Source of the DNA: Opitutia bacterium Tous-C4FEB
Lineage (GTDB): Bacteria; Verrucomicrobiota; Verrucomicrobiia; Opitutales; Opitutaceae
Assembly (NCBI GenBank): GCA_002304445.1
Contig: NEVA01000004.1
Coordinates: forward strand, 124,001-188,000
DNA length: 64,000 nt
Direction of reading: 5' to 3'
The notes beneath the pieces are model-generated. The model was not told the DNA's origin, did no database searches, and was given only the letters and a program-made list of their open reading frames with translations. Positions 1 to 64,000 of this stretch are shown here, piece after piece; within the stretch, counting starts at the first letter, position 1; each line of letters starts with the position of its first letter. Made by a program: the position numbers and the translations under genes.

Positions 1-1019
1 CCGGCGACCAGTTGAAAGCGGGGTGACCGGAGCGCGCCGGTTTCCCAGCGCTGCGCCTTTTCCACCAAGAGATCCACGGCGTCGATTCCGATCAGGTCGG
101 TGTTCTGCCGGATGCCGGCGATGGCGCCGCCGGAGTCGGCCACAGCCAGAGAAATCAGACCGATCTCGCGGGGCGCGTGGCCCAACAGCTCGGGGTCGCG
201 GATGGAGAAAATGACCGCATCGAGGCGGTGGCGTGCGATCCAAGCGTTGAGCAGAGAAGGGAGTTCATCGCGGGTTTCGGGCATGAGAGCGGGCAAGCGT
301 CGGCTTTGGGGCAGTGACTGTTGGGCGACCAGAAATCCGGACCACCAACGGTGGCCCATCCGCCGGCTGGCGTAGGCCGGCAGCGCCAATCCGATGCGGC
401 GATAGCCGAGGGCGAGCGCGTTTTCGAACGCGATTTGCGCGCTGCGGTAGTGATCGTCGGCGACGCGATCGATGGCGGGGTTTTGCACGCTGGGGCCGAG
501 ACCGACGACGGCAAAGTCGGTGAAATTAAAATCAATCGAGCTCTGGTCGCCGGGCAGTGGGGCCACGAGCACTCCGTGGACGCCACGAGCCTTGAGCAAG
601 TCGGCGAGACGTTTGGGGCGCATGTCGGTCTTGGTGAGGGAGAATTCATCGAGCCGAAATCCGCGTTGGGCGGCTCGGGCCGAAGCGGCGGAGTGCAACT
701 GGCGGACGGTGTCGATGTCGCGCCACGCGTCGTTGGGGCGATCGGCGGTAAAAAAAGCGAGCGAGGCCTGGGCGGGCACGATGGTGGCGGGGGCGCGGCG
801 CGAGCGCATGAGGGCGGCGACCAGCGGGTTTTTCCTGTAACCCAGCTGCGCGGCGGCCGACTCGATGCGCGCGCGAGTGGCGGCGGGGATGCTGGGGTGT
901 TGTTGCAAGGCCAGCGATACCGCGGAGCGGGAGACGCCGGCCTGGGCGGCAACCTCGCGCATCGAAACGCGGCCGACGGCGAAGGGGATTCGGGCGGAAA
1001 CGGTGGGATCGGATTTCAT
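1..1019 (-). CDS. LacI-family transcriptional regulator (3' end cut by window edge)
   Basis: Read on the minus strand from the ATG at 1019, the frame stays open to the window edge (about 339 codons), so the C-terminus is missing. Residues about 19-60 form a LacI-type helix-turn-helix plus hinge (VSMREVAAQAGVSRSAVSLA, then RIESAAAQLGY). A periplasmic-binding-protein-like sensor domain follows. It sits divergently from the TonB-receptor/sulfatase/lyase run, so it probably senses a sugar from that pathway and binds in the 190-nt divergent region. The domain call is seen directly. The ligand and the regulated genes are inferred from position only. Confidence 0.9.
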   Translation of the reverse strand, partial: MKSDPTVSARIPFAVGRVSMREVAAQAGVSRSAVSLALQQHPSIPAATRARIESAAAQLGYRKNPLVAALMRSRRAPATIVPAQASLAFFTADRPNDAWRDIDTVRQLHSAASARAAQRGFRLDEFSLTKTDMRPKRLADLLKARGVHGVLVAPLPGDQSSIDFNFTDFAVVGLGPSVQNPAIDRVADDHYRSAQIAFENALALGYRRIGLALPAYASRRMGHRWWSGFLVAQQSLPQSRRLPALMPETRDELPSLLNAWIARHRLDAVIFSIRDPELLGHAPREIGLISLAVADSGGAIAGIRQNTDLIGIDAVDLLVEKAQRWETGALRSPRFQLVA

Positions 1020-1063
1020 AGTTTGCGGTGGCATCCTGCGGAACGAACGGGCGGTTCGGGCGT

Positions 1064-1096
1064 GATTCGGCGTGGGGTAGGGAACGAAGCCGAATC
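1064..1096. promoter_or_regulatory. Inverted repeat in the divergent lacI-like/TonB-receptor region
   Basis: The 8-nt arms GATTCGGC (1064-1071) and GCCGAATC (1089-1096) are exact reverse complements separated by 17 nt. A second, weaker pair TTACT/AGTAA lies at 1136-1140 and 1151-1155, nearer the receptor start. Either could be an operator for the adjacent LacI-type regulator. The long spacer of the first pair is unlike a classical LacI half-site arrangement, so the role is uncertain. Confidence 0.35.
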
Positions 1097-1212
1097 GGGA
1101 AATTTCTGCGTTACGAAGCGGGACAAAACCAAGAGTTACTCAACAATGCCAGTAAAGTCGTTTTTGCTATGCCATCACCCCGATGTCTTGGTCCATCCTC
1201 CCCATCCAGCCC

Positions 1213-3963
1213 ATGAAACTACCCTACGGTCAGACATTCAAAACCAACGCTCTTTGGCGTTCCCTCAGCTGGGTGCTGGTTGCCCCCGCGCTGCTCGCAC
1301 AAGTGGTGACTCCGCCCAGCCCGCAAGTCCCGGCCGATGATGCGGTCCAGCTTTCGCCTTTTGTGATTTCCTCCGAGCGAGACACGGGCTGGTCGGCCAA
1401 CGACACCCTGTCGGCCACGCGCACGAAGCAGGCGCTGAAAGATGTGCCGGTGAACATCGACGCGATCACTTCCGATTTCATGGAAGATCTCGGCCTGAAC
1501 ACCGCCGATGAGGTCACCAAATTCGTCGCCAACGTTTACGCCGCGCCGACGATGGAAAATGACAATCAGACCGACAACTTTTCCTTCCGCGGCCTCTCCC
1601 AGCGCTTCAACGTCTCGCGCAATTACTTCCGGTGGTATGTCCCGAGCGACACTTACAACGTTGAGCGCATCGACTTCGGCAAAGGCTCGAACTCGCTGAT
1701 CTTCGGCGATGTCGAACCCGGCGGCCAGGGATCGGTCTTCACGAAGCGCGCGCTGATGAAAAACTTCGGCACCGCCTTTGCGCAATACGGCAGCAACGAC
1801 GCCTACCGCATGCAGCTCGACGTCAACCGGAAGCTTCGCAGTGGTCTCGCTCTCCGCTTCAACGCCGTGCGGCGCGAGGAACGCACCTTTCAGGATGCTT
1901 CCGCCTACAAACTTGCCGGCGAGACGCTCGCGCTCACTTGGCAGCCTTTCCGAAACACGCTCGTCCGCCTCGAAGCTGAACGCGGCGATTTCGACAACGC
2001 CCGCGGCTTCGCCGGCACCACCGTGCGCGAACAGTCTGCGCGCTCCCTCGGCTTCACGAGCGCCGGTCCGTGGTTCACGTCCGACGGCGCATGGTTCAAC
2101 CAATCGACCCTCGCCGCGGCCGATCGCAGCTCGACCAACGGCCCCGCCGGCGGCAGCCCGACGCTGCTTGAGGGCGGTTTTTTTGACGTCAGCATGCGCA
2201 ACGCCGCCGGCGTGGTCGTGGGCACGAAACGGATTTTCGGAAACCCAAAACATTACAACCTCCGCGGTTCGTTCGACCGCCAGGGCCGGCCGTTCAGCAC
2301 TTACTCCGTCACGATCGAGCAGCGCATCGGAAAACTCGGTCTCGAATTTGCCTACAACCACCAGAACCAGGATGGCCTGCGCAACGACAACTTTTTCAAC
2401 AGCACGATCAGCGTCGACGTCAACGGCCGCCCCTACATCGACACCACCGGCATCGATTGGAAACGCTTCGGCAATGACGTCGATGCGTTCCGCGGGACGG
2501 CCGTGCTGCCTCTGCAGCCGTTCACGTGGATGAAGCAACTGCTCATCGGCAGCGTCGAATACCGCGAAGACTTCACCAACAACTACCGCAAGGCGCTCTA
2601 CAACGTGAAGCGCTTTGAAAACGGCCTTGTTACCTCCGTCAACCAGACCAGCGATCGCGTCCGCTTCCGCCTCTACCTTGACGACCCCAAGTTCTACTCC
2701 CGCGAACTCTTCGACCGCTTCACCCTCGAGCGCCTGCCCGCCACCAATGATTTTCAAGCGAAACAACTTTCCTTCGGTAATGCGGCCGACGGGACCGAAT
2801 GGCGCCAAGCCTACGCCGGCGCGATCTCGGCCAGCGGAAATTATTTCAAGGGCCGCCTGTTGTCGTTGCTCGGCGTGCGCTGGGATTGGAATCGGACCCA
2901 CGAATACCGTGGCACCCGAACGTTTGGCGCTTACCGGGAAGACATCCCCCCGCCCAGTCGCGCGGATGCGATGCCCGGTGAATACGTCGAGAATCCGGCC
3001 CTGCATCTTTTCAACACAAGTTATACCGCCGGTCTCACCTATGTGCTCACGCCCGATATCAACATCTACGGCGTCTACTCCGATTCCTTCCGCTGGCAGG
3101 ACGCCCGCACCTTCGACCAAAAAATCTTTGGTCCAATATCGGGGGTGACCAAAGAAATCGGCATCAAAGGAGCCCTGTTCGACAATCGTCTGACCCTGAC
3201 GCTCGGTGTTTTCCAAATCGACCGCGCCAACGTGGAGTTCCGCTGGAATCCCTCCAATTTCAGCGCGGGCGATATCGAAGATCTCGTCAACCCGAACTCG
3301 ATCACCGCCAGCGATCCGCGATACTTCCGCACGTGGAATGACGTGAACCAATATCGCAATGTGCTCTCGACCGAATCCTCGAAGGGCTTCGATCTGACGC
3401 TACTCGCCCGTCCGGCCAAGGGTGTGCAGCTCCGCTTCACCTTCGCGCACTCCGATGTCACGACCCGTCCCGATTTTTCGGCTTTCCGCGCCTACTACGA
3501 AGCCGCTGTCAAACGTGGCGACGAGGCTCCGGCCCTGATTGCCGACGCCAAAGAGGTTTTGGATTCGAGTGACTACTCCACCAAGCCCACCGGTGCCCGG
3601 GCGGCCCCCTGGTCCGCGAGCTGGATCGCTGACTACTCGTTTCAACGCGACGTCTGGGAGCCGCTCCGCGGTGTGCGCGTCGGCATCAACGGCAGTTGGC
3701 GCGACAACTATCTGCTTTCCATCGTCAACGGACGTGAATTCTACGGCGGCACTTCGCACCTGTTGAACGCCTACGTGATGCGCGATCAAAAGATTTGGCG
3801 CCAACAGGTCCGCTTCCGCCTCGGTTGCCGCAACATCGTCGATCTTGAAAACGGCAGCACCCGCCGCGTCGGCACGACCACGTTGACCAGTGGCGTCGTG
3901 CTCTACCGGCAAATCTACGTGTTGCCGCCGCAGTGGGACCTCACCGCGACCGTGCGGTTCTGA
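1213..3963 (+). CDS. TonB-dependent receptor, tandem copy 1
   Basis: Outer-membrane receptor of about 916 residues, expected to import a large or scarce substrate using TonB energy. The N-terminus has a signal-peptide-like hydrophobic stretch ending near ALLAQ, then a TonB-box-like VQLSPFVISSE. A plug domain follows (ALKDVPVNIDAI and a GKGSNSLIFG-type segment), then a long beta-barrel ending in the aromatic TATVRF needed for barrel assembly. I chose the ATG at 1213 because it leads directly into the signal peptide; an in-frame ATG at 1183 would add ten unlikely residues. No carboxypeptidase-like N-terminal domain and no SusD partner are seen, so it is not a SusC/SusD pair. It is the first of three paralogs. 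Confidence 0.92.
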   Translation: MKLPYGQTFKTNALWRSLSWVLVAPALLAQVVTPPSPQVPADDAVQLSPFVISSERDTGWSANDTLSATRTKQALKDVPVNIDAITSDFMEDLGLNTADEVTKFVANVYAAPTMENDNQTDNFSFRGLSQRFNVSRNYFRWYVPSDTYNVERIDFGKGSNSLIFGDVEPGGQGSVFTKRALMKNFGTAFAQYGSNDAYRMQLDVNRKLRSGLALRFNAVRREERTFQDASAYKLAGETLALTWQPFRNTLVRLEAERGDFDNARGFAGTTVREQSARSLGFTSAGPWFTSDGAWFNQSTLAAADRSSTNGPAGGSPTLLEGGFFDVSMRNAAGVVVGTKRIFGNPKHYNLRGSFDRQGRPFSTYSVTIEQRIGKLGLEFAYNHQNQDGLRNDNFFNSTISVDVNGRPYIDTTGIDWKRFGNDVDAFRGTAVLPLQPFTWMKQLLIGSVEYREDFTNNYRKALYNVKRFENGLVTSVNQTSDRVRFRLYLDDPKFYSRELFDRFTLERLPATNDFQAKQLSFGNAADGTEWRQAYAGAISASGNYFKGRLLSLLGVRWDWNRTHEYRGTRTFGAYREDIPPPSRADAMPGEYVENPALHLFNTSYTAGLTYVLTPDINIYGVYSDSFRWQDARTFDQKIFGPISGVTKEIGIKGALFDNRLTLTLGVFQIDRANVEFRWNPSNFSAGDIEDLVNPNSITASDPRYFRTWNDVNQYRNVLSTESSKGFDLTLLARPAKGVQLRFTFAHSDVTTRPDFSAFRAYYEAAVKRGDEAPALIADAKEVLDSSDYSTKPTGARAAPWSASWIADYSFQRDVWEPLRGVRVGINGSWRDNYLLSIVNGREFYGGTSHLLNAYVMRDQKIWRQQVRFRLGCRNIVDLENGSTRRVGTTTLTSGVVLYRQIYVLPPQWDLTATVRF

Positions 3964-3964
3964 G

Positions 3965-4038
3965 CGGCAGAAAAAAGCGTCGCCCGATCCTGTTTTTAAA
4001 GTTCCTTTTGTAAGCTCTCCCAACCCCCAAACCTTATC
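3965..4038 (+). promoter_or_regulatory. Leader of TonB receptor copy 2, similar to the leader of copy 3
   Basis: This 75-nt gap and the gap before copy 3 (about 6830-6898) share an A-rich run, then TCGCCCGA followed by TCC or CCC, then a T-rich tract and a pyrimidine-rich end just before the ATG. The conserved block lies at about 3980-3990 here and 6845-6855 in the other leader. It may be duplicated together with the genes, or may be a kept regulatory element. Confidence 0.35.
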
Positions 4039-6807
4039 ATGATCCGTTTTCTCACATTATCCCGTCGCGTCGCTTTTTCCGGATGTCTGGCCGGAGCACT
4101 TTCGGCCTCGATCCTGTCCGGTCAGGTGGTGCCCGAGCCGGCTGCTCCACGGGTGCCCGCGCCCGACGGGGCGGTCCGGCTTTCGCCCTTTGTGATTTCC
4201 TCCGAGCAAGAAACGGGCTGGTCGGCCAATGACACCCTGTCGGCCACGCGCACCAAGCAGGCGTTGAAGGATGTGCCGGTGAACATCGACGCGATCACCT
4301 CCGATTTCATGGAAGATCTCGGCCTGTTTACGGCCGATGAGACGGCGGCGTTTGTGGCCAACGTTTACGCGGCTCCGACCATGGAGAACGACAATCAGGG
4401 AGGGAACTTCGCGTTTCGCGGCCTCAGCCAAGGCAACAACGTCAGCCGGAATTATTTCCGGTGGAACATCCCGTCCGACAATTACAACGTGGAGCGGATC
4501 GATTTCGGTAAAGGGTCCAACTCCCTTATCTTCGGCGAAGTTGAACCGGGTGGACAGGGTGCGGTGTTTACCAAACGGGCGTTGATGAAAAATTTCGGAT
4601 CCGCCACCGCGATCTACAACAGCGAAGGTGCCTACCGCCTCCAATTTGACTACAACCGGAAATTGCGGGACGGCCTCGCGTTGCGGTTCAACGCGATCAA
4701 GCGCGAGGAGCGCACCTATCAGGACGCATCCAAATACGGGCTCTTGGGCGCGACCTTGGCCCTTACCTGGCAGCCCTTCCGCAACACCGTCATCCGCGTC
4801 GAGAACGAGCGCGGCGATTTTGAAAACGCCCGCGGTTTTGCCGGCGTTTTCATCCGCGAGCAGTCCGCGCGGTCCCTTGGCTACGGCACGCAGGGCACGT
4901 ATTTTACTTCCGACGGCGTCTGGGTGCAGCAATCGACGCTCTCGGCGGCGGATCGGGCGTCGGCGAACGGTCCGGCGGGCGGTCAGCCTTCGCTGCTCGA
5001 AGGCGGTTTCTACGACGTGGCCCTGCGCAACGCCGCCGGCGTGGTCGTCGGCACCAAGCGCGTCGCCGGTCTGCCGAAGCACTACAACATCCGCGGTTCG
5101 TTTGACCGCCAAGCACGGCCATTCGACACCTACTCGATCACGATCGAGCAACGGGCGGGCCCGGTCGATTTGGAGCTGGCTTACAATTTTCAGAATCAAA
5201 TGGCCCTGCGCACGGACAATTTTTTCAGCCAGACGATCAGTCTCGATGTCAACGGCCGGCCCTACATCGACACCACGCTCGACCAGAAACGTTTCGGCAA
5301 CGAGGCGGATTCTTTCCGCGGCACCGCGGTCTACAAGTTCGATAAGTTTAAGTGGATGCAGCAGATCTTCGTCCTGAGCGGCGAATACAAGGAGGACGCC
5401 ACCGACAATCTTCGTTGGCAGTATTTCAACATCAAGGCCGTCGAGAACGGCACCGCTGCCGCCCTCAACCTCAACGCCGATCGCGGCCGTCTCCGACTCT
5501 ACCTTGACGACCCGAAGTTCTACTCGCGGGAGCTTTTCGACCGACTCAAACCGGAGAATCTGCCCGTGACGGATAAAGTTAACATGGTGGCCCTGCGCCT
5601 CTTTCCCGCCGGCACTTCGGCGACGAGTGGCACCGAATGGCGCCAGTCGTATGCCACGTCCTTCTCGGCGAGCGGCCGCTATTTCCGCGGCAAGTTGCAA
5701 TCGCTGTTCGGTGCCCGCCGCGATTGGAACCGAGTCTATGAATATGTCGGCACGCGCACCTTTGGCCGGTTCAACGAAGATATCGCTCCGCCCAAGCGGT
5801 CCGATGCGCTTCCGGGCGAATATCGAGAGAACTTGTTTATGCGTCAGGCCAATACCAGCTACACCGGCGGGCTGACGCTGGCGCTGACGAAGGACATCAA
5901 TCTTTACGGGGTCTATTCGGAGTCATTTCGTTTCCAAGCAGCCCGCACCTTTGACCGCGAGCGTTTCGGTCCGATTGCCGGTGTGACCAAAGAGGTCGGT
6001 CTGAAGGGCAACTTTTTCGGCGACCGTGCTTCCTTCACCTTGGGCGTCTTTGAAATTGACCGCGAGAATGTCGTGCGGACGTGGAATGGCGTCATCGATT
6101 TTTCCGCGAGCGAGACCGAGGACATGATGAATCCGAATAACGTGCTGCCCGGTGATCCCGGTTACCGCTATGTGGAACCGGGCACCGCCAGCGCCTCGCG
6201 CAACTACCGCTCGACCGAGAGTTCCACCGGTGCCGATCTCACGATGATGGTGCGGCCCGTCCAAGGCTTGCAGCTCCGCTTCTCCTTCGGCCGCACCAAG
6301 GTTCTGGGCGTGCCCGACCTCAAAGCTTTCCGCAGCTACTACGACGCCGCCGTTGCCCGCGGGAACGAAAGCCCGGCGATGCTCTCGGATGCGAAGCTCT
6401 TGCTTGATTCACTTGACATCGCGACCAAACCCGCCGGGGCGCGGGCGGCGCCATGGTCGGCGAGCTGGATCGCCGACTATTCGTTTAACCGGAGCGCTTG
6501 GGCGCCCCTGCGCGGCGTGCGGCTTGGGGTCAACGGCAGCTGGCGGGATGATTATCTCCTCGGCATCGCCAGCGGCCAAGAACTCGTCGGGGGCTCGACG
6601 CACCTCGTCGGCGCCTACGTTATGCGCGACCAAAAAATATGGGGCCAGCAGGTTCGAGTCCGCGCCGGGGTGAGGAACCTTTTCGATTTGGAGAACGAAG
6701 ACATCCGGAAGACCTCCTTCACCACCTTGGCGAGCGGCGCCAGTGTTTACCGCTACAGTTATGTCATGCCCGCGCAGTATGATCTCACGCTGACGGTCAG
6801 GTTCTAA
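4039..6807 (+). CDS. TonB-dependent receptor, tandem copy 2
   Basis: A 922-residue paralog of the preceding receptor with the same order: signal peptide (ending near ILSGQ), TonB box VRLSPFVISSE, plug, and barrel ending TLTVRF. It starts 75 nt after copy 1 in the same direction, so co-transcription is likely. The segment from the TonB box into the plug is about 94% identical to copy 1 at the nucleotide level over 157 nt (counted by eye), much closer than the flanks. Three similar receptors in a row suggest uptake of related oligosaccharides of different length or sulfation. The substrate is inferred only from the neighbours. Confidence 0.92.
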   Translation: MIRFLTLSRRVAFSGCLAGALSASILSGQVVPEPAAPRVPAPDGAVRLSPFVISSEQETGWSANDTLSATRTKQALKDVPVNIDAITSDFMEDLGLFTADETAAFVANVYAAPTMENDNQGGNFAFRGLSQGNNVSRNYFRWNIPSDNYNVERIDFGKGSNSLIFGEVEPGGQGAVFTKRALMKNFGSATAIYNSEGAYRLQFDYNRKLRDGLALRFNAIKREERTYQDASKYGLLGATLALTWQPFRNTVIRVENERGDFENARGFAGVFIREQSARSLGYGTQGTYFTSDGVWVQQSTLSAADRASANGPAGGQPSLLEGGFYDVALRNAAGVVVGTKRVAGLPKHYNIRGSFDRQARPFDTYSITIEQRAGPVDLELAYNFQNQMALRTDNFFSQTISLDVNGRPYIDTTLDQKRFGNEADSFRGTAVYKFDKFKWMQQIFVLSGEYKEDATDNLRWQYFNIKAVENGTAAALNLNADRGRLRLYLDDPKFYSRELFDRLKPENLPVTDKVNMVALRLFPAGTSATSGTEWRQSYATSFSASGRYFRGKLQSLFGARRDWNRVYEYVGTRTFGRFNEDIAPPKRSDALPGEYRENLFMRQANTSYTGGLTLALTKDINLYGVYSESFRFQAARTFDRERFGPIAGVTKEVGLKGNFFGDRASFTLGVFEIDRENVVRTWNGVIDFSASETEDMMNPNNVLPGDPGYRYVEPGTASASRNYRSTESSTGADLTMMVRPVQGLQLRFSFGRTKVLGVPDLKAFRSYYDAAVARGNESPAMLSDAKLLLDSLDIATKPAGARAAPWSASWIADYSFNRSAWAPLRGVRLGVNGSWRDDYLLGIASGQELVGGSTHLVGAYVMRDQKIWGQQVRVRAGVRNLFDLENEDIRKTSFTTLASGASVYRYSYVMPAQYDLTLTVRF

Positions 6808-6898
6808 CGCAGCGTCCGGGCGGTTCTGAGTGAAGGAAAAATAATCGCCCGACCCTTTTGAAAAGTCTCTTTCTTATGCTTTAATAAGCCCCACCCCC

Positions 6899-9670
6899 AT
6901 GATGATTAACTCCTTCATATCACCCCGTCGCGTAGCTCTGTTCGGATTTTTGGCCGGAGCACTCGCGGCCTCGGCCTTATCCGGTCAGACCGTGTCCGAG
7001 CCTGCTGCTCCCCGAGCGGCTGCGCCTGAGGAAGCGGTTCAGCTCTCACCCTTCGTGCTTTCGACCGAGCGCGATACGGGTTGGTCGGCCAACGACACGT
7101 TGTCGGCCAATCGCACCAAGCAGGCGTTGAAGGACGTGCCGGTGAACATCGACGCGATCACGGCGGACTTTATCCAAGATCTCGGGCTCTTTTCGGCTGA
7201 CGATGTCGCGGGCTACGTCGCCAACGTTTATGCGGCTCCCGTGATGGAAAACGACAACGCCAAGGGCAATTTCGCGTTCCGCGGTCTTAGCCAGACGAAT
7301 AACGTCAGCCGGAATTACTTCCGTTGGTATATCCCGTCGGACACCTACAACGTCGAACGAATCGATTTCGGCAAAGGCTCCAACTCGCTGATCTTTGGCG
7401 AGGTCGAACCCGGCGGTAACGGCGCGGTCTTCACGAAGCGTCCGCGCTATGCGAACTTCGGTGAGGTGATGGCGTTCTACAACAGCGACGGAGCCTATCG
7501 TGGGCAGTTAGATTACAACCGGAAGATCGGGTCGAATCTCGCGCTACGCCTCAACGCCGTGCGCCGTCAGGACCGGACGTTTCAGGACGCCTCCACCTAC
7601 AAATTTGCCGGCGAAACGATCGCCGCGCTTTGGCAGCCGTTCAAAACCACGTCCATCCGTCTTGAAGCGGAGCAAGGCAGCTATGAAAATGCCCGTGGTT
7701 TTGCCGGTATTTTTGTGCGCGAGCAGTCGGGCCGAGGACTGAGTTTCAACACCGCGGGAACCTACTACACCTCCGACCGCGTCTGGATTCCGTCGGCGCC
7801 TTTGCCGGCCATCGACCGGGGTGCCGCCAACGGCGTATTCGGCGGCCAGCCGTCGTTGATCGAAGGCCAGTTCTTTGACGTGCAGATGCGCAATGCCGCC
7901 GGGCTCATCGTCGGTACGAAGCGGATCAATGCTTTCCCGAAGGAATACAACATCCGCGGCTCGTTCGATAATCACTCCCGGCCGTTTCACACCTACTCGC
8001 TGACGTTGGAGCAACAACTCGGGCCGATCAGCACCGAGCTCGCCTACAACTATCAGACGCAGCAGGAGGAGCGAAATGACAACGCCTTCGACCAGACGAT
8101 CAGTGTCGACGTCAACGGCCGCCCCTTCATCGACTCGTCGCTCGACCGAAAACATTTCCGCAACGATGTTCACGCCTTCCGCGGGTCGGCGGTGTACCGC
8201 TTCGACCGGTTCAAGTGGATGCAACAGATCCTCGTCGCCAGCGCCGAGTATCGGGAGGACCAGGTGCTCAATCTGCGTTGGCAGTATTTCAACACCAAGC
8301 CCGTCGAGAACGGCACGGCCACCTCGATCAACACCACCAACGATCGCGGCCGACTCCGCATTTATCTTGATGATCCGGCCTTCTATTCGCGGGCGATTTT
8401 TGACCGCATGAAGCCCGATGTGTTGCCCGTCACCAATGCCGTCAACATGGTGGCGCTGCGGTATTTTGCCTCCGGCACGTCGGCGACGGACGGTACGGAG
8501 TGGCGCCAAGCCTACGCGGGCTCGCTCTCGGCCAGCGGCCGTTACTTCGACGGGAAGCTGCTCTCGCTTTTTGGTGTGCGCAGCGATTTCGGTCGCAGTT
8601 GGGACTACCTCGCGTTGCGGAAAGAAGGCCGCTGGAACGAGGATATCGCGCCGCCGAGCCGCAAGGACGCGTTGCCCGGAGAATATGTGCAGAACCGCAA
8701 CCTACGGCTTTCAAACACGAGTTTCACCGGCGGCCTCACCTACGTGCTTTCGAAGGACATCAATGTTTACGGCGTCTATTCCGAATCGTTCCGGTTTCAG
8801 GATGCCCGCACGTTTGATCGGCAGACGATCGGCCCGATTGACGGCGTGACCAAGGAAGTGGGGCTGAAAGGCACGCTCTTCGACGAGCGCGTCTCCTTTA
8901 CTTTGGGCGCGTTCGAGATTGACCGCCAAAACGTGGTGCTGAGTTGGAACAATTTGGTGAGCTTTTCCGACACCCAGACGGAGGACTTGATGAACCCCAA
9001 CAACGTCCTGCCCGGCGATCCGAACTATAAATATCGCGAACCCGGCACGGCGAGCGCTTCCCGGAATTTTACGGCGGTGGAGCAATCTAAAGGGTTCGAT
9101 CTCACCCTCATGGCCCGCCCGGTGAAAGGGATGCAACTCCGGGTCACGGTCGGACATGCCAAGGTCGCGAGCCAGCGGGATTTGACGTCGTTCCGCGGTT
9201 ACTATGAGGCCGCGTCGAAGCGGCCCGATGAGAGCCCCACGCTGCTGCTGGACGCCAAGAACCTGCTCGATACCCTCGACAATTCTGCCGGCGCCACCGG
9301 AGCGCGCGCCGCGCCTTGGTCGGCGAGCTGGGTGGTCGATTACGCGTTCGCCAAAGACGCGCCCGACGTCCTGCGTGGCGTGCGCATGGGCGTGAACGGC
9401 ATCTGGCGCGATGACTATCTCTTCGGTGTGCCCAACCGCCAAAAGATGATCGGTGGTTCATCCCACCTCGTGCACGCCTACGTCATGCGCGATCAGAAAA
9501 TCTGGGGCCAGCAGACGCGCATTCGGGTCGGCGTCAGAAATTTGGTGGACCTCGAAAACAACGATGTCCGCAAGACCAGTTTCACCACGCTCGCGAGCGG
9601 CGCGAACGTCTACCGCTTCTCCTACGTGATGCCGGCGCAATACAGCGCGGAGGTCACCGTCAAATTCTGA
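6899..9670 (+). CDS. TonB-dependent receptor, tandem copy 3
   Basis: Third tandem paralog, 923 residues, starting 91 nt after copy 2. It has a signal peptide ending near ALSGQ, a TonB box VQLSPFVLSTE, a plug with the shared ALKDVPVNIDAI element, and a barrel ending EVTVKF. It is more diverged from copies 1 and 2 in the plug and the extracellular loops. Two ATGs lie side by side at 6899 and 6902; either could be used and no Shine-Dalgarno sequence decides. The sulfatase gene begins 13 nt after its stop, linking the transport and desulfation genes. Confidence 0.92.
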   Translation: MMINSFISPRRVALFGFLAGALAASALSGQTVSEPAAPRAAAPEEAVQLSPFVLSTERDTGWSANDTLSANRTKQALKDVPVNIDAITADFIQDLGLFSADDVAGYVANVYAAPVMENDNAKGNFAFRGLSQTNNVSRNYFRWYIPSDTYNVERIDFGKGSNSLIFGEVEPGGNGAVFTKRPRYANFGEVMAFYNSDGAYRGQLDYNRKIGSNLALRLNAVRRQDRTFQDASTYKFAGETIAALWQPFKTTSIRLEAEQGSYENARGFAGIFVREQSGRGLSFNTAGTYYTSDRVWIPSAPLPAIDRGAANGVFGGQPSLIEGQFFDVQMRNAAGLIVGTKRINAFPKEYNIRGSFDNHSRPFHTYSLTLEQQLGPISTELAYNYQTQQEERNDNAFDQTISVDVNGRPFIDSSLDRKHFRNDVHAFRGSAVYRFDRFKWMQQILVASAEYREDQVLNLRWQYFNTKPVENGTATSINTTNDRGRLRIYLDDPAFYSRAIFDRMKPDVLPVTNAVNMVALRYFASGTSATDGTEWRQAYAGSLSASGRYFDGKLLSLFGVRSDFGRSWDYLALRKEGRWNEDIAPPSRKDALPGEYVQNRNLRLSNTSFTGGLTYVLSKDINVYGVYSESFRFQDARTFDRQTIGPIDGVTKEVGLKGTLFDERVSFTLGAFEIDRQNVVLSWNNLVSFSDTQTEDLMNPNNVLPGDPNYKYREPGTASASRNFTAVEQSKGFDLTLMARPVKGMQLRVTVGHAKVASQRDLTSFRGYYEAASKRPDESPTLLLDAKNLLDTLDNSAGATGARAAPWSASWVVDYAFAKDAPDVLRGVRMGVNGIWRDDYLFGVPNRQKMIGGSSHLVHAYVMRDQKIWGQQTRIRVGVRNLVDLENNDVRKTSFTTLASGANVYRFSYVMPAQYSAEVTVKF

Positions 9671-9683
9671 CCGAATTCTTTTT

Positions 9684-11012
9684 ATGAAACGTTTTGCCCG
9701 ATTCCTTTCCCTGCTGGTCGCGACGGCCTCGGTGTTGGTTGCGGCCACCGCTCCGACGTCCGCCAAGCCCAATATCATCTTCATCCTCGCCGATGATTAC
9801 GGCATTGGCGAAGTCGGCTGCTACGGCTCCGACAATTACAAGACGCCGAACATCGACGCGCTCGCCCGCAGCGGCACGCGCTACACCCACGGTTACACAA
9901 TCTCACTTTGCGGGCCCTCGCGGGCCCAGATTCTCACCGGCCGCTACGGCTTTCGCACCGGTGGCAGCAATCAGGATGCGGTAGGTGAAATCTCGCCGGC
10001 CAAGGAGACATTGATCCCAAGCGTACTGAAGCCCGCCGGCTACGTCACGACGATGATCGGCAAGTGGAGCCAGTTCTCGCGGCAGCCGTCGGATTTCGGT
10101 TTCGACGATTATCTGCGCTACGCGGGTAGCGGGGCTTACTGGAACACGCAGGAACGGGTTAAGACCTACGTCGTCAACGGCGAGACGCGGCCCTTGCGCG
10201 ACAAGGAGTACATGCCCGATCTGATGCACCGGCACTTGATCGACTTCATCACGAAGCACCGCGACCGCCCTTTTTACGCCCACTACTCGCTGTCACACAC
10301 GCACGGTGAGATTTTGCCGACGCCCGACAGCGCACCGGACAGCAAAGACCACTACACGGACAATGTGGTCTATATGGATAAGTTGGTCGGTAAGCTGATG
10401 GCGGAGTTGGACCGGTTGCAGCTACGCGAAAAGACCCTTGTGATTTTCTTCGGTGACAACGGCACCACCGGCGGTCGGGCCGACCGCGCCACCATCGGCG
10501 GCCGCCGACTCGCGGGGGCCAAGGGCTCGATGCTCGATGGCGGCGGACGTGTGCCGATGATCGTCAGCTGGCCGGGCGTTAACCCTGCCGGCCGGGTCTC
10601 CGCCGACCTCGTGGACTCGAGCGATTTCCTCCCGACGTTTGCCGCGTTGGCCGGCGCCAAGCTTCCGGCGAACACGGTGATCGACGGCCGTAGTTTTGCC
10701 GCCCAAGTGCGCGGTGAAAAAGGCGAGCCGCGCCCGTGGGTATTCCATCAGCTCGCGCGCAACTGGTATGTCCGCGAAGCCGGCTGGAAACTCAATCAGG
10801 CCGGCGAACTGTTCGACATGAGCGACGCGCCGTTCGCCGAGAGGCTGGTCGCCGCTGACACGAAAGATGTCGCCGCCGTCGCTGCCCGGAAACGCCTCCA
10901 AGCCGCACTCGACCAGCTCAATCCCGCCGGCGGCATTCCGGACACCGGCGACGAGTCCGGCCGCCACGCGAGCAATGTGGACAAGAAGGCGAAGAAGAAA
11001 AAGCAGCCCTGA
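9684..11012 (+). CDS. Secreted sulfatase, arylsulfatase-A-like, Cys-type
   Basis: A 442-residue family S1 sulfatase with a signal peptide (first ~25 residues). PNIIFILADDYG gives the metal-binding Asp pair. The CGPSR motif at residues 76-80 has Cys76 as the residue converted to formylglycine, followed by LTGRYG. A downstream FFGDNG supplies the Asp-Asn metal ligands. It should hydrolyse sulfate esters on a sugar in the periplasm or outside. The Lys-rich C-terminal tail (KKAKKKK) is unusual and may bind a polyanion. It is sandwiched between receptor genes with gaps of 13 and 47 nt. No formylglycine-generating enzyme or anSME lies in the window. The exact S1 subfamily is not assigned. Confidence 0.9.
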   Translation: MKRFARFLSLLVATASVLVAATAPTSAKPNIIFILADDYGIGEVGCYGSDNYKTPNIDALARSGTRYTHGYTISLCGPSRAQILTGRYGFRTGGSNQDAVGEISPAKETLIPSVLKPAGYVTTMIGKWSQFSRQPSDFGFDDYLRYAGSGAYWNTQERVKTYVVNGETRPLRDKEYMPDLMHRHLIDFITKHRDRPFYAHYSLSHTHGEILPTPDSAPDSKDHYTDNVVYMDKLVGKLMAELDRLQLREKTLVIFFGDNGTTGGRADRATIGGRRLAGAKGSMLDGGGRVPMIVSWPGVNPAGRVSADLVDSSDFLPTFAALAGAKLPANTVIDGRSFAAQVRGEKGEPRPWVFHQLARNWYVREAGWKLNQAGELFDMSDAPFAERLVAADTKDVAAVAARKRLQAALDQLNPAGGIPDTGDESGRHASNVDKKAKKKKQP

Positions 11013-11059
11013 TTTTCGCCCGGTAGTTTTCCTTTCCCCAAACCCTCGAACCCAGATCC

Positions 11060-13453
11060 ATGACACTAAAACAGCCCGTTACCTTACTCACCGCCGCCTT
11101 GCTGATCGCGCTGCCGGGCTTTTCCCAGACCGCGCCGACACCGCCGAAGGAATCCGCGCCCGTCGAACTCTCTCCGTTTGAGGTCAGCTCCGAGTCCGTC
11201 CGCGGCTACGTCGCTTCCGAGACGATGAGCGGCAGCCGGGTCAAGACGCAGATCATCGATTTGCCCTACACCGTGAACGTCATGACCAACGAGTTCCTCG
11301 AGGACTTCGGGATCTTTGAACTCTCCGACAATGTCAGCCACGTGGGTGGTTTCACCGGTCTCGATGTGGGCGGCAATTTCGTGCTGCGCGGCTTTACGTC
11401 GAACAACCAGCTGCGCGACGGATTTTTCCGCCTCGGCCGTTATGGCTCCAGCAACATCGACCGGATCGAGATCATCAAGGGTTCCAACGCGGCGATCTAT
11501 GGCCGGTCCTCGCCGGGCGGTATGATGAACATGATTTCCAAGTCACCCAAGTCCGTGGCCAATCAGAAACTGTCTTTCAACTACGGTGACTATGGCACGC
11601 AACGCGTCACCTTCGAGGGCACCGGCCCTCTCGTCACGAGCCGGTTCGGTAAGACCAATTACCTCCTGACGGCGAGCTACTATCAGCGGGATTTCGAGGC
11701 GGATTGGACGTTGGCCCGCAACAAGGAATACTTTCTCGCGCTCGATCACATCTTCAGCAACGGCACCAAGCTCACGCTCATGGCCGAGGTTTTCGAGCAG
11801 CAGCGCAACTCTCCGCTGTCCGGAGCCCCGGTCATCATCGACAAGAAAGGCACCGGCACCACCGCCACCATTGATGCGGACGACGTCGCCGTCGGTTACG
11901 CCTACAATCTCGCGAAAAACAGCACCTACGGCCCCAACAGCCGCCTTAACCGCGACAACACCTCGCTCACGGGCACGCTGGAAAAGAAGCTCAGCGACAT
12001 CTTCAGCATTCGCACCTCGGGCAATTTCTATTCGGCCGGTCGCGATGACTACAATCAGAACACCAACTGGGGCAACATTCTCATCAACAAGGCCAACACC
12101 GTGCCGGCCTTTTCCCAGCGCGGGGCCACGCCCAATTGGGGCCGGATTTTTGAAGACGGCGGTTCCTTTCAGGGCGACCTGCTCGCCCAGTATTGGACCA
12201 ACAATCGCAAGCTCGAGCATCGCACGCTGCTCACCTTCGACTTCAACGATTACTATCGGTGGGATCCGACCATCGGCTACGCTGCCGCCACGCATCCCGA
12301 CATCGTGGCTTGGAATCAGGCCCGCAGCGTGACGGTCGATGCCAATTTCAATCCGGTCGGCCCCATCGGATATTTTACGAAGGGCCCCGATCCGGTGAAC
12401 GGTTTTGTCTCCACGCGAAAGATGAAACGCCGCATCTCCGTCATGGGCGGACTGCTGCGCCACCAGACCTCGTTCCTCAATGGCCGCCTGTTGGGCTTCA
12501 CCGGCGCCCGCTTCGATTCCATCCGCTATCGCCATCGCGATTTCCTGACCGCCGCATCCTCGTTTACGCCGTTTATCCCCAGCTATAAGGTCGGAGACCA
12601 AATCAGAAAAACGATCACCTCCTTCAATCCGAATTTGGGCGCTAACTTTAAGCTCAAGGAAAACTTCCGCGTCTATGCCAGCTACAGCCGAAGCTTCTTC
12701 CAATCGCAGGGCGACAACCCCGTCGAGATCGCCAATCCCACCTACAAGCCGGAAACGGCCGACGGCTGGGACTATGGTTTCAAGGGTTCTTTCTTCGGCG
12801 ACCGCCTGACCTACACGCTGAGCGGTTTCTATATCAATCGGCAGAACGTGAGTGTGGACGACATCGATCCGGTCACCGGCCTCACGATCAGGCGGCGCGA
12901 CGGGGACCAGTTGGTGCGCGGCTATGAGGCGGATGCCAGCTGGAGCCTGACCAACGAATGGTTTCTGCTCGGCAGTTACGGCAACGTCCACTCGATCTAC
13001 ACGGATTTTGGAGATGCAAATCCGCAGGCCATCGGCCGCAAGGTGCAGTATGTGGCCCCCTACAACGGCAGCTTCACCGTCAAGTATAGCCCGTCACGGG
13101 GCTCGCTGAAAAATTTCTCCACCAATCTCGGCGTGACCTTTGTGGGTGCGACTCCGACGGAAACGCCGATCGCGGGCGATGTCGTGACCGGTCCTGCCGG
13201 TCGGCGCGTGGTCACTTTCTCCTCCCGCCAATGGGCGCTCACCGTTCCCTCTTACCAAGTCTGGAGCCTCGGCGCCCGTTACACCCTTCAAAGCAGCCGG
13301 AACATGAGCCATACCTTTGCGGTGAACCTGAATAATGCGTTAAACAAGCAGTTCATCCGCGCCGGCACGAGCGGAGCCACGCGCATCCTGCAGGGCGACG
13401 ACCGCGCCATCTTCTTTACCTACACGATCAATCGCAAAGGGACCAAGTTCTGA
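11060..13453 (+). CDS. TonB-dependent receptor, siderophore-receptor-like subfamily
   Basis: A 797-residue receptor with a signal peptide ending near GFSQ, a TonB box VELSPFEVSSE, and a plug with the RIEIIKGSNAAIYG element and the GGMMNMISK plug end. The barrel ends RKGTKF. It is shorter than the three upstream copies and not closely related to them, resembling siderophore-type receptors. The same subfamily is also common in carbohydrate loci of this phylum. Its stop overlaps the start of the next gene in TGATG, so the lyase-like gene is probably translationally coupled, which favours a glycan rather than an iron role. Confidence 0.88.
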   Translation: MTLKQPVTLLTAALLIALPGFSQTAPTPPKESAPVELSPFEVSSESVRGYVASETMSGSRVKTQIIDLPYTVNVMTNEFLEDFGIFELSDNVSHVGGFTGLDVGGNFVLRGFTSNNQLRDGFFRLGRYGSSNIDRIEIIKGSNAAIYGRSSPGGMMNMISKSPKSVANQKLSFNYGDYGTQRVTFEGTGPLVTSRFGKTNYLLTASYYQRDFEADWTLARNKEYFLALDHIFSNGTKLTLMAEVFEQQRNSPLSGAPVIIDKKGTGTTATIDADDVAVGYAYNLAKNSTYGPNSRLNRDNTSLTGTLEKKLSDIFSIRTSGNFYSAGRDDYNQNTNWGNILINKANTVPAFSQRGATPNWGRIFEDGGSFQGDLLAQYWTNNRKLEHRTLLTFDFNDYYRWDPTIGYAAATHPDIVAWNQARSVTVDANFNPVGPIGYFTKGPDPVNGFVSTRKMKRRISVMGGLLRHQTSFLNGRLLGFTGARFDSIRYRHRDFLTAASSFTPFIPSYKVGDQIRKTITSFNPNLGANFKLKENFRVYASYSRSFFQSQGDNPVEIANPTYKPETADGWDYGFKGSFFGDRLTYTLSGFYINRQNVSVDDIDPVTGLTIRRRDGDQLVRGYEADASWSLTNEWFLLGSYGNVHSIYTDFGDANPQAIGRKVQYVAPYNGSFTVKYSPSRGSLKNFSTNLGVTFVGATPTETPIAGDVVTGPAGRRVVTFSSRQWALTVPSYQVWSLGARYTLQSSRNMSHTFAVNLNNALNKQFIRAGTSGATRILQGDDRAIFFTYTINRKGTKF

Positions 13454-14973
13454 TGAGGGGTTCGCTCGGCTCGGTCACTTTAAGGGTGGCGCTGGCGGTT
13501 GGCGGCTTGATCGCGGCGTGTTCCGGGCCGCTTGCGGCCCGGGATCACTTCGTTGAAGGCCCGGGCCAACTTCCGGCGGCACTCAAGGCGGCGCGCGCGG
13601 GCGATACGGTGACGCTCAAGAACGGTCCGTGGAACGACCTAAAGGTCGTGGTCAATCGAGGCGGAGAGCCGGATAAACCGGTGGTTATCCGGGCGGAGAC
13701 GCCCGGTGGCGTTAAGCTGGGCGGGGCGTCTTCGTTGGAAATCAACGCCGCCCACGTCACGGTCGACGGCTTCTGGTTTCACGGCGGCGCGATCACCAAA
13801 GGCGCCGTGATCCAGTTCAAGTCCCACCACGGCGTGGTTCGCAACACCGCTATCACGGATTACAATCCGGCCTCGTTTGAAACCGAATACTACTGGGTGT
13901 TTTTTGACGGCGACGACAACCGCATCGAGCGATGCTTTTTTAAAGGGAAAAACCATCTCCAGCCTCTCATCGGCAATGCGATCGTCGATAGCCGGCGCAA
14001 CGCGGTGAGTCGTTCCTATTTCAAAAACGTCCCTTACGTCGCCGACGCCAACGGCCGCGAGATTATCCGGGTCTGGGGTTCGGGTAAGCTCGAAGAACGC
14101 GACGAGGACGGGGCGTATTTCACCATCGAGCATAACCTTTTCGACCGCGCGGACGAGGAGGGGACCGAGATCATTTCGCTCAAGTCGAACCACAATGTCG
14201 TGCGTCACAACACGGTCATCGCCACGCGCGGCGGCATCAATATCCGGCGCGGGAACTTCAACACCGTCGAGCAAAACGTCGTGCTGGGCCAAGGCATCGC
14301 CGGGGCCCAGGGCCTGCGAATGTCCGGCCGCAACAACGTGGTGCGCGGGAATTTTGTCTCGGGTTGCGGTTACGGCATCCGCGTCGCGTGCGGCGAGTTC
14401 ATCGCATCTGCTCTGACGCCGAGTTATGTGCCCGACGTGAAGCCCAATGGCCGGAAGACGGCCGACGTTCGTATCCCTACTTATCCGCAGGTGAAGAACC
14501 TCACGTTGTCCGACAACGTGTTGGTCGGAATCTCGGGGCCCGATCTGGAGGTCGGTTCGTCGTATAAAAACCACTGGCCTGAATCGCAGCAGATCCTGTT
14601 GCCGGAGGGATGCGTGATCGAAAACAACCGGTTTGTGCGGTCGCAGGGCGGCGCCTCGGTCCTCGTCACGGTGGCGGAGACGGCGGCACCGCTGGGCCGG
14701 TTCACTTTCAAGCCGAACACCTACCGCGGAAATTTCCTCGTCGGGAGCGGCAGGGTGGCAGGTGCGGCGCAGGCCGGCTTCGCGACGATGGCGATTCCGG
14801 CTGACTGGTCGGAAGCCAACGAGCGTGCGGCGTTCAAGCCGCTCATGGCCGGAGACGTCGGTCCCGAGTGGGTGATCGCGCTCCGTCGGGCCGGGCAATT
14901 TTCCGTCGAAGATGCCGTTTCACCTGAACGCGCCGAACCACCCGAAGCTCGCAAAAACAAACGCAAGCGCTGA
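13453..14973 (+). CDS. Polysaccharide lyase family 6-like protein (chondroitinase B/alginate lyase fold)
   Basis: A 506-residue secreted right-handed beta-helix protein. After a signal peptide ending near residue 29 come PL6-like repeats. Lys244 (in EIISLKS) and Arg265 (in INIRRGN) are 21 residues apart, the same spacing as the catalytic Lys/Arg of chondroitinase B (250/271) and AlyGC (220/241), as recalled from the family. Family members would cleave 4-linked uronic-acid polymers by beta-elimination. Two departures stand out: the first of the two calcium-ligand Glu positions (Lys minus 7) is Gly237, with Glu at 235/236, and the usual RHG is RRG. The start overlaps the stop of the upstream receptor. 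Followed by two sulfatases. Substrate unknown. Confidence 0.78.
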   Translation: MRGSLGSVTLRVALAVGGLIAACSGPLAARDHFVEGPGQLPAALKAARAGDTVTLKNGPWNDLKVVVNRGGEPDKPVVIRAETPGGVKLGGASSLEINAAHVTVDGFWFHGGAITKGAVIQFKSHHGVVRNTAITDYNPASFETEYYWVFFDGDDNRIERCFFKGKNHLQPLIGNAIVDSRRNAVSRSYFKNVPYVADANGREIIRVWGSGKLEERDEDGAYFTIEHNLFDRADEEGTEIISLKSNHNVVRHNTVIATRGGINIRRGNFNTVEQNVVLGQGIAGAQGLRMSGRNNVVRGNFVSGCGYGIRVACGEFIASALTPSYVPDVKPNGRKTADVRIPTYPQVKNLTLSDNVLVGISGPDLEVGSSYKNHWPESQQILLPEGCVIENNRFVRSQGGASVLVTVAETAAPLGRFTFKPNTYRGNFLVGSGRVAGAAQAGFATMAIPADWSEANERAAFKPLMAGDVGPEWVIALRRAGQFSVEDAVSPERAEPPEARKNKRKR

Positions 14974-15005
14974 TCTGGCGCGGTCGTCCTGCCTCTCCAT
15001 TTTTT

Positions 15006-16529
15006 ATGAAATCGTTCCTCCATCTGATGCTTTGCCTTGCCGCGGTGGGCCTCGCCCGTGCCGCCGATTCCTCGCCGGCCCGCCCTAACGTTCTCTTCAT
15101 CGCCGTCGATGACCTCCGGCCCGAGTTCGGTGCTTATGGCGCGAGTTACGTGAAGTCGCCCAATTTGGATCGCATCGCGAAAGCCGGGATCACGTTTTAC
15201 CGCGCTTATTGCCAACAAGCCGTCTGCTCGCCCACGCGCTCGAGCCTCATGACGGGCACCCGGCCCGACACGACCAAGGTCTGGGACCTCGAAACCCATT
15301 TTCGCGCCGCTCTGCCCAACGTCGTCACGCTCGGCCAGCATTTCAAAAACCACGGCTATTTCGTCCAAGGTATGGGCAAGATCTATCATGGCAGTCTCGA
15401 CGACGCTCCCACGTGGTCCGTGCCTTGGCAGTCCTCCCGCGGCCAAGCCTACGGCCTCCCTGAGAACCTCGCACTCAATAACCGCCAATCCGCCGCCCCT
15501 GCGGTCGCCGGCGGCTCCGGCAAGAAATCGGGAAAGAAAAAGCAGGAGCCGACTCCCCGCAATTCCCGCGGCCCCGCTTTTGAGGGCGCCGATGTGCCTG
15601 ACGACACCTTTACCGACGGCCAAAATGCCAAGCTCGCCGTCGCCACCCTCGGCTTGATGGCGAAGCAGCAGCAGCCCTTTTTTCTCGCGCTCGGTTTTTC
15701 CAAACCCCACCTGCCGTTTGTCGCTCCGAAAAAATACTGGGACCTTTATGATCCCGCGAAAATCCAGCTCGCCCCGAATAAATTTCGTCCGAAGGACGCG
15801 CCCGACTACGCGATCCAGCCCGGCGGTGAGCTCCGCAACTATCACGGCATTCCCGAAGGCTCGATCCCGGACGACCTCGCCCGCCAACTGAAGCACGGCT
15901 ACTACGCCGCCATCTCCTACATGGATGCCCAGCTCGGCCTCGTGCTCGACGAACTCGACCGTCTCGACCTAGCCAAAAATACGATCGTGGTCCTTTGGGG
16001 CGACCACGGCTGGAAACTCGGCGAGCACGACGCGTGGTGCAAACACAGCAATGCCGAAAACGACACCAACGGCGCGCTGCTTCTCTCTGTTCCCGGCATG
16101 AAACACGCCGGCGCCAAAGCGACCGGGCTTGTCGAGTTCGTCGACATCTATCCGACGCTCGCCGAGCTCGCCGGTCTGCCGCTCCCCGCCCACCTCGAGG
16201 GCCTCAGTTTCAAGCCGGTCCTCGACCATCCCACCCGCCCCTGGAAGCCGGCGGCCTTCAGCCAATATCCCCGCCCGGGCAACTCGGCTACCGGCGGTAT
16301 TCCGCTCATGGGTTATTCCATGCGCACGGAGCGCTATCGCTTCACCGTCTGGCTGCATCGCGACGACCCCGGCAAAGTCGCGGACATCGAGCTCTACGAC
16401 CACCAGACCGATCCGCAGGAGAATCTCAACGTCGCCAAGAGCCCCGCCCATCGTGAACTGCTCGAGCAACTCATGGCTCAATGGCGCGGAGGTTGGCAGG
16501 GCGCACAACGCGCGATCACCAAGTCCTGA
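15006..16529 (+). CDS. Iduronate-2-sulfatase-like secreted sulfatase (S1_7-like)
   Basis: A 507-residue Cys-type sulfatase with a signal peptide ending near ARAA. PNVLFIAVDDLRPEFGAYG and the CSPTR motif (Cys74) followed by MTGTRPDTTKVWDLE closely follow the pattern of iduronate-2-sulfatase. LWGDHGWKLGEH carries the second set of metal ligands. A Lys-rich low-complexity insert at about residues 168-182 (GKKSGKKKQ) interrupts the domain and is probably a surface loop. Family knowledge suggests removal of a 2-O-sulfate from a terminal uronic acid; related enzymes also occur in algal-glycan loci. It lies 32 nt after the lyase gene and 12 nt before another sulfatase of the same type. Confidence 0.88.
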   Translation: MKSFLHLMLCLAAVGLARAADSSPARPNVLFIAVDDLRPEFGAYGASYVKSPNLDRIAKAGITFYRAYCQQAVCSPTRSSLMTGTRPDTTKVWDLETHFRAALPNVVTLGQHFKNHGYFVQGMGKIYHGSLDDAPTWSVPWQSSRGQAYGLPENLALNNRQSAAPAVAGGSGKKSGKKKQEPTPRNSRGPAFEGADVPDDTFTDGQNAKLAVATLGLMAKQQQPFFLALGFSKPHLPFVAPKKYWDLYDPAKIQLAPNKFRPKDAPDYAIQPGGELRNYHGIPEGSIPDDLARQLKHGYYAAISYMDAQLGLVLDELDRLDLAKNTIVVLWGDHGWKLGEHDAWCKHSNAENDTNGALLLSVPGMKHAGAKATGLVEFVDIYPTLAELAGLPLPAHLEGLSFKPVLDHPTRPWKPAAFSQYPRPGNSATGGIPLMGYSMRTERYRFTVWLHRDDPGKVADIELYDHQTDPQENLNVAKSPAHRELLEQLMAQWRGGWQGAQRAITKS

Positions 16530-16541
16530 CGCCGAACCGCC

Positions 16542-18011
16542 ATGACTCAGACCTCTGCTTTTCGGGCCGGCGCGTTTGCCGCGTGTGTTGTGGGGTGGGC
16601 CGCCGGAGTCTTCGCGGCCGCGCCCGCCGTGGGCCCGAAGTCGCCCAACGTGCTGTTCATCGTCGTCGACGATCTGAACCTCGCGCTCGGCTGCTACGGC
16701 GACCCCGTGGCGCAGACGCCCCAGATCGACCGGCTGGCCGCGCGTGGGGTGCGATTCGACCGCGCGTATGCGCAGTATCCGCTTTGTAATCCGAGCCGGG
16801 TTTCCTTTTTGAGCGGACGGCGCCCGGAGACGAGCGGCGTGTACATCCTGACCACACCGGCGCGCACCGCGTTGCCCGATGCGGTCATGTTGCCGCAGTT
16901 CTTTAGGCAGCAAGGCTACCTCAGCGCCGGAGCGGGAAAAATCTTCCACAACGCGAAGGTGAACGACGAAGCGTCGTGGGATTCCTACGACGATCGGCCG
17001 GCGAGCGATCCGGATGAAATTGCGGCGATCGAGGCACGATACGGCTCTGCCGGAAAACCCGGCGACGGTCGGCCGGCGTTTCATGTTTTGTCCAGCGATG
17101 GTGCGGGCACGCGGGATGGGCGCAACGTCCGGACGATCCTTCGGCTCATGGCGGAGCAACACGCGACCGGGAGACCGTTCTTTTTGGCCGCAGGGTTGCA
17201 CCTGCCGCACTTGCCGTGGACCGCGCCGAAGAAATTTTTCGACCTGTATCCGCCGGGCAGCCTGACCCCGAAACCCGAGCCCGCGATGGTGGACGTGCCG
17301 CCCATCGCGTTGCAGACGGAGCTCTCGGGTTTCGCCCAGCCCGATTCGCGAGAGGCGGCGATGCGCGGTTACTACGCGAGTGTGTCGTTCACCGATGCCC
17401 ACGTCGGCATGTTGCTGGATGGGCTCGACCGGCTTGATCTTTGGAAAACGACTGTCGTGGTGCTCATCAGCGACCACGGGTTTCATCTGGGCGACCACGG
17501 GGGACTCTGGGCAAAACTGAGCGCGTTCGACGCCGCGACGCGCGTGCCGATGGTCGTGGCCGGGGCGGGAGTCCCGGCGGGCAAGGTGGTGGCCGAGCCG
17601 GTGGAGTTGCTCGACGTCTTCCCCACCTTGGTCGAACTCGGCGGCTTTGCTCCGCTGCCGGGCTTGGAAGGCCGCTCGCTCGTGGCCGCGATGCGGGGTC
17701 GGCCGCCGACCGGCTTCCGGCCGGCGTCGAGTATGGTTTATCATTACGATCAGGCGAAAAAGAGCGATGTGCTCGGCCGCACGGTGATCGCGGCAGAGTG
17801 GCGCTACACCGAGTGGGCCGGCGGTGCAGCCGGTCGGGAACTCTACTGGCGCGCCGACGACCCCATGGAGTATCGTAATCGCGCAGGAGACCCGAAGCTC
17901 GTCGCCGCGCTCAACGCCGGAGCGGCGTATCTCTTAAACGCCCCAAGTCCGAAGCCCGGCCCGGCCAACCGTCCCCGGGCTTTGCTCGAAGCGGCGCGGA
18001 AGAATCCCTGA
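16542..18011 (+). CDS. Second iduronate-2-sulfatase-like secreted sulfatase
   Basis: A 489-residue paralog of the preceding enzyme. It has a hydrophobic N-terminus to about residue 28, PNVLFIVVDDLNLALGCYG, and CNPSR with Cys82 as the formylglycine precursor. SGRRPETSGVY, the GKIFHN segment and LISDHGFHLGDHGG follow. The overall length and motif order match the iduronate-2-sulfatase group. Having two members of one subfamily beside a lyase suggests that two different sulfated positions or chain contexts are processed in turn. It is the last gene of the run; the next gene is 200 nt away behind a palindromic regulatory region. Confidence 0.88.
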   Translation: MTQTSAFRAGAFAACVVGWAAGVFAAAPAVGPKSPNVLFIVVDDLNLALGCYGDPVAQTPQIDRLAARGVRFDRAYAQYPLCNPSRVSFLSGRRPETSGVYILTTPARTALPDAVMLPQFFRQQGYLSAGAGKIFHNAKVNDEASWDSYDDRPASDPDEIAAIEARYGSAGKPGDGRPAFHVLSSDGAGTRDGRNVRTILRLMAEQHATGRPFFLAAGLHLPHLPWTAPKKFFDLYPPGSLTPKPEPAMVDVPPIALQTELSGFAQPDSREAAMRGYYASVSFTDAHVGMLLDGLDRLDLWKTTVVVLISDHGFHLGDHGGLWAKLSAFDAATRVPMVVAGAGVPAGKVVAEPVELLDVFPTLVELGGFAPLPGLEGRSLVAAMRGRPPTGFRPASSMVYHYDQAKKSDVLGRTVIAAEWRYTEWAGGAAGRELYWRADDPMEYRNRAGDPKLVAALNAGAAYLLNAPSPKPGPANRPRALLEAARKNP

Positions 18012-18067
18012 GCGGCCTCGCCGTTCGTTGGCACGCGATTGGAGGGGCGATCACTTTTTTCGCGTTT

Positions 18068-18106
18068 TGCAACGCTTGCATAAATACCGGTTTGCGTGAC
18101 CGGTAT
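18068..18106 (+). promoter_or_regulatory. Two palindromes upstream of the fifth TonB receptor
   Basis: TGCAACGCTTGCA (18068-18080) is a 13-nt palindrome with a CG-containing centre, in the style of LacI/GalR-family operators. It is followed by ATACCGGT (18084-18091) and ACCGGTAT (18099-18106), exact 8-nt inverted arms separated by 7 nt. Both lie 120-160 nt before the receptor ATG at 18226 and after the end of the sulfatase operon. They are good operator candidates for a new transcription unit. The cognate regulator is not identifiable here. Confidence 0.45.
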
Positions 18107-18225
18107 CCTCTGAGACCAATGCATCCCTCGTTCTCGGCTCCGTCCCTCCCCATCTCCTCCACCGGCCGGTCCTAGATCGTCATTACGTTAACCATCCCGC
18201 CGCTTTGGCACCCTCCATTTACCCA

Positions 18226-21144
18226 ATGAACGCCGCCACCATGCCCAACCTCCGCCCAACCTCTGACCGGTCCTTCGCCCGATCTTTTTCCACGCTGATT
18301 ATCCTCGGCTCGCTGCTGGTCGCTCCGGCCTCGGCGCAGAGCGTCAACCCGAGCTCCCCAGCGAAGAGCCCGACTCCGGTCTCGGGCGCCGCCAACCTGG
18401 CCGGCGAGGTCCTCCAGCTCGAAACCTTCAACGTGTCGGGCTCGCTGATTGTCGGGGCCAGCACGTTTACTTCGCCCACTCCGGTGCTCGTGGTCGATCA
18501 AACCTCCCTGCTCGCCGCCGCGCCGATCAATCTCGCCGACGGTTTGAAACAACTGCCCTCCCTCGCTCCCGGTGGCGGCCAGACCGTCGGCGGTGGCACG
18601 GGCAACAACAGCGCCAATTTTCTGAACCTGCGGGGCCTCGGCGTCACGCGCACGCTGACGCTTCTGGACGGCCGCCGTTTCACCCCCAGCGGCCCGACCG
18701 GACAGGTTGACGTTAACCTGATGCCGCAAGGTCTGGTCGATCGGGTGGACGTCGTGAACGGTGGCGCCTCGGCCGCGTATGGTTCCGATGCCGTCGGCGG
18801 CGTCGTGAATTTCGTGCTCAACAAAGAATTTGTCGGCTTCAAGACCGACTTCCTCCTCGGTCAGTCGCAGAAGGGCGATAATCAGGAATATAAGGGTTCG
18901 GTCACCTTCGGGACCAAGTATCTCAATGGCCGCGGTCACCTCGTTTTCAGCGGCGAGTACGTGGAGAGCAAAGGCGTGAACGGCGACGGACGCGATTTCC
19001 GGCGCGAAGAAACCAACCAAATCCCCGAGCCGGGCAACACGACCAAGGTGATCCGCGTGGCGGACATCCGCTCGCCCTTCACGCCCGGCGGTAACATCGT
19101 GAACGGCGTCGGCGGCACCGCCGCCAACAACGCGCTCATCCGCGGGATCAAGTTCGGCCCCGGCGGCACGCAGAGCCCGTACGATTACGGCCGGTTCTCG
19201 ACCACCATCGGCACGGCGAACGGATTTCAGAGCGGCGGCGACGGTTTCCGGATCGGCACGGCCCAAGAGATCGTGCGTCCGCTCACGCGTAAAAATTTAT
19301 TCCTGCGAAACGATTTCAAGCTGCTCGAAAATTTCTCTTTCTTCGTCGAGGGCGGTTTCAGCGAAACGCAAATGAACCAGCAGAACAGCCCGACCACGCA
19401 TCTGCTCACGATCCGCAGCGACAACGCTTTTCTCAACCGGGCCGCGCCCGACTTGGTCGCGCGCATGGCTACGCTCGGTGTCACCTCGTTTACCATGAAC
19501 CGCTTGACGCTGGAGCGCGGACTGACGGTGTCCAAGGTCAATGACCAGAACCGGCGCGTGTTGGTGGGGTTCAACGCAAAAATCGGCGGCTGGGACTGGG
19601 AGACGTCGCTCCAATCGGGTACGAACGACATCAGTATTCCGATCGTCAACAATCTCATCACCGCGCGGATGGCGGTCGCCGCGGATGCGATTCTGGTCGG
19701 CGGCCAAATTGTGCCCCGCGCGGCGGCCGCCAATCCGGGGAGCGTGGCCTTCAATCCGTTCGGTGCCGGATCGCCCTCGGCCGCGGCCTTGGACTACGTT
19801 ATGGGCACCACTCGGTTTGAAGAAACTACCTCCCAAGATGTGATCGAATCGAAGGTTGCTGGAGAGGTTTTCGATTTGCCTGCCGGTCCCGTGGCGGTCG
19901 CCGCCGGGTTGCATTGGCGCAAACTCGAATCCACGACCACGACCGACGCGCTCTCGATCGCCGGCGCCTACCGATTGGCGAACAACCAACCGTTTACGGG
20001 CAACTATACGATCATGGAGGAGTTCGCCGAAACGCAGATTCCGCTGCTGAAGGATCTGCCGCTCGTGAAGAAGCTGACGGCCAGCCTGGCTTTCCGGCAC
20101 GCGGATTACTCGACCAGTGGTGATGCCAACTCTTGGAAGGCCGGCGCGGTCTGGCAGCTCAACGCCGATCTGCGCCTCCGCGCCTCGCGCTCCCGTGATA
20201 TTCGGGCGCCCAACATCAACGAGCTCTTCTCCGCCGGCCGTCAGACCAACGGCAACATCTCCGACAATTTCGCCGGCGGCACGGGCCTGACCTTTCAGGG
20301 CGTGCCCAACATCAACAGTGGCAATCCCAATCTGAAACCCGAGGTGGCCGACTCGACCGTCGTCGGCTTTGTTTACCAACCGATGTGGCTGAAAGGTGCG
20401 AGTTTCGCCGTGGATTTTTACACCACGGAGATTGCCGACGCGATTTTCGTGGCGGGCGGACAAAACGCCGTGCGCGAGTGTTCGATCAACCCGTCGTCGC
20501 CGCTCTGCTCCTTCGTGACGCGCGGCCCGACCTCGGCCAGCCCACGGGCGATCATCCAGACGCGGACCTCCTCGGTTAATCTCAACTCCGAGTTTTCGCG
20601 CGGGGTGGATTTCGAGGCCAGTTACCGGATTCCGCTTAACACGTGGTTTGCCGCCGTGCGTCCCGGCAATCTTACCGTGCGCGCGATCGCCGGTTACATC
20701 GATGAGTATTCCCGCGTATCGCCTCTCACTCCGACCCAAATCAACTTGGCCGGCAACGGTATCGCGAATCCCGGATCGGGCACTTCGGCGTTGCCACGCA
20801 TCCGGGGCAACCTCTCGCTGAGTCACTCGCGCAACGCCTTCTCCAGCTTCCTCCAGATGCGCTACATCGGCCGGATGACATGGGACAAGACGCGCGTTCT
20901 GGGCGTGACCACCGATTACAACGCCGTGCCTTCGACCGCGTATTTCGACGGCCAATTGACCTACCGGTTGCCCAAGATTCGCCAAGGCTGGGAGTCGGAA
21001 GTTTATTTGAACGTCGCCAATCTCCTCGACCGAGACCCCACCTACGCACCCCGCGCCGGCGGCGCCACGCCGCTCCCCACCGATCCCGGCCTATTTGACC
21101 AAGTCGGCCGGATTTTCCGACTCGGGCTGAGGACGAAGTTCTGA
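18226..21144 (+). CDS. TonB-dependent receptor of the vitamin-B12/omptin-like 'Gly-rich plug' subfamily
   Basis: About 972 residues. An N-region with a clear signal peptide ends near ASAQS, followed by a TonB-box-like VLQLETFNVSGS. The plug contains LNLRGLGVTRTLTLLDGRR and VDVVNGGASAAYGSDAVGGV, typical of receptors unlike those in the first locus. The barrel ends LGLRTKF. I chose the ATG at 18226; an upstream in-frame TTG at 18205 is less likely. An extracellular-loop-like segment RECSINPSSPLCSF holds two Cys that could form a disulfide, notable because a DsbA-like gene begins 8 nt after the stop. Substrate unknown; the downstream genes hint at small carboxylates or their conjugates. Confidence 0.9.
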   Translation: MNAATMPNLRPTSDRSFARSFSTLIILGSLLVAPASAQSVNPSSPAKSPTPVSGAANLAGEVLQLETFNVSGSLIVGASTFTSPTPVLVVDQTSLLAAAPINLADGLKQLPSLAPGGGQTVGGGTGNNSANFLNLRGLGVTRTLTLLDGRRFTPSGPTGQVDVNLMPQGLVDRVDVVNGGASAAYGSDAVGGVVNFVLNKEFVGFKTDFLLGQSQKGDNQEYKGSVTFGTKYLNGRGHLVFSGEYVESKGVNGDGRDFRREETNQIPEPGNTTKVIRVADIRSPFTPGGNIVNGVGGTAANNALIRGIKFGPGGTQSPYDYGRFSTTIGTANGFQSGGDGFRIGTAQEIVRPLTRKNLFLRNDFKLLENFSFFVEGGFSETQMNQQNSPTTHLLTIRSDNAFLNRAAPDLVARMATLGVTSFTMNRLTLERGLTVSKVNDQNRRVLVGFNAKIGGWDWETSLQSGTNDISIPIVNNLITARMAVAADAILVGGQIVPRAAAANPGSVAFNPFGAGSPSAAALDYVMGTTRFEETTSQDVIESKVAGEVFDLPAGPVAVAAGLHWRKLESTTTTDALSIAGAYRLANNQPFTGNYTIMEEFAETQIPLLKDLPLVKKLTASLAFRHADYSTSGDANSWKAGAVWQLNADLRLRASRSRDIRAPNINELFSAGRQTNGNISDNFAGGTGLTFQGVPNINSGNPNLKPEVADSTVVGFVYQPMWLKGASFAVDFYTTEIADAIFVAGGQNAVRECSINPSSPLCSFVTRGPTSASPRAIIQTRTSSVNLNSEFSRGVDFEASYRIPLNTWFAAVRPGNLTVRAIAGYIDEYSRVSPLTPTQINLAGNGIANPGSGTSALPRIRGNLSLSHSRNAFSSFLQMRYIGRMTWDKTRVLGVTTDYNAVPSTAYFDGQLTYRLPKIRQGWESEVYLNVANLLDRDPTYAPRAGGATPLPTDPGLFDQVGRIFRLGLRTKF

Positions 21145-21152
21145 GGTTTCCC

Positions 21153-21806
21153 ATGGTGCGGCGGTTTTTGCTGCTTTGGCTTCTGGCCGGCCTCGGTATC
21201 GGCGCGGCGAGCGCGGCCGAAGCGGCCAGCCCTGAGCCGGACCCGAGGCTCGGGCCGGCGTTTGCCCGCCGGGAACGTCCTGTTCTGGGTTCGGCGACCG
21301 CCCCGATCGTGGTGATCGAAGTTTCGAGTTTCAGGTGCGCCCACTGCCGGGACTTTCATGAGAGAATCTTCCCGGTGCTGCGGAGCCGTTACGTGGACAC
21401 GGGAAAAGTGCAGTGGGTCGTGCTCAATGCTTCCGATGACCCGTCAGAACAGTTCGCGCCGATTTTCCAAGTCGCGCGGTGCGCCTTGCGGCAGGAAAAG
21501 TATTGGGAGGTGAAAGAGCGACTCTTCGAAGCGGCCGGTCGGCCGTTCAGTTTTGTGGCTAATTTAGTCAAAAAAAGCCCGCAGATTGAAGGGGGGGCTT
21601 TGGACCAATGTCTGGGTGAACGCGGCGTGCGTAACGCGGTGGCTGCCGATTTCGCCGAGTATGCGCGGCTCAAGGTTCAAGGGACGCCGACCTTCCTGAT
21701 CCGAAAGACCGGGGCCGATGGCCGGGTGGTGGAGACCACGATTGCGGGTGCCCAGACGCTGGACTATTTCCAGCGCGTAGTGGATGAATTGCTGAAGACC
21801 CCCTGA
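21153..21806 (+). CDS. DsbA/thioredoxin-fold periplasmic thiol:disulfide oxidoreductase
   Basis: A 217-residue exported protein with a signal peptide of about 22 residues. The thioredoxin-fold domain has a CAHC active site (Cys62, Cys65) in IEVSSFRCAHCRDFHE and the cis-proline loop GTPTFLI (Pro179), as in the DsbA/DSBA_oxidoreductase_4 group. It would form or rearrange disulfides in exported proteins. It starts 8 nt after the TonB receptor and is followed after 2 nt by a 59-codon gene and then a MauE-like gene, a plausible membrane partner for its re-oxidation. Two further Cys (110 and 153) could be structural. The partner relation is inferred from the operon. Confidence 0.87.
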   Translation: MVRRFLLLWLLAGLGIGAASAAEAASPEPDPRLGPAFARRERPVLGSATAPIVVIEVSSFRCAHCRDFHERIFPVLRSRYVDTGKVQWVVLNASDDPSEQFAPIFQVARCALRQEKYWEVKERLFEAAGRPFSFVANLVKKSPQIEGGALDQCLGERGVRNAVAADFAEYARLKVQGTPTFLIRKTGADGRVVETTIAGAQTLDYFQRVVDELLKTP

Positions 21807-21808
21807 CC

Positions 21809-21988
21809 ATGCGCCGAGTCGCCGACTCCCTTTTTCCAGCCTTCCACGCGGTGCGGCCCGCGCGATTGTTGGCAGTGTTGGCGGTCGCGGGAGGAGTGGG
21901 CCTAGTTGGTGACTGGCTGCGCTCGGAGCAACGGCTCGTGTTTTCCCGGCCGCTTCCGGTCTTTAGAATCGTGGAGCCGTCGCGATGA
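21809..21988 (+). CDS. 59-residue single-span membrane peptide, translationally coupled
   Basis: This short open frame lies between the DsbA-like and MauE-like genes. Its ATG comes 2 nt after the upstream stop, and its TGA overlaps the next ATG in ATGA. The product has a basic N-terminus (MRR), one hydrophobic span (about residues 20-35, LLAVLAVAGGVGLVGDWL) and a short Arg-containing tail, with no Cys. The tight coupling on both sides and the absence of internal stops support a real gene. I recognise no family. It may help assembly of the MauE-like protein or join it to the oxidoreductase. Confidence 0.6.
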   Translation: MRRVADSLFPAFHAVRPARLLAVLAVAGGVGLVGDWLRSEQRLVFSRPLPVFRIVEPSR

Positions 21989-22446
21989 CCCCAAGTGCCT
22001 GCTCCAGTCGCAGCCGCGAGGTTTATATACGCTGGTTGCTGGGTGCGGTTTTGGTCGCAGCCGGCGGTTTCAAAGCGGCACACCCCGTGGAGTTTCACGC
22101 CGATTTGGTGGCCTATGGGATCGGCTTACCCGATGCGTGGCTACGAGGAACCGCCATGATGTTGCCTTGGCTCGAAGTGCTCGCCGGCGTCGCTCTCGGC
22201 GTGGACTTCTGGCCGGAGACGATCCGTTTCGTAGTCGTGGGCTTGAGCGCGGTTTTTGTGGTGGTGTTGGCTCAGGCCATGATGCGTGGACTGGAGGTGC
22301 GCTGCGGGTGTTTTGGCCCGCTGACGCCCGGCTGGTTTAACGAACCGTGGTTCGCGCTTGGACGCGCCGTCGGGTTGCTCGCCGCCTCGATTTGGCTGTG
22401 GCTGAAACGGGTGCCGTCGGTCGCGGGGCCCGTGCTCAACGCCTAA
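21985..22446 (+). CDS. MauE/DoxX-like redox membrane protein
   Basis: A 153-residue integral membrane protein with about four hydrophobic spans (roughly 16-33, 55-75, 80-100, 124-141). It carries the MauE-type signature LEVRCGCFG, with Cys107 and Cys109 after the third span. In methylamine-dehydrogenase clusters MauE acts with MauD in disulfide formation; the family is distantly related to DoxX and VKOR-type proteins. Here it overlaps the 59-codon gene by ATGA and lies just after a DsbA-like protein. The likely role is re-oxidising that protein using the respiratory chain. No methylamine dehydrogenase is present. Confidence 0.8.
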   Translation: MTPSACSSRSREVYIRWLLGAVLVAAGGFKAAHPVEFHADLVAYGIGLPDAWLRGTAMMLPWLEVLAGVALGVDFWPETIRFVVVGLSAVFVVVLAQAMMRGLEVRCGCFGPLTPGWFNEPWFALGRAVGLLAASIWLWLKRVPSVAGPVLNA

Positions 22447-22464
22447 CGGCCAACGCTCCCCACG

Positions 22465-23715
22465 ATGCCTCCGTCAAATTCGGTCTTTTTTCTTCGTCGG
22501 CTCTCTCTGGCCCAGTGGATGTTGTTCGCGGCGGGCGGTGGCGTGGTTTTTGGATTAGCGGCCCCGGAGCTCGCCGTGCATCTGAAGTTCATCAGCGATA
22601 TTTTTCTCCGGCTGATTCGGGCAATTATCGCTCCGGTGCTTTTCGGCGTGTTGGTGCGGGCGGTCGGCGGGGTGGGGGGAATGAAGGACTTGGGCCGCTT
22701 GGGTTGGAAGTCGCTGGTCTTCTTTGAGGTCGCGACGACTCTCGCGCTGCTGCTCGGGTGGTTTACCGCGGCGATTTTTCGGCCGGGCGACAACGTCGCG
22801 CTCGCCGCTCAGGCGGCGCCGGTGGTTTCAAAAATGACGTTTACCGATGTGCTCGTGAACGCCTTTCCGACCAGCATCGTGGATGCGATGGCGCGGGGCG
22901 ATGTGCTGCAGATCGTGGTGTTCTGTTTCCTGTTCGGCGTGGCCTGCCTCGCGGTGGGAGAGCGGGCGAAGCCCGTGCTGGTGCTGGCCGATGCCGTGGT
23001 GGCGGTCGCGTTTCGGTTTACGCAGATCATCATGTACCTCGCGCCGGCGGCGGTTTTTGCCGCCATGGCGGGAACGGTGGCGACCAGCGGGGTGGGGGTT
23101 CTGCTCGGGTTGGCCCGGCTGTTTGGGGCGGCTTGGGGAGCAGAACTGTTGTTCCTCGCGGTGGTTTTCGGCGGCTCACTCGTGGCGAGCGGAGTGCCGA
23201 TGCGGCGGTTCGTGCATTTCGTGAGGGAGCCGTTCCTGATCGCGTTCAGCACGACGTCGAGCGCGGCGGCTCTGCCCCAGACTCTGGAAAACATGGAGCG
23301 TTTCGGCGTGCCCAATCGGATTCTCGGGGTGGTGGCTCCGCTGAGTCTCAGCCTGAACCTATGTGGCAGCACCCTCTTTCTCGGACTTGCGACGCTGTTT
23401 GTCGCGCAGGCGGCCAACGTTCCGCTCTCGTTCGACCAACAGCTTTTGATTTTGCTCACCCTTAAGCTGACCAGCAAGGGCGTCGCGGGTATTCCACGGG
23501 CCAATTTCGTCGTGCTCACGGCCTTGTTTCAGAGCTTCGGTCTCCCGCTTGAAGGCCTCGGTCTGCTGCTCGGCATCGATGCGTTGATCGATCCGATCCG
23601 GACCAGTGTGAATGTTGTCGGCCATTGCACCGCACCCGCCGTGGTGGCGCGCTGGGAGGGCGTGACGTTTCCGAAAGACCTCGAGCCCGTGCCGACCATG
23701 GCACCGCCGTCTTAA
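22465..23715 (+). CDS. Dicarboxylate/amino acid:cation symporter (SDF/DAACS family)
   Basis: A 416-residue inner-membrane carrier of the GltP/DctA type. It has multiple hydrophobic helices, the serine-rich hairpin FSTTSSAAALPQTLENME and the helix-8 region GSTLFLGLATLFVAQ that form the substrate and cation site. It should import C4-dicarboxylates or acidic amino acids with sodium or protons. It begins 18 nt after the MauE-like gene and precedes matB, which suggests the imported acid feeds a CoA-activation step. Substrate specificity cannot be read with confidence. Confidence 0.9.
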   Translation: MPPSNSVFFLRRLSLAQWMLFAAGGGVVFGLAAPELAVHLKFISDIFLRLIRAIIAPVLFGVLVRAVGGVGGMKDLGRLGWKSLVFFEVATTLALLLGWFTAAIFRPGDNVALAAQAAPVVSKMTFTDVLVNAFPTSIVDAMARGDVLQIVVFCFLFGVACLAVGERAKPVLVLADAVVAVAFRFTQIIMYLAPAAVFAAMAGTVATSGVGVLLGLARLFGAAWGAELLFLAVVFGGSLVASGVPMRRFVHFVREPFLIAFSTTSSAAALPQTLENMERFGVPNRILGVVAPLSLSLNLCGSTLFLGLATLFVAQAANVPLSFDQQLLILLTLKLTSKGVAGIPRANFVVLTALFQSFGLPLEGLGLLLGIDALIDPIRTSVNVVGHCTAPAVVARWEGVTFPKDLEPVPTMAPPS

Positions 23716-23735
23716 GGCCTCGCGTTTCATCTTCT

Positions 23736-25208
23736 ATGTCCCTGTTGCCCCTCTTCGACAATTCCCTCCTGCAACGCGCGGCCCAGCCCGCGCTTGAAAT
23801 CGAGACCGCGCCCGGGTCTTTGGCCTGCTATACCTTTGGCGATCTTGAAGTGCGCAGCAATCGGCTCGCGCACCTTTTGCGCGCGCGGGGTTTACAGCCG
23901 GGAGATCGGCTCGCGTTTTTTTTGCAGAACCGGATTGAGGTGATCGATCTCTGGCTCGCCGGAACCAAGCTCGGCCTGATCATCGTGCCGATCAACGTGC
24001 TCTACCGGGAACGCGAGCTGACGCACATCGTGCGGGACGCTGCGCCCACTGCGGTGGTGACCTCGCGCGAGTTGGCCGGGCTTATTCCCAGCGATGTGGC
24101 GATCTGGGAGGTGGACGGATTGACGGCCGAGGCGGCGGCGCAGCCGGGCGCGCGGATTTCGGTCCCGGCCGATGCGGATACGCCGATGGCGCTCATCTAC
24201 ACGTCGGGCACGACCGGGGCGTCGAAGGGCGCGGTGCTCACGCAGGGTAATTTTGCGACCAACGGTCTCACCCTCGTCACGGCCTGGGCGATCACGTCGG
24301 CCGATCGCTACCTTGCGACGCTGCCACTCTTTCACGTGCACGGTTTGGCGAACGGACTGCACTGCTGGCTCTTCAGCGGTTGCCACCTGCGTCTGACCGA
24401 GCGTTTCGAACACGCTAAGGCCGCCCAATGGTTCGACGAGTATCGGCCGTCGCTCTTTTTTGGCGTGCCCGCGATGTTCATCCGGCTGCTGGAGCTCCCG
24501 CCCGAAGTCGCGCGGCAGATCGGCTCGCGCCTGCGGTTGGCGGTTTCCGGGTCGGCGCCGTTGCCGGCCGAGGTGCATGAGAAATTCAGACTGCTCTACG
24601 GCTCGGTGATTCTGGAACGCTACGGGATGACCGAGACGTTGATGAATATCGGCAACCCCTACGCTGGCGAGCGTCGCCCTGGCACGGTCGGTCTGCCGCT
24701 CGCGCACGTGGCGGTGCGCATCTGCGACGAGGCCAACGCCGTGGTCCCCGACGGCACGACGGGCGAGGTCTGGGTGAAAGGTCCGAACGTGTGCGCCGGC
24801 TATTGGCGGCGCCCCGACGCGACGGCGGCGGCGTGGAGTGCCGGTTGGTTTCGCACGGGCGACATCGGGGTGCGCGCCGCCGACGGCTACGTTACCCTGC
24901 AGGGCCGGCGCAGCGATCTGATCATCTCCGGCGGTTTCAATATCTACCCGCGGGAAATCGAGGAGCTGATCCTCGAACAGCCCGGCGTGCGGGAAGCGAC
25001 GGTCGTCGGCGTGCCCGATGCGGTGCGCGGCGAGGTGCCCGTGGCCTATGTGGTGGTCGATAATGCGGGGTTCGACGAGGCGGCGACGGTCGCGGTGTTG
25101 CGCTCTCAATTTGCCTCGTTCAAGCAGCCGAAGAAGTTTGTGCGGGTGCCGGCCTTGCCGCGCACGGCGTTGGGCAAGGTGCAGAAACATCTCCTGCCCG
25201 CCCCATGA
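23736..25208 (+). CDS. matB: Malonyl-CoA synthetase (MatB-like acyl-CoA ligase)
   Basis: A 490-residue AMP-binding enzyme. It has the P-loop-like YTSGTTGASKGAVL, the adenylate-binding ERYGMTETLMNI and GERRPGTVGLPL, the GWFRTGDIGV hinge region and the C-terminal lysine motif PRTALGKVQKHLL. The combination NPY-GERRPGTVG after the YGMTET motif is characteristic of MatB, which makes malonyl-CoA (or methylmalonyl-CoA) from the free acid, ATP and CoA. The start at 23736 follows the upstream stop by 20 nt. It overlaps the MatC-like gene by ATGA. No malonyl-CoA decarboxylase lies next to it, so the fate of the CoA ester may be biosynthetic. Confidence 0.82.
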   Translation: MSLLPLFDNSLLQRAAQPALEIETAPGSLACYTFGDLEVRSNRLAHLLRARGLQPGDRLAFFLQNRIEVIDLWLAGTKLGLIIVPINVLYRERELTHIVRDAAPTAVVTSRELAGLIPSDVAIWEVDGLTAEAAAQPGARISVPADADTPMALIYTSGTTGASKGAVLTQGNFATNGLTLVTAWAITSADRYLATLPLFHVHGLANGLHCWLFSGCHLRLTERFEHAKAAQWFDEYRPSLFFGVPAMFIRLLELPPEVARQIGSRLRLAVSGSAPLPAEVHEKFRLLYGSVILERYGMTETLMNIGNPYAGERRPGTVGLPLAHVAVRICDEANAVVPDGTTGEVWVKGPNVCAGYWRRPDATAAAWSAGWFRTGDIGVRAADGYVTLQGRRSDLIISGGFNIYPREIEELILEQPGVREATVVGVPDAVRGEVPVAYVVVDNAGFDEAATVAVLRSQFASFKQPKKFVRVPALPRTALGKVQKHLLPAP

Positions 25209-26446
25209 GCCCGGCCGTCATGTCGTTGGTCGCGCTGGCCGTGGTGATCGGCTTCAGCCTGACCGCCCGGATCAACATCGGGGTGCTCGCGGTTGCGCTG
25301 GCGTGGCCGATCGCGGTTTTCGCGGCCGGGTGGAAAGCGGAGGCCTTGCTCGCGGCGTTTCCTTCCAGCCTGTTTCTCACCCTCGTGGGCGTGACGCTGC
25401 TGTTTGGCGTGGTGCAACGAAACGGCACGTTGGAGGCGCTGGCCCGGCGGGCGGTGCGGCTTTGCGGGGGGCGCGCGGCGTTGTTGCCGGTGGTATTTTT
25501 TTTGATGGCCGGGGTGCTCTCATCCATCGGACCGGGAGCGATCGCGGCGACCGCGCTGATCGCGCCGCTCGCGATGGGCATTGGGCATCGGGCCGGCGTG
25601 TCGGCATTTCTGACCGCCCTGATGGTCGCCAACGGCGCCAATGCGGGAAACCTGTCGCCGATCAGTTCGGTGGGTCTGATCATGCATACGCAGATGCAAA
25701 AAGCCGGTCTCCCGGGACACGACTGGCAGGTGTTCGCGGCGGCCTTTGTAGCCCACGCCGTCGTGGCGCTGGCCGCTTACTTTTTGTTCGGCGGCCTCAA
25801 GCTGTTCCGCGCGGGCCGCGGTCCGGTCGGGGAACGGCCGCCGGCGTTGACCGGCTCCCAATGGTTTTCGTTGGGCGTGCTGGCGGTCTGGATTGCGGCG
25901 GTCGTGTTTCTGCGGGTCAACCCCGGCCTCTCGGCGTTTGCCGCGGCGTCGGTGCTGATCGTGGCGGGTGCGCTCGACGACACGCGGGCGTTTGCGAGCA
26001 TTCCTTGGGCGGTGATCGTGACGGTGTCGGGCGTCAGCGTGTTGATCGCCGTGCTCGAAAAGACGGGCGGCATGGATCTGTTTACGACGTTGCTCGCCAA
26101 CGTGGCGACGCCGGCCACGGCCAACGGGACGATGGCGTTTTGCACGGGCATGATTTCGACCTACAGCTCGACTTCGGGCGTTGTGTATCCGGCGTTTATT
26201 CCCGCCGTGGCAGGCTTCGTCGAGAAGCTGGGCGGCGGCGATCCGCTGCAAGTTGCGCTGAGTATCGGGGTGGGCGCCATGATCGTCGATGTCTCGCCGC
26301 TCTCGACGATCGGCGCGCTGGCCATCGCGGCCCGCCCCGAGGGCGAGAATGAACGTGCGCTGTTCCGAAAAATGCTGCTTTGGGGCTTTGCCATGACGGT
26401 GGTCGGTGCGCTGTTCTGTCAGTTCTTCATCCGCTTTTTTGTATGA
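25205..26446 (+). CDS. MatC-like dicarboxylate/malonate carrier
   Basis: A 413-residue membrane protein with about ten hydrophobic segments, of the anion-transporter-like group with a MatC N-terminal-type domain. GANAGNLSPISSVGLI and the second-half counterpart STSGVVYPAF form the two inverted-repeat substrate loops. It begins inside the stop of matB (ATGA), a pairing that in rhizobia supports malonate uptake. It ends with another ATGA overlap onto the SGNH hydrolase gene. Malonate is the most likely substrate given matB; other dicarboxylates remain possible. Confidence 0.8.
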   Translation: MSPAVMSLVALAVVIGFSLTARINIGVLAVALAWPIAVFAAGWKAEALLAAFPSSLFLTLVGVTLLFGVVQRNGTLEALARRAVRLCGGRAALLPVVFFLMAGVLSSIGPGAIAATALIAPLAMGIGHRAGVSAFLTALMVANGANAGNLSPISSVGLIMHTQMQKAGLPGHDWQVFAAAFVAHAVVALAAYFLFGGLKLFRAGRGPVGERPPALTGSQWFSLGVLAVWIAAVVFLRVNPGLSAFAAASVLIVAGALDDTRAFASIPWAVIVTVSGVSVLIAVLEKTGGMDLFTTLLANVATPATANGTMAFCTGMISTYSSTSGVVYPAFIPAVAGFVEKLGGGDPLQVALSIGVGAMIVDVSPLSTIGALAIAARPEGENERALFRKMLLWGFAMTVVGALFCQFFIRFFV

Positions 26447-27168
26447 AAAAAATCCTGCTCCTGCTCTCGTTTTGCTGCGCCGTGACTTCGGGTTGGGCGG
26501 CGGAAATCCTTTCGCCGGCCGAGGAAGCCGCCAAACGCTGGAAGCAGTATCAACCTGCTTTCGACGCTTTCGCCGAACAGGACCGCGTGACTCCTTTTGC
26601 CCCCGGCGGCATCGTTTTTGTCGGCAGCAGCATCTTTCGGCAGTGGACCACGGTGCCGGAGCAGATGGCGCCCTTGCCGGTGTTGAACCGGGCGTTTGGC
26701 GGATCGCGCACGGGTGACCAGCTCGCGCGGTTCGACCAAGTCGTCACACCATATGCGCCCAAGGTCATCGTCTATTATTGCGGCAGCAACGACCTCAAGG
26801 CCGGTGCGGTGGCCGAGGACCCGGCGGCGATTTTTGCGCGGTTTCGGGCCTTCTCGGAGCGGGTGCAGGCGACTTTGCCGCAGACGCGGATCATTTTTGT
26901 CTCCAGCACGCGGTCGCCGGATCGGGTGGGCCGTTGGGAGCAGGTCGATCATTACAACGCGCTGGCCCGTGCGTATTGCGCCGCGACGCCGCATCGTTTT
27001 TTTGTCGATATCAACCCGGCGCTGGTCGATGCGTCCGGCCATCCGCGGCTCGATCTCTACAAAGAGGACAAACTGCATTTTCATCCGCCGTCCTACGTCG
27101 AGTTTGCCCGGGTGATCCGGCCGGTGTTGGAGCAGGTTTGGGCCGAAGTGAGCCGTTCGGCCAAGTAA
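26443..27168 (+). CDS. Secreted SGNH/GDSL-family hydrolase
   Basis: A 241-residue protein with a signal peptide (about 20 residues) and the four SGNH blocks: nucleophile Ser62 in VGSSIF, Gly in FGGSR, Asn116 in CGSNDL, and the Asp209/His212 pair in DKLHFH. Family members are esterases or acetylhydrolases. As the last gene of a receptor/dicarboxylate operon, overlapping the carrier gene by ATGA, it could release an ester-linked acid (for example from a malonylated or acetylated glycoside) that the transporters then take up. That link is inference. Confidence 0.85.
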   Translation: MKKILLLLSFCCAVTSGWAAEILSPAEEAAKRWKQYQPAFDAFAEQDRVTPFAPGGIVFVGSSIFRQWTTVPEQMAPLPVLNRAFGGSRTGDQLARFDQVVTPYAPKVIVYYCGSNDLKAGAVAEDPAAIFARFRAFSERVQATLPQTRIIFVSSTRSPDRVGRWEQVDHYNALARAYCAATPHRFFVDINPALVDASGHPRLDLYKEDKLHFHPPSYVEFARVIRPVLEQVWAEVSRSAK

Positions 27169-27170
27169 CG

Positions 27171-27186
27171 AGCCAGTCCGCTGGCT
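27171..27186 (+). terminator. Weak hairpin after the SGNH hydrolase gene
   Basis: AGCCAG (27171-27176) and CTGGCT (27181-27186) form a 6-bp stem with a 4-nt loop, followed by TGGTTTG rather than a clean T-run. It is the only stem-loop seen at the end of the long operon, so it may be a weak terminator. Confidence 0.35.
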
Positions 27187-27209
27187 TGGTTTGAGCCGGC
27201 GTTCACCAT

Positions 27210-27563
27210 CTAGTTGTCGAAGCACAGGCGCGCAGGTGGCTCGCGCTCGGCGGGGCCGGTTCCGATGGGCACCTTTCGGGTAGCATCGGCCACGGCTTGG
27301 CGGGTCGAAACGCCCGGAATGGTTCTACGGGCGGTCGGGTCGCGGTTTTTCGATTGGTCGGCGCTCTCGCCCAGAGATGCGCAGGCTTGGCAAAGTTGCT
27401 CGTGATCGGCCTCGAGTTCGCGACGGAGACTGGGGGCGGCGTTATTCTTTTCCCGGATGATATCCCGGTTCTTGTTCCTGAACGTCCGTTCGGGGTAGGA
27501 GCGGGAGACGCCCGAATTGACGCCGAGCAGACGCCGGCGGCGCTCTAGCCCGTTTTCGTTCAC
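27210..27563 (-). CDS. Hypothetical protein, about 117 residues, GTG start
   Basis: An open frame on the minus strand from a GTG at 27563. Codon third positions are strongly C/G-rich, as in the real genes around it, which argues for coding. The product is basic and hydrophilic with an amphipathic helix-like stretch (SLRRELEADHEQLCQACASL) and no membrane span or signal. I do not recognise a family. The start is uncertain. The gene is convergent with the SGNH hydrolase operon. Confidence 0.4.
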   Translation of the reverse strand: MNENGLERRRRLLGVNSGVSRSYPERTFRNKNRDIIREKNNAAPSLRRELEADHEQLCQACASLGESADQSKNRDPTARRTIPGVSTRQAVADATRKVPIGTGPAEREPPARLCFDN

Positions 27564-27602
27564 GAGTGAAAAAGCGAGAGTGTGAAGTTGGCCGAGGTGC
27601 TG

Positions 27603-27845
27603 CTACTCCGGCCCCACGTAGGCGAAGCGTGGCGTCACGCTACCGTCGGGCAGCGTGACGGTAGAGGTGAACATCGCCTGCGGGCGGACCCAAAGGCTGA
27701 AGTCGCCGTAGAGGAGTTTGTAGACGACAAGGAGTTCCTCGGTCTCGGAGTGACGGGCCAGGGCAATGACTTGGTAGTCTTGGCCTTTGTAGTGGCGGTA
27801 GCGGCCGGGGCGGGGCTCGGCGGGGAGCGGGGCGGAGGAGCTCAT
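27603..27845 (-). CDS. DUF1653 family small protein
   Basis: An 80-residue soluble protein with the family pattern YRHYKGQDYQVIALARHSET, then ELLVVYKLLYGDFSLWVRP and a final RFAYVG. These residues define the compact beta-rich DUF1653 domain, present in many bacteria with unknown function. The length is normal for the family. Its ATG overlaps the stop of a 54-codon upstream frame by ATGA. Confidence 0.85.
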   Translation of the reverse strand: MSSSAPLPAEPRPGRYRHYKGQDYQVIALARHSETEELLVVYKLLYGDFSLWVRPQAMFTSTVTLPDGSVTPRFAYVGPE

Positions 27846-28006
27846 GGGGACTTTGGTTGGAGACGAGCACCCCGCAGCGCGTCGCGGGCGGAATCACCGT
27901 CCGTAAATGGAGCGTTGGCAGATTTCACCCCGGTGAATTTACCAAAGAAACCGGATTTGGTTTTTGGATCCGGGGGCCGGCGTTGAGTTGGGATCTTGGC
28001 TTTCAT
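27842..28006 (-). CDS. Possible 54-residue basic peptide upstream of the DUF1653 gene
   Basis: A minus-strand frame from the ATG at 28006 whose TGA overlaps the DUF1653 start in ATGA, an arrangement typical of coupled genes. The product is basic and Pro/Lys-rich at the start (MKAKIPTQRRPPDPK) with no recognisable domain. Codon bias is mixed, so it may be a chance frame. Confidence 0.3.
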   Translation of the reverse strand: MKAKIPTQRRPPDPKTKSGFFGKFTGVKSANAPFTDGDSARDALRGARLQPKSP

Positions 28007-28238
28007 GATGGAACTGCACGCCGTGAAGGGAGCAGCGCAAGGGTGGAGTGCGACCAAATAGGTTGTTCGAGGTATTCAGTGGGGCGTGACGGCAACACGC
28101 CGGCAATGAGCAGGCTCAAAATCTTACGGGCCGCGACGACAAGGCCGCAAACGCACGACGAGGGCGTCGCATCTACAGAACGTGGCTCAGAATCGAGGTG
28201 GTGACTTCGAAGAAACGGACGACGGCAGAGACGCCGCC

Positions 28239-30275
28239 CTACTTGGCTTCGACGCGGAGGATGCCCTTCATCAGGGCGGCGTGGCCGGGGAAGCTGCAGA
28301 TGTAGTCGTAGTCGCCCGGGGTGCTCGGCGCGATGAAGTAGATTGTGTCGCTGGTCTCGGGTTGGACGACGCTCGTGTGAAAAAGAACGTCGGCGGAATC
28401 GGGCACGTAACTCTTGGCGGCGCCGTCGAGGCCGAGGGCGAGCGCGGCGGCGCCCACGTCCTGGCCTTTGCCGGGGGCGCAGAGGACGAAGTTATGCAGC
28501 ATGTCGTCGGTGTTTTTGAAGATAAGTCGGATGCGCGTGCCGGCTTTGACGGTGAGCAAGGTCTGGTCGAACTTCAGGCCGGGTTGGGTGCCGAGGAGAA
28601 ACTGTCGGTCGCCCTCGCTGTTGGGCCAATCGGTGGGCTGCTTGATCGGGTGTTTGGCGGTGTGCCCGAGGGCGACGGCGGAAACGGCGGCGGCGCAAAT
28701 CTCGGCGGCGTTGGGCTCGATGGGAATGATACGATCGCCGGGAGCGAACCGGTTGAGCGTGTAATACGCGATCGGGTGGAGGACGGCGTCGCCCCCGGTG
28801 GCGGCGCGCACGCCGGAGGCCTTGATCTCGTGGATGTAGCCCTCGCGCAGGCAGACGGCGGCGAGGCGCACGCTGAGACCGTCGGGTGCGACGACCACTT
28901 TGCGCACGGGGCACGCGAGGCGGTCGATCGGCGCGGCGCCATAGGCGGCGTGATAGTTGTAGGTGAAACCGGCGATGCTGTAGCTCGCGGGATTCCCGGC
29001 GGTCGCGCGGTCGACGGGCGCGGTGAACGTGAGCAGAAAACCATCGGGCTGGGCCTTGATTTCTTTGATCTCGAGCGGGGTCGCGCCGGTCCACGTCACG
29101 CGTTCGATGCCGTATTGTTTCGGGCCGACGGAGCCCCAACCGCGGGCGGTTTCGCCGACAAACATCGTGGCGTTCTCGCCGAATTCCATGCGCAGAATGC
29201 CGCTGTCGAAACCCTCGCGGAAGGCGTAGGCCGCGCCCTGCCAGACGCCCTGCACCTGCTCGAGGGAGACGCGCATGAGTTTGCTCTGGCCCTGGTCGCC
29301 GATGAAAAACTGGCCGCCGAACGGCCCGAATTTTCCACCGGTGCGATCTTCGATCATGGCGGAGTTGGAGATGCCCAGCACGGCGTGCGGCAACCAGACG
29401 GCGGGGGCTTTCAAGCCGGGGAGTTTCTTGGCGACAACGTGCATGGGTTGCTCGAAGTCGGAGATATGCTCGGGGCGAACCGACACGGTCGAGCCGGGCA
29501 GTTTGGACCACGTGAGGCCGGCGGGATGGCCGATGAAGTCGCCGGATTCGATGTGGGTGATTTTACCGGAACCGACCCACTCGCCCTGATTGTCGGTGGT
29601 GAACCAAGCGCCTTGGGAACTGACGGCGAATCCGGCGGGCGAGCGCAGGCCGGCGGCGATGGGCGAGAGCTGGCCGTCGGGCGTGATCTCGACCATCCAG
29701 CCGCGCCAAGGCACAGGGGCCTGCGTGGCTCCGCCAAAGGCGACGTTGAGGGTGACGCGCAGGTTGCCGTTGGGCGCGAGCACCGGGCCGAAGGCGTATT
29801 CGTGGTAGCTGCCGGAGATGGGGAATTTCGCGACGGTTTCAAACACGTCGGCGCGCCCGTCACCGTCGGTGTCGACGAGGCGGGTGAGCTCCTGGCGCTG
29901 GGCGACGTAGAACCCGCCCTTGGGTGCCGCGATGATCCCGAGCGGTTCGTGGAGGCCTTGGGCAAAAAGGGAATAGCGCGGCTTAGGCTCGGCGTCGTAA
30001 GCGCCGTCGATCCACCAGACCTCGCCGCGGCGGGTGGTGACGAGCAGGCGCGCCGGGGCGACGGCGACGATACCGCTGACCTCGAGCACGATGGCGTCGG
30101 GCACGGGGAGCGGGGTGCGTTGCCAATAGCGACTCTCGGCGGCGGTGAGCGCTTCGGAAGGCTTGATGAAGCGTTCGGCGGCGGAGGGGTTGTTGGTCTG
30201 CGCGAATGCGAAGAACGGAACGGCGAAGCCGGCGAGAACCGAGAACGTGAGCGGAAAAGAGAGGGGGCGCTTCAT
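28239..30275 (-). CDS. Exported sugar-dehydrogenase-like beta-propeller with C-terminal cupredoxin
   Basis: About 678 residues with a signal peptide ending near FAFAQ. Residues ~50-420 resemble the glucose/sorbosone-dehydrogenase / 'membrane-bound dehydrogenase' propeller (RLVDTDGDGRADVFE, QFFIGDQGQSKLMRV). A linker beta-domain follows, then a plastocyanin/azurin-like domain with a full type-1 copper set: His594 in MLHNF, Cys660, His665 and Met669 in CSFPGHAALM. No CxxCH haem motif is seen. The copper domain could pass electrons from sugar oxidation to the respiratory chain. I chose the ATG at 30275, which gives a clean signal peptide and leaves 8 nt to the upstream gene. Enzyme activity is inferred. 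Confidence 0.8.
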   Translation of the reverse strand: MKRPLSFPLTFSVLAGFAVPFFAFAQTNNPSAAERFIKPSEALTAAESRYWQRTPLPVPDAIVLEVSGIVAVAPARLLVTTRRGEVWWIDGAYDAEPKPRYSLFAQGLHEPLGIIAAPKGGFYVAQRQELTRLVDTDGDGRADVFETVAKFPISGSYHEYAFGPVLAPNGNLRVTLNVAFGGATQAPVPWRGWMVEITPDGQLSPIAAGLRSPAGFAVSSQGAWFTTDNQGEWVGSGKITHIESGDFIGHPAGLTWSKLPGSTVSVRPEHISDFEQPMHVVAKKLPGLKAPAVWLPHAVLGISNSAMIEDRTGGKFGPFGGQFFIGDQGQSKLMRVSLEQVQGVWQGAAYAFREGFDSGILRMEFGENATMFVGETARGWGSVGPKQYGIERVTWTGATPLEIKEIKAQPDGFLLTFTAPVDRATAGNPASYSIAGFTYNYHAAYGAAPIDRLACPVRKVVVAPDGLSVRLAAVCLREGYIHEIKASGVRAATGGDAVLHPIAYYTLNRFAPGDRIIPIEPNAAEICAAAVSAVALGHTAKHPIKQPTDWPNSEGDRQFLLGTQPGLKFDQTLLTVKAGTRIRLIFKNTDDMLHNFVLCAPGKGQDVGAAALALGLDGAAKSYVPDSADVLFHTSVVQPETSDTIYFIAPSTPGDYDYICSFPGHAALMKGILRVEAK

Positions 30276-30283
30276 GGGGAAAA

Positions 30284-32110
30284 TTACCAAACGAGCGAAT
30301 ACGTGAGGGTGCGGTCGACCTTGCCGCCGGAGATGGGAATGGTGACTTGCTGGCGGCCTTGGCGCGTGCGAACGGTGGGTTTCAAGGCGCTATCCTTCGG
30401 CAGATCGACGTAGTAGGCGCGGTCGCCGACGATCCAGCCGCGGCCGTCGGGTTGCGGAGTGATGGTCGCGGCCTCGGCGAGAAGTATATGGGTTTCCCAC
30501 GAGGTGTTGCGACCGACGAGGGTGAGGGTGCGGGTGAGGCTGCGGCCGTCGGCGGCGGGGGTAATCCGATCGCGGATGGAGAGATCGCCGAGTTTGCTGA
30601 GAAACGTCGGCGAGCCGTCGGCCGCGAGTGTGTAGCCCTGCGAAGACCAAAGGGCATCGGGGGTGTCGGGCCAATCGTAGGCGGAGCGTTCGAGGAGGGC
30701 GACGGTGGGTTTTGCGTTGAGGGTAAGGGCGGGGCCGGCGGGTTCGGCGAGTTGGGGTTCGCCGCGGCCTTCCCACATGTCGACGGTGTCGAGGAAGGCT
30801 CCGCGCCAAGCGCGGAGAAGGGTGCCGGCCTCGAGGTCGTAGGCGTAGTGCGCGCCGCCGGGGGAGCCGACGCTAAGGGCGTAGAGGCGCTTTTTAGGCT
30901 CGAAGGGAACGAAACCGCGTTGAAGGCGCGGGCGGTCGGTGGGTTCGATGAGCAGGGTTTTTTTGACCGGTGCTTTGGCGGCGGGGTCAACGTAGGTGAG
31001 CGACTGCGGCGCGAGGCTGACCCCGCGGACGCCGATCTTGAGCGACGGGCGGCCGCTGCGGGCTTGGCGGTAGTCGAGTTGGAACGGGTGGTCGCCGGCC
31101 GGCAACGTGAGGGTGCGGCCGTCGCCGCCCAGCTCGAGCGGGGAGATCGCGGTCTCGCCGGCGATGAGGAGGCGGGCGGGGTTACGGGTCTCGGTGGTGA
31201 ACGTGTAGGTGTCGGCGCGGGCGAGGTGGATCGTGCCCTTGATCACCAAGGCGGACTTGCCGGATTTCTCCATGGGCAGAAGGCTGAGGGCGTCCAAGGT
31301 ACCGGTCGCAGTCGGCGGCGTGGAGTAATCGCCGAGGCCATTTTTTTCACCGGTGCGGAGTTCATAGGTGAGGCCGGAGGTGGTGACGGGCGGAGTGTCG
31401 AAACGGAGGGCGGAGAGGCGGCGGATCGCGATCGGGCCATGGTCGCCCTGAATCATGATGGGGCCGCGGGAAGCCTCGGGTCCGGTTTCAAAGAGCGCGC
31501 TGCGGGTCGGGCCGGTGACCTCGACGTTTTCGTGGATCAGAAAATCGTTGAGGAGGACCCGGACGAACTTGGCGTTGGCGATTTTTTTGCCGTCGGCATC
31601 AAAGCGCGGGGCGCGAAATTCTACCCGAAGATTTTGCCAAAGGCCGGGCGCGCGGGAGGCGTTGGCGCGGGGCGCGAAGCCGTCGTAGCTCTCCTTGCCC
31701 TTGCCGCGGGCGGCGTCCCAGCGGTGATAGATGGCGCCGCAGTCGATGTCTTGCGGAACCTTTTTCCCCCAGCTGTCGAAGAGCTGAATCTCGTAGCGAC
31801 CCATGAGGTAGACACCGGAGTTGGAGCCGGGGGTGAGCAGGAAATCGAGTTCGAGCTCGAGATCGCCATGGTCCCAGGCGGTGACGAGGTGGGCGCGGTT
31901 TTCCTTGGTGGTATTGTTGACGAGGATGCCGTCGCCCGGGAGTCCGATGAGTTTCTTTTCGATGCGCGGATCGCCCCCGAGGCCGGATGCGACCTGCCAA
32001 TTTGCGCCGAGCGGTTTGAAATCGTCGGCGACCGAAGGCCGCGGCGTTTGGGCCGGGAGACTGCAAGCGAGGAAGAGGCCGGCGACCAGGCTGAGGGATG
32101 AAATCTTCAT
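30284..32110 (-). CDS. Secreted DUF1080 / 3-keto-disaccharide hydrolase domain protein
   Basis: A 608-residue exported protein with a signal peptide ending near SLPAQ. The N-terminal DUF1080 domain (about 28-230) is a concanavalin-like fold with SGVYLMGRYEIQLFDSWGK and AIYHRWDAARGKG. A PA14-like beta-domain follows (about 240-370), then a C-terminal region of unknown fold. DUF1080 proteins include 3-keto-glycoside hydrolases that cleave sugars oxidised at C3. The next gene, 8 nt downstream, encodes a copper-domain sugar-dehydrogenase-like protein, so oxidation and then cleavage of the keto-sugar outside the cytoplasm is plausible. Confidence 0.8.
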   Translation of the reverse strand: MKISSLSLVAGLFLACSLPAQTPRPSVADDFKPLGANWQVASGLGGDPRIEKKLIGLPGDGILVNNTTKENRAHLVTAWDHGDLELELDFLLTPGSNSGVYLMGRYEIQLFDSWGKKVPQDIDCGAIYHRWDAARGKGKESYDGFAPRANASRAPGLWQNLRVEFRAPRFDADGKKIANAKFVRVLLNDFLIHENVEVTGPTRSALFETGPEASRGPIMIQGDHGPIAIRRLSALRFDTPPVTTSGLTYELRTGEKNGLGDYSTPPTATGTLDALSLLPMEKSGKSALVIKGTIHLARADTYTFTTETRNPARLLIAGETAISPLELGGDGRTLTLPAGDHPFQLDYRQARSGRPSLKIGVRGVSLAPQSLTYVDPAAKAPVKKTLLIEPTDRPRLQRGFVPFEPKKRLYALSVGSPGGAHYAYDLEAGTLLRAWRGAFLDTVDMWEGRGEPQLAEPAGPALTLNAKPTVALLERSAYDWPDTPDALWSSQGYTLAADGSPTFLSKLGDLSIRDRITPAADGRSLTRTLTLVGRNTSWETHILLAEAATITPQPDGRGWIVGDRAYYVDLPKDSALKPTVRTRQGRQQVTIPISGGKVDRTLTYSLVW

Positions 32111-32200
32111 GGGGAAAAGGGAGTAAACAAGGGGAACGAAGCGACGGCGCCGGGCAAACCTTTACCCGGAGACGTCGAAATTAAACACGAACGGTCGGTA

Positions 32201-33310
32201 CTACTTTAGCGTTGAGTCGAAGAGCCGGTAGGCGGTCTCGCGTTGGGCGTCGGGGAAGTCGTGCTCGCTGTCGGGGTGGGCAACGGTGAGCCGGGCGGCG
32301 GCGTTGAACAGCGCGTAAACGTCGCGCGCGGAAGCGACGACGCGCTCGACGGAGGACCACTGGAAATTGGAATCGCGGAGCGGAGCGCTCACGAAGACGG
32401 GGCGGGGGGCGAGGGCGCCGAGGATCTCGTGGAAGTCGAAGGGGATGTCGGCGAGGCGGCTGGCGTAGTTGAGCAGGCGCGGCATGTAGCGCTCTTGGCA
32501 CCAGCCCTTCTCGGGCGCCCAGACGGCGGGTTTCCCGCCATAGTAATCGAGGTAGGAATCGAAGCCGCAGCTGGAAACGATGGCGGAGATGCGTGGTTCG
32601 AAGACGGCGGTGTAAAGGGCGTTGTGGCCGCCGAGCGAGTGCCCGATGGCGCCGAAGCCGGCGGAGGTTTTCACAAACGGAAGCGACTCCAACAGGTCGA
32701 GGGCGCGGCTGTTGTCCCAGATGGCTTTCATGGTGCCACTGGCGTAGCCGAGGCCCTTGAGGTCGGGCGTGTAGTTGGCGAGATGCGGGTAGGCGGGCGC
32801 GATCGCGACGTAGCCGCGGGCGGCGAGTTCGCTGGCGTATTGACGGTTGGGTTTTCCGCCGAGACCGACGACGACACCGGCGCCGGCGGTTTGGTCGGTG
32901 GGGTGGAGGCAGAGAACAGCGGGAAACGTGCGCGCGGTGGCGGCGTCGGCGACGAGCGCGGCTTTTGGGATACAGAGAAAGGCGGGAGTCCGGCTACCGG
33001 GTTCGGATTGGTAGGTGATGCGGCGGATGACGTAGGTACCGCGGTCAATTTCCTCTTCGACGCGCACGTCGAGCGCCACGCGTTTGGCTGAGGTCGCGCC
33101 GGGAAAGGATCCCATCACGGTTTCCATGCCGCGCACGATCTCCGCGCGGCGCTGTTGCCAATCGGCCGGGGTGCGCACGGGGGCAGAAGCACCCGAAGCA
33201 TCGCGAACCAGCAGCAGCTGGTCGCGCGGCAGACGCGGTGGCTCGACGGCGGCGGCGAAGGACACGAAGGCGAAAGCGGTGAGGACGAGTTGCGGAAAGG
33301 GGAAACGCAT
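32201..33310 (-). CDS. Secreted alpha/beta-hydrolase (dienelactone-hydrolase/acetyl-esterase-like)
   Basis: A 369-residue exported protein with a signal peptide of about 21 residues. The alpha/beta-hydrolase core has the nucleophile elbow GHSLGG, an oxyanion-side PAVLCLHPTD loop and a late catalytic His in HPDSEHDF. Similar proteins act as acetyl or glucuronoyl esterases on plant and algal glycans. It is the first gene of a three-gene minus-strand group, 90 nt before the DUF1080 gene, so a de-esterifying step before oxidation or cleavage is a reasonable guess. Confidence 0.8.
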   Translation of the reverse strand: MRFPFPQLVLTAFAFVSFAAAVEPPRLPRDQLLLVRDASGASAPVRTPADWQQRRAEIVRGMETVMGSFPGATSAKRVALDVRVEEEIDRGTYVIRRITYQSEPGSRTPAFLCIPKAALVADAATARTFPAVLCLHPTDQTAGAGVVVGLGGKPNRQYASELAARGYVAIAPAYPHLANYTPDLKGLGYASGTMKAIWDNSRALDLLESLPFVKTSAGFGAIGHSLGGHNALYTAVFEPRISAIVSSCGFDSYLDYYGGKPAVWAPEKGWCQERYMPRLLNYASRLADIPFDFHEILGALAPRPVFVSAPLRDSNFQWSSVERVVASARDVYALFNAAARLTVAHPDSEHDFPDAQRETAYRLFDSTLK

Positions 33311-33486
33311 GGGTGGGGGGGGGCGGGGCGCGCGACGATCGGTTGCGCTGGCTGGAACGCATAAGCGCGGTCAGGACCGGTGGCGGAGTCAAGCCAGCGG
33401 GCCGGGTGAGGATCGATAAGTGGCACGGGTGACTCGCCTGAGCGTATCGCAGGGCGAGGTCTCCGACCCTCCCTTCCCGCCAGACA

Positions 33487-33512
33487 AAAACCGATCGGGG
33501 CAAAGCCCGATC
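33487..33512 (-). terminator. Intrinsic terminator of the sugar ABC operon
   Basis: On the minus strand GATCGGG and CCCGATC (7-bp stem, 33493-33512) are followed by GG and a T5 run. It lies about 85 nt beyond the stop of the ATPase gene, right after a second perfect hairpin, and should end the three-gene transport operon. Confidence 0.65.
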
Positions 33513-33518
33513 AGGTGG

Positions 33519-33540
33519 AGCCCGATGTCGCCATCGGGCT
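33519..33540. repeat. Perfect hairpin AGCCCGATG/CATCGGGCT, repeated near 42764
   Basis: A 9-bp perfect stem with a 4-nt loop. The same stem sequence is the core of the terminator at 42761-42786. It may be a short dispersed intergenic repeat or a favoured terminator core. Here it lacks its own T-run and is paired with the adjacent terminator hairpin. Confidence 0.5.
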
Positions 33541-33595
33541 TCCGCCGATGTCCGGCTCCGTCGTGACCTGAGCGCCCCGCCCAAGTTCCATAAGC

Positions 33596-35089
33596 TCAGG
33601 CGGCGGCGGGGAAGCCGGCCATCAATTGCATGAGGGCCGCTTCGCTGAAGGCAGCGTGGGGGAGTTCGCCCGCGAGCGCGCCTTGACGCATGACCAGAAT
33701 CCGCCGGCAGAGGCCGATCAATTCGGGAAGCTCGGAGGACACGACGAGGAGCGCTTTGCCCTCGCAGGCGAGCTCGTCGAGCAATTGGTAAATCTCGGCC
33801 TTCGCGCCGACGTCGACCCCGCGCGTGGGTTCGTCGATGAGGAGCACGTCGCAGTCCCGGGCGAGCCATTTGGCGAGGGCGATCTTTTGTTGATTACCGC
33901 CGCTGAGGCCGGCCGTGATCGTTTCCATCGAGGGGGTTTTTACGCGGAGGCGCGTGGCATAGCGCGCGGTGAGGGTCGCTTCGGCGGCGCGCCGGACAAA
34001 ACCGAAGCGCGTGAGCAACGGCAGCGCGGCGAGGGCGGTGTTTTCGCGGCAGTTCAGTCCGAGGACGAGACCTTGGCGCTTCCGATCTTCCGGGACGAGT
34101 CCGAGGCCGGCGGCAAGGGCTTGTTCGACGGAGCCGAGGGCAAGCGGGCGGTCGTTGATGCGGACCTCGCCGGTGGCGGCTGGATCAAGGCCGAAGAGGG
34201 CTTGCACTACTTCGCTGCGACCGGCGCCGACAATGCCGGCCAGACCGACGATTTCGCCGGCGCGGACCGAAAGCGGAATGTTGGTGAAATGGCCCGGCGA
34301 CGTGAGGGCGGTTGCGCTCAATCGGACCGGGCCGAGTTCGCGGGTGAGATGGGCGGGCGTGTGGGCGCGGAGTTCGCGGCCGATCATTTGGGTGACGACG
34401 CGGGCCGGCGTGGTCGAGGTGATGGCCTCGGTGGCGATATGGCGGCCATCGCGGAGGACGGTGATATGATCGCAGAGGGCGAAGAGCTCCTCGAGGCGAT
34501 GCGACACATAGATGAGGGTGAGGCCGCGGGCCTTCAGCTCGCGGACGAGGCGGAAAAGATCGGCGGTCTCGGCGGCGGAGAGCGAGCTCGTGGGCTCGTC
34601 CATCACGATGATCTGCGCGCCGGTGCCGACGGCGGCGGCGATCTGAACGAGTTGTTCGCGACCAGTGGAAAGGGTGCCGATCGGAATGTCGGGATCGATG
34701 TCGGCGCCGACGGCGGCGAGCAAGGCGCGGGCGCGGGCGCGGAGGGCGGAGCGGTCGATAAAGCCGCGGCGACGAGGAAAGTCTCCGAGGCAGAGGTTTT
34801 CGGCGACCGAGAGGTTGGGGCAGAACGCGAGTTCTTGGTGGACCATCGCGATGCCGAGTTCGCGGGCGGCGAGCGGGGTGGTGGGTGCAACCGGCCGGCC
34901 GTCGATGAAGATCTGGCCGGAATCGGCGGTGTAAACGCCGGCGAGGATTTTCCCGAGGGTGCTTTTGCCGGCGCCGTTTTCACCGATGAGCGCGTGGCAG
35001 GTGCCGCGCTCGACGGTGAGGGAGACGCCGTCGAGCGCGAGGACGCCAGGGAAGCGCTTGGTGATCTGGCGGAACTCTAGGAAGGGCAC
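33596..35089 (-). CDS. Sugar ABC transporter ATPase, two fused ABC domains (RbsA/MglA type)
   Basis: A 497-residue cytoplasmic ATPase with two ABC cassettes. The first has Walker A GENGAGKST, a signature-region TLSTGREQLVQIA and Walker B IIVMDEPTSSL. The second has a degenerate Walker A (GIVGAGRSE), the signature LSGGNQQK and Walker B VLLIDEPTRGVD. This is the normal form for ribose/galactose-type importers. It is the last gene of a permease, binding-protein, ATPase operon on the minus strand. The start is a GTG at 35089. The terminator at 33487-33512 follows. Confidence 0.92.
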   Translation of the reverse strand: MPFLEFRQITKRFPGVLALDGVSLTVERGTCHALIGENGAGKSTLGKILAGVYTADSGQIFIDGRPVAPTTPLAARELGIAMVHQELAFCPNLSVAENLCLGDFPRRRGFIDRSALRARARALLAAVGADIDPDIPIGTLSTGREQLVQIAAAVGTGAQIIVMDEPTSSLSAAETADLFRLVRELKARGLTLIYVSHRLEELFALCDHITVLRDGRHIATEAITSTTPARVVTQMIGRELRAHTPAHLTRELGPVRLSATALTSPGHFTNIPLSVRAGEIVGLAGIVGAGRSEVVQALFGLDPAATGEVRINDRPLALGSVEQALAAGLGLVPEDRKRQGLVLGLNCRENTALAALPLLTRFGFVRRAAEATLTARYATRLRVKTPSMETITAGLSGGNQQKIALAKWLARDCDVLLIDEPTRGVDVGAKAEIYQLLDELACEGKALLVVSSELPELIGLCRRILVMRQGALAGELPHAAFSEAALMQLMAGFPAAA

Positions 35090-35173
35090 GGGGCCAAGGG
35101 TGAATCGGAGGCAGGCCGGTGGTGGCCGGCCGTGCGCCCAAAGAGGGCGGGTCGGAGGCCCGGCCCTAGGTTT

Positions 35174-36130
35174 TTACTTCGGGAGCCACTTGTCCCAGTT
35201 TTTGGCGAAGGCGTCCACGTTGTCTTTGGTCACGGGGATGAGGGCGCTGATGTCTTTGACGGCGACCGGGTCTTTCTTGAGGACGATTTTGTTAATGAGG
35301 TGCTCGACGGATTTGTAGCCCCACTCGTAGCACTGTTGCGCAAGGAGCACGGGGACGTGGCCGCTGCGGATGTAGGCGAGCTGCGCGGGCAGAGCGTCGA
35401 CGGCGACGCACTTGACGGTGCCGGGTTGCCACTTGAGGGCGTTCTCGGTGAACAGCGGCCAGCCACCGATCATGGCCCAGCCGGTGATGTCGGGGTTGGC
35501 CTGCATGACCTGCTCGACCTTGGCGGCGGCGTCCTGCGCGGTCTCTTTGTGATAATAAGCGTCGCGAATCGTGATGCCCGGATACTTTTTGGCGGCCTCG
35601 CGCACGCCTCGGACGCGGATCTGGAGGTTCGGGGCATTTTGGTTGCCGGCAAGGATGGCGACGACGCCACGGCCGTTCATGATTTTGGCGAGTTCGTCCA
35701 TGACTTGGGCGCCGCAAAGCAGGTCGTCGACACCGTAAGTGACGAAGCGCTTGGAAGCGGGGGCATCGGAGTCGAAGGTGGCGACGGGCACGCCGTTTTT
35801 GACGGCGGAGTTAATGGCGTCGGTCAGTTTGTTGGCGTCGGAGCAAGCGACGGCAATGCCCTCGGCGCCGGTGAGGACGAGTTGCTCGATGGCCTCGGCC
35901 TGTTTCTGGGCGTCTTCCTCGTTGGGGGTACGCCAGTCGATCTTGATGGTCAGTTTGTGTTTGGCGCCGAGTTCCTTGGCGGCGTCAACCGCACCGACGC
36001 GGGCGGCTTGGAAGACGGGGTTGCCTTGGGATTTGGCGACGAGACCGATGGTGATGGTGCGGGATTTTTCGGCGGCTTGGGCTACCGAGGCGAACGCGAG
36101 GGCGAGAGCGGCGAGGAGGATTTTCTGCAT
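35174..36130 (-). CDS. Periplasmic sugar-binding protein (RbsB type)
   Basis: A 318-residue protein with a signal peptide ending near AQAAE and the two-lobed type I periplasmic-binding fold (TIGLVAKSQGNPVFQAA, GAEGIAVACSDANKL, TFDSDAP). Such proteins deliver pentoses, hexoses or inositols to an RbsC/RbsA importer. It lies 84 nt upstream of the ATPase gene and 68 nt downstream of the permease gene. The exact sugar cannot be told. Confidence 0.9.
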   Translation of the reverse strand: MQKILLAALALAFASVAQAAEKSRTITIGLVAKSQGNPVFQAARVGAVDAAKELGAKHKLTIKIDWRTPNEEDAQKQAEAIEQLVLTGAEGIAVACSDANKLTDAINSAVKNGVPVATFDSDAPASKRFVTYGVDDLLCGAQVMDELAKIMNGRGVVAILAGNQNAPNLQIRVRGVREAAKKYPGITIRDAYYHKETAQDAAAKVEQVMQANPDITGWAMIGGWPLFTENALKWQPGTVKCVAVDALPAQLAYIRSGHVPVLLAQQCYEWGYKSVEHLINKIVLKKDPVAVKDISALIPVTKDNVDAFAKNWDKWLPK

Positions 36131-36198
36131 GGGAGGGGGAAGTTTTGAACGAGGAAAAAGGGGGGAACGAGGGCGACAGGGGCCAGGTTTTTTGGAAA

Positions 36199-37311
36199 TC
36201 AGGCGGCGGCGGTGAGGCGGCGTTTGGCGAGCCAGGTGTTAAGGTTGTCGAGGACGACGGCGAAGATGACGACGGAACCGATGATGATCTGGCTGTAGTT
36301 TTGGTTGATGCCAAGGATGACGATGCCGCTGGAAATCATTTGGATGATCAGTGCGCCGAGGACAACCCCGAGAGCGGAGCCTCGGCCGCCGTTGAGACTG
36401 GCGCCGCCGACGACGGCAGCGGCAATGACGTTGAGCTCGTAGCCTTGGCCGTCGCCGGAGGTGGCCGCGCCGTAGTAACCGATCGAGAGCAGGGCGGCGA
36501 TGCCCGCGCACAGGCCGGAGATGACGTAGACGCCCAGTTTGACCCGCTCGACGCGGATACCGGAGAAACGCGCGGCGAGCTCGTTGCCGCCGATGGCGTA
36601 GACGCGTCGGCCGGCTGCGAGGCGAGAGAGAAAGATCCAGCCGACGAAAAGCACGACGAGCATCGTGGCGAGGGGAACCACCCCGAGGCCGTCGCCGACT
36701 TCGAAGCGCACAAACTCGCGAAATGCCGCGGGAAAACTGCCGATAGATTGACCTTCGGTGATGACGAAGGCGATGCCGCGGTAGATCGCCATGCCGCCGA
36801 GCGTGATGATAAACGGGTGCACGCGGAGCGCGACGATGAGACTGCCGGAGGCGAGGCCGCAAAGCGCGGCGATCCCGAGACAAGTGCCGGTCCCGAGCAA
36901 AATTCCGAGGATGGGCGAACTCGCGGCGGGTCCTTCCGCGCCGAAGTGACGGAGCACAAGGGCACCGGCGACCGAGGCAAGAGCGTAGATGGATCCGACG
37001 GTGAGATCGATGCCCCCGGAGATGATCACGAGCGCCATGCCGACGGCCATGATGGCGATGAACGAGGTGTCTTTGGCGAGTTGCGCGAGATTCTGGGCGT
37101 TGAGAAATTTGTTTTTCTCGATCGTGAGCGGCACCCGTTCGCCGGCTGCATCGGTGGTGTAAACGCGTGCGCGGGTACCGTCGGCAGCGCGTTCAAAAAC
37201 AGGAGTGCGCACGGTGCCGGCGAAGGCGGTGAGGAGGGCGCCGAGGGCAAGGATGACGAGGAGCAGGCCGCTTTCTTGAAAACGAAAGAGAGCGCGAAGA
37301 CGGGCGGGCAT
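36199..37311 (-). CDS. Sugar ABC transporter permease (RbsC type) with a periplasmic insert
   Basis: A 370-residue inner-membrane permease with the family core AIMAVGMALVIISGGIDLTVG and VVGGASLNGGRGS and many hydrophobic spans. Between the first span (about residues 15-32) and the conserved core is an extra hydrophilic stretch of about 35-40 residues (from PVFERAADGTRARVY). Typical RbsC proteins are shorter there (about 320 residues in E. coli). I prefer the ATG at 37311 over an in-frame one 30 nt upstream. First gene of the operon. Confidence 0.9.
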   Translation of the reverse strand: MPARLRALFRFQESGLLLVILALGALLTAFAGTVRTPVFERAADGTRARVYTTDAAGERVPLTIEKNKFLNAQNLAQLAKDTSFIAIMAVGMALVIISGGIDLTVGSIYALASVAGALVLRHFGAEGPAASSPILGILLGTGTCLGIAALCGLASGSLIVALRVHPFIITLGGMAIYRGIAFVITEGQSIGSFPAAFREFVRFEVGDGLGVVPLATMLVVLFVGWIFLSRLAAGRRVYAIGGNELAARFSGIRVERVKLGVYVISGLCAGIAALLSIGYYGAATSGDGQGYELNVIAAAVVGGASLNGGRGSALGVVLGALIIQMISSGIVILGINQNYSQIIIGSVVIFAVVLDNLNTWLAKRRLTAAA

Positions 37312-37449
37312 GGGGAAGGCGCCGATTAGGTAGGAGCCCAACGCGAGATGGAAACCACGAAATACGCCCGGCGTGAAACGTGGGTGTGGTTGTGAACAAT
37401 GCCCGCCCGATTAGGGACGGACAGGGAAGGGCGGGGCCGCGCTGTGGCC

Positions 37450-38454
37450 CTACTTGGAAGACGGAAGGAATTCGGTGGTCATCGCTTGGGCGGGGGTGAC
37501 TTTGCCCTTGGCGAGCAGACCGATCTCTTCGAGTTGGGTAATCTGGGTGGCGAAGCGGCTGGCGGAGAGTTGACCGATATTGGTAAGGCCGCCGTCGTCG
37601 TCCCGGCCGGTGACGAGCTTCTCATCGAGAATCAGTTGGCGGGAGGCCAGCGCGAACGTGTCATCGATGGATGAGTTGGTGAGTTTCATGGCCGCGTGGG
37701 CGGCGGTGGGATCGCCTTCGAGGTAGTCGCGCCAGCCTTTCACATAGGCGCGCATGAACGCGCGAAGCGCTTCGGGGTTTTCGCGGGCAAATTTGCGATT
37801 GGTGAAAAGAACCGCGTAAGCGCGGAAGCCGGCGTCCCACGAGGAAAGGAAGCGGGGTTTGGCGCCGCCGGCTTTTTCGATGAAGTAGGGCTCCGCGATA
37901 AAATAGCCCTGTTGGATCGCCTCCTTATCGCCGAGGAAGGCGGCGACCGAAAAACTCTGCGGGACCACATTCACGGTGACGCCGTATTTCTTTTTCAGGA
38001 GGGCGAGAAACGTCCACTCGGGGCGGGCGATGACGGTTTTGCCCTGGAGGTCTTCGAAGCGGCGAACGGAGCTGGAAGGGTTGATGAGCAGGCCGGAAGG
38101 GTCGTCTTGGAAGACGGCGGCGACGGAGAGCAAGGGCAGGCCGACGGCGATTTTTTGGAGGATGTCGGTGCTGTCGCCTTGGCCGAGCTGCGCTTGGTTG
38201 GTGGCGATTTTTTGGGTGACGAAGGCGTTGGGTCCGCCCGGGACAATCGTGACGTCGAGGCCCTCGGCCGCGAAGAAGCCGCGGACTTGGGCCTGATAAA
38301 TGCCGCCGTGCTGGGGTTCGGCGACCCAGTCCAGTTGCAAGGTGATTTTCGTGAGCGGTTTCTTCGCGGCGGAGGCCGGCGTCGCGGCTTGGGCGGTGGC
38401 GACGGACACAAGGGCCGTGGTGAGGACGACGAGGGTGTGCAGGAGCGGTTTCAT
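37450..38454 (-). CDS. NMT1/THI5-like ABC substrate-binding protein
   Basis: A 334-residue exported binding protein. After a signal peptide ending near AQAA comes the family start ITLQLDWVAEPQHGGIYQAQ, then GGPNAFVTQKIATNQAQLGQGDS and KTVIARPEWTF. This type II binding fold is shared by pyrimidine-precursor (ThiY), nitrate and sulfonate binding proteins. The LDW-x(4)-H-x-G opening resembles thiamine-precursor binders. It is the last of three transport genes (ATPase, permease, binding protein). The real start is the ATG at 38454; longer frames upstream are read through the permease region. Substrate uncertain. Confidence 0.85.
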   Translation of the reverse strand: MKPLLHTLVVLTTALVSVATAQAATPASAAKKPLTKITLQLDWVAEPQHGGIYQAQVRGFFAAEGLDVTIVPGGPNAFVTQKIATNQAQLGQGDSTDILQKIAVGLPLLSVAAVFQDDPSGLLINPSSSVRRFEDLQGKTVIARPEWTFLALLKKKYGVTVNVVPQSFSVAAFLGDKEAIQQGYFIAEPYFIEKAGGAKPRFLSSWDAGFRAYAVLFTNRKFARENPEALRAFMRAYVKGWRDYLEGDPTAAHAAMKLTNSSIDDTFALASRQLILDEKLVTGRDDDGGLTNIGQLSASRFATQITQLEEIGLLAKGKVTPAQAMTTEFLPSSK

Positions 38455-38476
38455 GAGCGGGAAAATTACGGGCGGT

Positions 38477-39271
38477 TCAGGTGTCGGCGCGGTCGTAGGA
38501 GTCATGCCATTTGCGGAGGGAGAGCCAACTGAGCGAAAGCACGCCGGCGACAAAGATAAAGCCGAGCGCGCAACACACCGCGGCGGTGGCGAAGAGCGCG
38601 GGATATTTCGCCTGGCTGCTGTAGATGATCGTTTGGAAACCGAGGCCGCCGCCGTCGCCGGCGGAGCTGCCGGCGGTGTAGTCGCCGACGAGGGCACCGA
38701 TGGGTGCAAGCGTCGCGGCGATGCGCAGACCGGTAAAAAAATACGGCAGTGCGGCCGGGATGCGGAGCCGGCGGATTTCCTGGAACTTGGTGGCTCGGTA
38801 AAGTTGGAAGAGCTCGACGAGATTGCGGTCGGTGGAGACGAGCCCCTGGGTCGTGTTCACCGCGAGCGGGAAAAAGCAGATGAGGAACGTGATGATCGTG
38901 ACGCTCTGCAGGCCGGCGCCGACCCAAAGCACGAGGATGGGCGCAAAAACGATGATCGGCGTCATCTGCAGGAGCATGAGGTAGGGATAAAAAGTCACCC
39001 GCACGAGCGGCGAAAGGGAGAGCAGCAGTGAAAGCAAAAAGCTGACCACGACGGCGGCGAGAAATCCGAGGGTGGCGCCGGCGGCGGTGTTGAGGGTGGC
39101 GCGCCAGAGCTCGTCGCCATGGTCGCGGAAGGCGGCGAGGACCTCGGTGGGCGCGGGAAGCAGGAAACGGAAATCGTCGGAGAGCGACGCACGGACGAAG
39201 ATCCAGATCGCGACGAAGAGCGCACCGGCGAAGGCCGGGAGTAAAATGGTGAGGAAACGACGGGGCGGCAT
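38477..39271 (-). CDS. ABC transporter permease (SsuC/TauC/ThiX type)
   Basis: A 264-residue permease with about six hydrophobic spans and the EAA loop region IYRATKFQEIRRLRIPAALP followed by FTGLRIAATLAPIGALVGDY. This is typical of the nitrate/sulfonate/pyrimidine importer class. It lies 13 nt downstream of the ATPase gene and 22 nt upstream of the binding-protein gene, so the three form one operon. Confidence 0.9.
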   Translation of the reverse strand: MPPRRFLTILLPAFAGALFVAIWIFVRASLSDDFRFLLPAPTEVLAAFRDHGDELWRATLNTAAGATLGFLAAVVVSFLLSLLLSLSPLVRVTFYPYLMLLQMTPIIVFAPILVLWVGAGLQSVTIITFLICFFPLAVNTTQGLVSTDRNLVELFQLYRATKFQEIRRLRIPAALPYFFTGLRIAATLAPIGALVGDYTAGSSAGDGGGLGFQTIIYSSQAKYPALFATAAVCCALGFIFVAGVLSLSWLSLRKWHDSYDRADT

Positions 39272-39284
39272 CGGCGGTGGGAGC

Positions 39285-40097
39285 TCAGGTGGCGACGGTG
39301 TCCTCGACCGAGCGGAGGAGTTGCGAAGCCTCGTCCACCAGCGCGTGGTAGGCGGGATCGCGGCGCGTGGCGGGCGTGCGCGGATAGGGCAAATCGACGC
39401 GGATCTCGCGGTGAAGCCGGCCCGGGTTGGCGGACATCACGACGATGCGGTTCGACAGAAACACGGCCTCGGCGACCGAGTGGGTCACAAAAAAAGCGGT
39501 CCAGCTCTGGCGCTCGCGGATGGCGAGCAGTTCTTCGTTGAGGCGGTCCCGGGTCATTTCGTCGAGGGCGCCGAACGGTTCATCGAGCAGCAGAATCTGC
39601 GGAGAAAGCACGAGGGCTCGGGCGATGGAGACGCGCATCTTTTGACCGCCGGAAAGTTGGCGCGGATAATAGGCGGCGCGCGGTTCGAGGCCGACGAGGG
39701 CGAGAGCGGTGCGCACGAGTTCGGCGCGGCGATCGGGCGGCGTGGCGCGGAGCTCGAGCGGAAGGGCGACGTTGGCGGCGACAGTGAGCCACGGCAGCAG
39801 AGTGGGTTCTTGAAAGACGTAAGCGAGTTCGTCGCCGGTCGAGGCGCGTTCGGGTGTGGCGGCGCGGCCGCCGAGCAGCAGGGCACCGGCCGTGACGGGG
39901 CTGAGGCCGGCGATGAGTTTGAGCAGGGTCGATTTGCCGCAACCGCTGGGGCCGATCAGGGCGATGAAATCGCCCGGTGCGGCAGCAAGACTGAAGGCGT
40001 CGAGGATGACCGGGCCGGCGCCATAGCGTTTTTCGACTGCGCGGAATTCAACGGCAGGCGGGACGTTTTTGGCGGATGAGCTGGCGGTGGAGGACAC
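39285..40097 (-). CDS. ABC transporter ATPase (SsuB/TauB/ThiZ type), GTG start
   Basis: A 270-residue ATPase with Walker A GPSGCGKST, Q-loop YVFQEPTLLPWL, signature LSGGQKMRVSIARAL, Walker B ILLLDEPFGALD and H-loop FFVTHSVAEA. It should energise the adjacent permease. No ATG is available near the N-terminus, and the first usable codon is the GTG at 40097. First gene of the operon; a palindrome lies about 100 nt upstream. Confidence 0.9.
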   Translation of the reverse strand: MSSTASSSAKNVPPAVEFRAVEKRYGAGPVILDAFSLAAAPGDFIALIGPSGCGKSTLLKLIAGLSPVTAGALLLGGRAATPERASTGDELAYVFQEPTLLPWLTVAANVALPLELRATPPDRRAELVRTALALVGLEPRAAYYPRQLSGGQKMRVSIARALVLSPQILLLDEPFGALDEMTRDRLNEELLAIRERQSWTAFFVTHSVAEAVFLSNRIVVMSANPGRLHREIRVDLPYPRTPATRRDPAYHALVDEASQLLRSVEDTVAT

Positions 40098-40194
40098 AGC
40101 CTTTACGAGACACGAAGAAATCGGGAAAGCCAGCGCGAGGTGAAAAACGAATCGGAACGGGGCCGCAAACGGATGGGAAAACTCGCGGAAAAAG

Positions 40195-40212
40195 TGTCAC
40201 CATTATGTGACA
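40195..40212 (-). promoter_or_regulatory. Palindrome TGTCAC-N6-GTGACA upstream of the NMT1-type ABC operon
   Basis: Exact 6-nt arms (40195-40200 and 40207-40212) separated by CATTAT, in an AT-richer patch about 100 nt before the ATPase GTG. The geometry suits a dimeric repressor or CRP/FNR-family activator. The region between the amidase and ABC genes (40098-40267) holds no gene. Confidence 0.45.
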
Positions 40213-40267
40213 TTATTTTCTAGCGGAGCGGTTCGATCGGCGAACGCGGTGACGGCGGCGGGGCGGT

Positions 40268-41509
40268 TTAGAACTGTGCGAGGGCCCAGGGCAGGACGGG
40301 GCTTTGGGGGTTGTTGACCACGATCTGGAGGCCGGCGGTGAGGCCGTCGGCGAGGGCTACGGGCGCGGTGAGCACGGGGAGGCCGCCGAGGGAGGCCGGC
40401 GCAGTGAGCGAGAGCAGACGGCTGCGTTGGGGAAGCGTGCAGTCGGCTTTCGTGAGCGCGGGGCGGTGCACGGCGGGCAGAATCAAGAAGTCGAAGGTGA
40501 GAAAATAGCTCGTCCAGACGAGCCGGACGGCGGCGAGCGTGGCGTCAGCGGAGGCGACTTGGGCGGGGGTGAACTCGTGGACTCGATTGAGGCGGGCCCA
40601 GACAACGGGATCGTAACGGTCCTTATACTCCGCGGACCACGGGGCGTGGATCGCGGATGACTCAAGAGCGACAATGATGTTGTAGGCGTCGAGGGCGCCG
40701 GCGAAGCGGCGGAGCAGTTCGGTGCGGGTCGCGTGATCGGCGGGCGGGGCGAGTTTACTCGCGGCCGCGCGGCAGGCGGCGGCGACCTCGGGCGAGAGAC
40801 CGGGGATTTCAAGATAGCAACCGCGCGGGGTGCGTTCGCTGTGGCCGAGGCCAACGAGCGCGGCGAGGGCGGTACGCATGTCGGCGGCGGTGCCGGTGAA
40901 CCAGCCGGCGGTGTCGAAGGTGGGGGAAAGAGGTACGGCGTCGGCGATCCACGCGTCGCGGGGCCGGCCGCGGTAGCCGAAAAGACCACAGAAGGCAGCG
41001 GGGACGCGGACGGAGCCGCCGGTGTCGGTGGCGAGAGCGAAGGGCACGATGCCGGCGGCTACGGCGGCTGCGGAACCGCTGCTGGAACCGCCGGTGGTGC
41101 GCCCGGGGTGGCGAGGGTGTTCGCAGTCTCCGTAGTGCGGGTTCTCACCCGTGATGCCGTAGGCGAATTCGTGGAGGTGGGTTTTCCCGGCGAGGACGGC
41201 GCCGGCGGCGTTGAGGGCGGTGATGAGCGTCGAGTCGACGGTGGGCTCGGGTCGAACCTCGGGAAGAAACGTGGAGCCGGCAAACGTGGGGAAGCCGGCG
41301 ACGTCGAAGAGATCTTTGGCGAGGTAAGGCACGCCGGCCAGCGGAGCCCCGGCGGGGGCCGTGGCGAAGTGCGTGATGAGTTCGGCCTCGGTGGGCAGGT
41401 GGGCAAAGACGGCGCGTTGTTGCGCGGGCGATAGTGCGGTGGTGGCGCGGCGAAAGAACTCGCGGGCGGCGGGAGTGGGATCGAGGGCTTGCCAGTCGGC
41501 GAAGGTCAT
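40268..41509 (-). CDS. Amidase-signature family hydrolase
   Basis: A 413-residue cytoplasmic amidase with the Ser-cisSer-Lys triad. Lys65 lies in PYLAKDLFDV, cis-Ser142 in TTGGSSSGSAAAVAAG and nucleophile Ser166 in TDTGGSVRVPAAFCG; the 24-residue spacing matches malonamidase E2. It is shorter than GatA and lacks GatA context, so it is a catabolic amidase or AtzF-like rather than tRNA amidotransferase. It ends 170 nt before the NMT1-type importer in the same direction. It might hydrolyse an imported amide or N-acyl compound. Confidence 0.88.
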   Translation of the reverse strand: MTFADWQALDPTPAAREFFRRATTALSPAQQRAVFAHLPTEAELITHFATAPAGAPLAGVPYLAKDLFDVAGFPTFAGSTFLPEVRPEPTVDSTLITALNAAGAVLAGKTHLHEFAYGITGENPHYGDCEHPRHPGRTTGGSSSGSAAAVAAGIVPFALATDTGGSVRVPAAFCGLFGYRGRPRDAWIADAVPLSPTFDTAGWFTGTAADMRTALAALVGLGHSERTPRGCYLEIPGLSPEVAAACRAAASKLAPPADHATRTELLRRFAGALDAYNIIVALESSAIHAPWSAEYKDRYDPVVWARLNRVHEFTPAQVASADATLAAVRLVWTSYFLTFDFLILPAVHRPALTKADCTLPQRSRLLSLTAPASLGGLPVLTAPVALADGLTAGLQIVVNNPQSPVLPWALAQF

Positions 41510-41622
41510 TTTTGGAAGTGCGCGGAAAAGGTCGAACGGATGACAGGGAGAGACGGCGGACGCGGCGCGGGTCGCAAATAAAATTGCGCGATCGGGGTCG
41601 GGGCCAGCATAACGCGGATTCT

Positions 41623-42735
41623 ATGGTGCGCGTCTTTGTCTCCGGTTGCTACGATATCGTCCATGCCGGGCATGTGCAGTTTTTCCGCGAGGCGAGGGCG
41701 CTGGGCGACCACCTGACCGTGTGCTTCGCTTCGACCGAGGTGTTGTGGTTTCACAAGCAGCGGAAGAGCTCGTTGCCGGACGAACACAAGCGGGCGCTGA
41801 TCGCGGGTTTGAAGATGGTGGACGACGTGGTGGTGGGGCAGGGGCTCGAGGAGGGCATTGATTTCAGGGAGCATTTTTTGCGGCTGCGGCCGGACATTTT
41901 GGCGGTCACGGAGGATGACAAATGGGCGGACTTGAAGCGGGCGTTATGCGCGGAAGTGGGCGCGAAGTATGTGGTGATGGCGAAAACCCCGCCGGAGTTT
42001 CCGCCCATTTCGACGACTGAGATCGTGTGCTGGATCCGGGCGCCGCAGGTGGCGCCGCTGCGGGTGGATTTCGCCGGGGGATGGCTCGATGTGCCGCGAT
42101 TCGCGCGGGTGGGCGGGTTTATCGTGAACGCGGCGATTTCGCCCACGGTGTCGTTGCGCGGGTGGCCGTATTTTCAAAACGCCGGGCTCGGTGGGAGCGG
42201 CGCCTGGGCGTTGATCAACGGCAAAGACGGCGTGGGCTCCGAACTTGATCTCGGGGTGGGTTGGCAAGATCCGGCGGTGATCAGCGAGACGGGTTTGTGC
42301 GTGTGGCGGAGTGGACCGCGCCCGGACTTGGAAATGAAAACCGACGGCGCGCTCCTGCGGGGCCGGCTGGCGCTTTACTGGACGGGGACGCAGCACAGCA
42401 CGCCGGGCGTGGTGAATCAGACCCGCGACTACGACGCGATCGAGCGCGCGGGCCGGACCGCGCGCGATGCGGTCTGGGCCGGCGATTTTGGCGGGCTGGC
42501 CGACGCGGTGCGGCAGTCGTATGCGGTGCAACGCGCCGAGGCGATGGACCCGTTGGCGGGCGATCCGGCGGCGGCGGGGAATGCGGTGCTGGCGGCGTGT
42601 CGGCCGGTCGCTTGGAAATACTGCGGCGGCGGCTTTGGCGGTTACGCGGTTTATTTGTTCAACGCTCAGGCGGACCGCGACGCGGCGTGCGCGCTGCCGG
42701 GTTTCAGGCCCGTTGAGCCTTACGTGAGCGGGTGA
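41623..42735 (+). CDS. Nucleotidyltransferase-GHMP kinase fusion
   Basis: A 370-residue two-domain protein. Residues 1-135 are a cytidylyltransferase-like Rossmann domain with FVSGCYDIVHAGHVQFF (HxGH at 14-17) and a short ISTTEI in place of the usual ISST motif. From about residue 145 a GHMP-kinase-like domain follows: RVDFAGGWLDVPRF, the glycine-rich NAGLGGSGA (187-194) and motif 3 KYCGGGFGGYAVYL (332-345). Together they could phosphorylate a sugar at C1 and transfer a nucleotide, making a nucleotide-sugar. The kinase part is shorter than usual (about 225 residues), so it may be reduced. Divergent from the amidase gene; a bidirectional terminator follows. Confidence 0.82.
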   Translation: MVRVFVSGCYDIVHAGHVQFFREARALGDHLTVCFASTEVLWFHKQRKSSLPDEHKRALIAGLKMVDDVVVGQGLEEGIDFREHFLRLRPDILAVTEDDKWADLKRALCAEVGAKYVVMAKTPPEFPPISTTEIVCWIRAPQVAPLRVDFAGGWLDVPRFARVGGFIVNAAISPTVSLRGWPYFQNAGLGGSGAWALINGKDGVGSELDLGVGWQDPAVISETGLCVWRSGPRPDLEMKTDGALLRGRLALYWTGTQHSTPGVVNQTRDYDAIERAGRTARDAVWAGDFGGLADAVRQSYAVQRAEAMDPLAGDPAAAGNAVLAACRPVAWKYCGGGFGGYAVYLFNAQADRDAACALPGFRPVEPYVSG

Positions 42736-42760
42736 CTTTGGCGCCGGAGGCGGGCGCAAA

Positions 42761-42786
42761 AAAGCCCGATGAGGTCATCGGGCTTT
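42761..42786. terminator. Bidirectional intrinsic terminator
   Basis: AAAGCCCGATG and CATCGGGCTTT form an 11-bp perfect stem with loop AGGT, flanked by A- and T-runs. It lies between two convergent genes and can end both. The core matches the hairpin at 33519-33540. Confidence 0.85.
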
Positions 42787-42808
42787 ATCAGTCGGGATTG
42801 GCGAAAAC

Positions 42809-43327
42809 TCAGTGATCGGCGCCCGTGGCGCGACCGCCGTGTTTGATGGGCGTGGCGAACTTGTATTCGATGTCCCATGGAAAATGGATCCACTTGTTTT
42901 GCTTAAACTCCTTCACGCAGGTGTCGACGATGGGGCGGCCGGAAGGCTTGGCGTAGAGGGTGGCGAAGTAGGCTTTGGGCAAAAGTTGGCGGACGACTTT
43001 GGCGGTCTTGCCGGTATCGACGAGGTCGTCGATGAGCAAGTAGCCGTCGCCGTCGCCGGGCACGCCTTTGAGGACGTTGATGCTCCCTTGGACCTGAGCG
43101 GCGGTGTTGCCCTCGCCGGCCTCGTAGCTGGTGACACAGATGGTGTCGATGAGGCGGATCTCGAGTTCGCGGGCCACGAGAGCGGCGGGAACGAGGCCGC
43201 CGCGGGTGATCGCGATGATGCCTTTCCACGAGCCGATGCCGTGGAGCATTTCGGAGAGATAGCGGGCGTCGCGGTGAAGCTCGACCCAAGAGATGATGAT
43301 ATCGTCGGCGTAGGGATTGCGGGACAT
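42809..43327 (-). CDS. gpt: Xanthine-guanine phosphoribosyltransferase
   Basis: A 172-residue cytoplasmic phosphoribosyltransferase with the PRPP loop YLLIDDLVDTGKTAKVVR, an upstream IAITRGGLVPAALVARE and ending KHGGRATG. Pattern and length match bacterial XGPRT, which salvages guanine and xanthine to GMP and XMP. The ATG at 43327 matches the family N-terminus; longer upstream frames are artefacts. It is near a purine-nucleoside-phosphorylase-type gene, also a salvage function, though on the other strand. Confidence 0.85.
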   Translation of the reverse strand: MSRNPYADDIIISWVELHRDARYLSEMLHGIGSWKGIIAITRGGLVPAALVARELEIRLIDTICVTSYEAGEGNTAAQVQGSINVLKGVPGDGDGYLLIDDLVDTGKTAKVVRQLLPKAYFATLYAKPSGRPIVDTCVKEFKQNKWIHFPWDIEYKFATPIKHGGRATGADH

Positions 43328-43506
43328 GGTGGGGCGGTAGTTGAGCGGGCGGGTAAGAAGAAATCCGGGCAGTGCCGGCAGGGGGCGGCAAGCGGAATTC
43401 GGTGCAGACTCTGCCCCAACGCTGTCCGAGGACGATCGTCGCCGCGCCAAATCGGCTGGAAGACGCTGCGCGCCGGCTGGGCTGGGAGGGAAGGACCGCA
43501 GGTCGC

Positions 43507-44481
43507 TCAGAGGCCGAGCATGAAGTTGAAGGTGCGCTCGGCTTCGCCGGGAAGGGACTCGTGGGCGAAGTCGGGGTAAATCACCAAGTCCTTCTTTGAG
43601 GTGATTTTGTTGTAGGCGGCGAACTGGGTCGAGGGCGGGCAGACGGCGTCCATCAAACCAACGTAGAGCTGGACCTCTGCCCGGATGCGGGGCGCGAGGA
43701 ATTGGACGTCGATGTAACCGAGTTTGTCGAAGACGGCGGCTGCGCGTTCGTGGCGGGGGTCGAAGGCGCGGAAGTAGAGGCTGAGTTCTTCGTAGGCGGC
43801 TTTGGCCTGGTCCATTTCCCAAACGCGGCGGTAGTCGCAGAGGAAAGGGAAGACGGGGGCGATGCGCTTCACGCGCGGTTCGAGGGCGGCGCAGGCGAGG
43901 GAGAGTGCGCCGCCTTGGGAGGCGCCCATGGCGCCGACGCGGGTCGGATCAACGTCGGGAAAAGCCATCACGACGCGGGCGAGTTGGGCGGTATCGAGGA
44001 AGATTTGGCGGAAGAGGAGTTTTTTGGGATCGGGGTCGTCGAGCCCGCGGATGATGTGCCCGCGAAGGGTGTTGCCCTGCACGCCACCGCGGTCTTCGGA
44101 GCGACCGCCTTGGCCGCGGCAATCCATGGCGGCGACGCAGAAGCCGGCGCCGGCGTAGGCGAGCTTGGTGATCCAGTCGCCGGAGTGGCCGGAGTAGCCG
44201 TGGAACTGGAGGACGGCGGGGTTTTTTCCAGAGGCCCCGGTGCGGTTTTTGGGCCGGAGGTATTTGGCGTAGATGCGGGCGCCGCCGACGCCGGTGAACC
44301 AGAGGTCGAAACACTCGACGTTGGGCGGCGCGATTACGTTGGAGGGGCGGAGTTCGGGGCTCGGGTCGGTGGCATCGAGTTCGCGAAGGGCTTCAGCCCA
44401 GTAGACGTCGTAGTCGGCGGGGCGGGGATTCCGACCGGCGTAGGTGTGGAGTTCGGCGAGTGGCAGGTCGATGAGGGGCAT
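43507..44481 (-). CDS. Acetyl xylan esterase / cephalosporin-C deacetylase family (AXE1)
   Basis: A 324-residue alpha/beta-hydrolase without a signal peptide. It has the AXE1-typical PRPADYDVYW near the N-terminus, FHGYSGHSGDW, MDCRGQGGRS, the nucleophile motif GAMGASQGG (Ser188), a late Asp in GLMDAVCPP and catalytic His in FAHE. Such enzymes remove acetyl groups from short xylo-oligosaccharides inside the cell. Start at 44481 by fit to the family N-terminus. It diverges from the nucleoside phosphorylase gene. Confidence 0.87.
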   Translation of the reverse strand: MPLIDLPLAELHTYAGRNPRPADYDVYWAEALRELDATDPSPELRPSNVIAPPNVECFDLWFTGVGGARIYAKYLRPKNRTGASGKNPAVLQFHGYSGHSGDWITKLAYAGAGFCVAAMDCRGQGGRSEDRGGVQGNTLRGHIIRGLDDPDPKKLLFRQIFLDTAQLARVVMAFPDVDPTRVGAMGASQGGALSLACAALEPRVKRIAPVFPFLCDYRRVWEMDQAKAAYEELSLYFRAFDPRHERAAAVFDKLGYIDVQFLAPRIRAEVQLYVGLMDAVCPPSTQFAAYNKITSKKDLVIYPDFAHESLPGEAERTFNFMLGL

Positions 44482-44596
44482 TTTGGAGATTTTCGATTTT
44501 GGGCGGGCGATTTTCGATTGGCAGAGGGGGCGGAGGCGGAACGGGCAAGAGGTTTTTCGCGTTGTCATCGACGCGGCGGGGCGCGGGAGTCGCGGG

Positions 44597-45295
44597 ATGA
44601 AGGTCGCGTTTATCAGTGGTACGAGCATCGTGAAGTCTGCGCTGTTCTCGGCGCGGGAGGTGCGAACGGTCGAGACCAAATATGGACCGGTCACCTACAA
44701 GGCGCAGGGCGATTTTGCGCTGATCAACCGGCACGGCTATGGGGCGCCGGTGCCGCCGCACATGATCAACTATCGGGCAAATCTGCGCGCGCTGGCGGAT
44801 TTGGGCTTTCAGGATGTGGTGTCGCTCAACTCGGTGGGCTCGCTGAAGCCGGAGCTTCGGCCGGGAACCCTCGTTTCCTGCAGCGATTATGTGGGCTTTT
44901 TGGCCGGACCCTCGACCTATTTTGACGACGAGCTGAAAGGCGGTGCGCCCGGAATCGCGAATAATTTGATGCCGTTGCTCATCGCCCGGCTGGCGCCGGA
45001 ATTTACCGTGCAACCCGGGAAGATTTACGTGCAGACGCGGGGCCCGCGCTTTGAGACCAAGGCGGAGATCGCGATCATCCGGCACTGGGGGGACGTGGTG
45101 GGAATGACGGCGGGGCAGGAGGCGGATCTGGCCTGTGAGCTGGGGTTGCGCTACAACTCGATCGCGATGGTCGACAACTACGCGAACGGGATCGAAGGCA
45201 CGGCCATCGACTACGCCACATTTCACGAATTGGTGAAAGACAACCAGTCCAAGGTGAACCGACTCTTTGGGCGGATGCTGGAGATTTTGGGGTGA
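44597..45295 (+). CDS. PNP/MTAP-family nucleoside phosphorylase
   Basis: A 232-residue enzyme of the PNP_UDP superfamily. It has LINRHGYGAPVPPHMINYRAN, a phosphate/ribose-site region seen in MTA phosphorylases, SLNSVGSLKPELRPGTLV, QTRGPRFETKAEI and GMTAGQEADLACELGL. The QTRGPRFET and GMT-QEA elements are typical of 5'-methylthioadenosine or 6-oxopurine nucleoside phosphorylases. It cleaves a nucleoside with phosphate to free base and sugar 1-phosphate. Slightly shorter than most MTAPs (about 270-290). Substrate not certain. Confidence 0.83.
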   Translation: MKVAFISGTSIVKSALFSAREVRTVETKYGPVTYKAQGDFALINRHGYGAPVPPHMINYRANLRALADLGFQDVVSLNSVGSLKPELRPGTLVSCSDYVGFLAGPSTYFDDELKGGAPGIANNLMPLLIARLAPEFTVQPGKIYVQTRGPRFETKAEIAIIRHWGDVVGMTAGQEADLACELGLRYNSIAMVDNYANGIEGTAIDYATFHELVKDNQSKVNRLFGRMLEILG

Positions 45296-45349
45296 TGGCG
45301 GGAGGCGGATTGCTTTGGGCGCGACGTTGGATTTGTTGAATCAACTTTT

Positions 45350-46195
45350 ATGAACAACCAATCGGTCGGAGTGCTCGGACTGGGAATCATCGGCGGGGTG
45401 TGGGCGCGTCACTATGAGGCGGCGGGCGTGTTGGCGGGGGCTTGGAACCGCACGGCGCAGCCGACGTTTCCCCGGTGGCAGGCAACCCCGCTAGCGGTCG
45501 CGCAAGCTTCGGACGTGGTGCAGATCGTCGTGGCCGATCCGCCGGCGGTGCGGGCGTTGCTGGCGCAAATCCTGCCGGCGCTGGGACCGGGAAAAACCGT
45601 GGTCCAATCGAGCACGATTGATCCGAAGAGCAGCGAGGAGTTCTTTGCGGCGGTGACGGCCAAAGGCGCGCGTTACCTCGAGGCGCCGTTTACCGGGAGC
45701 AAGCCGGCGGCGGAGCAGAAGCAGGTCGTCTATTATGTGGGTGGAGACGCCCAGACGGTGGCCTCGCTTGATGGTTTGCTCGGGCTGGTGTCGCTCGTGC
45801 GGCTGCATATCGGCGACCACAAGCAGGCGACGACGCTGAAGCTCGCCATGAACCTGAATATCGCCGCGCAGATGGAGGCGCTGTCCGAGGCGATCACGTT
45901 GGCGAGGTGCGCGGGCATTTCCGACGATGTGTTTTTCGGGGCACTGTCGAGGAATGCGAGTCAGTCGGGACTGGCGAAGTTGAAGGAGCCGAAGCTGCGG
46001 TCGGGCGATTTTTCGCCGCAGTTTTCGGTGAAGCACATGCTCAAGGATATGCGGCTCGCCTCAGGGATCGACGGCACGGAGGGTTTCCCGGTGTTGGCGA
46101 CGGTCCGCGAGCGGTTGGCCGCGGCCGAGCAGGCGGGTTTGGGCAACGAGGACTTCTCGGTGTTAATTAAGCTGCTGGGACCGCTGTCGAAGTAA
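45350..46195 (+). CDS. NAD(P)-dependent beta-hydroxyacid dehydrogenase (HIBADH/GLYR family)
   Basis: A 281-residue cytoplasmic reductase. The N-terminal Rossmann fold begins VGVLGLGIIGG (GxGxxG at 10-15). The second conserved block is YLEAPFTGSKPAAEQKQ, and the catalytic lysine block TTLKLAMNLN has Lys164 and Asn168. The C-terminal helical domain is as in 3-hydroxyisobutyrate, tartronate-semialdehyde and glyoxylate/succinic-semialdehyde reductases. A small palindrome GTTGA-A-TCAAC (45335-45345) sits just before the ATG. The gene is convergent with the PBP2 gene. Confidence 0.87.
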   Translation: MNNQSVGVLGLGIIGGVWARHYEAAGVLAGAWNRTAQPTFPRWQATPLAVAQASDVVQIVVADPPAVRALLAQILPALGPGKTVVQSSTIDPKSSEEFFAAVTAKGARYLEAPFTGSKPAAEQKQVVYYVGGDAQTVASLDGLLGLVSLVRLHIGDHKQATTLKLAMNLNIAAQMEALSEAITLARCAGISDDVFFGALSRNASQSGLAKLKEPKLRSGDFSPQFSVKHMLKDMRLASGIDGTEGFPVLATVRERLAAAEQAGLGNEDFSVLIKLLGPLSK

Positions 46196-46248
46196 GAATT
46201 GGTCCGCGGCGGGCGAGCGAATCGTTATAGTCCGCGGGCGGGTGGAGG

Positions 46249-48237
46249 TCACTCGACCTTGAACGGCGTGATCTTTTGATCGGCGGGACGATTTTTGTTT
46301 TCGAAATACTTTTTGATCACGGTCGCGGCCACCGGGCCGGCGTTGCGGCCGCCGCCGAATTCCTCGCCGATGGTGTCGCCTTCGATCATGACGGCCATGG
46401 CGATCTCGGGATTGTCGGCGGGGGCGAAGCAGATGAACCAAGCGTAGTTGATGATGCCGGTCTTGCCGTCCTTGGTGACGACTTTTTGGGCGGTGCCGGT
46501 TTTGCCGGCGAGGCGGACGCCGGGGATTTTGAATTGGTCGATGTTGAGCGCCTTGGCCGTGCCCTCGGTGACCGTCAGCACCATGCCTTCGACGAGGGCG
46601 GAGCGTTGGGCGGGGGTGAGCCCGATGGATTCCGTTTTGAGGGTGGGCGCGTCGGGGCGGTGAACGAGCGTGGGCGGGGTGTGGACTTCGTTGCGCGCGA
46701 CGGAAGCGGCAAAGCACGCCATCTGGAGCGGGCTGACGAGGACGTAGCCTTGGCCGATGGACGCGTTGGCGGTGTCGCCGGGAAACCACTTTTCTCCGAA
46801 CACCCGTTCTTTGTAGTCGGAATCGGGCATGATCATCCGCCGCGTTTCATTGGGCAGCTCGATGCCGGTGCGCTCGTGGAGGTGAAAGCGGCGGCCCTCG
46901 GCGGCGAGGCGTTCGTGGGTCATCAACCGGCCCGCCGCGAAATAGTAGATATCGCAGCTTTGGGCGATGGCGCCGGGGAGAAGAATTTCACCGTGGCGAC
47001 CGCGGGCGTTGTTGCAGACGAACGGGCGGTTGCCGATGCGGACGGTGCCTTGGCAGTTGTCGAGAGGCTCGGCCGGGTCGATGACGCCGGCGCGCATGCC
47101 GGCGATGGACGTGAGGATCTTGAAGGTGGATCCGGGCGGAAAGGCACCGCTGATGGCAAGATTGGTCCAGGCGCCGCGGGCGGTGATGTCGGCGGCCTCG
47201 GCGTGGCTCAGGCGCGGGGCGAATTTCGCGAGGTCATAGTCCGGCTTGCTGGCGAGGACGAGGACCTCGCCGGTGCGGACGTCGATGGCGACGGCGGCGC
47301 CGACTTGGTCGCCGATGGCCTGTTCGGCGGTGAGTTGGAGGTCGAGATCGATCGAGGTAACGAGATTCTTGCCCTGCACGGGCAAGAGAGTTTCGACGGC
47401 CTTGGTGTCGCGGAGCCGGTAGCCGAGAGGATCGACGCGGAAGACGGAGCCGCCGGCTTCGCCTTGCAGGAGATCATCAAACTTAAACTCAAGGCCGTCG
47501 CGGCCGATCGAGCCGCGCATCTTGAACGTCTTGAGGTCGGAGCCGGAGAGGTTGTCGGACTCAACGTCCTCGTTGATACCCACAAACCCGAGGGTATGTG
47601 AGGCGGTGGAGGCGTGGGGATAGTCGCGGGTGTTGCTCGTATAGAGTTGCAGGGGCGAGACGACGGGAAGGCGTTCGATGAGGCGGGCGTAGTCGGCCGG
47701 CGGAAGATCCTCGATGAGCGGGTAGGGCAGCAGGAGGTCGCGGGCGAAGTGTTTGTTGAGGCGTCCGGCATCGACCTTCAGGTCGCGGCCGAGGATGGCG
47801 TTGATCTGTTCAAGGTAAGACTGGACGACGCTGACCCGGGCTAACGTCCAAAGCTGATCGGCGGTGGGCAGCTCCTTGTCGTCGGACTCGCGGTAATTTT
47901 TTCGGATTCGAATGAACTCGGTGCGGAAGCGCGAGCGAAGTTCGTCGAGGTAGAGCACGACGGCGAAACGGGGACGGTTGCCGACGAGGAGTTCGCCGTG
48001 GCGGTCGTAGATGTTGCCGCGGGGTCCGGGGACCAAGATGCGGCGTTGGTTCTGGGCTCGTTCGCGGTCGTGGTAAAGATCGCCGCGGAAAAGTTGCTGG
48101 TAGGCGAGACCTCCGCCGAGGAGGAGGAGCAGGCCGGCGGTGATGAAATAAAAAAAGACGACGCGGGGATCGTAGCCCTTGTGGGACTCGAAGAGTTTGC
48201 CGGAGCGGTCGGCGAGATTGTGATCGTCGGAGGCCAC
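46249..48237 (-). CDS. mrdA: Penicillin-binding protein 2 (elongasome transpeptidase)
   Basis: A 662-residue class B PBP. A short cytoplasmic N-terminus is followed by one membrane span (about 27-45) and a dimerisation domain with RGNIYDRHGELL. The transpeptidase domain has SxxK at Ser370-Lys373 (PGSTFK), SCD at 427-429 and KTGT at 579-582. It crosslinks peptidoglycan during side-wall growth with MreB/C/D. Translation likely begins at a GTG (48237), 6 nt after the mreD stop. It is the last gene of the mreC-mreD-mrdA group. The usual rodA neighbour is absent. Confidence 0.94.
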   Translation of the reverse strand: MASDDHNLADRSGKLFESHKGYDPRVVFFYFITAGLLLLLGGGLAYQQLFRGDLYHDRERAQNQRRILVPGPRGNIYDRHGELLVGNRPRFAVVLYLDELRSRFRTEFIRIRKNYRESDDKELPTADQLWTLARVSVVQSYLEQINAILGRDLKVDAGRLNKHFARDLLLPYPLIEDLPPADYARLIERLPVVSPLQLYTSNTRDYPHASTASHTLGFVGINEDVESDNLSGSDLKTFKMRGSIGRDGLEFKFDDLLQGEAGGSVFRVDPLGYRLRDTKAVETLLPVQGKNLVTSIDLDLQLTAEQAIGDQVGAAVAIDVRTGEVLVLASKPDYDLAKFAPRLSHAEAADITARGAWTNLAISGAFPPGSTFKILTSIAGMRAGVIDPAEPLDNCQGTVRIGNRPFVCNNARGRHGEILLPGAIAQSCDIYYFAAGRLMTHERLAAEGRRFHLHERTGIELPNETRRMIMPDSDYKERVFGEKWFPGDTANASIGQGYVLVSPLQMACFAASVARNEVHTPPTLVHRPDAPTLKTESIGLTPAQRSALVEGMVLTVTEGTAKALNIDQFKIPGVRLAGKTGTAQKVVTKDGKTGIINYAWFICFAPADNPEIAMAVMIEGDTIGEEFGGGRNAGPVAATVIKKYFENKNRPADQKITPFKVE

Positions 48238-48243
48238 GGGCGG

Positions 48244-48753
48244 CTAGGCGTAGCGGTGGGTGTCGTCCGCGATGAGCGCGAGCGCACGGGCTTGGATCGC
48301 AAAAAACCACGGGGCGATGAGCGCTAGGCAGACTTGGGAGCAGGCGAGGTCGGCGAAAAGGCGCGGCCACATACTGGCCGGGGCGGGAGAACGGGCGACC
48401 TGGGTGAATGAGAAAATCAGGAACAGGCCGAGGTTGGCGAACAACGCGATGACCACTCGGCTCAACGTGTCGTCACGAGGGATGCGGTCGCGGAAGTTAA
48501 AGACGACCGCGTGAGTGAGCGCGAAAAGCAGGGCGTGGGTTCCGAAACTGACCGGAGCGACCGCGTCGAAAAACAGGCCTCCGCAAAAACTGGCGAGCAG
48601 GCCGGTTTTGAGGGGAAGCGTGATGGCGGGAAGCGTGACGGCGAGCGCACCGACGAAGACGTAGAGGCGCCAAGGCGCGAGCGCATGATTGAGCTGCGCG
48701 GTGACCGCCCAAAGCAGGAGCGTTGAAAGAAAAATGAGGCTGAAGCGGAGCAA
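48244..48753 (-). CDS. mreD: Rod-shape-determining protein MreD, TTG start
   Basis: A 169-residue membrane protein with about five hydrophobic spans. The MreD-like central block is LLASFCGGLFFDAVAPVSFG, then THAVVFNFRDRI. It links MreC/MreB with the cell-wall synthases. The only plausible start is a TTG at 48753; no in-frame ATG or GTG is available near the N-terminus. It sits between mreC (73 nt upstream) and mrdA. Confidence 0.88.
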   Translation of the reverse strand: MLRFSLIFLSTLLLWAVTAQLNHALAPWRLYVFVGALAVTLPAITLPLKTGLLASFCGGLFFDAVAPVSFGTHALLFALTHAVVFNFRDRIPRDDTLSRVVIALFANLGLFLIFSFTQVARSPAPASMWPRLFADLACSQVCLALIAPWFFAIQARALALIADDTHRYA

Positions 48754-48826
48754 AGTGGAAAGGTGTGAGAGCGGCGAGCGGGTGTGGAAAACGACGGGCG
48801 AAGAGATCGGGTGGGTAGCGGGTCGT

Positions 48827-49654
48827 TTAGTAAGACTCGAGTGGGACGAGCACGGTGACCTCGGTGAGGGCGGCGAGCCGGTCGTCGAGCTTGACCTCGC
48901 CGGACTTGAAGAGGCCGTCGGTGCTGGGCTCTACCTTGATCACGGAGCCGATGGTGAGGCCTGGAGGGAAGACGCCGCCAAGGCCCGAGGTGACGAGGCG
49001 CTTGGTGGCGCTGGCGCTGGCAAAGATGTCGAGCGGGACAAACTCGATCACGCCGCCGGCCGAGCCGAAGGTGGGATTGAGGCCGCCTTGGTAACTGATG
49101 GGCCGGATATCGCCCTCGACGACGGCCGCGAGGCGCACGGTCTGACTGCTGATCAGGTCGACGGTGGCGGTGTAGGCAAAGACTTCGCTCACGCGACCAA
49201 CGACACCCCCGCTAAAGACCACGGGGGAGCCGACGATGAGGTTAAAGTTTTTGCCTTTGCGGATGGTGAGGCGTTGCCACCAGCCGGAAAAATCGCGGCG
49301 CACAACGCGGGCATGTTCGGAGCGATAGCCGGTGTAGGACGGGAGGCGAAGAATGGCTTCGAGGCGGGCGATCTCACCCTGCATCTCGACGTTTTGTTGG
49401 ACGGCAAGATCGTAAGAGGCGTTGAGGCGGGCGAGATCGCGACCGGCCTCGATCAGCTCACTGTTCGAGCGGAGACGCAGGGACCAGTATTCTTGGAGAT
49501 CGCGGGCGTAGGACGCAGCGACGCTGACCGGGGCGGTGAGCTCGAAAAAAGACGCTCGGGTGAACGTCTTGATGACGGTCGGCACGATGAGCCAAGCGGC
49601 AACGACAAGCCCCAGCGTGAGAAACGGGCGGGCTTGATCTAAGCGTTTGGGCAT
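48827..49654 (-). CDS. mreC: Rod-shape-determining protein MreC
   Basis: A 275-residue protein with one N-terminal membrane anchor (about 10-28), a coiled-coil-like region containing LAVQQNVEMQGEIARLEAIL, and the periplasmic beta-domains with KGKNFNLIVGSPVVFSGGVVGRVSEV and RLVTSGLGGVFPPGLTIG. The pattern and order match MreC, the periplasmic scaffold of the elongasome. It starts 266 nt after the end of mreB, an unusually wide gap for this cluster. Confidence 0.92.
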   Translation of the reverse strand: MPKRLDQARPFLTLGLVVAAWLIVPTVIKTFTRASFFELTAPVSVAASYARDLQEYWSLRLRSNSELIEAGRDLARLNASYDLAVQQNVEMQGEIARLEAILRLPSYTGYRSEHARVVRRDFSGWWQRLTIRKGKNFNLIVGSPVVFSGGVVGRVSEVFAYTATVDLISSQTVRLAAVVEGDIRPISYQGGLNPTFGSAGGVIEFVPLDIFASASATKRLVTSGLGGVFPPGLTIGSVIKVEPSTDGLFKSGEVKLDDRLAALTEVTVLVPLESY

Positions 49655-49920
49655 GGGGCGTGGGTTTAAGCTAAGAGAATGTTATCTTTAGCGCGCCGAA
49701 ACCGGCGTGGCGATCAAGCCATAGAAAATTCTACCGGAACTGATGCGAAGCTTCCGCTCAGCGCGGCAAATCATGACGCAACAGGTTCCCTCGGACCGGA
49801 CCCAAAACGAAAGAATCTGAGATGAACATTTGCGCCAGGAATATCCGTGCTGGAGCGGACTTGGGTCCAGGCGGCACGGCGGAGATAGGATACCGCAACC
49901 TAGTTTGGCGTGGCCAAGAA

Positions 49921-50934
<1,014 letters not shown>

Positions 50935-51112
50935 GATTAGAATGGTCGGGACGCAGGAGTAGCGGCGATTCCGCCGACGGAACCGAATCTGTGGCACTCC
51001 GGAGTGTCAACGGGGGAAACGGCCGATTTTCGCTCTCAGGGTAGGTCAAGAATGCAAGCTTATCGACCGATCAATCAGCCGAGCCGGGGTGCTCTGGCGG
51101 GAAACTCCCGGA

Positions 51113-51700
51113 TCAGTTCTTTTTCCCGGCAGCTCTCTCTTGATCGGCTTTTTTCTGGGCCTCTTCGTAGGCTTTGCGCTGTTGAATACCGATTTCCAGC
51201 AGATCGCTGACGAGCATCCGGGCTTCGACCTCCTGCTGGGCAATGGAGCCGGGCGCGGGGGGAGGTTGGGGGATGCCTTGGGTGATCATGGGCGCTGTGA
51301 CCGGCGAGGCGAATCCGGCGGCGGCGGTGCCGGCGGTGTTGGTGCCGGCGGCGACCGAAGGCTTGCGCATGCGGAGCGTTTTCTTCTGACCGCCGACGGT
51401 GATCGTGGCTTCTTCTTTCGCGGCGTCGAACGCGACGATCTTGATGCCCTCGACGGTGGCGTCGACCGCGATCCAATGGCTACGTTTTGCCTGTGAGTCG
51501 TAAACGCACACCAGAATCTTTTTGCCCGTGGAGCTAAAGCCCTTGAGTTCGAACGTATCGTTGGCCGGTTGATCGGCTGCGACCGCGCCGGGTGCGGGCA
51601 TGAAAGGAGATTCCTTTGGCAAGGCGATTTGGGCGCGGGCTCCGATGGCTGTAAACAAAGCCAGGGCGGCAAAGAATCCGATTGAAGGTGCGCGTTGCAT
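51113..51700 (-). CDS. Hypothetical secreted protein, about 195 residues
   Basis: The ATG at 51700 begins a signal peptide (ending near GARAQ). A small beta-rich part follows (FELKGFSSTGKKILVCVYDS, then TVEGIKIVAFDA with ITVGGQKKTLRMRK), then an Ala/Pro-rich linker and a charged C-terminal helix (residues about 150-195, EAQKKADQERAAGKKN at the end). The beta part resembles the small SH3-like segments of type II/IV secretion accessory proteins, but I do not recognise a family. It lies upstream of mreB in the same direction and diverges from nuoA. Confidence 0.7.
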   Translation of the reverse strand: MQRAPSIGFFAALALFTAIGARAQIALPKESPFMPAPGAVAADQPANDTFELKGFSSTGKKILVCVYDSQAKRSHWIAVDATVEGIKIVAFDAAKEEATITVGGQKKTLRMRKPSVAAGTNTAGTAAAGFASPVTAPMITQGIPQPPPAPGSIAQQEVEARMLVSDLLEIGIQQRKAYEEAQKKADQERAAGKKN

Positions 51701-51826
51701 GGAGATGAGACGCTGTGGGTTTGGCGGGGTTGCGTCAAATGCCGAGCTGACCAAAGCGGTGAAACGAACGACACCTGAAATTCCCTCTTGTCTCGCATTG
51801 GCGGGTCGGGCCATTTCTTCGCGGAC

Positions 51827-52201
51827 ATGACATCCGAAGCGTATCTCCCTTTTCTCATCCAAGCACTCTTGGCCGGCGGAGTGACGGCATTTGTGATTGG
51901 GGCGAGCCACTTTTTCGGTCAGCGAGCCAAGCTCAATAAAATCAAGGATACGGCCTACGAGTGTGGAGTGCCGTCTGAAGGTTTAGTCCACACCCGCTTC
52001 TCGGTTAAATTCTTTCTCACCGCGCTGTTGTTCATGCTGTTTGATTTGGAGATCGTGATTCTGGTGCCGTGGACGTTTATTTACCGCGAGTTTCTGGCGA
52101 ACAACATTCCGATCATCGGTCCGATCATGTTTTTTATCGGGGTCTTGGTGCTGGGCCTTTTCTACGAGGTGAAAAAGGGCGCATTGGATTGGGAAAAGTG
52201 A
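51827..52201 (+). CDS. nuoA: NADH-quinone oxidoreductase subunit A, standing alone
   Basis: A 124-residue membrane protein with three spans. Its hallmark segments are YECGVPSEGLVHTRFSVKFF, containing the conserved Cys, and LLFMLFDLEIVILVPW with acidic residues. Together with subunits B, C, D and others it builds the quinone-reducing complex I. Here no nuoB or other subunit follows; the next gene (26 nt downstream) encodes a diadenylate cyclase fusion. The remaining subunits must be elsewhere. The ATG at 51827 fits the family N-terminus. Confidence 0.92.
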   Translation: MTSEAYLPFLIQALLAGGVTAFVIGASHFFGQRAKLNKIKDTAYECGVPSEGLVHTRFSVKFFLTALLFMLFDLEIVILVPWTFIYREFLANNIPIIGPIMFFIGVLVLGLFYEVKKGALDWEK

Positions 52202-52227
52202 CCGGGATGGGTTGAAATCGGGCTATT

Positions 52228-53571
52228 ATGCGGCTGGAAAAAATCATCGCCCGAAATCGAATTATCGATTTGCGGAGCGTTGATTTGGAAGGGGCATTGC
52301 AGGAATTGCTGACGGTGAGCGTGGCGAGCTTCCCCGACCTGAAACCGGATGCTTTGCTCAAGGGATTGTTGGCGCGCGAGAGCACGATGACGACCTATTT
52401 GGGGCTCGGCGTGGCATTGCCGCATGTGCGGGTAAAAATGCCCCGCCGGTATATTCTCGCGATCGGGCGCAGTCGTGCGGGGATCAAACACGACGGCGCG
52501 TTGGCCGAAGAGCGGGTGCATTTGATCGTGATGTTGATCGCCGGAGAAAAGGCCCGCGATTACCTGCAAGTGCTGGCCTCCATTGCCCGGCAGGTAAAAG
52601 AACAAACGATGGTCGATGGTCTCGTGCGGGCGCCGGACCTCGATGTGTTTTACGAGCGGTTGGTCGGCGGCTTTGGCGCGGTGCGGCCGGTTTTGGCCCA
52701 GAGGAATCGCGTAAACCGGCTGATGCTGCGCGAAGCGATGCGGGTGACGCGAGGGGCGGATTGCAATGCCCTGATGGTTTTTGGGGATACGTTTGTGGGA
52801 GGCATCGACCGCGGCGCGTTTGACGAGAAGTTGAAGACGATCCTGGTCACCCGCAACCCGATCGAGCCCGGTGAACACGAGCACGAGTTTTCCGAGACGA
52901 TCCAAGTTCGCTCGTTTTCGAACCAGCGGATGGCGCAATTGCGCAGCGCCATCCTCGTCGCCCTGACCCGCGGGGTTCTGAAATTCACGGACCGGATCTG
53001 CTGTCTGGATGGAATGAGCGGGAGCAACCAGTTCGACACGTTGGTCGTGGTCGACATCGAGCGCGAGTTTCAGACTCTCCTGACTGGCCAGACTGCGGAT
53101 CTTCTACCCGAAGATGTTAAGCCTGAGGTGCTCGAACGGGTGTTGGCGGTAGCGACTGAGCTCGCGGTTGAGGGGCGGGAGGGCCGGCCGGTCGGTTGTC
53201 TGTTTGTGGTCGGCGACACGGAAAAAGTGGCGGGCCTGAGCAAGCCACTCGTTTTGAATCCATTTTTTGGCTACAAGGCCGAGGAAAGAAATATCCTGAA
53301 TCCCTTTATGGATGAGACGGTTAAGGAATTTTCGTCCATCGACGGAGCCTTTACCATCCGTGGCGACGGCGTCGTGGAGTCAGCGGGTAGTCTGATCCAA
53401 GCGATGGATAACAACCATGCTTTGCCGAGCGGTTTGGGGAGCCGTCATGCGGCGGCGGCGGCGATCAGTATCGCGACAAACTGCATTGCGATCGTCGTTT
53501 CTTCGAGCACGAGTCAGGTGACTCTTTTCCGCCGGGGTGTGATGCTGCCTCTGACCGAAAAGCGGCGGTGA
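52228..53571 (+). CDS. c-di-AMP synthase with EIIA-like and PK_C-like domains (EIIA-PK_C-DAC fusion)
   Basis: A 447-residue soluble protein in three parts. Residues 1-150 resemble a PTS EIIA-2/PtsN domain, with LGLGVALPHVRV placing His66 at the phosphorylatable position. Residues about 160-285 resemble the pyruvate-kinase C-terminal-like alpha/beta domain seen in archaeal DacZ/CdaZ (ADCNALMVFGDTFVGG, KTILVTRNP). Residues about 300-440 are a DisA_N diadenylate cyclase domain: GREGRPVGCLFVVGD, DGA at 372-374 and GSRHAAA at 404-410. It should convert two ATP to c-di-AMP, possibly controlled by PTS-type phosphorylation. No membrane span. 26 nt downstream of nuoA. Confidence 0.85.
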   Translation: MRLEKIIARNRIIDLRSVDLEGALQELLTVSVASFPDLKPDALLKGLLARESTMTTYLGLGVALPHVRVKMPRRYILAIGRSRAGIKHDGALAEERVHLIVMLIAGEKARDYLQVLASIARQVKEQTMVDGLVRAPDLDVFYERLVGGFGAVRPVLAQRNRVNRLMLREAMRVTRGADCNALMVFGDTFVGGIDRGAFDEKLKTILVTRNPIEPGEHEHEFSETIQVRSFSNQRMAQLRSAILVALTRGVLKFTDRICCLDGMSGSNQFDTLVVVDIEREFQTLLTGQTADLLPEDVKPEVLERVLAVATELAVEGREGRPVGCLFVVGDTEKVAGLSKPLVLNPFFGYKAEERNILNPFMDETVKEFSSIDGAFTIRGDGVVESAGSLIQAMDNNHALPSGLGSRHAAAAAISIATNCIAIVVSSSTSQVTLFRRGVMLPLTEKRR

Positions 53572-53662
53572 TGGGTGACGGACCGTTTTTGCCCCGTGAA
53601 AAGATTGGAGTTGCAGGAAGGCGGTTGCGGGCTTTGCTCTGACCCTTCACCTATTTAACACC

Positions 53663-53827
53663 ATGCAAGAAGTCGTCACACTAGAATGCACCGAAGCGAA
53701 GAAAGAGGGCAAACCCGCTTCCCGCTATCTCACCTTCCGTAATAAGAAGACCGTCACCGAGCGCATCGAGAAGAAGAAGTATAATCCCTTCCTCAAGCGC
53801 CACACGCTGCACAAAGAGATCAAGTAA
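53663..53827 (+). CDS. rpmG: 50S ribosomal protein L33
   Basis: A 54-residue basic protein ([20 protein letters not shown] and then [10 protein letters not shown]), with the typical [17 protein letters not shown] end. The single Cys means it is the zinc-independent form, lacking the CxxC pairs. A small r-protein of the 50S E-site region. It has its own strong terminator 38 nt downstream, and no Shine-Dalgarno sequence precedes the ATG. Confidence 0.93.
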
Positions 53828-53864
53828 TACTTCGAATTCCGCCTAAGCGGGGTTTCGTTGGCCG

Positions 53865-53891
53865 AGCCGAACTTTTGAGTTCGGCTTTTTT
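53865..53891 (+). terminator. Intrinsic terminator of rpmG
   Basis: AGCCGAACT and AGTTCGGCT form a 9-bp perfect stem with loop TTTG, followed by a run of six T. A textbook intrinsic terminator just after the L33 gene. Confidence 0.92.
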
Positions 53892-53956
53892 GCGTTTTGC
53901 TCCCGTGAGCCCTTCGAAGACTTTTTGAACCCGGGACTTACTCGCGGGTCGGACAA

Positions 53957-54229
53957 CTAAATCGAAGCAAACGGTGAGCCCGTTGAGCTCGGTCCGGCGG
54001 GGCGCGGGCTGGTCTGCTGGCGCCGGGCGGCCCGCCAGCTTTCGCGGTGTTTCCGAATCCAATCGAGCAAAGCCCGTTCAAAGCCGATATCGTAGCCGAG
54101 GCGCTCCGATTCGAGCCATTTGTGCTTCAAGATTTCTTCCCGCTCCGCAAGGAACTCCTGATAGAGGCTCGACTGCTTCACGAACTCGCGGGACGAAGAA
54201 GAATCGGACTCTTTGGAGGGAGAAGTCAT
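53957..54229 (-). CDS. Small conserved hypothetical protein, DUF4032-like motif
   Basis: A 90-residue hydrophilic protein. The central part (about 22-65) reads LYQEFLAEREEILKHKWLES and continues with a G-x-DIG-x-ERAL-x-W segment, mostly helical. This 'EIL-H-W-S-G-D-G' spacing resembles the C-terminal part of DUF4032 proteins, here as a stand-alone unit. Function unknown. The C-terminus is Pro/Ser-rich and low complexity. It lies between rpmG (convergent) and mrp (same strand). Confidence 0.65.
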   Translation of the reverse strand: MTSPSKESDSSSSREFVKQSSLYQEFLAEREEILKHKWLESERLGYDIGFERALLDWIRKHRESWRAARRQQTSPRPAGPSSTGSPFASI

Positions 54230-54303
54230 GCAGCAAATCGGCGGGAGGTGAAAGTCAGAGCCAGCCGTAGAGTGCTGTCAATGCCCGCGATGTCGCCGAA
54301 TTG

Positions 54304-55404
54304 TTACATCCGTCCCGGCATGGGCTTGCCCAGTCGGGTAAGCAGCGTCTCGGCAATTTCAGCAAAGGTGCGCGCGGCCAAGCTGCCGGGATCGCTCACC
54401 ACCACCGGTTCGCCCGCGTCGCCACCCGCGCGAATCTCGGGAATCAGCGGCACTTGACCGAGGAGGCTGGTGCCGAGCTTCTCTGCCGTGATGATGCCGC
54501 CGCCCTCGCCGAAGAGCAGGTGTTTGTGCCCGGCGGGGTCGACGAAGTAACTCATGTTCTCGGCGACGCCGAGCAAGGGCACGTTGACCTTTTGAAACAT
54601 CAGGCCGCCCTTGCGGGCGACATTGGTGGCCGCGGGCTGTGGGGTGGTGACGATCACGGCGCCATCGAGGGGGAGCGTTTGCACGAGGGAAAGCTGGGCG
54701 TCCCCGGTGCCGGGCGGGAGATCGACAAGCAGCACGTCGAGTTCGCCCCATTTTACATTTTGGACGAATTGCTGGATGGTCTTCATGATCATCGGCCCCC
54801 GCCAGACGACGGGCGTGTTGTCGTCGACCAGAAAGCCCATGCTCATGACTTTCACTCCATGGCGTTCCATGGGCACGAGCATCGAGGCGGCCCCGTCACC
54901 CTCGACCTCAGGGCGCCCTTGCAGCCCCATCATCAACGGCACGCTCGGTCCGTAAATATCGCAGTCCATCAGCCCAACGCGACCGGGTCGGCCTTGATCG
55001 GTAAGCAGCCGGGCTAGCGCGCAGGCGAGATTGACCGCGAATGTGCTTTTGCCGACGCCGCCTTTGCCCGAGGCGATAGCTACCGAGTATCGCGCCGTCT
55101 TGGGAGCACCACTCGACCCCGGGAGATTGCCGGGGCCACCGCCTGAGTTGCCGGCGGGACGGGTGGCTTGCACGGAAATGTCGATGATTACGTCGCGGAC
55201 TTCAGGGAGGGCTCTCAGGCAATTCTCGACCTCCGCTTTTAAGTGCAGGGGGATCTTCGGGTCGCTGGTGGTAAGGGCCAGGGCGACCTTCGCCGTTCCG
55301 TCAACAAATCCGATCGAGCGGACGAGTCCGAATGAGACGATATCGCGGCTGAAGCCGGGATATTTTACTTTTTGCAGCTGGGCTTTGATTTCGTCGGAGG
55401 TCAC
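54304..55404 (-). CDS. mrp: Mrp/ApbC-family iron-sulfur cluster carrier ATPase
   Basis: A 366-residue protein. The N-terminal MIP18/FSCA-like domain (1-80) is followed by a Gly/Pro-rich linker and a ParA-like ATPase with the deviant Walker A ASGKGGVGKS (113-120), MDCDIYGPSVPLMMG and DLPPGTGDAQLSL. It should carry and transfer Fe-S clusters. The spot where many homologs have a CxxC (after ENMSYF) reads VDPAGHKH here, so the cluster ligands differ, as in some alphaproteobacterial members. Divergent from tolB. Confidence 0.9.
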   Translation of the reverse strand: MTSDEIKAQLQKVKYPGFSRDIVSFGLVRSIGFVDGTAKVALALTTSDPKIPLHLKAEVENCLRALPEVRDVIIDISVQATRPAGNSGGGPGNLPGSSGAPKTARYSVAIASGKGGVGKSTFAVNLACALARLLTDQGRPGRVGLMDCDIYGPSVPLMMGLQGRPEVEGDGAASMLVPMERHGVKVMSMGFLVDDNTPVVWRGPMIMKTIQQFVQNVKWGELDVLLVDLPPGTGDAQLSLVQTLPLDGAVIVTTPQPAATNVARKGGLMFQKVNVPLLGVAENMSYFVDPAGHKHLLFGEGGGIITAEKLGTSLLGQVPLIPEIRAGGDAGEPVVVSDPGSLAARTFAEIAETLLTRLGKPMPGRM

Positions 55405-55507
55405 GGCAGGAAGAAAGTTGTCACTTAAGAGTTGTTATGCAGACCGGGTGAGCAAATAGAAATCCTCTTCGTCTCCAAATGCGTCGTCCATTTTCCCACT
55501 TTTGATC

Positions 55508-56701
55508 ATGAAAAAATTACTGAGGCTTTCGTTGCTATTGTTGGCGCTTGCCGCGGCGGGATCGTTGCGGGCCCAACGTGATATCGGCACCGTCGAGGTG
55601 CTGGCTGAAAACAAGACGTTGCCGGTGAGGGTTTCGGCAAACACGCCGGAATTGAACCAGCTGGCTTTGCAGGCCTTTGGCACGCATGGCCGCTACCGGC
55701 TCGTGGCGAGCGGATTTGCCTTCGACATCAAGTTCTCCGCGGTCACGCCGACGCAGGTGCGGGTGGACATCGTCAGGTCGCCGAGCGGCACGGCGGTCGC
55801 CTCGGAAGTCGTGACGGGATCGAGCCCCCGCAATGCGCTCCTGCGTGCGGCCGACGTGGCGGTCGCAAAAACCAATGGTCTGGGGCTGCGTGGATTTTTC
55901 GCTTCGAAGCTCTCCTTCATCAATGAGCGGACCGGGAAAAAGGAGATTTACACCGGCGACCTGATGTTCGGTGAGGTCAAGCAGATCACTCGCGACAATT
56001 CGATCACGCTCAGCCCGCGTTGGTCGCCGGATGGAACGCGATTGATCTACACGAGCTACTATAAGTCTGGGTTTCCCGATATCTTCACGATCGATCTGCG
56101 CAGTTTTCAGCGCACGACCTTTGTAAGTTTTAAAGGCACGAACAGCGGCGCCCGTTTTAGCCCCAATGGTTCCCAAGTCGCGATGGTTCTCAGCGGCGAG
56201 GGCACTCCGGAGATTTACGTGAGCAACGCGCAAGGTCGCGGTGTGGCGCGTAAGACGCGCTCGGACGCGGTGAAATCGTCCCCGTGCTTTTCACCGGATG
56301 GGACGCGGTTGGTCTTCGCCGGCGAGCCCGGGCCCCAGCTTTACACGATGCCGGTAAACGGAGGCGCGCCGACCCGGCTGACCTCGGGAATCAGTAGCTA
56401 CTGTGCCGAGCCGGATTGGAGCCGGGCGAATCCGAACCGAATCGCTTTCACCATCCGGGTCGGTCGGAACTTTCAGATCGCAGTCTACGATTTCTCGAAA
56501 CGCGCCAGCGAACAGGTCTCGAAGGCGCCGTTCGACGGAGTTGAGCCCAATTGGCTGCCCGATGGACGTCACCTTGTTTATACGGCGCGCACGTCAACGA
56601 CGAGCCGGGTGTGCATCCTCGATACCGAGACGGGTAAGAGCACTCCGATCAGCCCGACGAGCTTCGGCTCCACACTGCAAGCCAACGTGTGGGCTCCGTA
56701 A
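55508..56701 (+). CDS. tolB: TolB-like beta-propeller protein of the Tol-Pal system
   Basis: About 397 residues with a signal peptide ending near SLRAQ. An N-terminal TolB domain precedes repeated PD40 propeller blades, such as LSPRWSPDGTRLIYTSYYKS, ARFSPNGSQVAMVLS and SPCFSPDGTRLVFAG. In Gram-negative cells TolB connects Pal at the outer membrane with the TolQRA complex. No tolQ/R/A or pal lies nearby, so it is detached from the usual operon. Start ATG at 55508 rather than the TTG two codons earlier. A strong bidirectional terminator follows. Confidence 0.86.
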   Translation: MKKLLRLSLLLLALAAAGSLRAQRDIGTVEVLAENKTLPVRVSANTPELNQLALQAFGTHGRYRLVASGFAFDIKFSAVTPTQVRVDIVRSPSGTAVASEVVTGSSPRNALLRAADVAVAKTNGLGLRGFFASKLSFINERTGKKEIYTGDLMFGEVKQITRDNSITLSPRWSPDGTRLIYTSYYKSGFPDIFTIDLRSFQRTTFVSFKGTNSGARFSPNGSQVAMVLSGEGTPEIYVSNAQGRGVARKTRSDAVKSSPCFSPDGTRLVFAGEPGPQLYTMPVNGGAPTRLTSGISSYCAEPDWSRANPNRIAFTIRVGRNFQIAVYDFSKRASEQVSKAPFDGVEPNWLPDGRHLVYTARTSTTSRVCILDTETGKSTPISPTSFGSTLQANVWAP

Positions 56702-56724
56702 CAAAGGGCCAAAATTTCCCGACA

Positions 56725-56752
56725 AAAAGCCGCACTGAAAAGTGCGGCTTTT
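56725..56752. terminator. Bidirectional terminator between tolB and sodA
   Basis: AAAAGCCGCACT and AGTGCGGCTTTT form a 12-bp perfect stem with loop GAAA and A/T flanks on both sides. It serves both convergent genes. Confidence 0.92.
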
Positions 56753-56773
56753 GTTTTTGAGGAGATTTGGAGG

Positions 56774-57406
56774 TCAGGTCGTAGCGGCCACGTAATTGGC
56801 CTCGGCCGCGTCCCAGTTCACCACGTTCCAGAAAGCGGTGATGTAGTCGGGACGGCGGTTCTGGTAATTGAGGTAATACGCGTGCTCCCAAACGTCGAGT
56901 GCGAGGACGGGTTTGCCTTCGATCCCGGCGACGGCCTTGCCCATGAGCGGGCTGTCTTGGTTCGCGGTCGAACCAACGGCGAGTTTCTTGTCGGCGGTGA
57001 CGTAGAGCCAAGCCCAGCCGGAGCCAAAACGGGTCGCACCGGCCTTGGCGAAGTCTTCCTTGAACTTGGCGAAACCGCCGAGCTGGGCCTCGATGGCAGC
57101 CGCCAAAGTGCCCGTCGGGGCTCCGCCTTTACCGGGGCCCATAATGGTCCAGAAGAAGGCGTGGTTGCTGTGGCCGCCGGCGTTGTTGCGCACGCCCCCG
57201 CGAATGGCCTCGGGAACTTTTGAAAGATCCGCGATCAGCGCGTTGACTTCGAGTGCGGCGAGATCGGCGTGATCCTTGAGGAGATTGGTGGCGTTGGTGA
57301 TGTAGGCTTGGTGGTGCTTGCCGTGATGGATTTCCATCGTCTTCGCGTCGATGTGCGGGACGAGAGCGTCGAGCGCGTAGGGCAGGGGGGGGAGCGTGTA
57401 GGCCAT
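56774..57406 (-). CDS. sodA: Superoxide dismutase (Mn/Fe family)
   Basis: A 210-residue enzyme with metal ligands in [12 protein letters not shown] (His27), [12 protein letters not shown], and [12 protein letters not shown] (Asp and His). The [10 protein letters not shown] form favours manganese. It converts superoxide to oxygen and hydrogen peroxide in the cytoplasm; no signal peptide is seen. Start at 57406 ([20 protein letters not shown]) fits the family exactly. Confidence 0.94.
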
Positions 57407-57482
57407 GATGATATGTTTTTGAATTTCCGATCGGTTAAGCAAATCGAAGGACCGCGAAGTGATGCACCGGTGCCGGTGGTCG

Positions 57483-58022
57483 TCAACTTTCAGCTGAGGA
57501 ATCCGCCGTACGCTTCGCGCGGAAGAAAGCCTGCAGCAGTTCCCTGCACTCAGTTTCGAGCACTCCGCCGGAGGTAAGCTCGACGTGGTGATTGACCCGC
57601 GGCAGGTCGTTGAGGTTGGTCGCGCCGCCGAGGCAACCCATCTTTGGGTCGGGCACGGCGAAGCAGACGCGTTTCACGCGCGACATCAGCATCGCGCCGG
57701 AGCACATGGGACAGGGTTCTTTGGTGACGAACACCGTCACGCCTTCGAGGCGCCAGTTGCCGAGCTTGGCGGCGGCTTGGGTGATCGCGAGCATCTCGGC
57801 GTGCGCGGTGGGGTCATGGGTGCATTCGACCGTGTTATGGGCCGACGCGATGACTTCGCCGCCGAGCACAATCACGGCCCCGATCGGGACCTCGTCCTGC
57901 CGCCAAGCGTCGATCGCCTGGTTATAGGCGAGGCTCATGTAGAACGCGTCGTCGCGCAGGAGCTGCGAAGGGAACCGTTTTTCAAACGGGCAGTCCGGCG
58001 GCTTAGGTTGAGAGTTGTTCAT
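57483..58022 (-). CDS. tadA: tRNA adenosine(34) deaminase TadA
   Basis: A 179-residue zinc deaminase with the catalytic HAE (74-76) in [10 protein letters not shown] and zinc ligands in [12 protein letters not shown] (Cys104, Cys107). [11 protein letters not shown] at the start and [19 protein letters not shown] follow the TadA pattern. It converts A34 to inosine in tRNA-Arg. A guanine-deaminase-like activity cannot be excluded. Divergent from infA. Confidence 0.87.
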
Positions 58023-58146
58023 CGAGTGCGCGGCGGAGGAAATCCTTGACTTACGCGGGGGCAATCCGGCTTACAAGTATGCTTTACGCTGACCACACGA
58101 CGACACCTCATGATGCTCCATCGCTCCTTTCAATCCCGCGTTAACC

Positions 58147-58407
58147 ATGGCTGACAACGACGCGATCGAAGTTGAAGGTAAGGTGATGGTCGTGCTTCCC
58201 GGCACGATGTTCAAGGTGCAGCTGGCCAATGGCCACGTGGTGCTCGCTCACATTTCTGGTAAATTGCGCAAGAATTTCATCAAGATCGCCGCCGGCGACA
58301 ATGTGAAGATGGAGATGAGCCCTTACGATTTGGAGAAGGCACGCATCACCTTCCGGATGAAGGAAGCCAACCCGCTCCCGCGTCCGCCGATGCGTCGGCG
58401 CTATTGA
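58147..58407 (+). CDS. infA: Translation initiation factor IF-1
   Basis: An 86-residue S1-fold protein. [38 protein letters not shown] and [18 protein letters not shown] are the canonical IF-1 blocks. It binds the 30S A site during initiation. Slightly longer than usual at the C-terminus ([11 protein letters not shown]). Preceded by a TTGACT box at 58046 with no convincing -10 at normal spacing, and followed by a strong terminator. Confidence 0.95.
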
Positions 58408-58431
58408 GGGATTCGCCCTCGGTTAATGTTG

Positions 58432-58460
58432 AACCAAAGCTCCCGGGCTTTGGTTTTTTT
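58432..58460 (+). terminator. Intrinsic terminator of infA
   Basis: AACCAAAGC and GCTTTGGTT form a 9-bp perfect stem around a 6-nt loop, followed by a T7 run, 25 nt after the infA stop. Confidence 0.9.
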
Positions 58461-58534
58461 GTGCCCACGGCCGATTGGGTGGGCCGAGACTTTGGCTTGC
58501 GGTCACGCCCCGACCCTCGCGCACTGCTCGTCGC

Positions 58535-59503
58535 ATGGCCCGCCGTTCGTCTCCATCCCGCCCGCTTTCGTTGAGCCGCGCTTCGGGTGCCTTTGCGGGC
58601 GATATCGACGGGTTCATCGCTTTTCTCGACCTTGAGCGCGGGCTTTCGCGGCACACGCGGGAGAACTATCAACGTGATCTCGACCAGGGCGCGAATTGGC
58701 TCAAGAGACAAGGGGTGGCCGATTGGCGCACGGTCACGGCCGCGCAAGCCGGCGGCTGGCTCCAATCGTTGTCCCGCGGTGACTTTGCGGTCGCCAGTTT
58801 GGCGCGAAAGTTAACCGCGCTCCGGGTTTTCGCCCGGCATCTCGTCCGAGAGAAACTCAGACCCGACGACTTCACGGCTTTGCTCGCGGGACCGAAACTC
58901 GGGCGGCGACTGCCCGAAACGCTCTCGGTGCAGGACATTGCGCGCTTGTTGGCTTCGCCCAGTGGGGCGGATCCGGCGTCGCTGCGGGATCGGGCGTTGC
59001 TCGAACTTTTCTATTCAAGCGGTCTGCGGGTTTCTGAGCTCGGCGGACTGATGCTGCAGCAGATCGATCTCGATCAGGGCTTTCTCCGCGTATTTGGCAA
59101 AGGGTCGAAAGAGCGGGTGGTGCCCATCGGCGGACGAGCCTGCTCGGCGATTGCGAACTATCTCGTTTCAGGCCGGCCGCATTTCGTGAAGGCGCGCACG
59201 GGCAGTCAGCTTTTTTTGAGCAATCGGGGCGCCGCATTGTCCCGGATCACACTGTGGTTTATCGTGAAAAAACACGCACGGCGCGCCGGCATTGCGCAGA
59301 ACGTGAAGCCGCATTTGCTGCGGCACTCGTTCGCAACCCACCTTTTGACCGGTGGTGCAGACTTGCGGACAATCCAAGAAATGCTGGGCCATGCGAGTAT
59401 CGCCACGACCCAGATCTACACGGCGGTCGAGCCGCAGCGTTTGCTGGATCAACACGCCGAGTTTCACCCGCGGAACAAACACCGGACCGGATCAACTATG
59501 TAG
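58535..59503 (+). CDS. xerD: Site-specific tyrosine recombinase XerD
   Basis: A 322-residue recombinase with the N-terminal SAM-like core-binding domain (FIAFLDLERGLSRHTRENYQ) and a catalytic domain with all key residues: Arg165 (GLRVSEL), Lys189 (GKGSKE), His260 and Arg263 (HLLRHSF), His286 (LGHAS) and Tyr295 (TQIYT). It matches XerD across its length, including the HPR ending. It should resolve chromosome dimers at dif with XerC. The ATG at 58535 is preferred; no phage or integron genes are nearby. Confidence 0.88.
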   Translation: MARRSSPSRPLSLSRASGAFAGDIDGFIAFLDLERGLSRHTRENYQRDLDQGANWLKRQGVADWRTVTAAQAGGWLQSLSRGDFAVASLARKLTALRVFARHLVREKLRPDDFTALLAGPKLGRRLPETLSVQDIARLLASPSGADPASLRDRALLELFYSSGLRVSELGGLMLQQIDLDQGFLRVFGKGSKERVVPIGGRACSAIANYLVSGRPHFVKARTGSQLFLSNRGAALSRITLWFIVKKHARRAGIAQNVKPHLLRHSFATHLLTGGADLRTIQEMLGHASIATTQIYTAVEPQRLLDQHAEFHPRNKHRTGSTM

Positions 59504-59926
59504 CTTCTGCAATCGATTTAGGGGCGCGATGGTGGCGGCCGACGGGCGAAATGGCAGCCGGCGACCGTGGCGGCGATTTCAGCGTGAGAGCGGAGGAAAG
59601 GATCTGCCTCGTAACCGAAGGATTGCCCGAGGTGAGCGGCGATTTTTGAGGAGAACTTGTGGGAGTCGGAGTCGTTTGCCGGCGGGGCGAAGGGCACAAG
59701 GCTATTGGCCATCAACGTCTCGATGCCCGTAAACGCGAGAGCCGAGAAGCGGACACAAAGGACGTCCATTTCTATCGGGCGTTGGCCAAGATTGAGACCG
59801 TGCCGACAGGCGATGAACTTGGCCTTGGTGCGTCGCGGTAAGCCTCACCGGCCATCGGGCGGCGAATCTCGAACTCCTTTTTACTGCAAACTTGACGCGC
59901 CGGGTGATTGCGGTGCGCTAGACCGG
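59504..59926. other. Gene-poor gap between xerD and a small hypothetical gene
   Basis: This 423-nt stretch has only one candidate gene, a 64-codon minus-strand frame (59518-59712). The rest is probably the divergent promoter region; a TTGACG box begins near 59892 with GCGCTA at 17-nt spacing upstream of the gene at 59927. Nothing else was recognised. Confidence 0.4.
59518..59712 (-). CDS. Possible 64-residue hypothetical protein
   Basis: A minus-strand frame from the ATG at 59712 with strongly C/G-ending codons, like genuine genes in this genome. The product is soluble, begins MANSLVPFAPPAND and contains KIAAHLGQSFGYEADPF and a His-containing AGCHFARRPPP end. No family recognised. A plus-strand frame also runs through it, so coding is uncertain. 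Confidence 0.35.
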   Translation of the reverse strand: MANSLVPFAPPANDSDSHKFSSKIAAHLGQSFGYEADPFLRSHAEIAATVAGCHFARRPPPSRP

Positions 59927-60169
59927 ATGGTCACGCCGAACGAAGAAAATTTCAACGATTACAAGCGAGCAGAGAAGAAGGCGCTCGAATTGCTTGCAGC
60001 CATGAAGGCCGCGACGCCAAAGAAAGTGGATATCGAACTGGCGTTGTTGGTCGCAATTTTCGAACTGCACAAAGGTTCGGTGCCCGCCGACAAGATTGCG
60101 GCCATCGTGCAGGGTCACTTGAAGCAGTTGGTGCCTTTCTACGGCGAGAAACATCCGGTAGCGGGCTAG
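59927..60169 (+). CDS. Hypothetical protein, 80 residues
   Basis: A small soluble helical protein starting MVTPNEENFNDYKRAEKKAL, then ELLAAMKAATPKKVDIELAL and a C-terminal VQGHLKQLVPFYGEKHPVAG. The helix pattern and codon use look genuine. A TTGACG-17 nt-GCGCTA promoter-like pair lies just upstream. No family recognised. It sits 36 nt before the RapA gene and may share its transcript. Confidence 0.55.
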   Translation: MVTPNEENFNDYKRAEKKALELLAAMKAATPKKVDIELALLVAIFELHKGSVPADKIAAIVQGHLKQLVPFYGEKHPVAG

Positions 60170-60205
60170 GCTTTATTCGTCGGCGAAGGTCGGCGGTTAC
60201 TTTGT

Positions 60206-63067
60206 ATGGAAATCAATGTGGTCGGACAGCGGTGCATGAGTGAGCGAGAACCGGAGCTGGGGCTCGGCATCGTTTCGAGTGTTGATCGGGCGGCTCGCCG
60301 GGTGGGCGTGGAGTTTCCGGGGGGCGGGGAGCAGCGGCTCTATGCGCTCGGCACCTCGGTGCTGAAACGGGTGCAGTTCCGAGCCGGCGAAAGCGTCTCG
60401 GTGCGGACCGGGTTGGCGTTCGTCATCACCGCGGTGGAGGAAGAGGCCGGCTTGCTGGTTTACGTGGGCGCAGAAGGGCAGCGGGTGAGGGAGCAGGAGG
60501 TTTCCAGTGTGACCAGTGTGAGTTTGCCGCAGGAGCGGTTGCTGGCGGGCCAGGTCGATCCCGGCGAGGTGTTTGACCTGCGCTATCGGGCGCTGCGCGC
60601 ACAGGCGAAGATTCGGCAATCGGACGTGCGGGGTTTTCTCGGCGGGCGGCTGGAGTTGTTGCCGCATCAATTCTATATTTTGCAACAGGTCGCCCTGCGT
60701 CAGGTGCCGCGGGTCTTGCTCGCCGACGAGGTCGGTCTAGGGAAGACGATCGAGGCGTGTCTGATTCTGCAGCGCTTGCTGGCGGTGGGACGGGCGCGGC
60801 GAATCCTGATCCTGGTGCCGGAGTCGCTCACCCACCAGTGGTTCGTCGAACTGCTGCGACGATTTAATCTTTGGTTCAGCATCTACGACGAGGCGCGTTG
60901 CACGGCGTGCGAAGGCAGCGACCCCGAAAAAAGTCCGTTTCTCGCCGCGCAACTCGTGCTGACGGGCGTTTCCTTTTTGGCCGGCAACCCGGTGCGCCGG
61001 GATCAGGCGCTGGCCGCGGGTTGGGATATGGTCGTCGTGGACGAGGCCCATCATCTGGTGTGGTCGCCGGAGCAAACGAGCCCCGAGTATGATCTCGTCG
61101 AGCAACTCGCGCGACGTAACGCCGGGCTTTTGCTGCTGACGGCGACACCGACGCAACTCGGGTTGGCGGGGCATTTCGCGCGGCTGCGATTGCTGGATCC
61201 GCATCGCTACGCCGACTTCGGAAAATTCCAAGCCGAGGCCGAGGGGTTCGGGGCGGTGGCCGGTGTCGCCGAGAAGATCATCGCCCAAAAACCGCTGAAG
61301 CCGAAGGAGCTCACCGCGCTCAAGCGGATCTTCAACCGGGATCCGGCGCGTTTGAACGAGCACCTCGACGCTCTGGCGAAAGGCCGACCGGGCGCGCGGG
61401 AGGCGTTGTTGCAGACCCTGCTCGACCAGCACGGCACGGGGCGCGTGATGTTTCGCAATACCCGCGCCGCCATGACCGGCTTCCCCAAGCGGAAGTTTTG
61501 TCCGGTGCCGCTGACGGTGGAGAACAATCTCACCCAGCTCGCCCGCATTGCCCGCGAGTTGTTTGCCGAGGAAAGCAACACCGACGCCACGCTCCGATAC
61601 GCGTTCCGGGAGGATCCCCGGCTCGATTGGCTCGTCGGTTTTCTCACGGCCCAGCGTGGCGCCAAGGTTCTGCTGATCTGCAAATCTCAGCGCAAGGTCG
61701 TCGCGCTCGAGACCGCGCTGCTGGAGAAAATCAACCTGAAGGTCGGTCTGTTTCATGAGGGCTTGCCGCTCGTGCAGCGCGATCGCAACGCCGCCTGGTT
61801 TGCCGAGAGCGACGGGGCGCAACTGCTGATCTGCTCCGAGATCGGGAGTGAAGGCCGCAACTTTCAATTCGCCCATCATCTCGTGCTTTTCGATGTGCCG
61901 CTCAATCCCGGGTTGCTGGAGCAACGGATCGGCCGGCTCGACCGTATCGGGCAAACGCAGACGATCCGCATCCACGTGCCCTATGTCGCGGGCAGCGGAG
62001 AGGAGTGCGTCGTAGAATGGTATCATCGCGGGCTCGATGCGTTTGAGACTTCGCTGCACGGCGGCAACGACTACCAGGATGCGTTTAAACCGCGGCTCCT
62101 TGAACTCGCGCAAAACTACGGTGAGGACGCGGCGGCTGGGCGTGCGGCCCTGGAGGCGCTGGTTGCGGAGACGGTGGTCTTCAAATCAGCCCTCGCGCTG
62201 AAAATGGAGAAAGGGCGCGACCGGTTGCTCGAGCTCAACTCCTTCAATCCGGCGGCGGCCGAGGCGGTGCTGGCGCGGGTGCGGGCGGCTGATGCCGATC
62301 CTTTTCTGCGCGATTTCCTCGTCGAGTTGCTCGACCACTTCGGCGTGCGGATCAAGGAACACGAAGACGGCGACGTCTTTCTCGACCCGAGCCATGCCTA
62401 CATCGAAGGCTTTCCCTCGATTCCCCGCGACGGGATGTTGGCGACGTTTCAGCGCAAGCGGGCCATTGTGCGCGAAGATATCCGCTTCATTTCGCCCGAC
62501 CACGCGCTCGTGCAAGATGCGATCGACCTGCTGGTGGATTCCAAGTCGGGCACGGCCGCGTTTGGTTTCGTCAAATCACGCACGCCGAATCTGATTCTCG
62601 AGGCGGTCTTCGTGCTCGAAACGGTCGCCGACAGCCGGTGGCACGTGGACCAGTTTCTTGCGCCGACACCGGTGCGAACGGTCATCGATCTGCGCGGCAA
62701 CGACCACACGGCGACCCGCGACGCCACCGCGCTCGCGGCCGATTTCATCGATGGAACCATCCAGCGATTCTTGGCCCGTCCGGGATTCAATGCCGCTCTC
62801 CTGAAGACCCTGCTCGCGACTGCGACCGAGCGGGCCGAGGCGCTGGCGGTGAGCTTGAAGACGGAGGCGGCGGCGAAAGCCGAAACGGCGCTGGGTGGTG
62901 AACTCCAGCGGCTGCAGGATCTCGCGAAAGTTAACGACCATGTGCGGCCGGAAGAACTCGAGCTGGCGCGTGAGCAACTTGCCCACACGCGGACGGCGGT
63001 TGAAGCCGCCCGGCTACGGCTCGATTCGATCCGGTTGGTCGTCGAAGGACCGGGTGCGGCGGATTGA
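60206..63067 (+). CDS. rapA: RNA polymerase-associated SWI2/SNF2 ATPase RapA
   Basis: A 953-residue helicase-like ATPase, close to the 968 residues of E. coli RapA. The N-terminus VVGQRCMSEREPELGLGIV matches the RapA Tudor-like start, which supports the ATG at 60206. Motor motifs include Walker A ADEVGLGKTIEA (173-184), DEAH at 279-282, LLLLTATPTQLG, ICSEIGSEGRNFQFAHHLVL and EQRIGRLDRIGQTQ. RapA helps recycle stalled or post-termination RNA polymerase. The very similar N-terminus and C-terminal region argue against a phage-defence SNF2 protein. Confidence 0.9.
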   Translation: MEINVVGQRCMSEREPELGLGIVSSVDRAARRVGVEFPGGGEQRLYALGTSVLKRVQFRAGESVSVRTGLAFVITAVEEEAGLLVYVGAEGQRVREQEVSSVTSVSLPQERLLAGQVDPGEVFDLRYRALRAQAKIRQSDVRGFLGGRLELLPHQFYILQQVALRQVPRVLLADEVGLGKTIEACLILQRLLAVGRARRILILVPESLTHQWFVELLRRFNLWFSIYDEARCTACEGSDPEKSPFLAAQLVLTGVSFLAGNPVRRDQALAAGWDMVVVDEAHHLVWSPEQTSPEYDLVEQLARRNAGLLLLTATPTQLGLAGHFARLRLLDPHRYADFGKFQAEAEGFGAVAGVAEKIIAQKPLKPKELTALKRIFNRDPARLNEHLDALAKGRPGAREALLQTLLDQHGTGRVMFRNTRAAMTGFPKRKFCPVPLTVENNLTQLARIARELFAEESNTDATLRYAFREDPRLDWLVGFLTAQRGAKVLLICKSQRKVVALETALLEKINLKVGLFHEGLPLVQRDRNAAWFAESDGAQLLICSEIGSEGRNFQFAHHLVLFDVPLNPGLLEQRIGRLDRIGQTQTIRIHVPYVAGSGEECVVEWYHRGLDAFETSLHGGNDYQDAFKPRLLELAQNYGEDAAAGRAALEALVAETVVFKSALALKMEKGRDRLLELNSFNPAAAEAVLARVRAADADPFLRDFLVELLDHFGVRIKEHEDGDVFLDPSHAYIEGFPSIPRDGMLATFQRKRAIVREDIRFISPDHALVQDAIDLLVDSKSGTAAFGFVKSRTPNLILEAVFVLETVADSRWHVDQFLAPTPVRTVIDLRGNDHTATRDATALAADFIDGTIQRFLARPGFNAALLKTLLATATERAEALAVSLKTEAAAKAETALGGELQRLQDLAKVNDHVRPEELELAREQLAHTRTAVEAARLRLDSIRLVVEGPGAAD

Positions 63068-63127
63068 TCGGGCGTTCCGGTTTGGAAACGGGCTGGCGCC
63101 GAACCCCGGTTTGGTTTCGCTCAAAGC

Positions 63128-64000
63128 ATGACCATTTCACTTTTGCGCTCGGGCGGGCTGTTGGCGGTTCTTGCTTTGCTTCCGCTGGGAGCGGCGCCGG
63201 TGATCGGCACCTCGCAGCGATTGCAGAAGATCGTCGATGGCGCGGTGCGGGCGACACTGGCCGAGTTTACCGCCCGTTCGCTGCAGCCGGAGCATCTGGC
63301 AGTCACGTTGGTCGATCTGCGCGACCCGGTCCGGCCGGTACAGGCGAGCGTGCGGGGTGACCTGCAGATTTATCCGGCGAGCGTGATCAAGCTGTTCTAC
63401 TTGGCGGCGGCCCATCGCTGGATGGAGGACGGTCGGCTGGCGGATACGCCGGAGCTGCGCCGCGCGATGCGCGACATGATCGTGGATTCTTCCAATGATG
63501 CTACCCACTACGTGATCGACTTGCTGACGGGCACGACGAGCGGCCCGGAATTGTCGGACGCGGAAATCGCAGGGTGGTTCGATCAACGCGAGGCGGTCTC
63601 CCGGTATTTTTCCGGATTGGGTTACACGAACGTGATCGCGAACAAGAAGCCGTGGGGCGACGGGCCTTACGGACGAGAATCGCAGGCCATCCGGTTGTTT
63701 CAACCGAAGCGCAACATGCTCTCGACCGAAGCGACGGCGCGGCTGTTGGTGGAGATTGCGACCGGGAACTGTGTGACCGGGGCCCGAAGCGCGCAGATGT
63801 TGGAGTTGCTCGCGCGGGACCCGGCGACGAAGGTCGCCGATCCCGACGATCAGGCGAAGTTTACAGGTCCGGCGGTGCCGCCCGGGGCCAAGCTTTGGTC
63901 GAAGGCCGGCTGGACGAGCAAGACCCGGCACGACGGCGTGTTGGTGGAGTTAGCCGATGGCGGCCGCTACGTGCTCGTGACGTTTACGACGGACCACGCC
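63128..64000 (+). CDS. Class A beta-lactamase-fold serine hydrolase (3' end cut by window edge)
   Basis: 291 codons from the ATG at 63128 to the window end with no stop, so the C-terminus is missing. A signal peptide (about 23 residues) is followed by the serine beta-lactamase fold: Ser85-x-x-Lys88 in YPASVIKLFYLAAA, an SND in place of SDN in VDSSNDATHYVID, and KAG (259-261) in WSKAGWTSKT in place of KTG. No clear omega-loop Glu is seen. It could be a divergent beta-lactamase or a peptidoglycan-related hydrolase. 60 nt downstream of rapA. Confidence 0.78.
   Translation, partial: MTISLLRSGGLLAVLALLPLGAAPVIGTSQRLQKIVDGAVRATLAEFTARSLQPEHLAVTLVDLRDPVRPVQASVRGDLQIYPASVIKLFYLAAAHRWMEDGRLADTPELRRAMRDMIVDSSNDATHYVIDLLTGTTSGPELSDAEIAGWFDQREAVSRYFSGLGYTNVIANKKPWGDGPYGRESQAIRLFQPKRNMLSTEATARLLVEIATGNCVTGARSAQMLELLARDPATKVADPDDQAKFTGPAVPPGAKLWSKAGWTSKTRHDGVLVELADGGRYVLVTFTTDHA

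Follow-up and report, generated by a model that had tools for sequence, protein, structure and literature searches.

A run of eight genes in the Opitutaceae

The window analysed here, 64,000 nucleotides from the lake bacterium Opitutia bacterium Tous-C4FEB, contains a run of eight plus-strand genes at positions 18226-27168. The sequence-only reading had described these genes as closely spaced or overlapping and had assigned them to named families. Coordinates and intergenic gaps (8, 2, -4, 18, 20, -4 and -4 nt, in gene order) confirm the arrangement, and all seven named families exceed their Pfam gathering scores. A sigma-70 promoter scan, which is uninformative for this phylum, gave no site. 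A sulfatase/chondroitinase-type cluster upstream was considered as part of the run and excluded; it is separated by a 215-nt gap, and among relatives its sulfatases precede the receptor only in genomes G242 and G246.

The first gene (18226..21144, plus strand, as are all that follow) encodes a 972-residue TonB-dependent receptor with Pfam plug and barrel domains, and orthologs at E<=1e-150 are present in 26 of the 252 genomes of the family used for comparison, a set that includes incomplete metagenome-assembled genomes (MAGs). Its structure model has 22 barrel strands and low confidence (mean pLDDT 47.8, rising to about 65-86 in the barrel strands), and it was used only for strand order. The mature receptor has exactly two cysteines, residues 752 and 761 (codons 20479-20481 and 20506-20508). 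Ortholog alignment and strand count in the model place them between strands 15 and 16, in extracellular loop 8 (residues 738-788; 20437..20589), the kind of position proposed for the pair from sequence alone, at the model's low confidence. A counter-case to a link between pair and DsbA is a second receptor of this genome, whose Cys pair lies in the plug (ORF residues 208/212) and which has no DsbA.

The second gene (21153..21806) encodes a DsbA-like thiol oxidoreductase with a signal-peptide-like N-terminus, scoring 87.1 bits against Thioredoxin_4 (cut-off 23.2); its nearest solved relatives include 3f4r, BdbD and DsbA chains. No other Thioredoxin_4 match was found in this genome. The protein carries a CAHC motif at residues 62-65, and C62, C65 and the cis-proline P179 are invariant in 13 sequences. 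It is followed by a 59-aa single-pass membrane peptide (21809..21988) that matches nothing in Pfam or NCBIfam. The possibility that this ORF is spurious was rejected on the strength of 13 further copies in receptor loci and three divergent homologs (L139, L140 and L142; E 3e-15, 7e-7 and 2e-5, against a lowest E of 0.17 among 729 other control peptides); its conserved C-terminal motif is DW[LF]RxxQRLVFxRPLPxF. The overlapping fourth gene (21985..22446) encodes a MauE-like membrane protein (Pfam MauE, 69.4 bits against a cut-off of 27) whose CGC motif, at residues 107-109, is present in 14 of 14 copies.

An SDF-family symporter comes next (22465..23715; Pfam SDF, 349.6 bits; 17 readable copies aligned). 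A dicarboxylate substrate is doubtful for it, because the Asp and Arg that form part of the aspartate/glutamate pocket are both retained and its score falls well short of the NCBIfam cut-off for DctA (309.5 of 513 bits; for GltP, 262.8 of 638). Its nearest solved chain is an aspartate transporter, and an invariant Cys and His stand where solved relatives have Asp. The ligase gene (23736..25208, ATG at 23736) encodes a protein that we call MatB-like, since its best solved match is the malonyl-CoA synthetase 4fuq (E 6.5e-101) and its score against the NCBIfam malonyl-CoA synthase model PRK07514 (454.4 bits) falls below the cut-off of 558. The run ends with a MatC-like malonate/dicarboxylate carrier (25205..26446; MatC_N, 125.5 bits against 23; orthologs at E<=1e-60 in 28/252 genomes) and a secreted SGNH/GDSL hydrolase (26443..27168; Lipase_GDSL_2, 57.2 bits against 32.9) that aligns to PAF acetylhydrolase chains and follows MatC in 20 of the 28 MatC genomes.

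Gene order and the two modules

Conservation of the gene order in related genomes, proposed earlier as a check, was found in two genera. The order of all eight genes is identical in G242 (locus L072), and G246 matches it with the run split over two contigs (L073, L158). In a second genus, g26, the same order occurs without the peptide and MauE in three genomes (G067, G091, G184), and with MadL and MadM instead of MatC in two others. Six g26 loci offer enough space for the peptide and MauE, yet none of them contains either gene, and G020 lacks both as well; the two are therefore either not always needed or sited elsewhere.

Judged from comparative gene order, the run is two separable modules, fused here. 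Module 1 comprises the TonB receptor, the DsbA-like protein, the 59-aa peptide, the MauE-like protein and usually the SDF symporter; module 2 comprises the MatB-like ligase, MatC and the secreted SGNH hydrolase. The receptor-DsbA-peptide-MauE-SDF block occurs without MatB behind it in five genomes of the genus to which this bacterium belongs, and MatB-MatC-SGNH is separate from the receptor in G018, G062, G143 and genus g7. The symporter also lies directly upstream of MatB-MatC-SGNH in G081 and G165, module 2 adjoins other receptors in several genomes, and nine receptor loci contain GntR, MFS and amidohydrolase genes, which are uninformative on malonate.

The carrier position gives an indication of substrate. 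In one g26 genome (G026) the place of MatC, with MatB before it and SGNH after it, is taken by MadL and MadM, both scoring over their NCBIfam cut-offs, and the same two genes (clusters c29 and c30) occupy the MatC position in the other (G129). This in-place exchange in two relatives points to malonate, and the earlier suggestion that the carrier and MatB take up and activate that acid is, on this evidence, probable. It also ties the ligase-carrier-SGNH block of freshwater Opitutaceae to malonate.

Receptor cysteines and the DsbA-like protein

Across the family, receptor cysteines and DsbA mostly occur together. Of 131 TonB-receptor ORFs detected, 12 were dropped because they had no DsbA and the DNA behind them was shorter than 300 nt; among the 119 with readable downstream DNA, and scoring DsbA as present when it lay within 1.5 kb downstream, 24 had both a close Cys pair and DsbA, two the pair only, two DsbA only and 91 neither, some of these last being short or doubtful ORFs. 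Cysteines were counted in the C-terminal 65% of each receptor (other cuts shift the counts by 1-3), and each of the four discordant ORFs has a local explanation. Fisher's test on this table gives 1e-20, an inflated value because the ORFs are related. In full surveys of Pfam-barrel receptors, a pair was found in 1/51 (G000), 1/42 (G020) and 2/18 (G005), and all three receptors adjoining DsbA in these genomes carry it (Fisher 1.8e-5). A counter-case in G005 is a receptor with a CGCC cluster that is not the DsbA-adjacent one.

Within the orthologs of the window receptor the pattern extends to loss. Where both cysteines are present, DsbA is found in 21 of 21 readable cases, directly downstream in 20. 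The two orthologs that have neither cysteine belong to genomes (G173, G180) in which a search for the DsbA gene gave nothing at E<=1e-20; Pfam likewise gave no match there to Thioredoxin_4 or to DSBA. The tree forces two separate changes for these absences; in this reconstruction the Cys pair and DsbA are lost together, independently, twice. The SGNH hydrolase behaves differently, keeping Cys 113 and Cys 179 in 7/7 genomes without this DsbA. DsbA thus tracks the receptor and not any Cys-containing protein, and the hydrolase was rejected as its client.

The same DsbA also lies directly downstream of four further receptors, which belong to three types and have their Cys pairs in two different loops (one loop in G103 and G077, the loop-8 region in G005 and G020), and in G248 a Cys-pair receptor and DsbA are convergent. 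None of the eight DsbA-free relatives of the G005 receptor has a Cys in the region that was counted. Co-occurrence, double co-loss and recurrence with other Cys-bearing receptors together give strong comparative support to the view, already put forward from the sequence, that the redox pair acts in maturation of the receptor. Distant DsbA relatives from other phyla (nine loci, 26-33% identity) had no receptor in the flanks examined.

Proposed roles, alternatives and known systems

We consider it probable that the run joins a module for receptor disulfide formation to one for malonate release, uptake and activation. The receptor would carry one disulfide, in extracellular loop 8, formed when the DsbA-like protein oxidises, rather than reduces, the Cys pair in the periplasm during receptor assembly; the MauE-like protein, aided by the 59-aa peptide, would then re-oxidise DsbA. 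The symporter would move an acidic product through the inner membrane, the SGNH hydrolase may release malonate from an ester, and MatC (or MadLM) would import it for conversion to malonyl-CoA by the MatB-like ligase. Any link between the modules beyond adjacency is conjectural, as is the receptor's cargo. More specifically, and with the arguments for and against about evenly balanced in our judgement, DsbA, peptide and MauE may constitute client-dedicated oxidative folding of TonB receptors in Opitutaceae otherwise without a DsbA/VKOR pathway, with the peptide a new membrane component through which DsbA is coupled to MauE and to the quinone pool, and with loop cysteines and cassette gained or lost as a unit with different receptors. 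If so, outer-membrane receptors can arrive with disulfide machinery of their own in bacteria without a general one, the loop disulfide is a transferable trait, an unannotated conserved micro-protein acquires a role, and the locus offers a clean system for asking what makes a loop-8 disulfide necessary to a TonB receptor.

A common substrate for all eight genes, as the sequence-only reading had it, now seems unlikely. On that account a malonyl ester enters through the receptor and is cleaved by SGNH, after which the acids are taken up by SDF and MatC and malonate is activated by MatB; the shared gene order in two genera, the symporter's place before MatB in G081 and G165, the MadLM exchange and the other receptors beside module 2 all fit. 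A single pathway is nevertheless unsupported because several genomes have the two modules at separate places and SDF is not clearly a dicarboxylate carrier; moreover, MatB is absent behind the block in five genomes, the additional genes of the nine receptor loci are silent on malonate, and the SGNH substrate is only predicted.

Less probable still is that the DsbA-like protein is a general periplasmic oxidase, placed beside the receptor by chance or co-regulation and serving it as one client among others. It is the sole Thioredoxin_4 match in 6/6 DsbA-bearing genomes tested (G020 has one further DSBA-Pfam match), VKOR was absent from 8/8 genomes searched, and in G221 the neighbours of DsbA-peptide-MauE are a double thioredoxin that resembles TlpA and a Cys-less receptor. 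A housekeeping enzyme would, however, hardly be restricted to 28/252 family genomes (E<=1e-20), adjoin Cys-bearing receptors of several types, and disappear twice with the receptor cysteines while those of SGNH stay. We give least credence to the proposal that DsbA and MauE act reductively on a thiol or disulfide cargo bound by the receptor, or on a redox switch gating its loop. CxHC proteins can work in either redox direction, DsbA lies near a symporter in most loci, and the invariant Cys and His of the SDF protein could be read in the same sense. Against this, the cassette is common to receptors of different types, one of which (in G005) adjoins genes that by eye appear to be of heme- or cobalamin-type ABC systems, making a single cargo unlikely, and enzymes that form disulfides are among the closest solved relatives of this DsbA.

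Parts of the proposed scheme have counterparts in known systems. MauD and MauE serve methylamine dehydrogenase maturation, and there too a MauE-family membrane protein is encoded with a thioredoxin-fold protein for one client; in contrast, our run has no methylamine dehydrogenase genes and its thioredoxin-fold partner is DsbA-like. Module 2 resembles the MatABC and MadLM malonate systems in combining a ligase with a MatC or MadLM carrier, but lacks a malonyl-CoA decarboxylase and adds a secreted SGNH hydrolase. Literature searches for a receptor-linked DsbA, and for MauE and DsbA together, found nothing fitting among the papers listed, and we know of no receptor-linked DsbA for Cir, PirA, BtuB and FecA, which use the general DsbA. 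The loop pair is not that of Cir and PirA, an identity we rejected since their pairs align to a different loop. It does share with them, and with the engineered pairs of BtuB and FecA that E. coli DsbA oxidises according to PMC10288552, a location in receptor loops and a chemistry of which DsbA is capable. Another parallel is the tricistron of DsbL, DsbI and arylsulfate sulfotransferase (ASST) described for uropathogenic E. coli and Salmonella in PMC3526765, where a DsbA-like enzyme, its membrane partner and the one protein that they oxidise are encoded in one operon; the run analysed here likewise joins oxidoreductase, partner and proposed client. Unlike the DsbL/DsbI hosts, the genomes checked here show little sign of another DsbA; the partner, which matches MauE only, is MauE-type with a 59-aa peptide and not of the DsbB family, and the proposed client is not ASST but an outer-membrane TonB receptor.

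The eight-gene run and its two units

The source assembly (G000) comprises 3.76 Mb, and the window is part of one of its contigs. Pfam bore out the families that the sequence-only reading had named for the eight closely packed genes at 18226-27168: TonB receptor, Thioredoxin_4/DSBA, MauE, SDF, AMP-binding ligase, MatC_N and GDSL. The remaining 59-aa ORF has no family assignment, yet it is conserved. Upstream of the run, the plus strand at 1183-18011 carries a cluster that looks like a sulfated-glycan locus, made up of three TonB receptor paralogs in tandem, one further receptor, three sulfatases and a protein of the chondroitinase B type; the minus strand at 28239-33310 encodes a cupredoxin-tailed protein, a 3-keto-disaccharide hydrolase-type protein and a glucuronoyl-esterase-like protein.

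Orthologs of the window receptor occur in 26 of the 252 Opitutaceae genomes compared, spread over three genera. Among the 25 other receptor loci, several of which stop at a contig end where genes of this first block are missing, DsbA is present in 21, the peptide in 13, MauE in 13 and SDF in 16; loci of genus g26 have neither peptide nor MauE, and SDF is followed by MatB. Orthologs of MatC are found in 28 of the 252 genomes, with the SGNH hydrolase following MatC in 20; the other eight have no SGNH gene or lie on contigs that stop earlier. The order receptor-DsbA-(peptide-MauE)-SDF is repeated in related genomes. In three members of the window's genus (G018, G062 and G143) this block and the MatB-MatC-SGNH block are on different contigs. 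Since the blocks separate in these genomes and each recurs alone, the eight genes are two independently conserved units that have been fused. At two loci (L036 and L045), MatC adjoins a ligase with just 38-42% identity to the window MatB.

The 59-aa peptide, basic at its N-terminus, contains a single hydrophobic segment and a tail that bears the motif DW[LF]RxxQRLVFxRPLPxF. Because its homologs likewise sit between DsbA and MauE in G221, G103 and G005, it moves with the cassette across receptor types; in G020, neither peptide nor MauE follows DsbA. The same DsbA gene is found in named records assigned to Opitutaceae, Opitutae or Verrucomicrobiota. Many of these records have isolate names of a lake type, Baikal-G3 and 'Opitutus sp. 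GAS368 isolate MiE-14oct19-218' among them.

Candidate substrates

The best alignment of the MatB-like ligase is to the solved malonyl-CoA synthetase 4fuq, although it missed the NCBIfam cut-off. In G026, MadL and MadM, each above its equivalog cut-off, occupy the MatC slot, and G129 has the same genes; at L078 and L088 the pair takes over the position of MatC exactly, with MatB on one side and SGNH on the other. The use of one slot by two different malonate carriers, MatC and MadLM, favours malonate as the probable substrate of the ligase/carrier block. For the SGNH hydrolase, the resemblance is to PAF acetylhydrolase, with low identity.

The proposal that the SDF symporter (22465-23715) carries dicarboxylates was not upheld: its best alignment is to an aspartate transporter, whose pocket Asp and Arg are kept in 17 of 17 readable copies. 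The residue roles given here follow GltPh work. The invariant NLCGS and GHC motifs of the protein put Cys and His at positions that are Asp in the solved aspartate transporters, and the tip of its PRAN hairpin carries an Arg; lost sodium sites, or a Cys/His site, are possible.

Eight loci of genera g7 and g26 carry a GntR regulator, an aromatic-acid/sialate-type MFS carrier and a secreted amidohydrolase directly upstream of the receptor, and a ninth has the trio downstream of MauE instead (together L034, L035, L079-L083, L085 and L091). The amidohydrolase resembles 4-sulfomuconolactone hydrolase, with a score below that family's cut-off, and the trio could hint that the cargo is a lactone or an aromatic acid.

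Receptor cysteines and the DsbA gene

The mature part of the window receptor has two cysteines, spaced nine residues. Counting the window, 23 orthologs are readable (the 26 minus two fragments and one frameshifted copy); 21 of them retain both cysteines, and all 21 have the DsbA gene, directly downstream in 20 and 3.4 kb downstream in G139. For the two cysteine-less orthologs, G173 and G180, whose assemblies are 91 and 95% complete, we found no DsbA of the window type at E<=1e-20 and no Thioredoxin_4 or DSBA match. A maximum-likelihood tree separates these two, and its supported branches require two changes; G165 and G175 group with G180 and are likewise without DsbA, their receptors being truncated before the cysteine positions. 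Within the window's receptor type, the Fisher value is 0.004 (20 vs 2). A second pair, again nine residues apart, occurs in G126, G139 and G247 at window positions 497/506, predicted by the window receptor model to lie between strands 7 and 8, in loop 4.

This DsbA is also present in six genomes that lack the window receptor. Four of them (G103, G077, G005 and G020) have it immediately behind a different receptor bearing a close Cys pair. The G248 copy is convergent with a receptor carrying three Cys, and the G221 copy comes after a TlpA-like double thioredoxin, the nearest receptor being without Cys. One loop region harbours the pairs of the window receptor, G005 and G020, and another that of G103/G077. 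With a mean pLDDT of 71, the model of the G005 receptor shows 22 strands and would place Cys 539 and 546 between strands 15 and 16; its best match is Cir, and the Cys pair that Cir and PirA themselves have sits in another loop of that alignment.

Among receptors surveyed in full, 1 of 51 in G000, 1 of 42 in G020 and 2 of 18 in G005 bear such a pair, and Fisher on these three genomes gives 1.8e-5. Across 119 receptor ORFs, 24 have pair and DsbA, two the pair only, two DsbA only and 91 neither; the Fisher value of 1e-20 for this set is not usable as a probability because receptor ORFs are related. Both DsbA-only rows are halves of one frameshifted receptor in G243, and the pair-only rows are G139 and G248, with their distant and convergent DsbA genes. 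In the 30 receptors for which loci could be obtained, of 135 matches in four genomes without a match to this DsbA at E<=1e-20, there was no spaced Cys pair and one vicinal CC. A receptor elsewhere in the window's own genome (L207, C12:26052) has a plug-region C-x3-C pair with no DsbA adjoining it, and one in G005 (L310), different from the receptor adjoining DsbA, has a CGCC cluster at 708-711.

Probable oxidation of the receptor loop

The receptor Cys pair co-varies with the DsbA gene, and the anatomy and gene order are as described. That the redox genes mature the receptor, as the sequence-only reading had suggested, is favoured by this co-variation, of which oxidation of the receptor loop by DsbA is the best reading. 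Our literature search, in which subscription journals were thinly covered, found no paper on a receptor-linked DsbA. Loop oxidation by DsbA has precedent: E. coli DsbA oxidises engineered Cys pairs in BtuB and FecA (PMC10288552), and DsbL/DsbI act on a single client from a single operon (PMC3526765).

Follow-up and report, generated by a model that had tools for sequence, protein, structure and literature searches.

An EIIA-DacZ_P-DAC fusion as the standard diadenylate cyclase of the Opitutales: comparative support for control by a phosphotransferase relay

The diadenylate cyclase class DacD reportedly originates with Corrigan and Gruendling 2013, and a classification of these cyclase architectures is said to have been given by Galperin 2023. 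The common bacterial enzymes CdaA, DisA, CdaS and CdaM share with the protein studied here the DAC fold, the DGA motif and the GxRH core, but differ from it in their regulatory parts, which in the fusion are an EIIA and a DacZ_P domain. The archaeal DacZ (CdaZ) has the same order of a PK_C-like domain followed by DAC, whereas the fusion carries an extra EIIA domain at its N-terminus. PtsN (EIIA-Ntr) is like this EIIA domain in fold (Z 14.3) and in the LPH phospho-histidine motif; in the fusion, however, the EIIA is joined to a cyclase and Tyr112 replaces the usual second His. Braun et al. 2019 listed proteins of Opitutae/Puniceicoccaceae as DacD, naming members from Lacunisphaera, Puniceicoccaceae bacterium, Coraliomargarita, Verrucomicrobia bacterium and Opitutae bacterium (PMC6741144). 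In the papers found there were no functional or biochemical data on this class, and no test of phosphorelay control over the fusion was apparent in that literature. Two questions meet in the fusion: which inputs govern diadenylate cyclases, and what EI, HPr and HPr kinase/phosphorylase (HPrK/P) do in bacteria without PTS permeases. If His66 of the fusion is phosphorylated, one protein would answer both, with the PTS writing directly into c-di-AMP. New in this study is comparative support, drawn from sequences, for PTS control of c-di-AMP.

The fusion gene lies in a window of 64,000 nucleotides (the whole stretch of DNA that was analysed) from Opitutia bacterium Tous-C4FEB. The features of the locus are as follows.

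51788..52201, + strand: nuoA, NADH dehydrogenase subunit A (PF00507, 8.5e-27); ends 26 bp upstream of the cyclase start codon.
52228..53571, + strand: EIIA-DacZ_P-DAC fusion, 447 aa, ATG to TGA; predicted diadenylate cyclase, probably of class DacD.
52228..52674, + strand: EIIA (PTS_EIIA_2) domain, residues 1-149; Pfam 6.1e-16, 1a6j fold with Z 14.3.
52423..52425, + strand: His66, predicted phospho-acceptor in an LPHVR motif; where the genome has EI, 71 of 78 homologues carry it.
52705..53076, + strand: DacZ_P domain, residues 160-283; Pfam 8.1e-29, pyruvate-kinase-C fold with Z 11.2; putatively ligand-sensing.
53098..53565, + strand: DAC (DisA_N) cyclase domain, residues 291-446; Pfam 2.2e-20, DisA and CdaA folds with Z 15-16.
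53341..53349, + strand: DGA catalytic motif, D372-G373-A374; no variation at D372 and G373 among 92 homologues.
53443..53451, + strand: RHA of the GxRHxA motif, R406-H407-A408; no variation at R406 and H407 among 92 homologues.

The Pfam search placed PTS_EIIA_2 at residues 21-144 (E 6.1e-16), DacZ_P at 160-283 (8.1e-29) and DAC at 313-438 (2.2e-20), all three above the curated cut-offs; the PTS_EIIA_2 domain reached 59 bits and the DAC domain (PF02457) 72.8 bits, each against a cut-off of 27. The AlphaFold2 model of the full-length protein was of middling confidence (pLDDT 69) because the alignment input was limited to close relatives, and the middle domain was therefore modelled separately (pLDDT 73). 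Compared with the PDB, residues 1-149 of the model matched EIIA-Ntr 1a6j (Z 14.3, 146 residues aligned) and residues 291-446 matched DisA and CdaA (Z 15-16). For the separately modelled middle domain the match was to pyruvate kinase 3srf over its C domain (Z 11.2, 117 residues aligned), and the best 50 matches were pyruvate kinases only, aligned over the C domain with Z 10.6-11.2. Score, EIIA fold and phospho-histidine place the N-terminal domain in EIIA type 2. The three domains that the preliminary description had read from the sequence (EIIA-like, PK_C-like and DisA_N cyclase) are thus borne out by Pfam and by the predicted folds, including the EIIA match expected for the first 150 residues, and the phosphorylatable His66, the DGA and the RHAA motif stand where that description had placed them. 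Its comparison with DacZ was equally sound, as seen in the DacZ_P domain and in the best NCBIfam match, Diadnylcyc_Halo (NF041371), to which the fusion scored 120 bits against a cut-off of 430, being related to the haloarchaeal equivalog but outside it. Scores with the NCBIfam models of CdaA, CdaS, CdaM and DisA were 26.5, 24.1, 27.6 and 21 bits, far below their cut-offs of 189-225.

The layout had also been set apart from that of the common bacterial synthases, with an already described family of the same architecture named as the finding that would speak against it. Such a family appears to exist, and the reading as an undescribed architecture was rejected: DacZ_P has a curated Pfam entry, and DacD is the class under which Opitutae proteins have been listed (PMC6741144). 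Since this listing covers the same taxa, the fusion is probably a member of the named class DacD, apparently uncharacterised as far as the literature found shows; the likeness is one of taxonomic range (Opitutae/Verrucomicrobia). The N-terminal EIIA-2 with a DacZ-like core is what Pfam gives for the fusion itself. The fusion or its core occurs in most of the 105 Opitutales genomes.

The closest relatives belong to Opitutaceae (Verrucomicrobiota), with identities of up to 99%. In the phylum sample the DAC domains of Opitutales genomes were divergent by the Pfam model (E about 1e-17 to 1e-23), whereas nearly all other Verrucomicrobiota had DAC matches with E of 1e-32 to 1e-44, like CdaA-type enzymes as judged by score. 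From these sequences we infer that the DacZ-like fusion replaced a CdaA-type cyclase in the order Opitutales. It is the standard diadenylate cyclase of this order: the fusion or a related DAC was found in 94 of 105 genomes, and the 11 absences come mostly from a search with the window protein, which a highly diverged cyclase could escape. In three genomes a shorter DacZ-type cyclase of about 300 aa was seen (L217, L216 and L218 in G173, G234 and G226), consisting of DacZ_P-DAC without EIIA; G173 and G234 have it as a second copy, and in G226 no other cyclase was found. On one metagenome contig (L071) the open frame of the homologue begins at residue 71, yet the tblastn match covers residues 1-447, and a frameshift within the EIIA domain is possible.

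Among 92 aligned homologues D372, G373, R406, H407 and S425 were invariant. The fusion reads G404-x-R406-H407-A408 and, like its relatives, lacks the third Arg of the CdaA-type RHR; the residue after RH was never Arg in the 92 homologues, and the second-copy DacZ-type proteins of Opitutales also lack it (GSRHLA or GSRHVA). The Ala in this third position and the missing His ahead of DGA would fit a DAC domain that is dead or makes another product, the protein then serving as a PTS-regulated nucleotide sensor. We hold this to be highly improbable. Besides the five invariant residues, those matching D172 (DGA) and R203 (GXRHRXA) of Leptospira CdaA, where substitution of either abolished activity, are both present in the fusion, and DisA-type enzymes are still active although they have no His before DGA (PMC12974146). 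The DacZ of Haloferax, which belongs to the same branch, is an active enzyme (PMC6741144). In addition, no other DAC-domain protein was found in the genome of the fusion, and cyclase and PgpH tend toward joint loss. The reading of RHAA as the sign of a dead cyclase was hence not supported, and what the preliminary description had entered as a caveat is not a defect.

This genome has PgpH (7TMR-HDED, 7TM and HD), which was found in 97 of 105 Opitutales genomes. DAC was also undetected in 6 of the 8 genomes without PgpH (Fisher p 7e-6; p 5e-5 when G245, which lacks every gene sought, is left out), where the four f3 genomes among the 6 may represent one event. These four (G102, G236, G254 and G267) are nearly complete, without detectable DAC and PgpH, and have kept EI, HPr and HPr kinase; an entire c-di-AMP system was apparently lost there. 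The c-di-AMP riboswitch (RF00379, 57-70 bits) was rejected as an output, because no more than 4 of 105 Opitutales genomes had it (L224, L225, L226 and L227), with neighbour genes that follow no clear pattern, and was not found in this genome.

The genome encodes its own EI (TIGR01417, 605 bits, cut-off 342; motif SKTSHAVIVAR), HPr (TIGR01003, 92 bits, cut-off 48; motifs GIHARPA and NGKSIMG) and HPr kinase/phosphorylase (TIGR00679, 338 bits, cut-off 240). This EI is PtsI-like, without the GAF domain of PtsP, the HPr bears a Ser46-type motif, and the fusion scored 38 bits with the PtsN equivalog, far under the cut-off of 138.7. Given these features, an input from the nitrogen PTS (PtsP-PtsO-PtsN) was rejected for this genome; the relay is of the EI/HPr/HPrK type. 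It had been proposed earlier that nitrogen-PTS phosphorylation sets c-di-AMP output; the PTS link of that proposal is supported by comparative genomics (below), the nitrogen type is contradicted by the relay proteins. Neither EIIC (PF02378) nor EIIA-man was found in this genome, and in the 105 Opitutales genomes they were found in 9 and 1, respectively. Where EIIA of the PtsN/mannitol type usually has its second active-site His, the aligned residue is Tyr112 in 78 of 78 proteins from EI-bearing genomes, and the transfer chemistry may therefore differ. Two EIIA-2 proteins were found in this genome, the fusion and one further protein.

G000:C4:42133-42552, - strand: separate EIIA protein, 195-codon frame with LPHAR motif (L220).

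This separate EIIA, near which gyrA-like and CorA-like frames were seen, may compete for the phosphate of HPr and might be its main acceptor. Of 105 genomes, 52 have the fusion as their only EIIA-2 protein; 40 of these 52 have EI and HPr with no EIIC found, and His66 is kept in 38 of the 40.

Homologous proteins were extracted and aligned, and in genomes with EI His66 was present in 71 proteins and replaced in 7, whereas in genomes without EI it was present in 5 and replaced, or the domain lost, in 10 (Fisher p 5e-6; this test ignores kinship). As related genomes are not independent, loss events were counted on a tree built from the cyclase core, with the EIIA columns excluded. Five losses (f69, f56, f66, f68 and f67) fell on 8.4 units of EI-less branch and two (f54 and f3) on the other branches, 27-30 units in all. 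Scaled to cyclase divergence, the loss rate of His66 or of the whole EIIA domain was thus about 9 times higher without EI (p 0.005-0.01, depending on the branches counted), in an ad hoc, branch-length-scaled test with a Dollo-like parsimony reading, a quick tree with long branches and about 7 events. An independent-pairs test of EI against His66 lacked power, with only 3-4 pairs available, and did not reach significance. The EI-less proteins still carry D372, G373, R406 and H407, and the loss is thus specific to the phosphorylation side. f66 and two f67 genomes have lost the EIIA domain entirely and retain a DacZ_P-DAC core of roughly 300 residues. The exceptions are the EI-bearing f54 (Tyr) and f3 (Ser or Cys), which lack His66, and the EI-less G212, G198, G209, G217 and G202, which have it. 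Most of the EI-less genomes are small (0.8-1.1 Mb), evolve fast and are fragmented; general erosion of a regulatory domain, or EI genes that were missed, could therefore contribute. Taken as comparative genomics, these patterns support phosphorylation control of the fusion.

The EIIA domain might instead be mainly structural, with a metabolite on the PK_C-like DacZ_P as the real input and His66 kept by descent and lost by relaxed selection in small genomes. The fast evolution of the EI-less lineages is in line with this, as is the DacZ_P-DAC core standing alone in four EI-less genomes, in the second copies of G173 and G234 and in the sole cyclase found in G226; PK_C domains are also known to bind allosteric ligands in pyruvate kinase (PMC6741144). 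But in f68 it is His66 alone that has changed, to Tyr, while R50, E51, P65 and R68 stay, which points to a targeted change and not to general decay, and the roughly ninefold faster loss without EI persists even when scaled to cyclase divergence. We regard a mainly structural EIIA as improbable.

The account that we consider probable is a c-di-AMP cyclase whose output is set by phosphorylation of His66 through EI and HPr, together with a ligand of the middle domain, and which reports the supply of PEP to cation and turgor control. The fusion would make c-di-AMP from ATP. Cytoplasmic EI and HPr would carry phosphate from PEP to His66 in the EIIA part of the fusion; HPr kinase/phosphorylase is also present beside this relay, and no EIIC permease was found. 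The phosphorylation state of His66 and a putative ligand of the PK_C-like middle domain would then set cyclase output, c-di-AMP would be removed by PgpH, and its level may in this way report PEP supply to cation and turgor control. It is slightly favoured that phospho-EIIA activates the cyclase, or that unphosphorylated EIIA inhibits it, because EI-less lineages repeatedly discard His66 or the whole domain.

Potassium and osmolyte transport are usually governed by c-di-AMP. A second EIIA fusion was seen in Opitutales, in which Na_H_Exchanger and TrkA_N are followed by a C-terminal PTS_EIIA_2 with an IPH or LPH motif. Two of these Na_H_Exchanger-TrkA_N-EIIA fusions were checked for domain content (n=2).

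L231:250-2508, + strand: Na_H_Exchanger-TrkA_N-EIIA fusion.
L232:403-2703, + strand: Na_H_Exchanger-TrkA_N-EIIA fusion.

Several further Opitutales genomes have open frames similar in length (739-767 aa) that give EIIA matches. In E. coli it is PtsN in its unphosphorylated form that binds the K+/H+ antiporter YcgO and inhibits it (PMC11808508). By analogy the EIIA of the cyclase could be a protein-interaction module that docks the enzyme on a cation transporter or another partner, so that c-di-AMP is placed locally and phosphorylation at most tunes docking, not catalysis. The EIIA joined to exchangers in Opitutales would agree with this, and EIIA domains with Tyr for His are retained in f54 and f68, so the domain can be useful without phosphorylation. 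Pure docking does not, however, require the His66 that is found in 71 of 78 proteins from EI-bearing genomes, and we think such a module unlikely, if less so than a structural EIIA. With the cyclase under phosphorylation control, a coherent reading is that the PTS has turned into a regulator of monovalent cations via two fused outputs. In a wider form, for which we see about an even chance, the permease-less PTS of Opitutales (EI, HPr, HPrK/P) would have been rebuilt as a PEP sensor, with the diadenylate cyclase as its main EIIA-2 output, the sole one in many genomes, and sometimes a second EIIA on a Na+/H+ exchanger; carbon-energy status would then set c-di-AMP and cation balance directly, by His phosphorylation.

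The nuoA gene, already reported as the neighbour of the cyclase gene, indeed precedes it with a gap of 26 bp, and the two are probably co-transcribed. The same arrangement, nuoA directly upstream and co-directional, recurs at 67 of 93 Opitutales loci with a gap of about 60 bp in the median, which makes the pair an old, conserved unit; past nuoA the neighbours are only partially conserved. Genes for cell shape and wall, namely MreB-like, MreC-like and penicillin-binding-protein-like frames, lie further upstream of the cyclase on the opposite strand. Just downstream of the cyclase, a short ORF on the + strand (53663-53827) reads as ribosomal protein L33 (rpmG).
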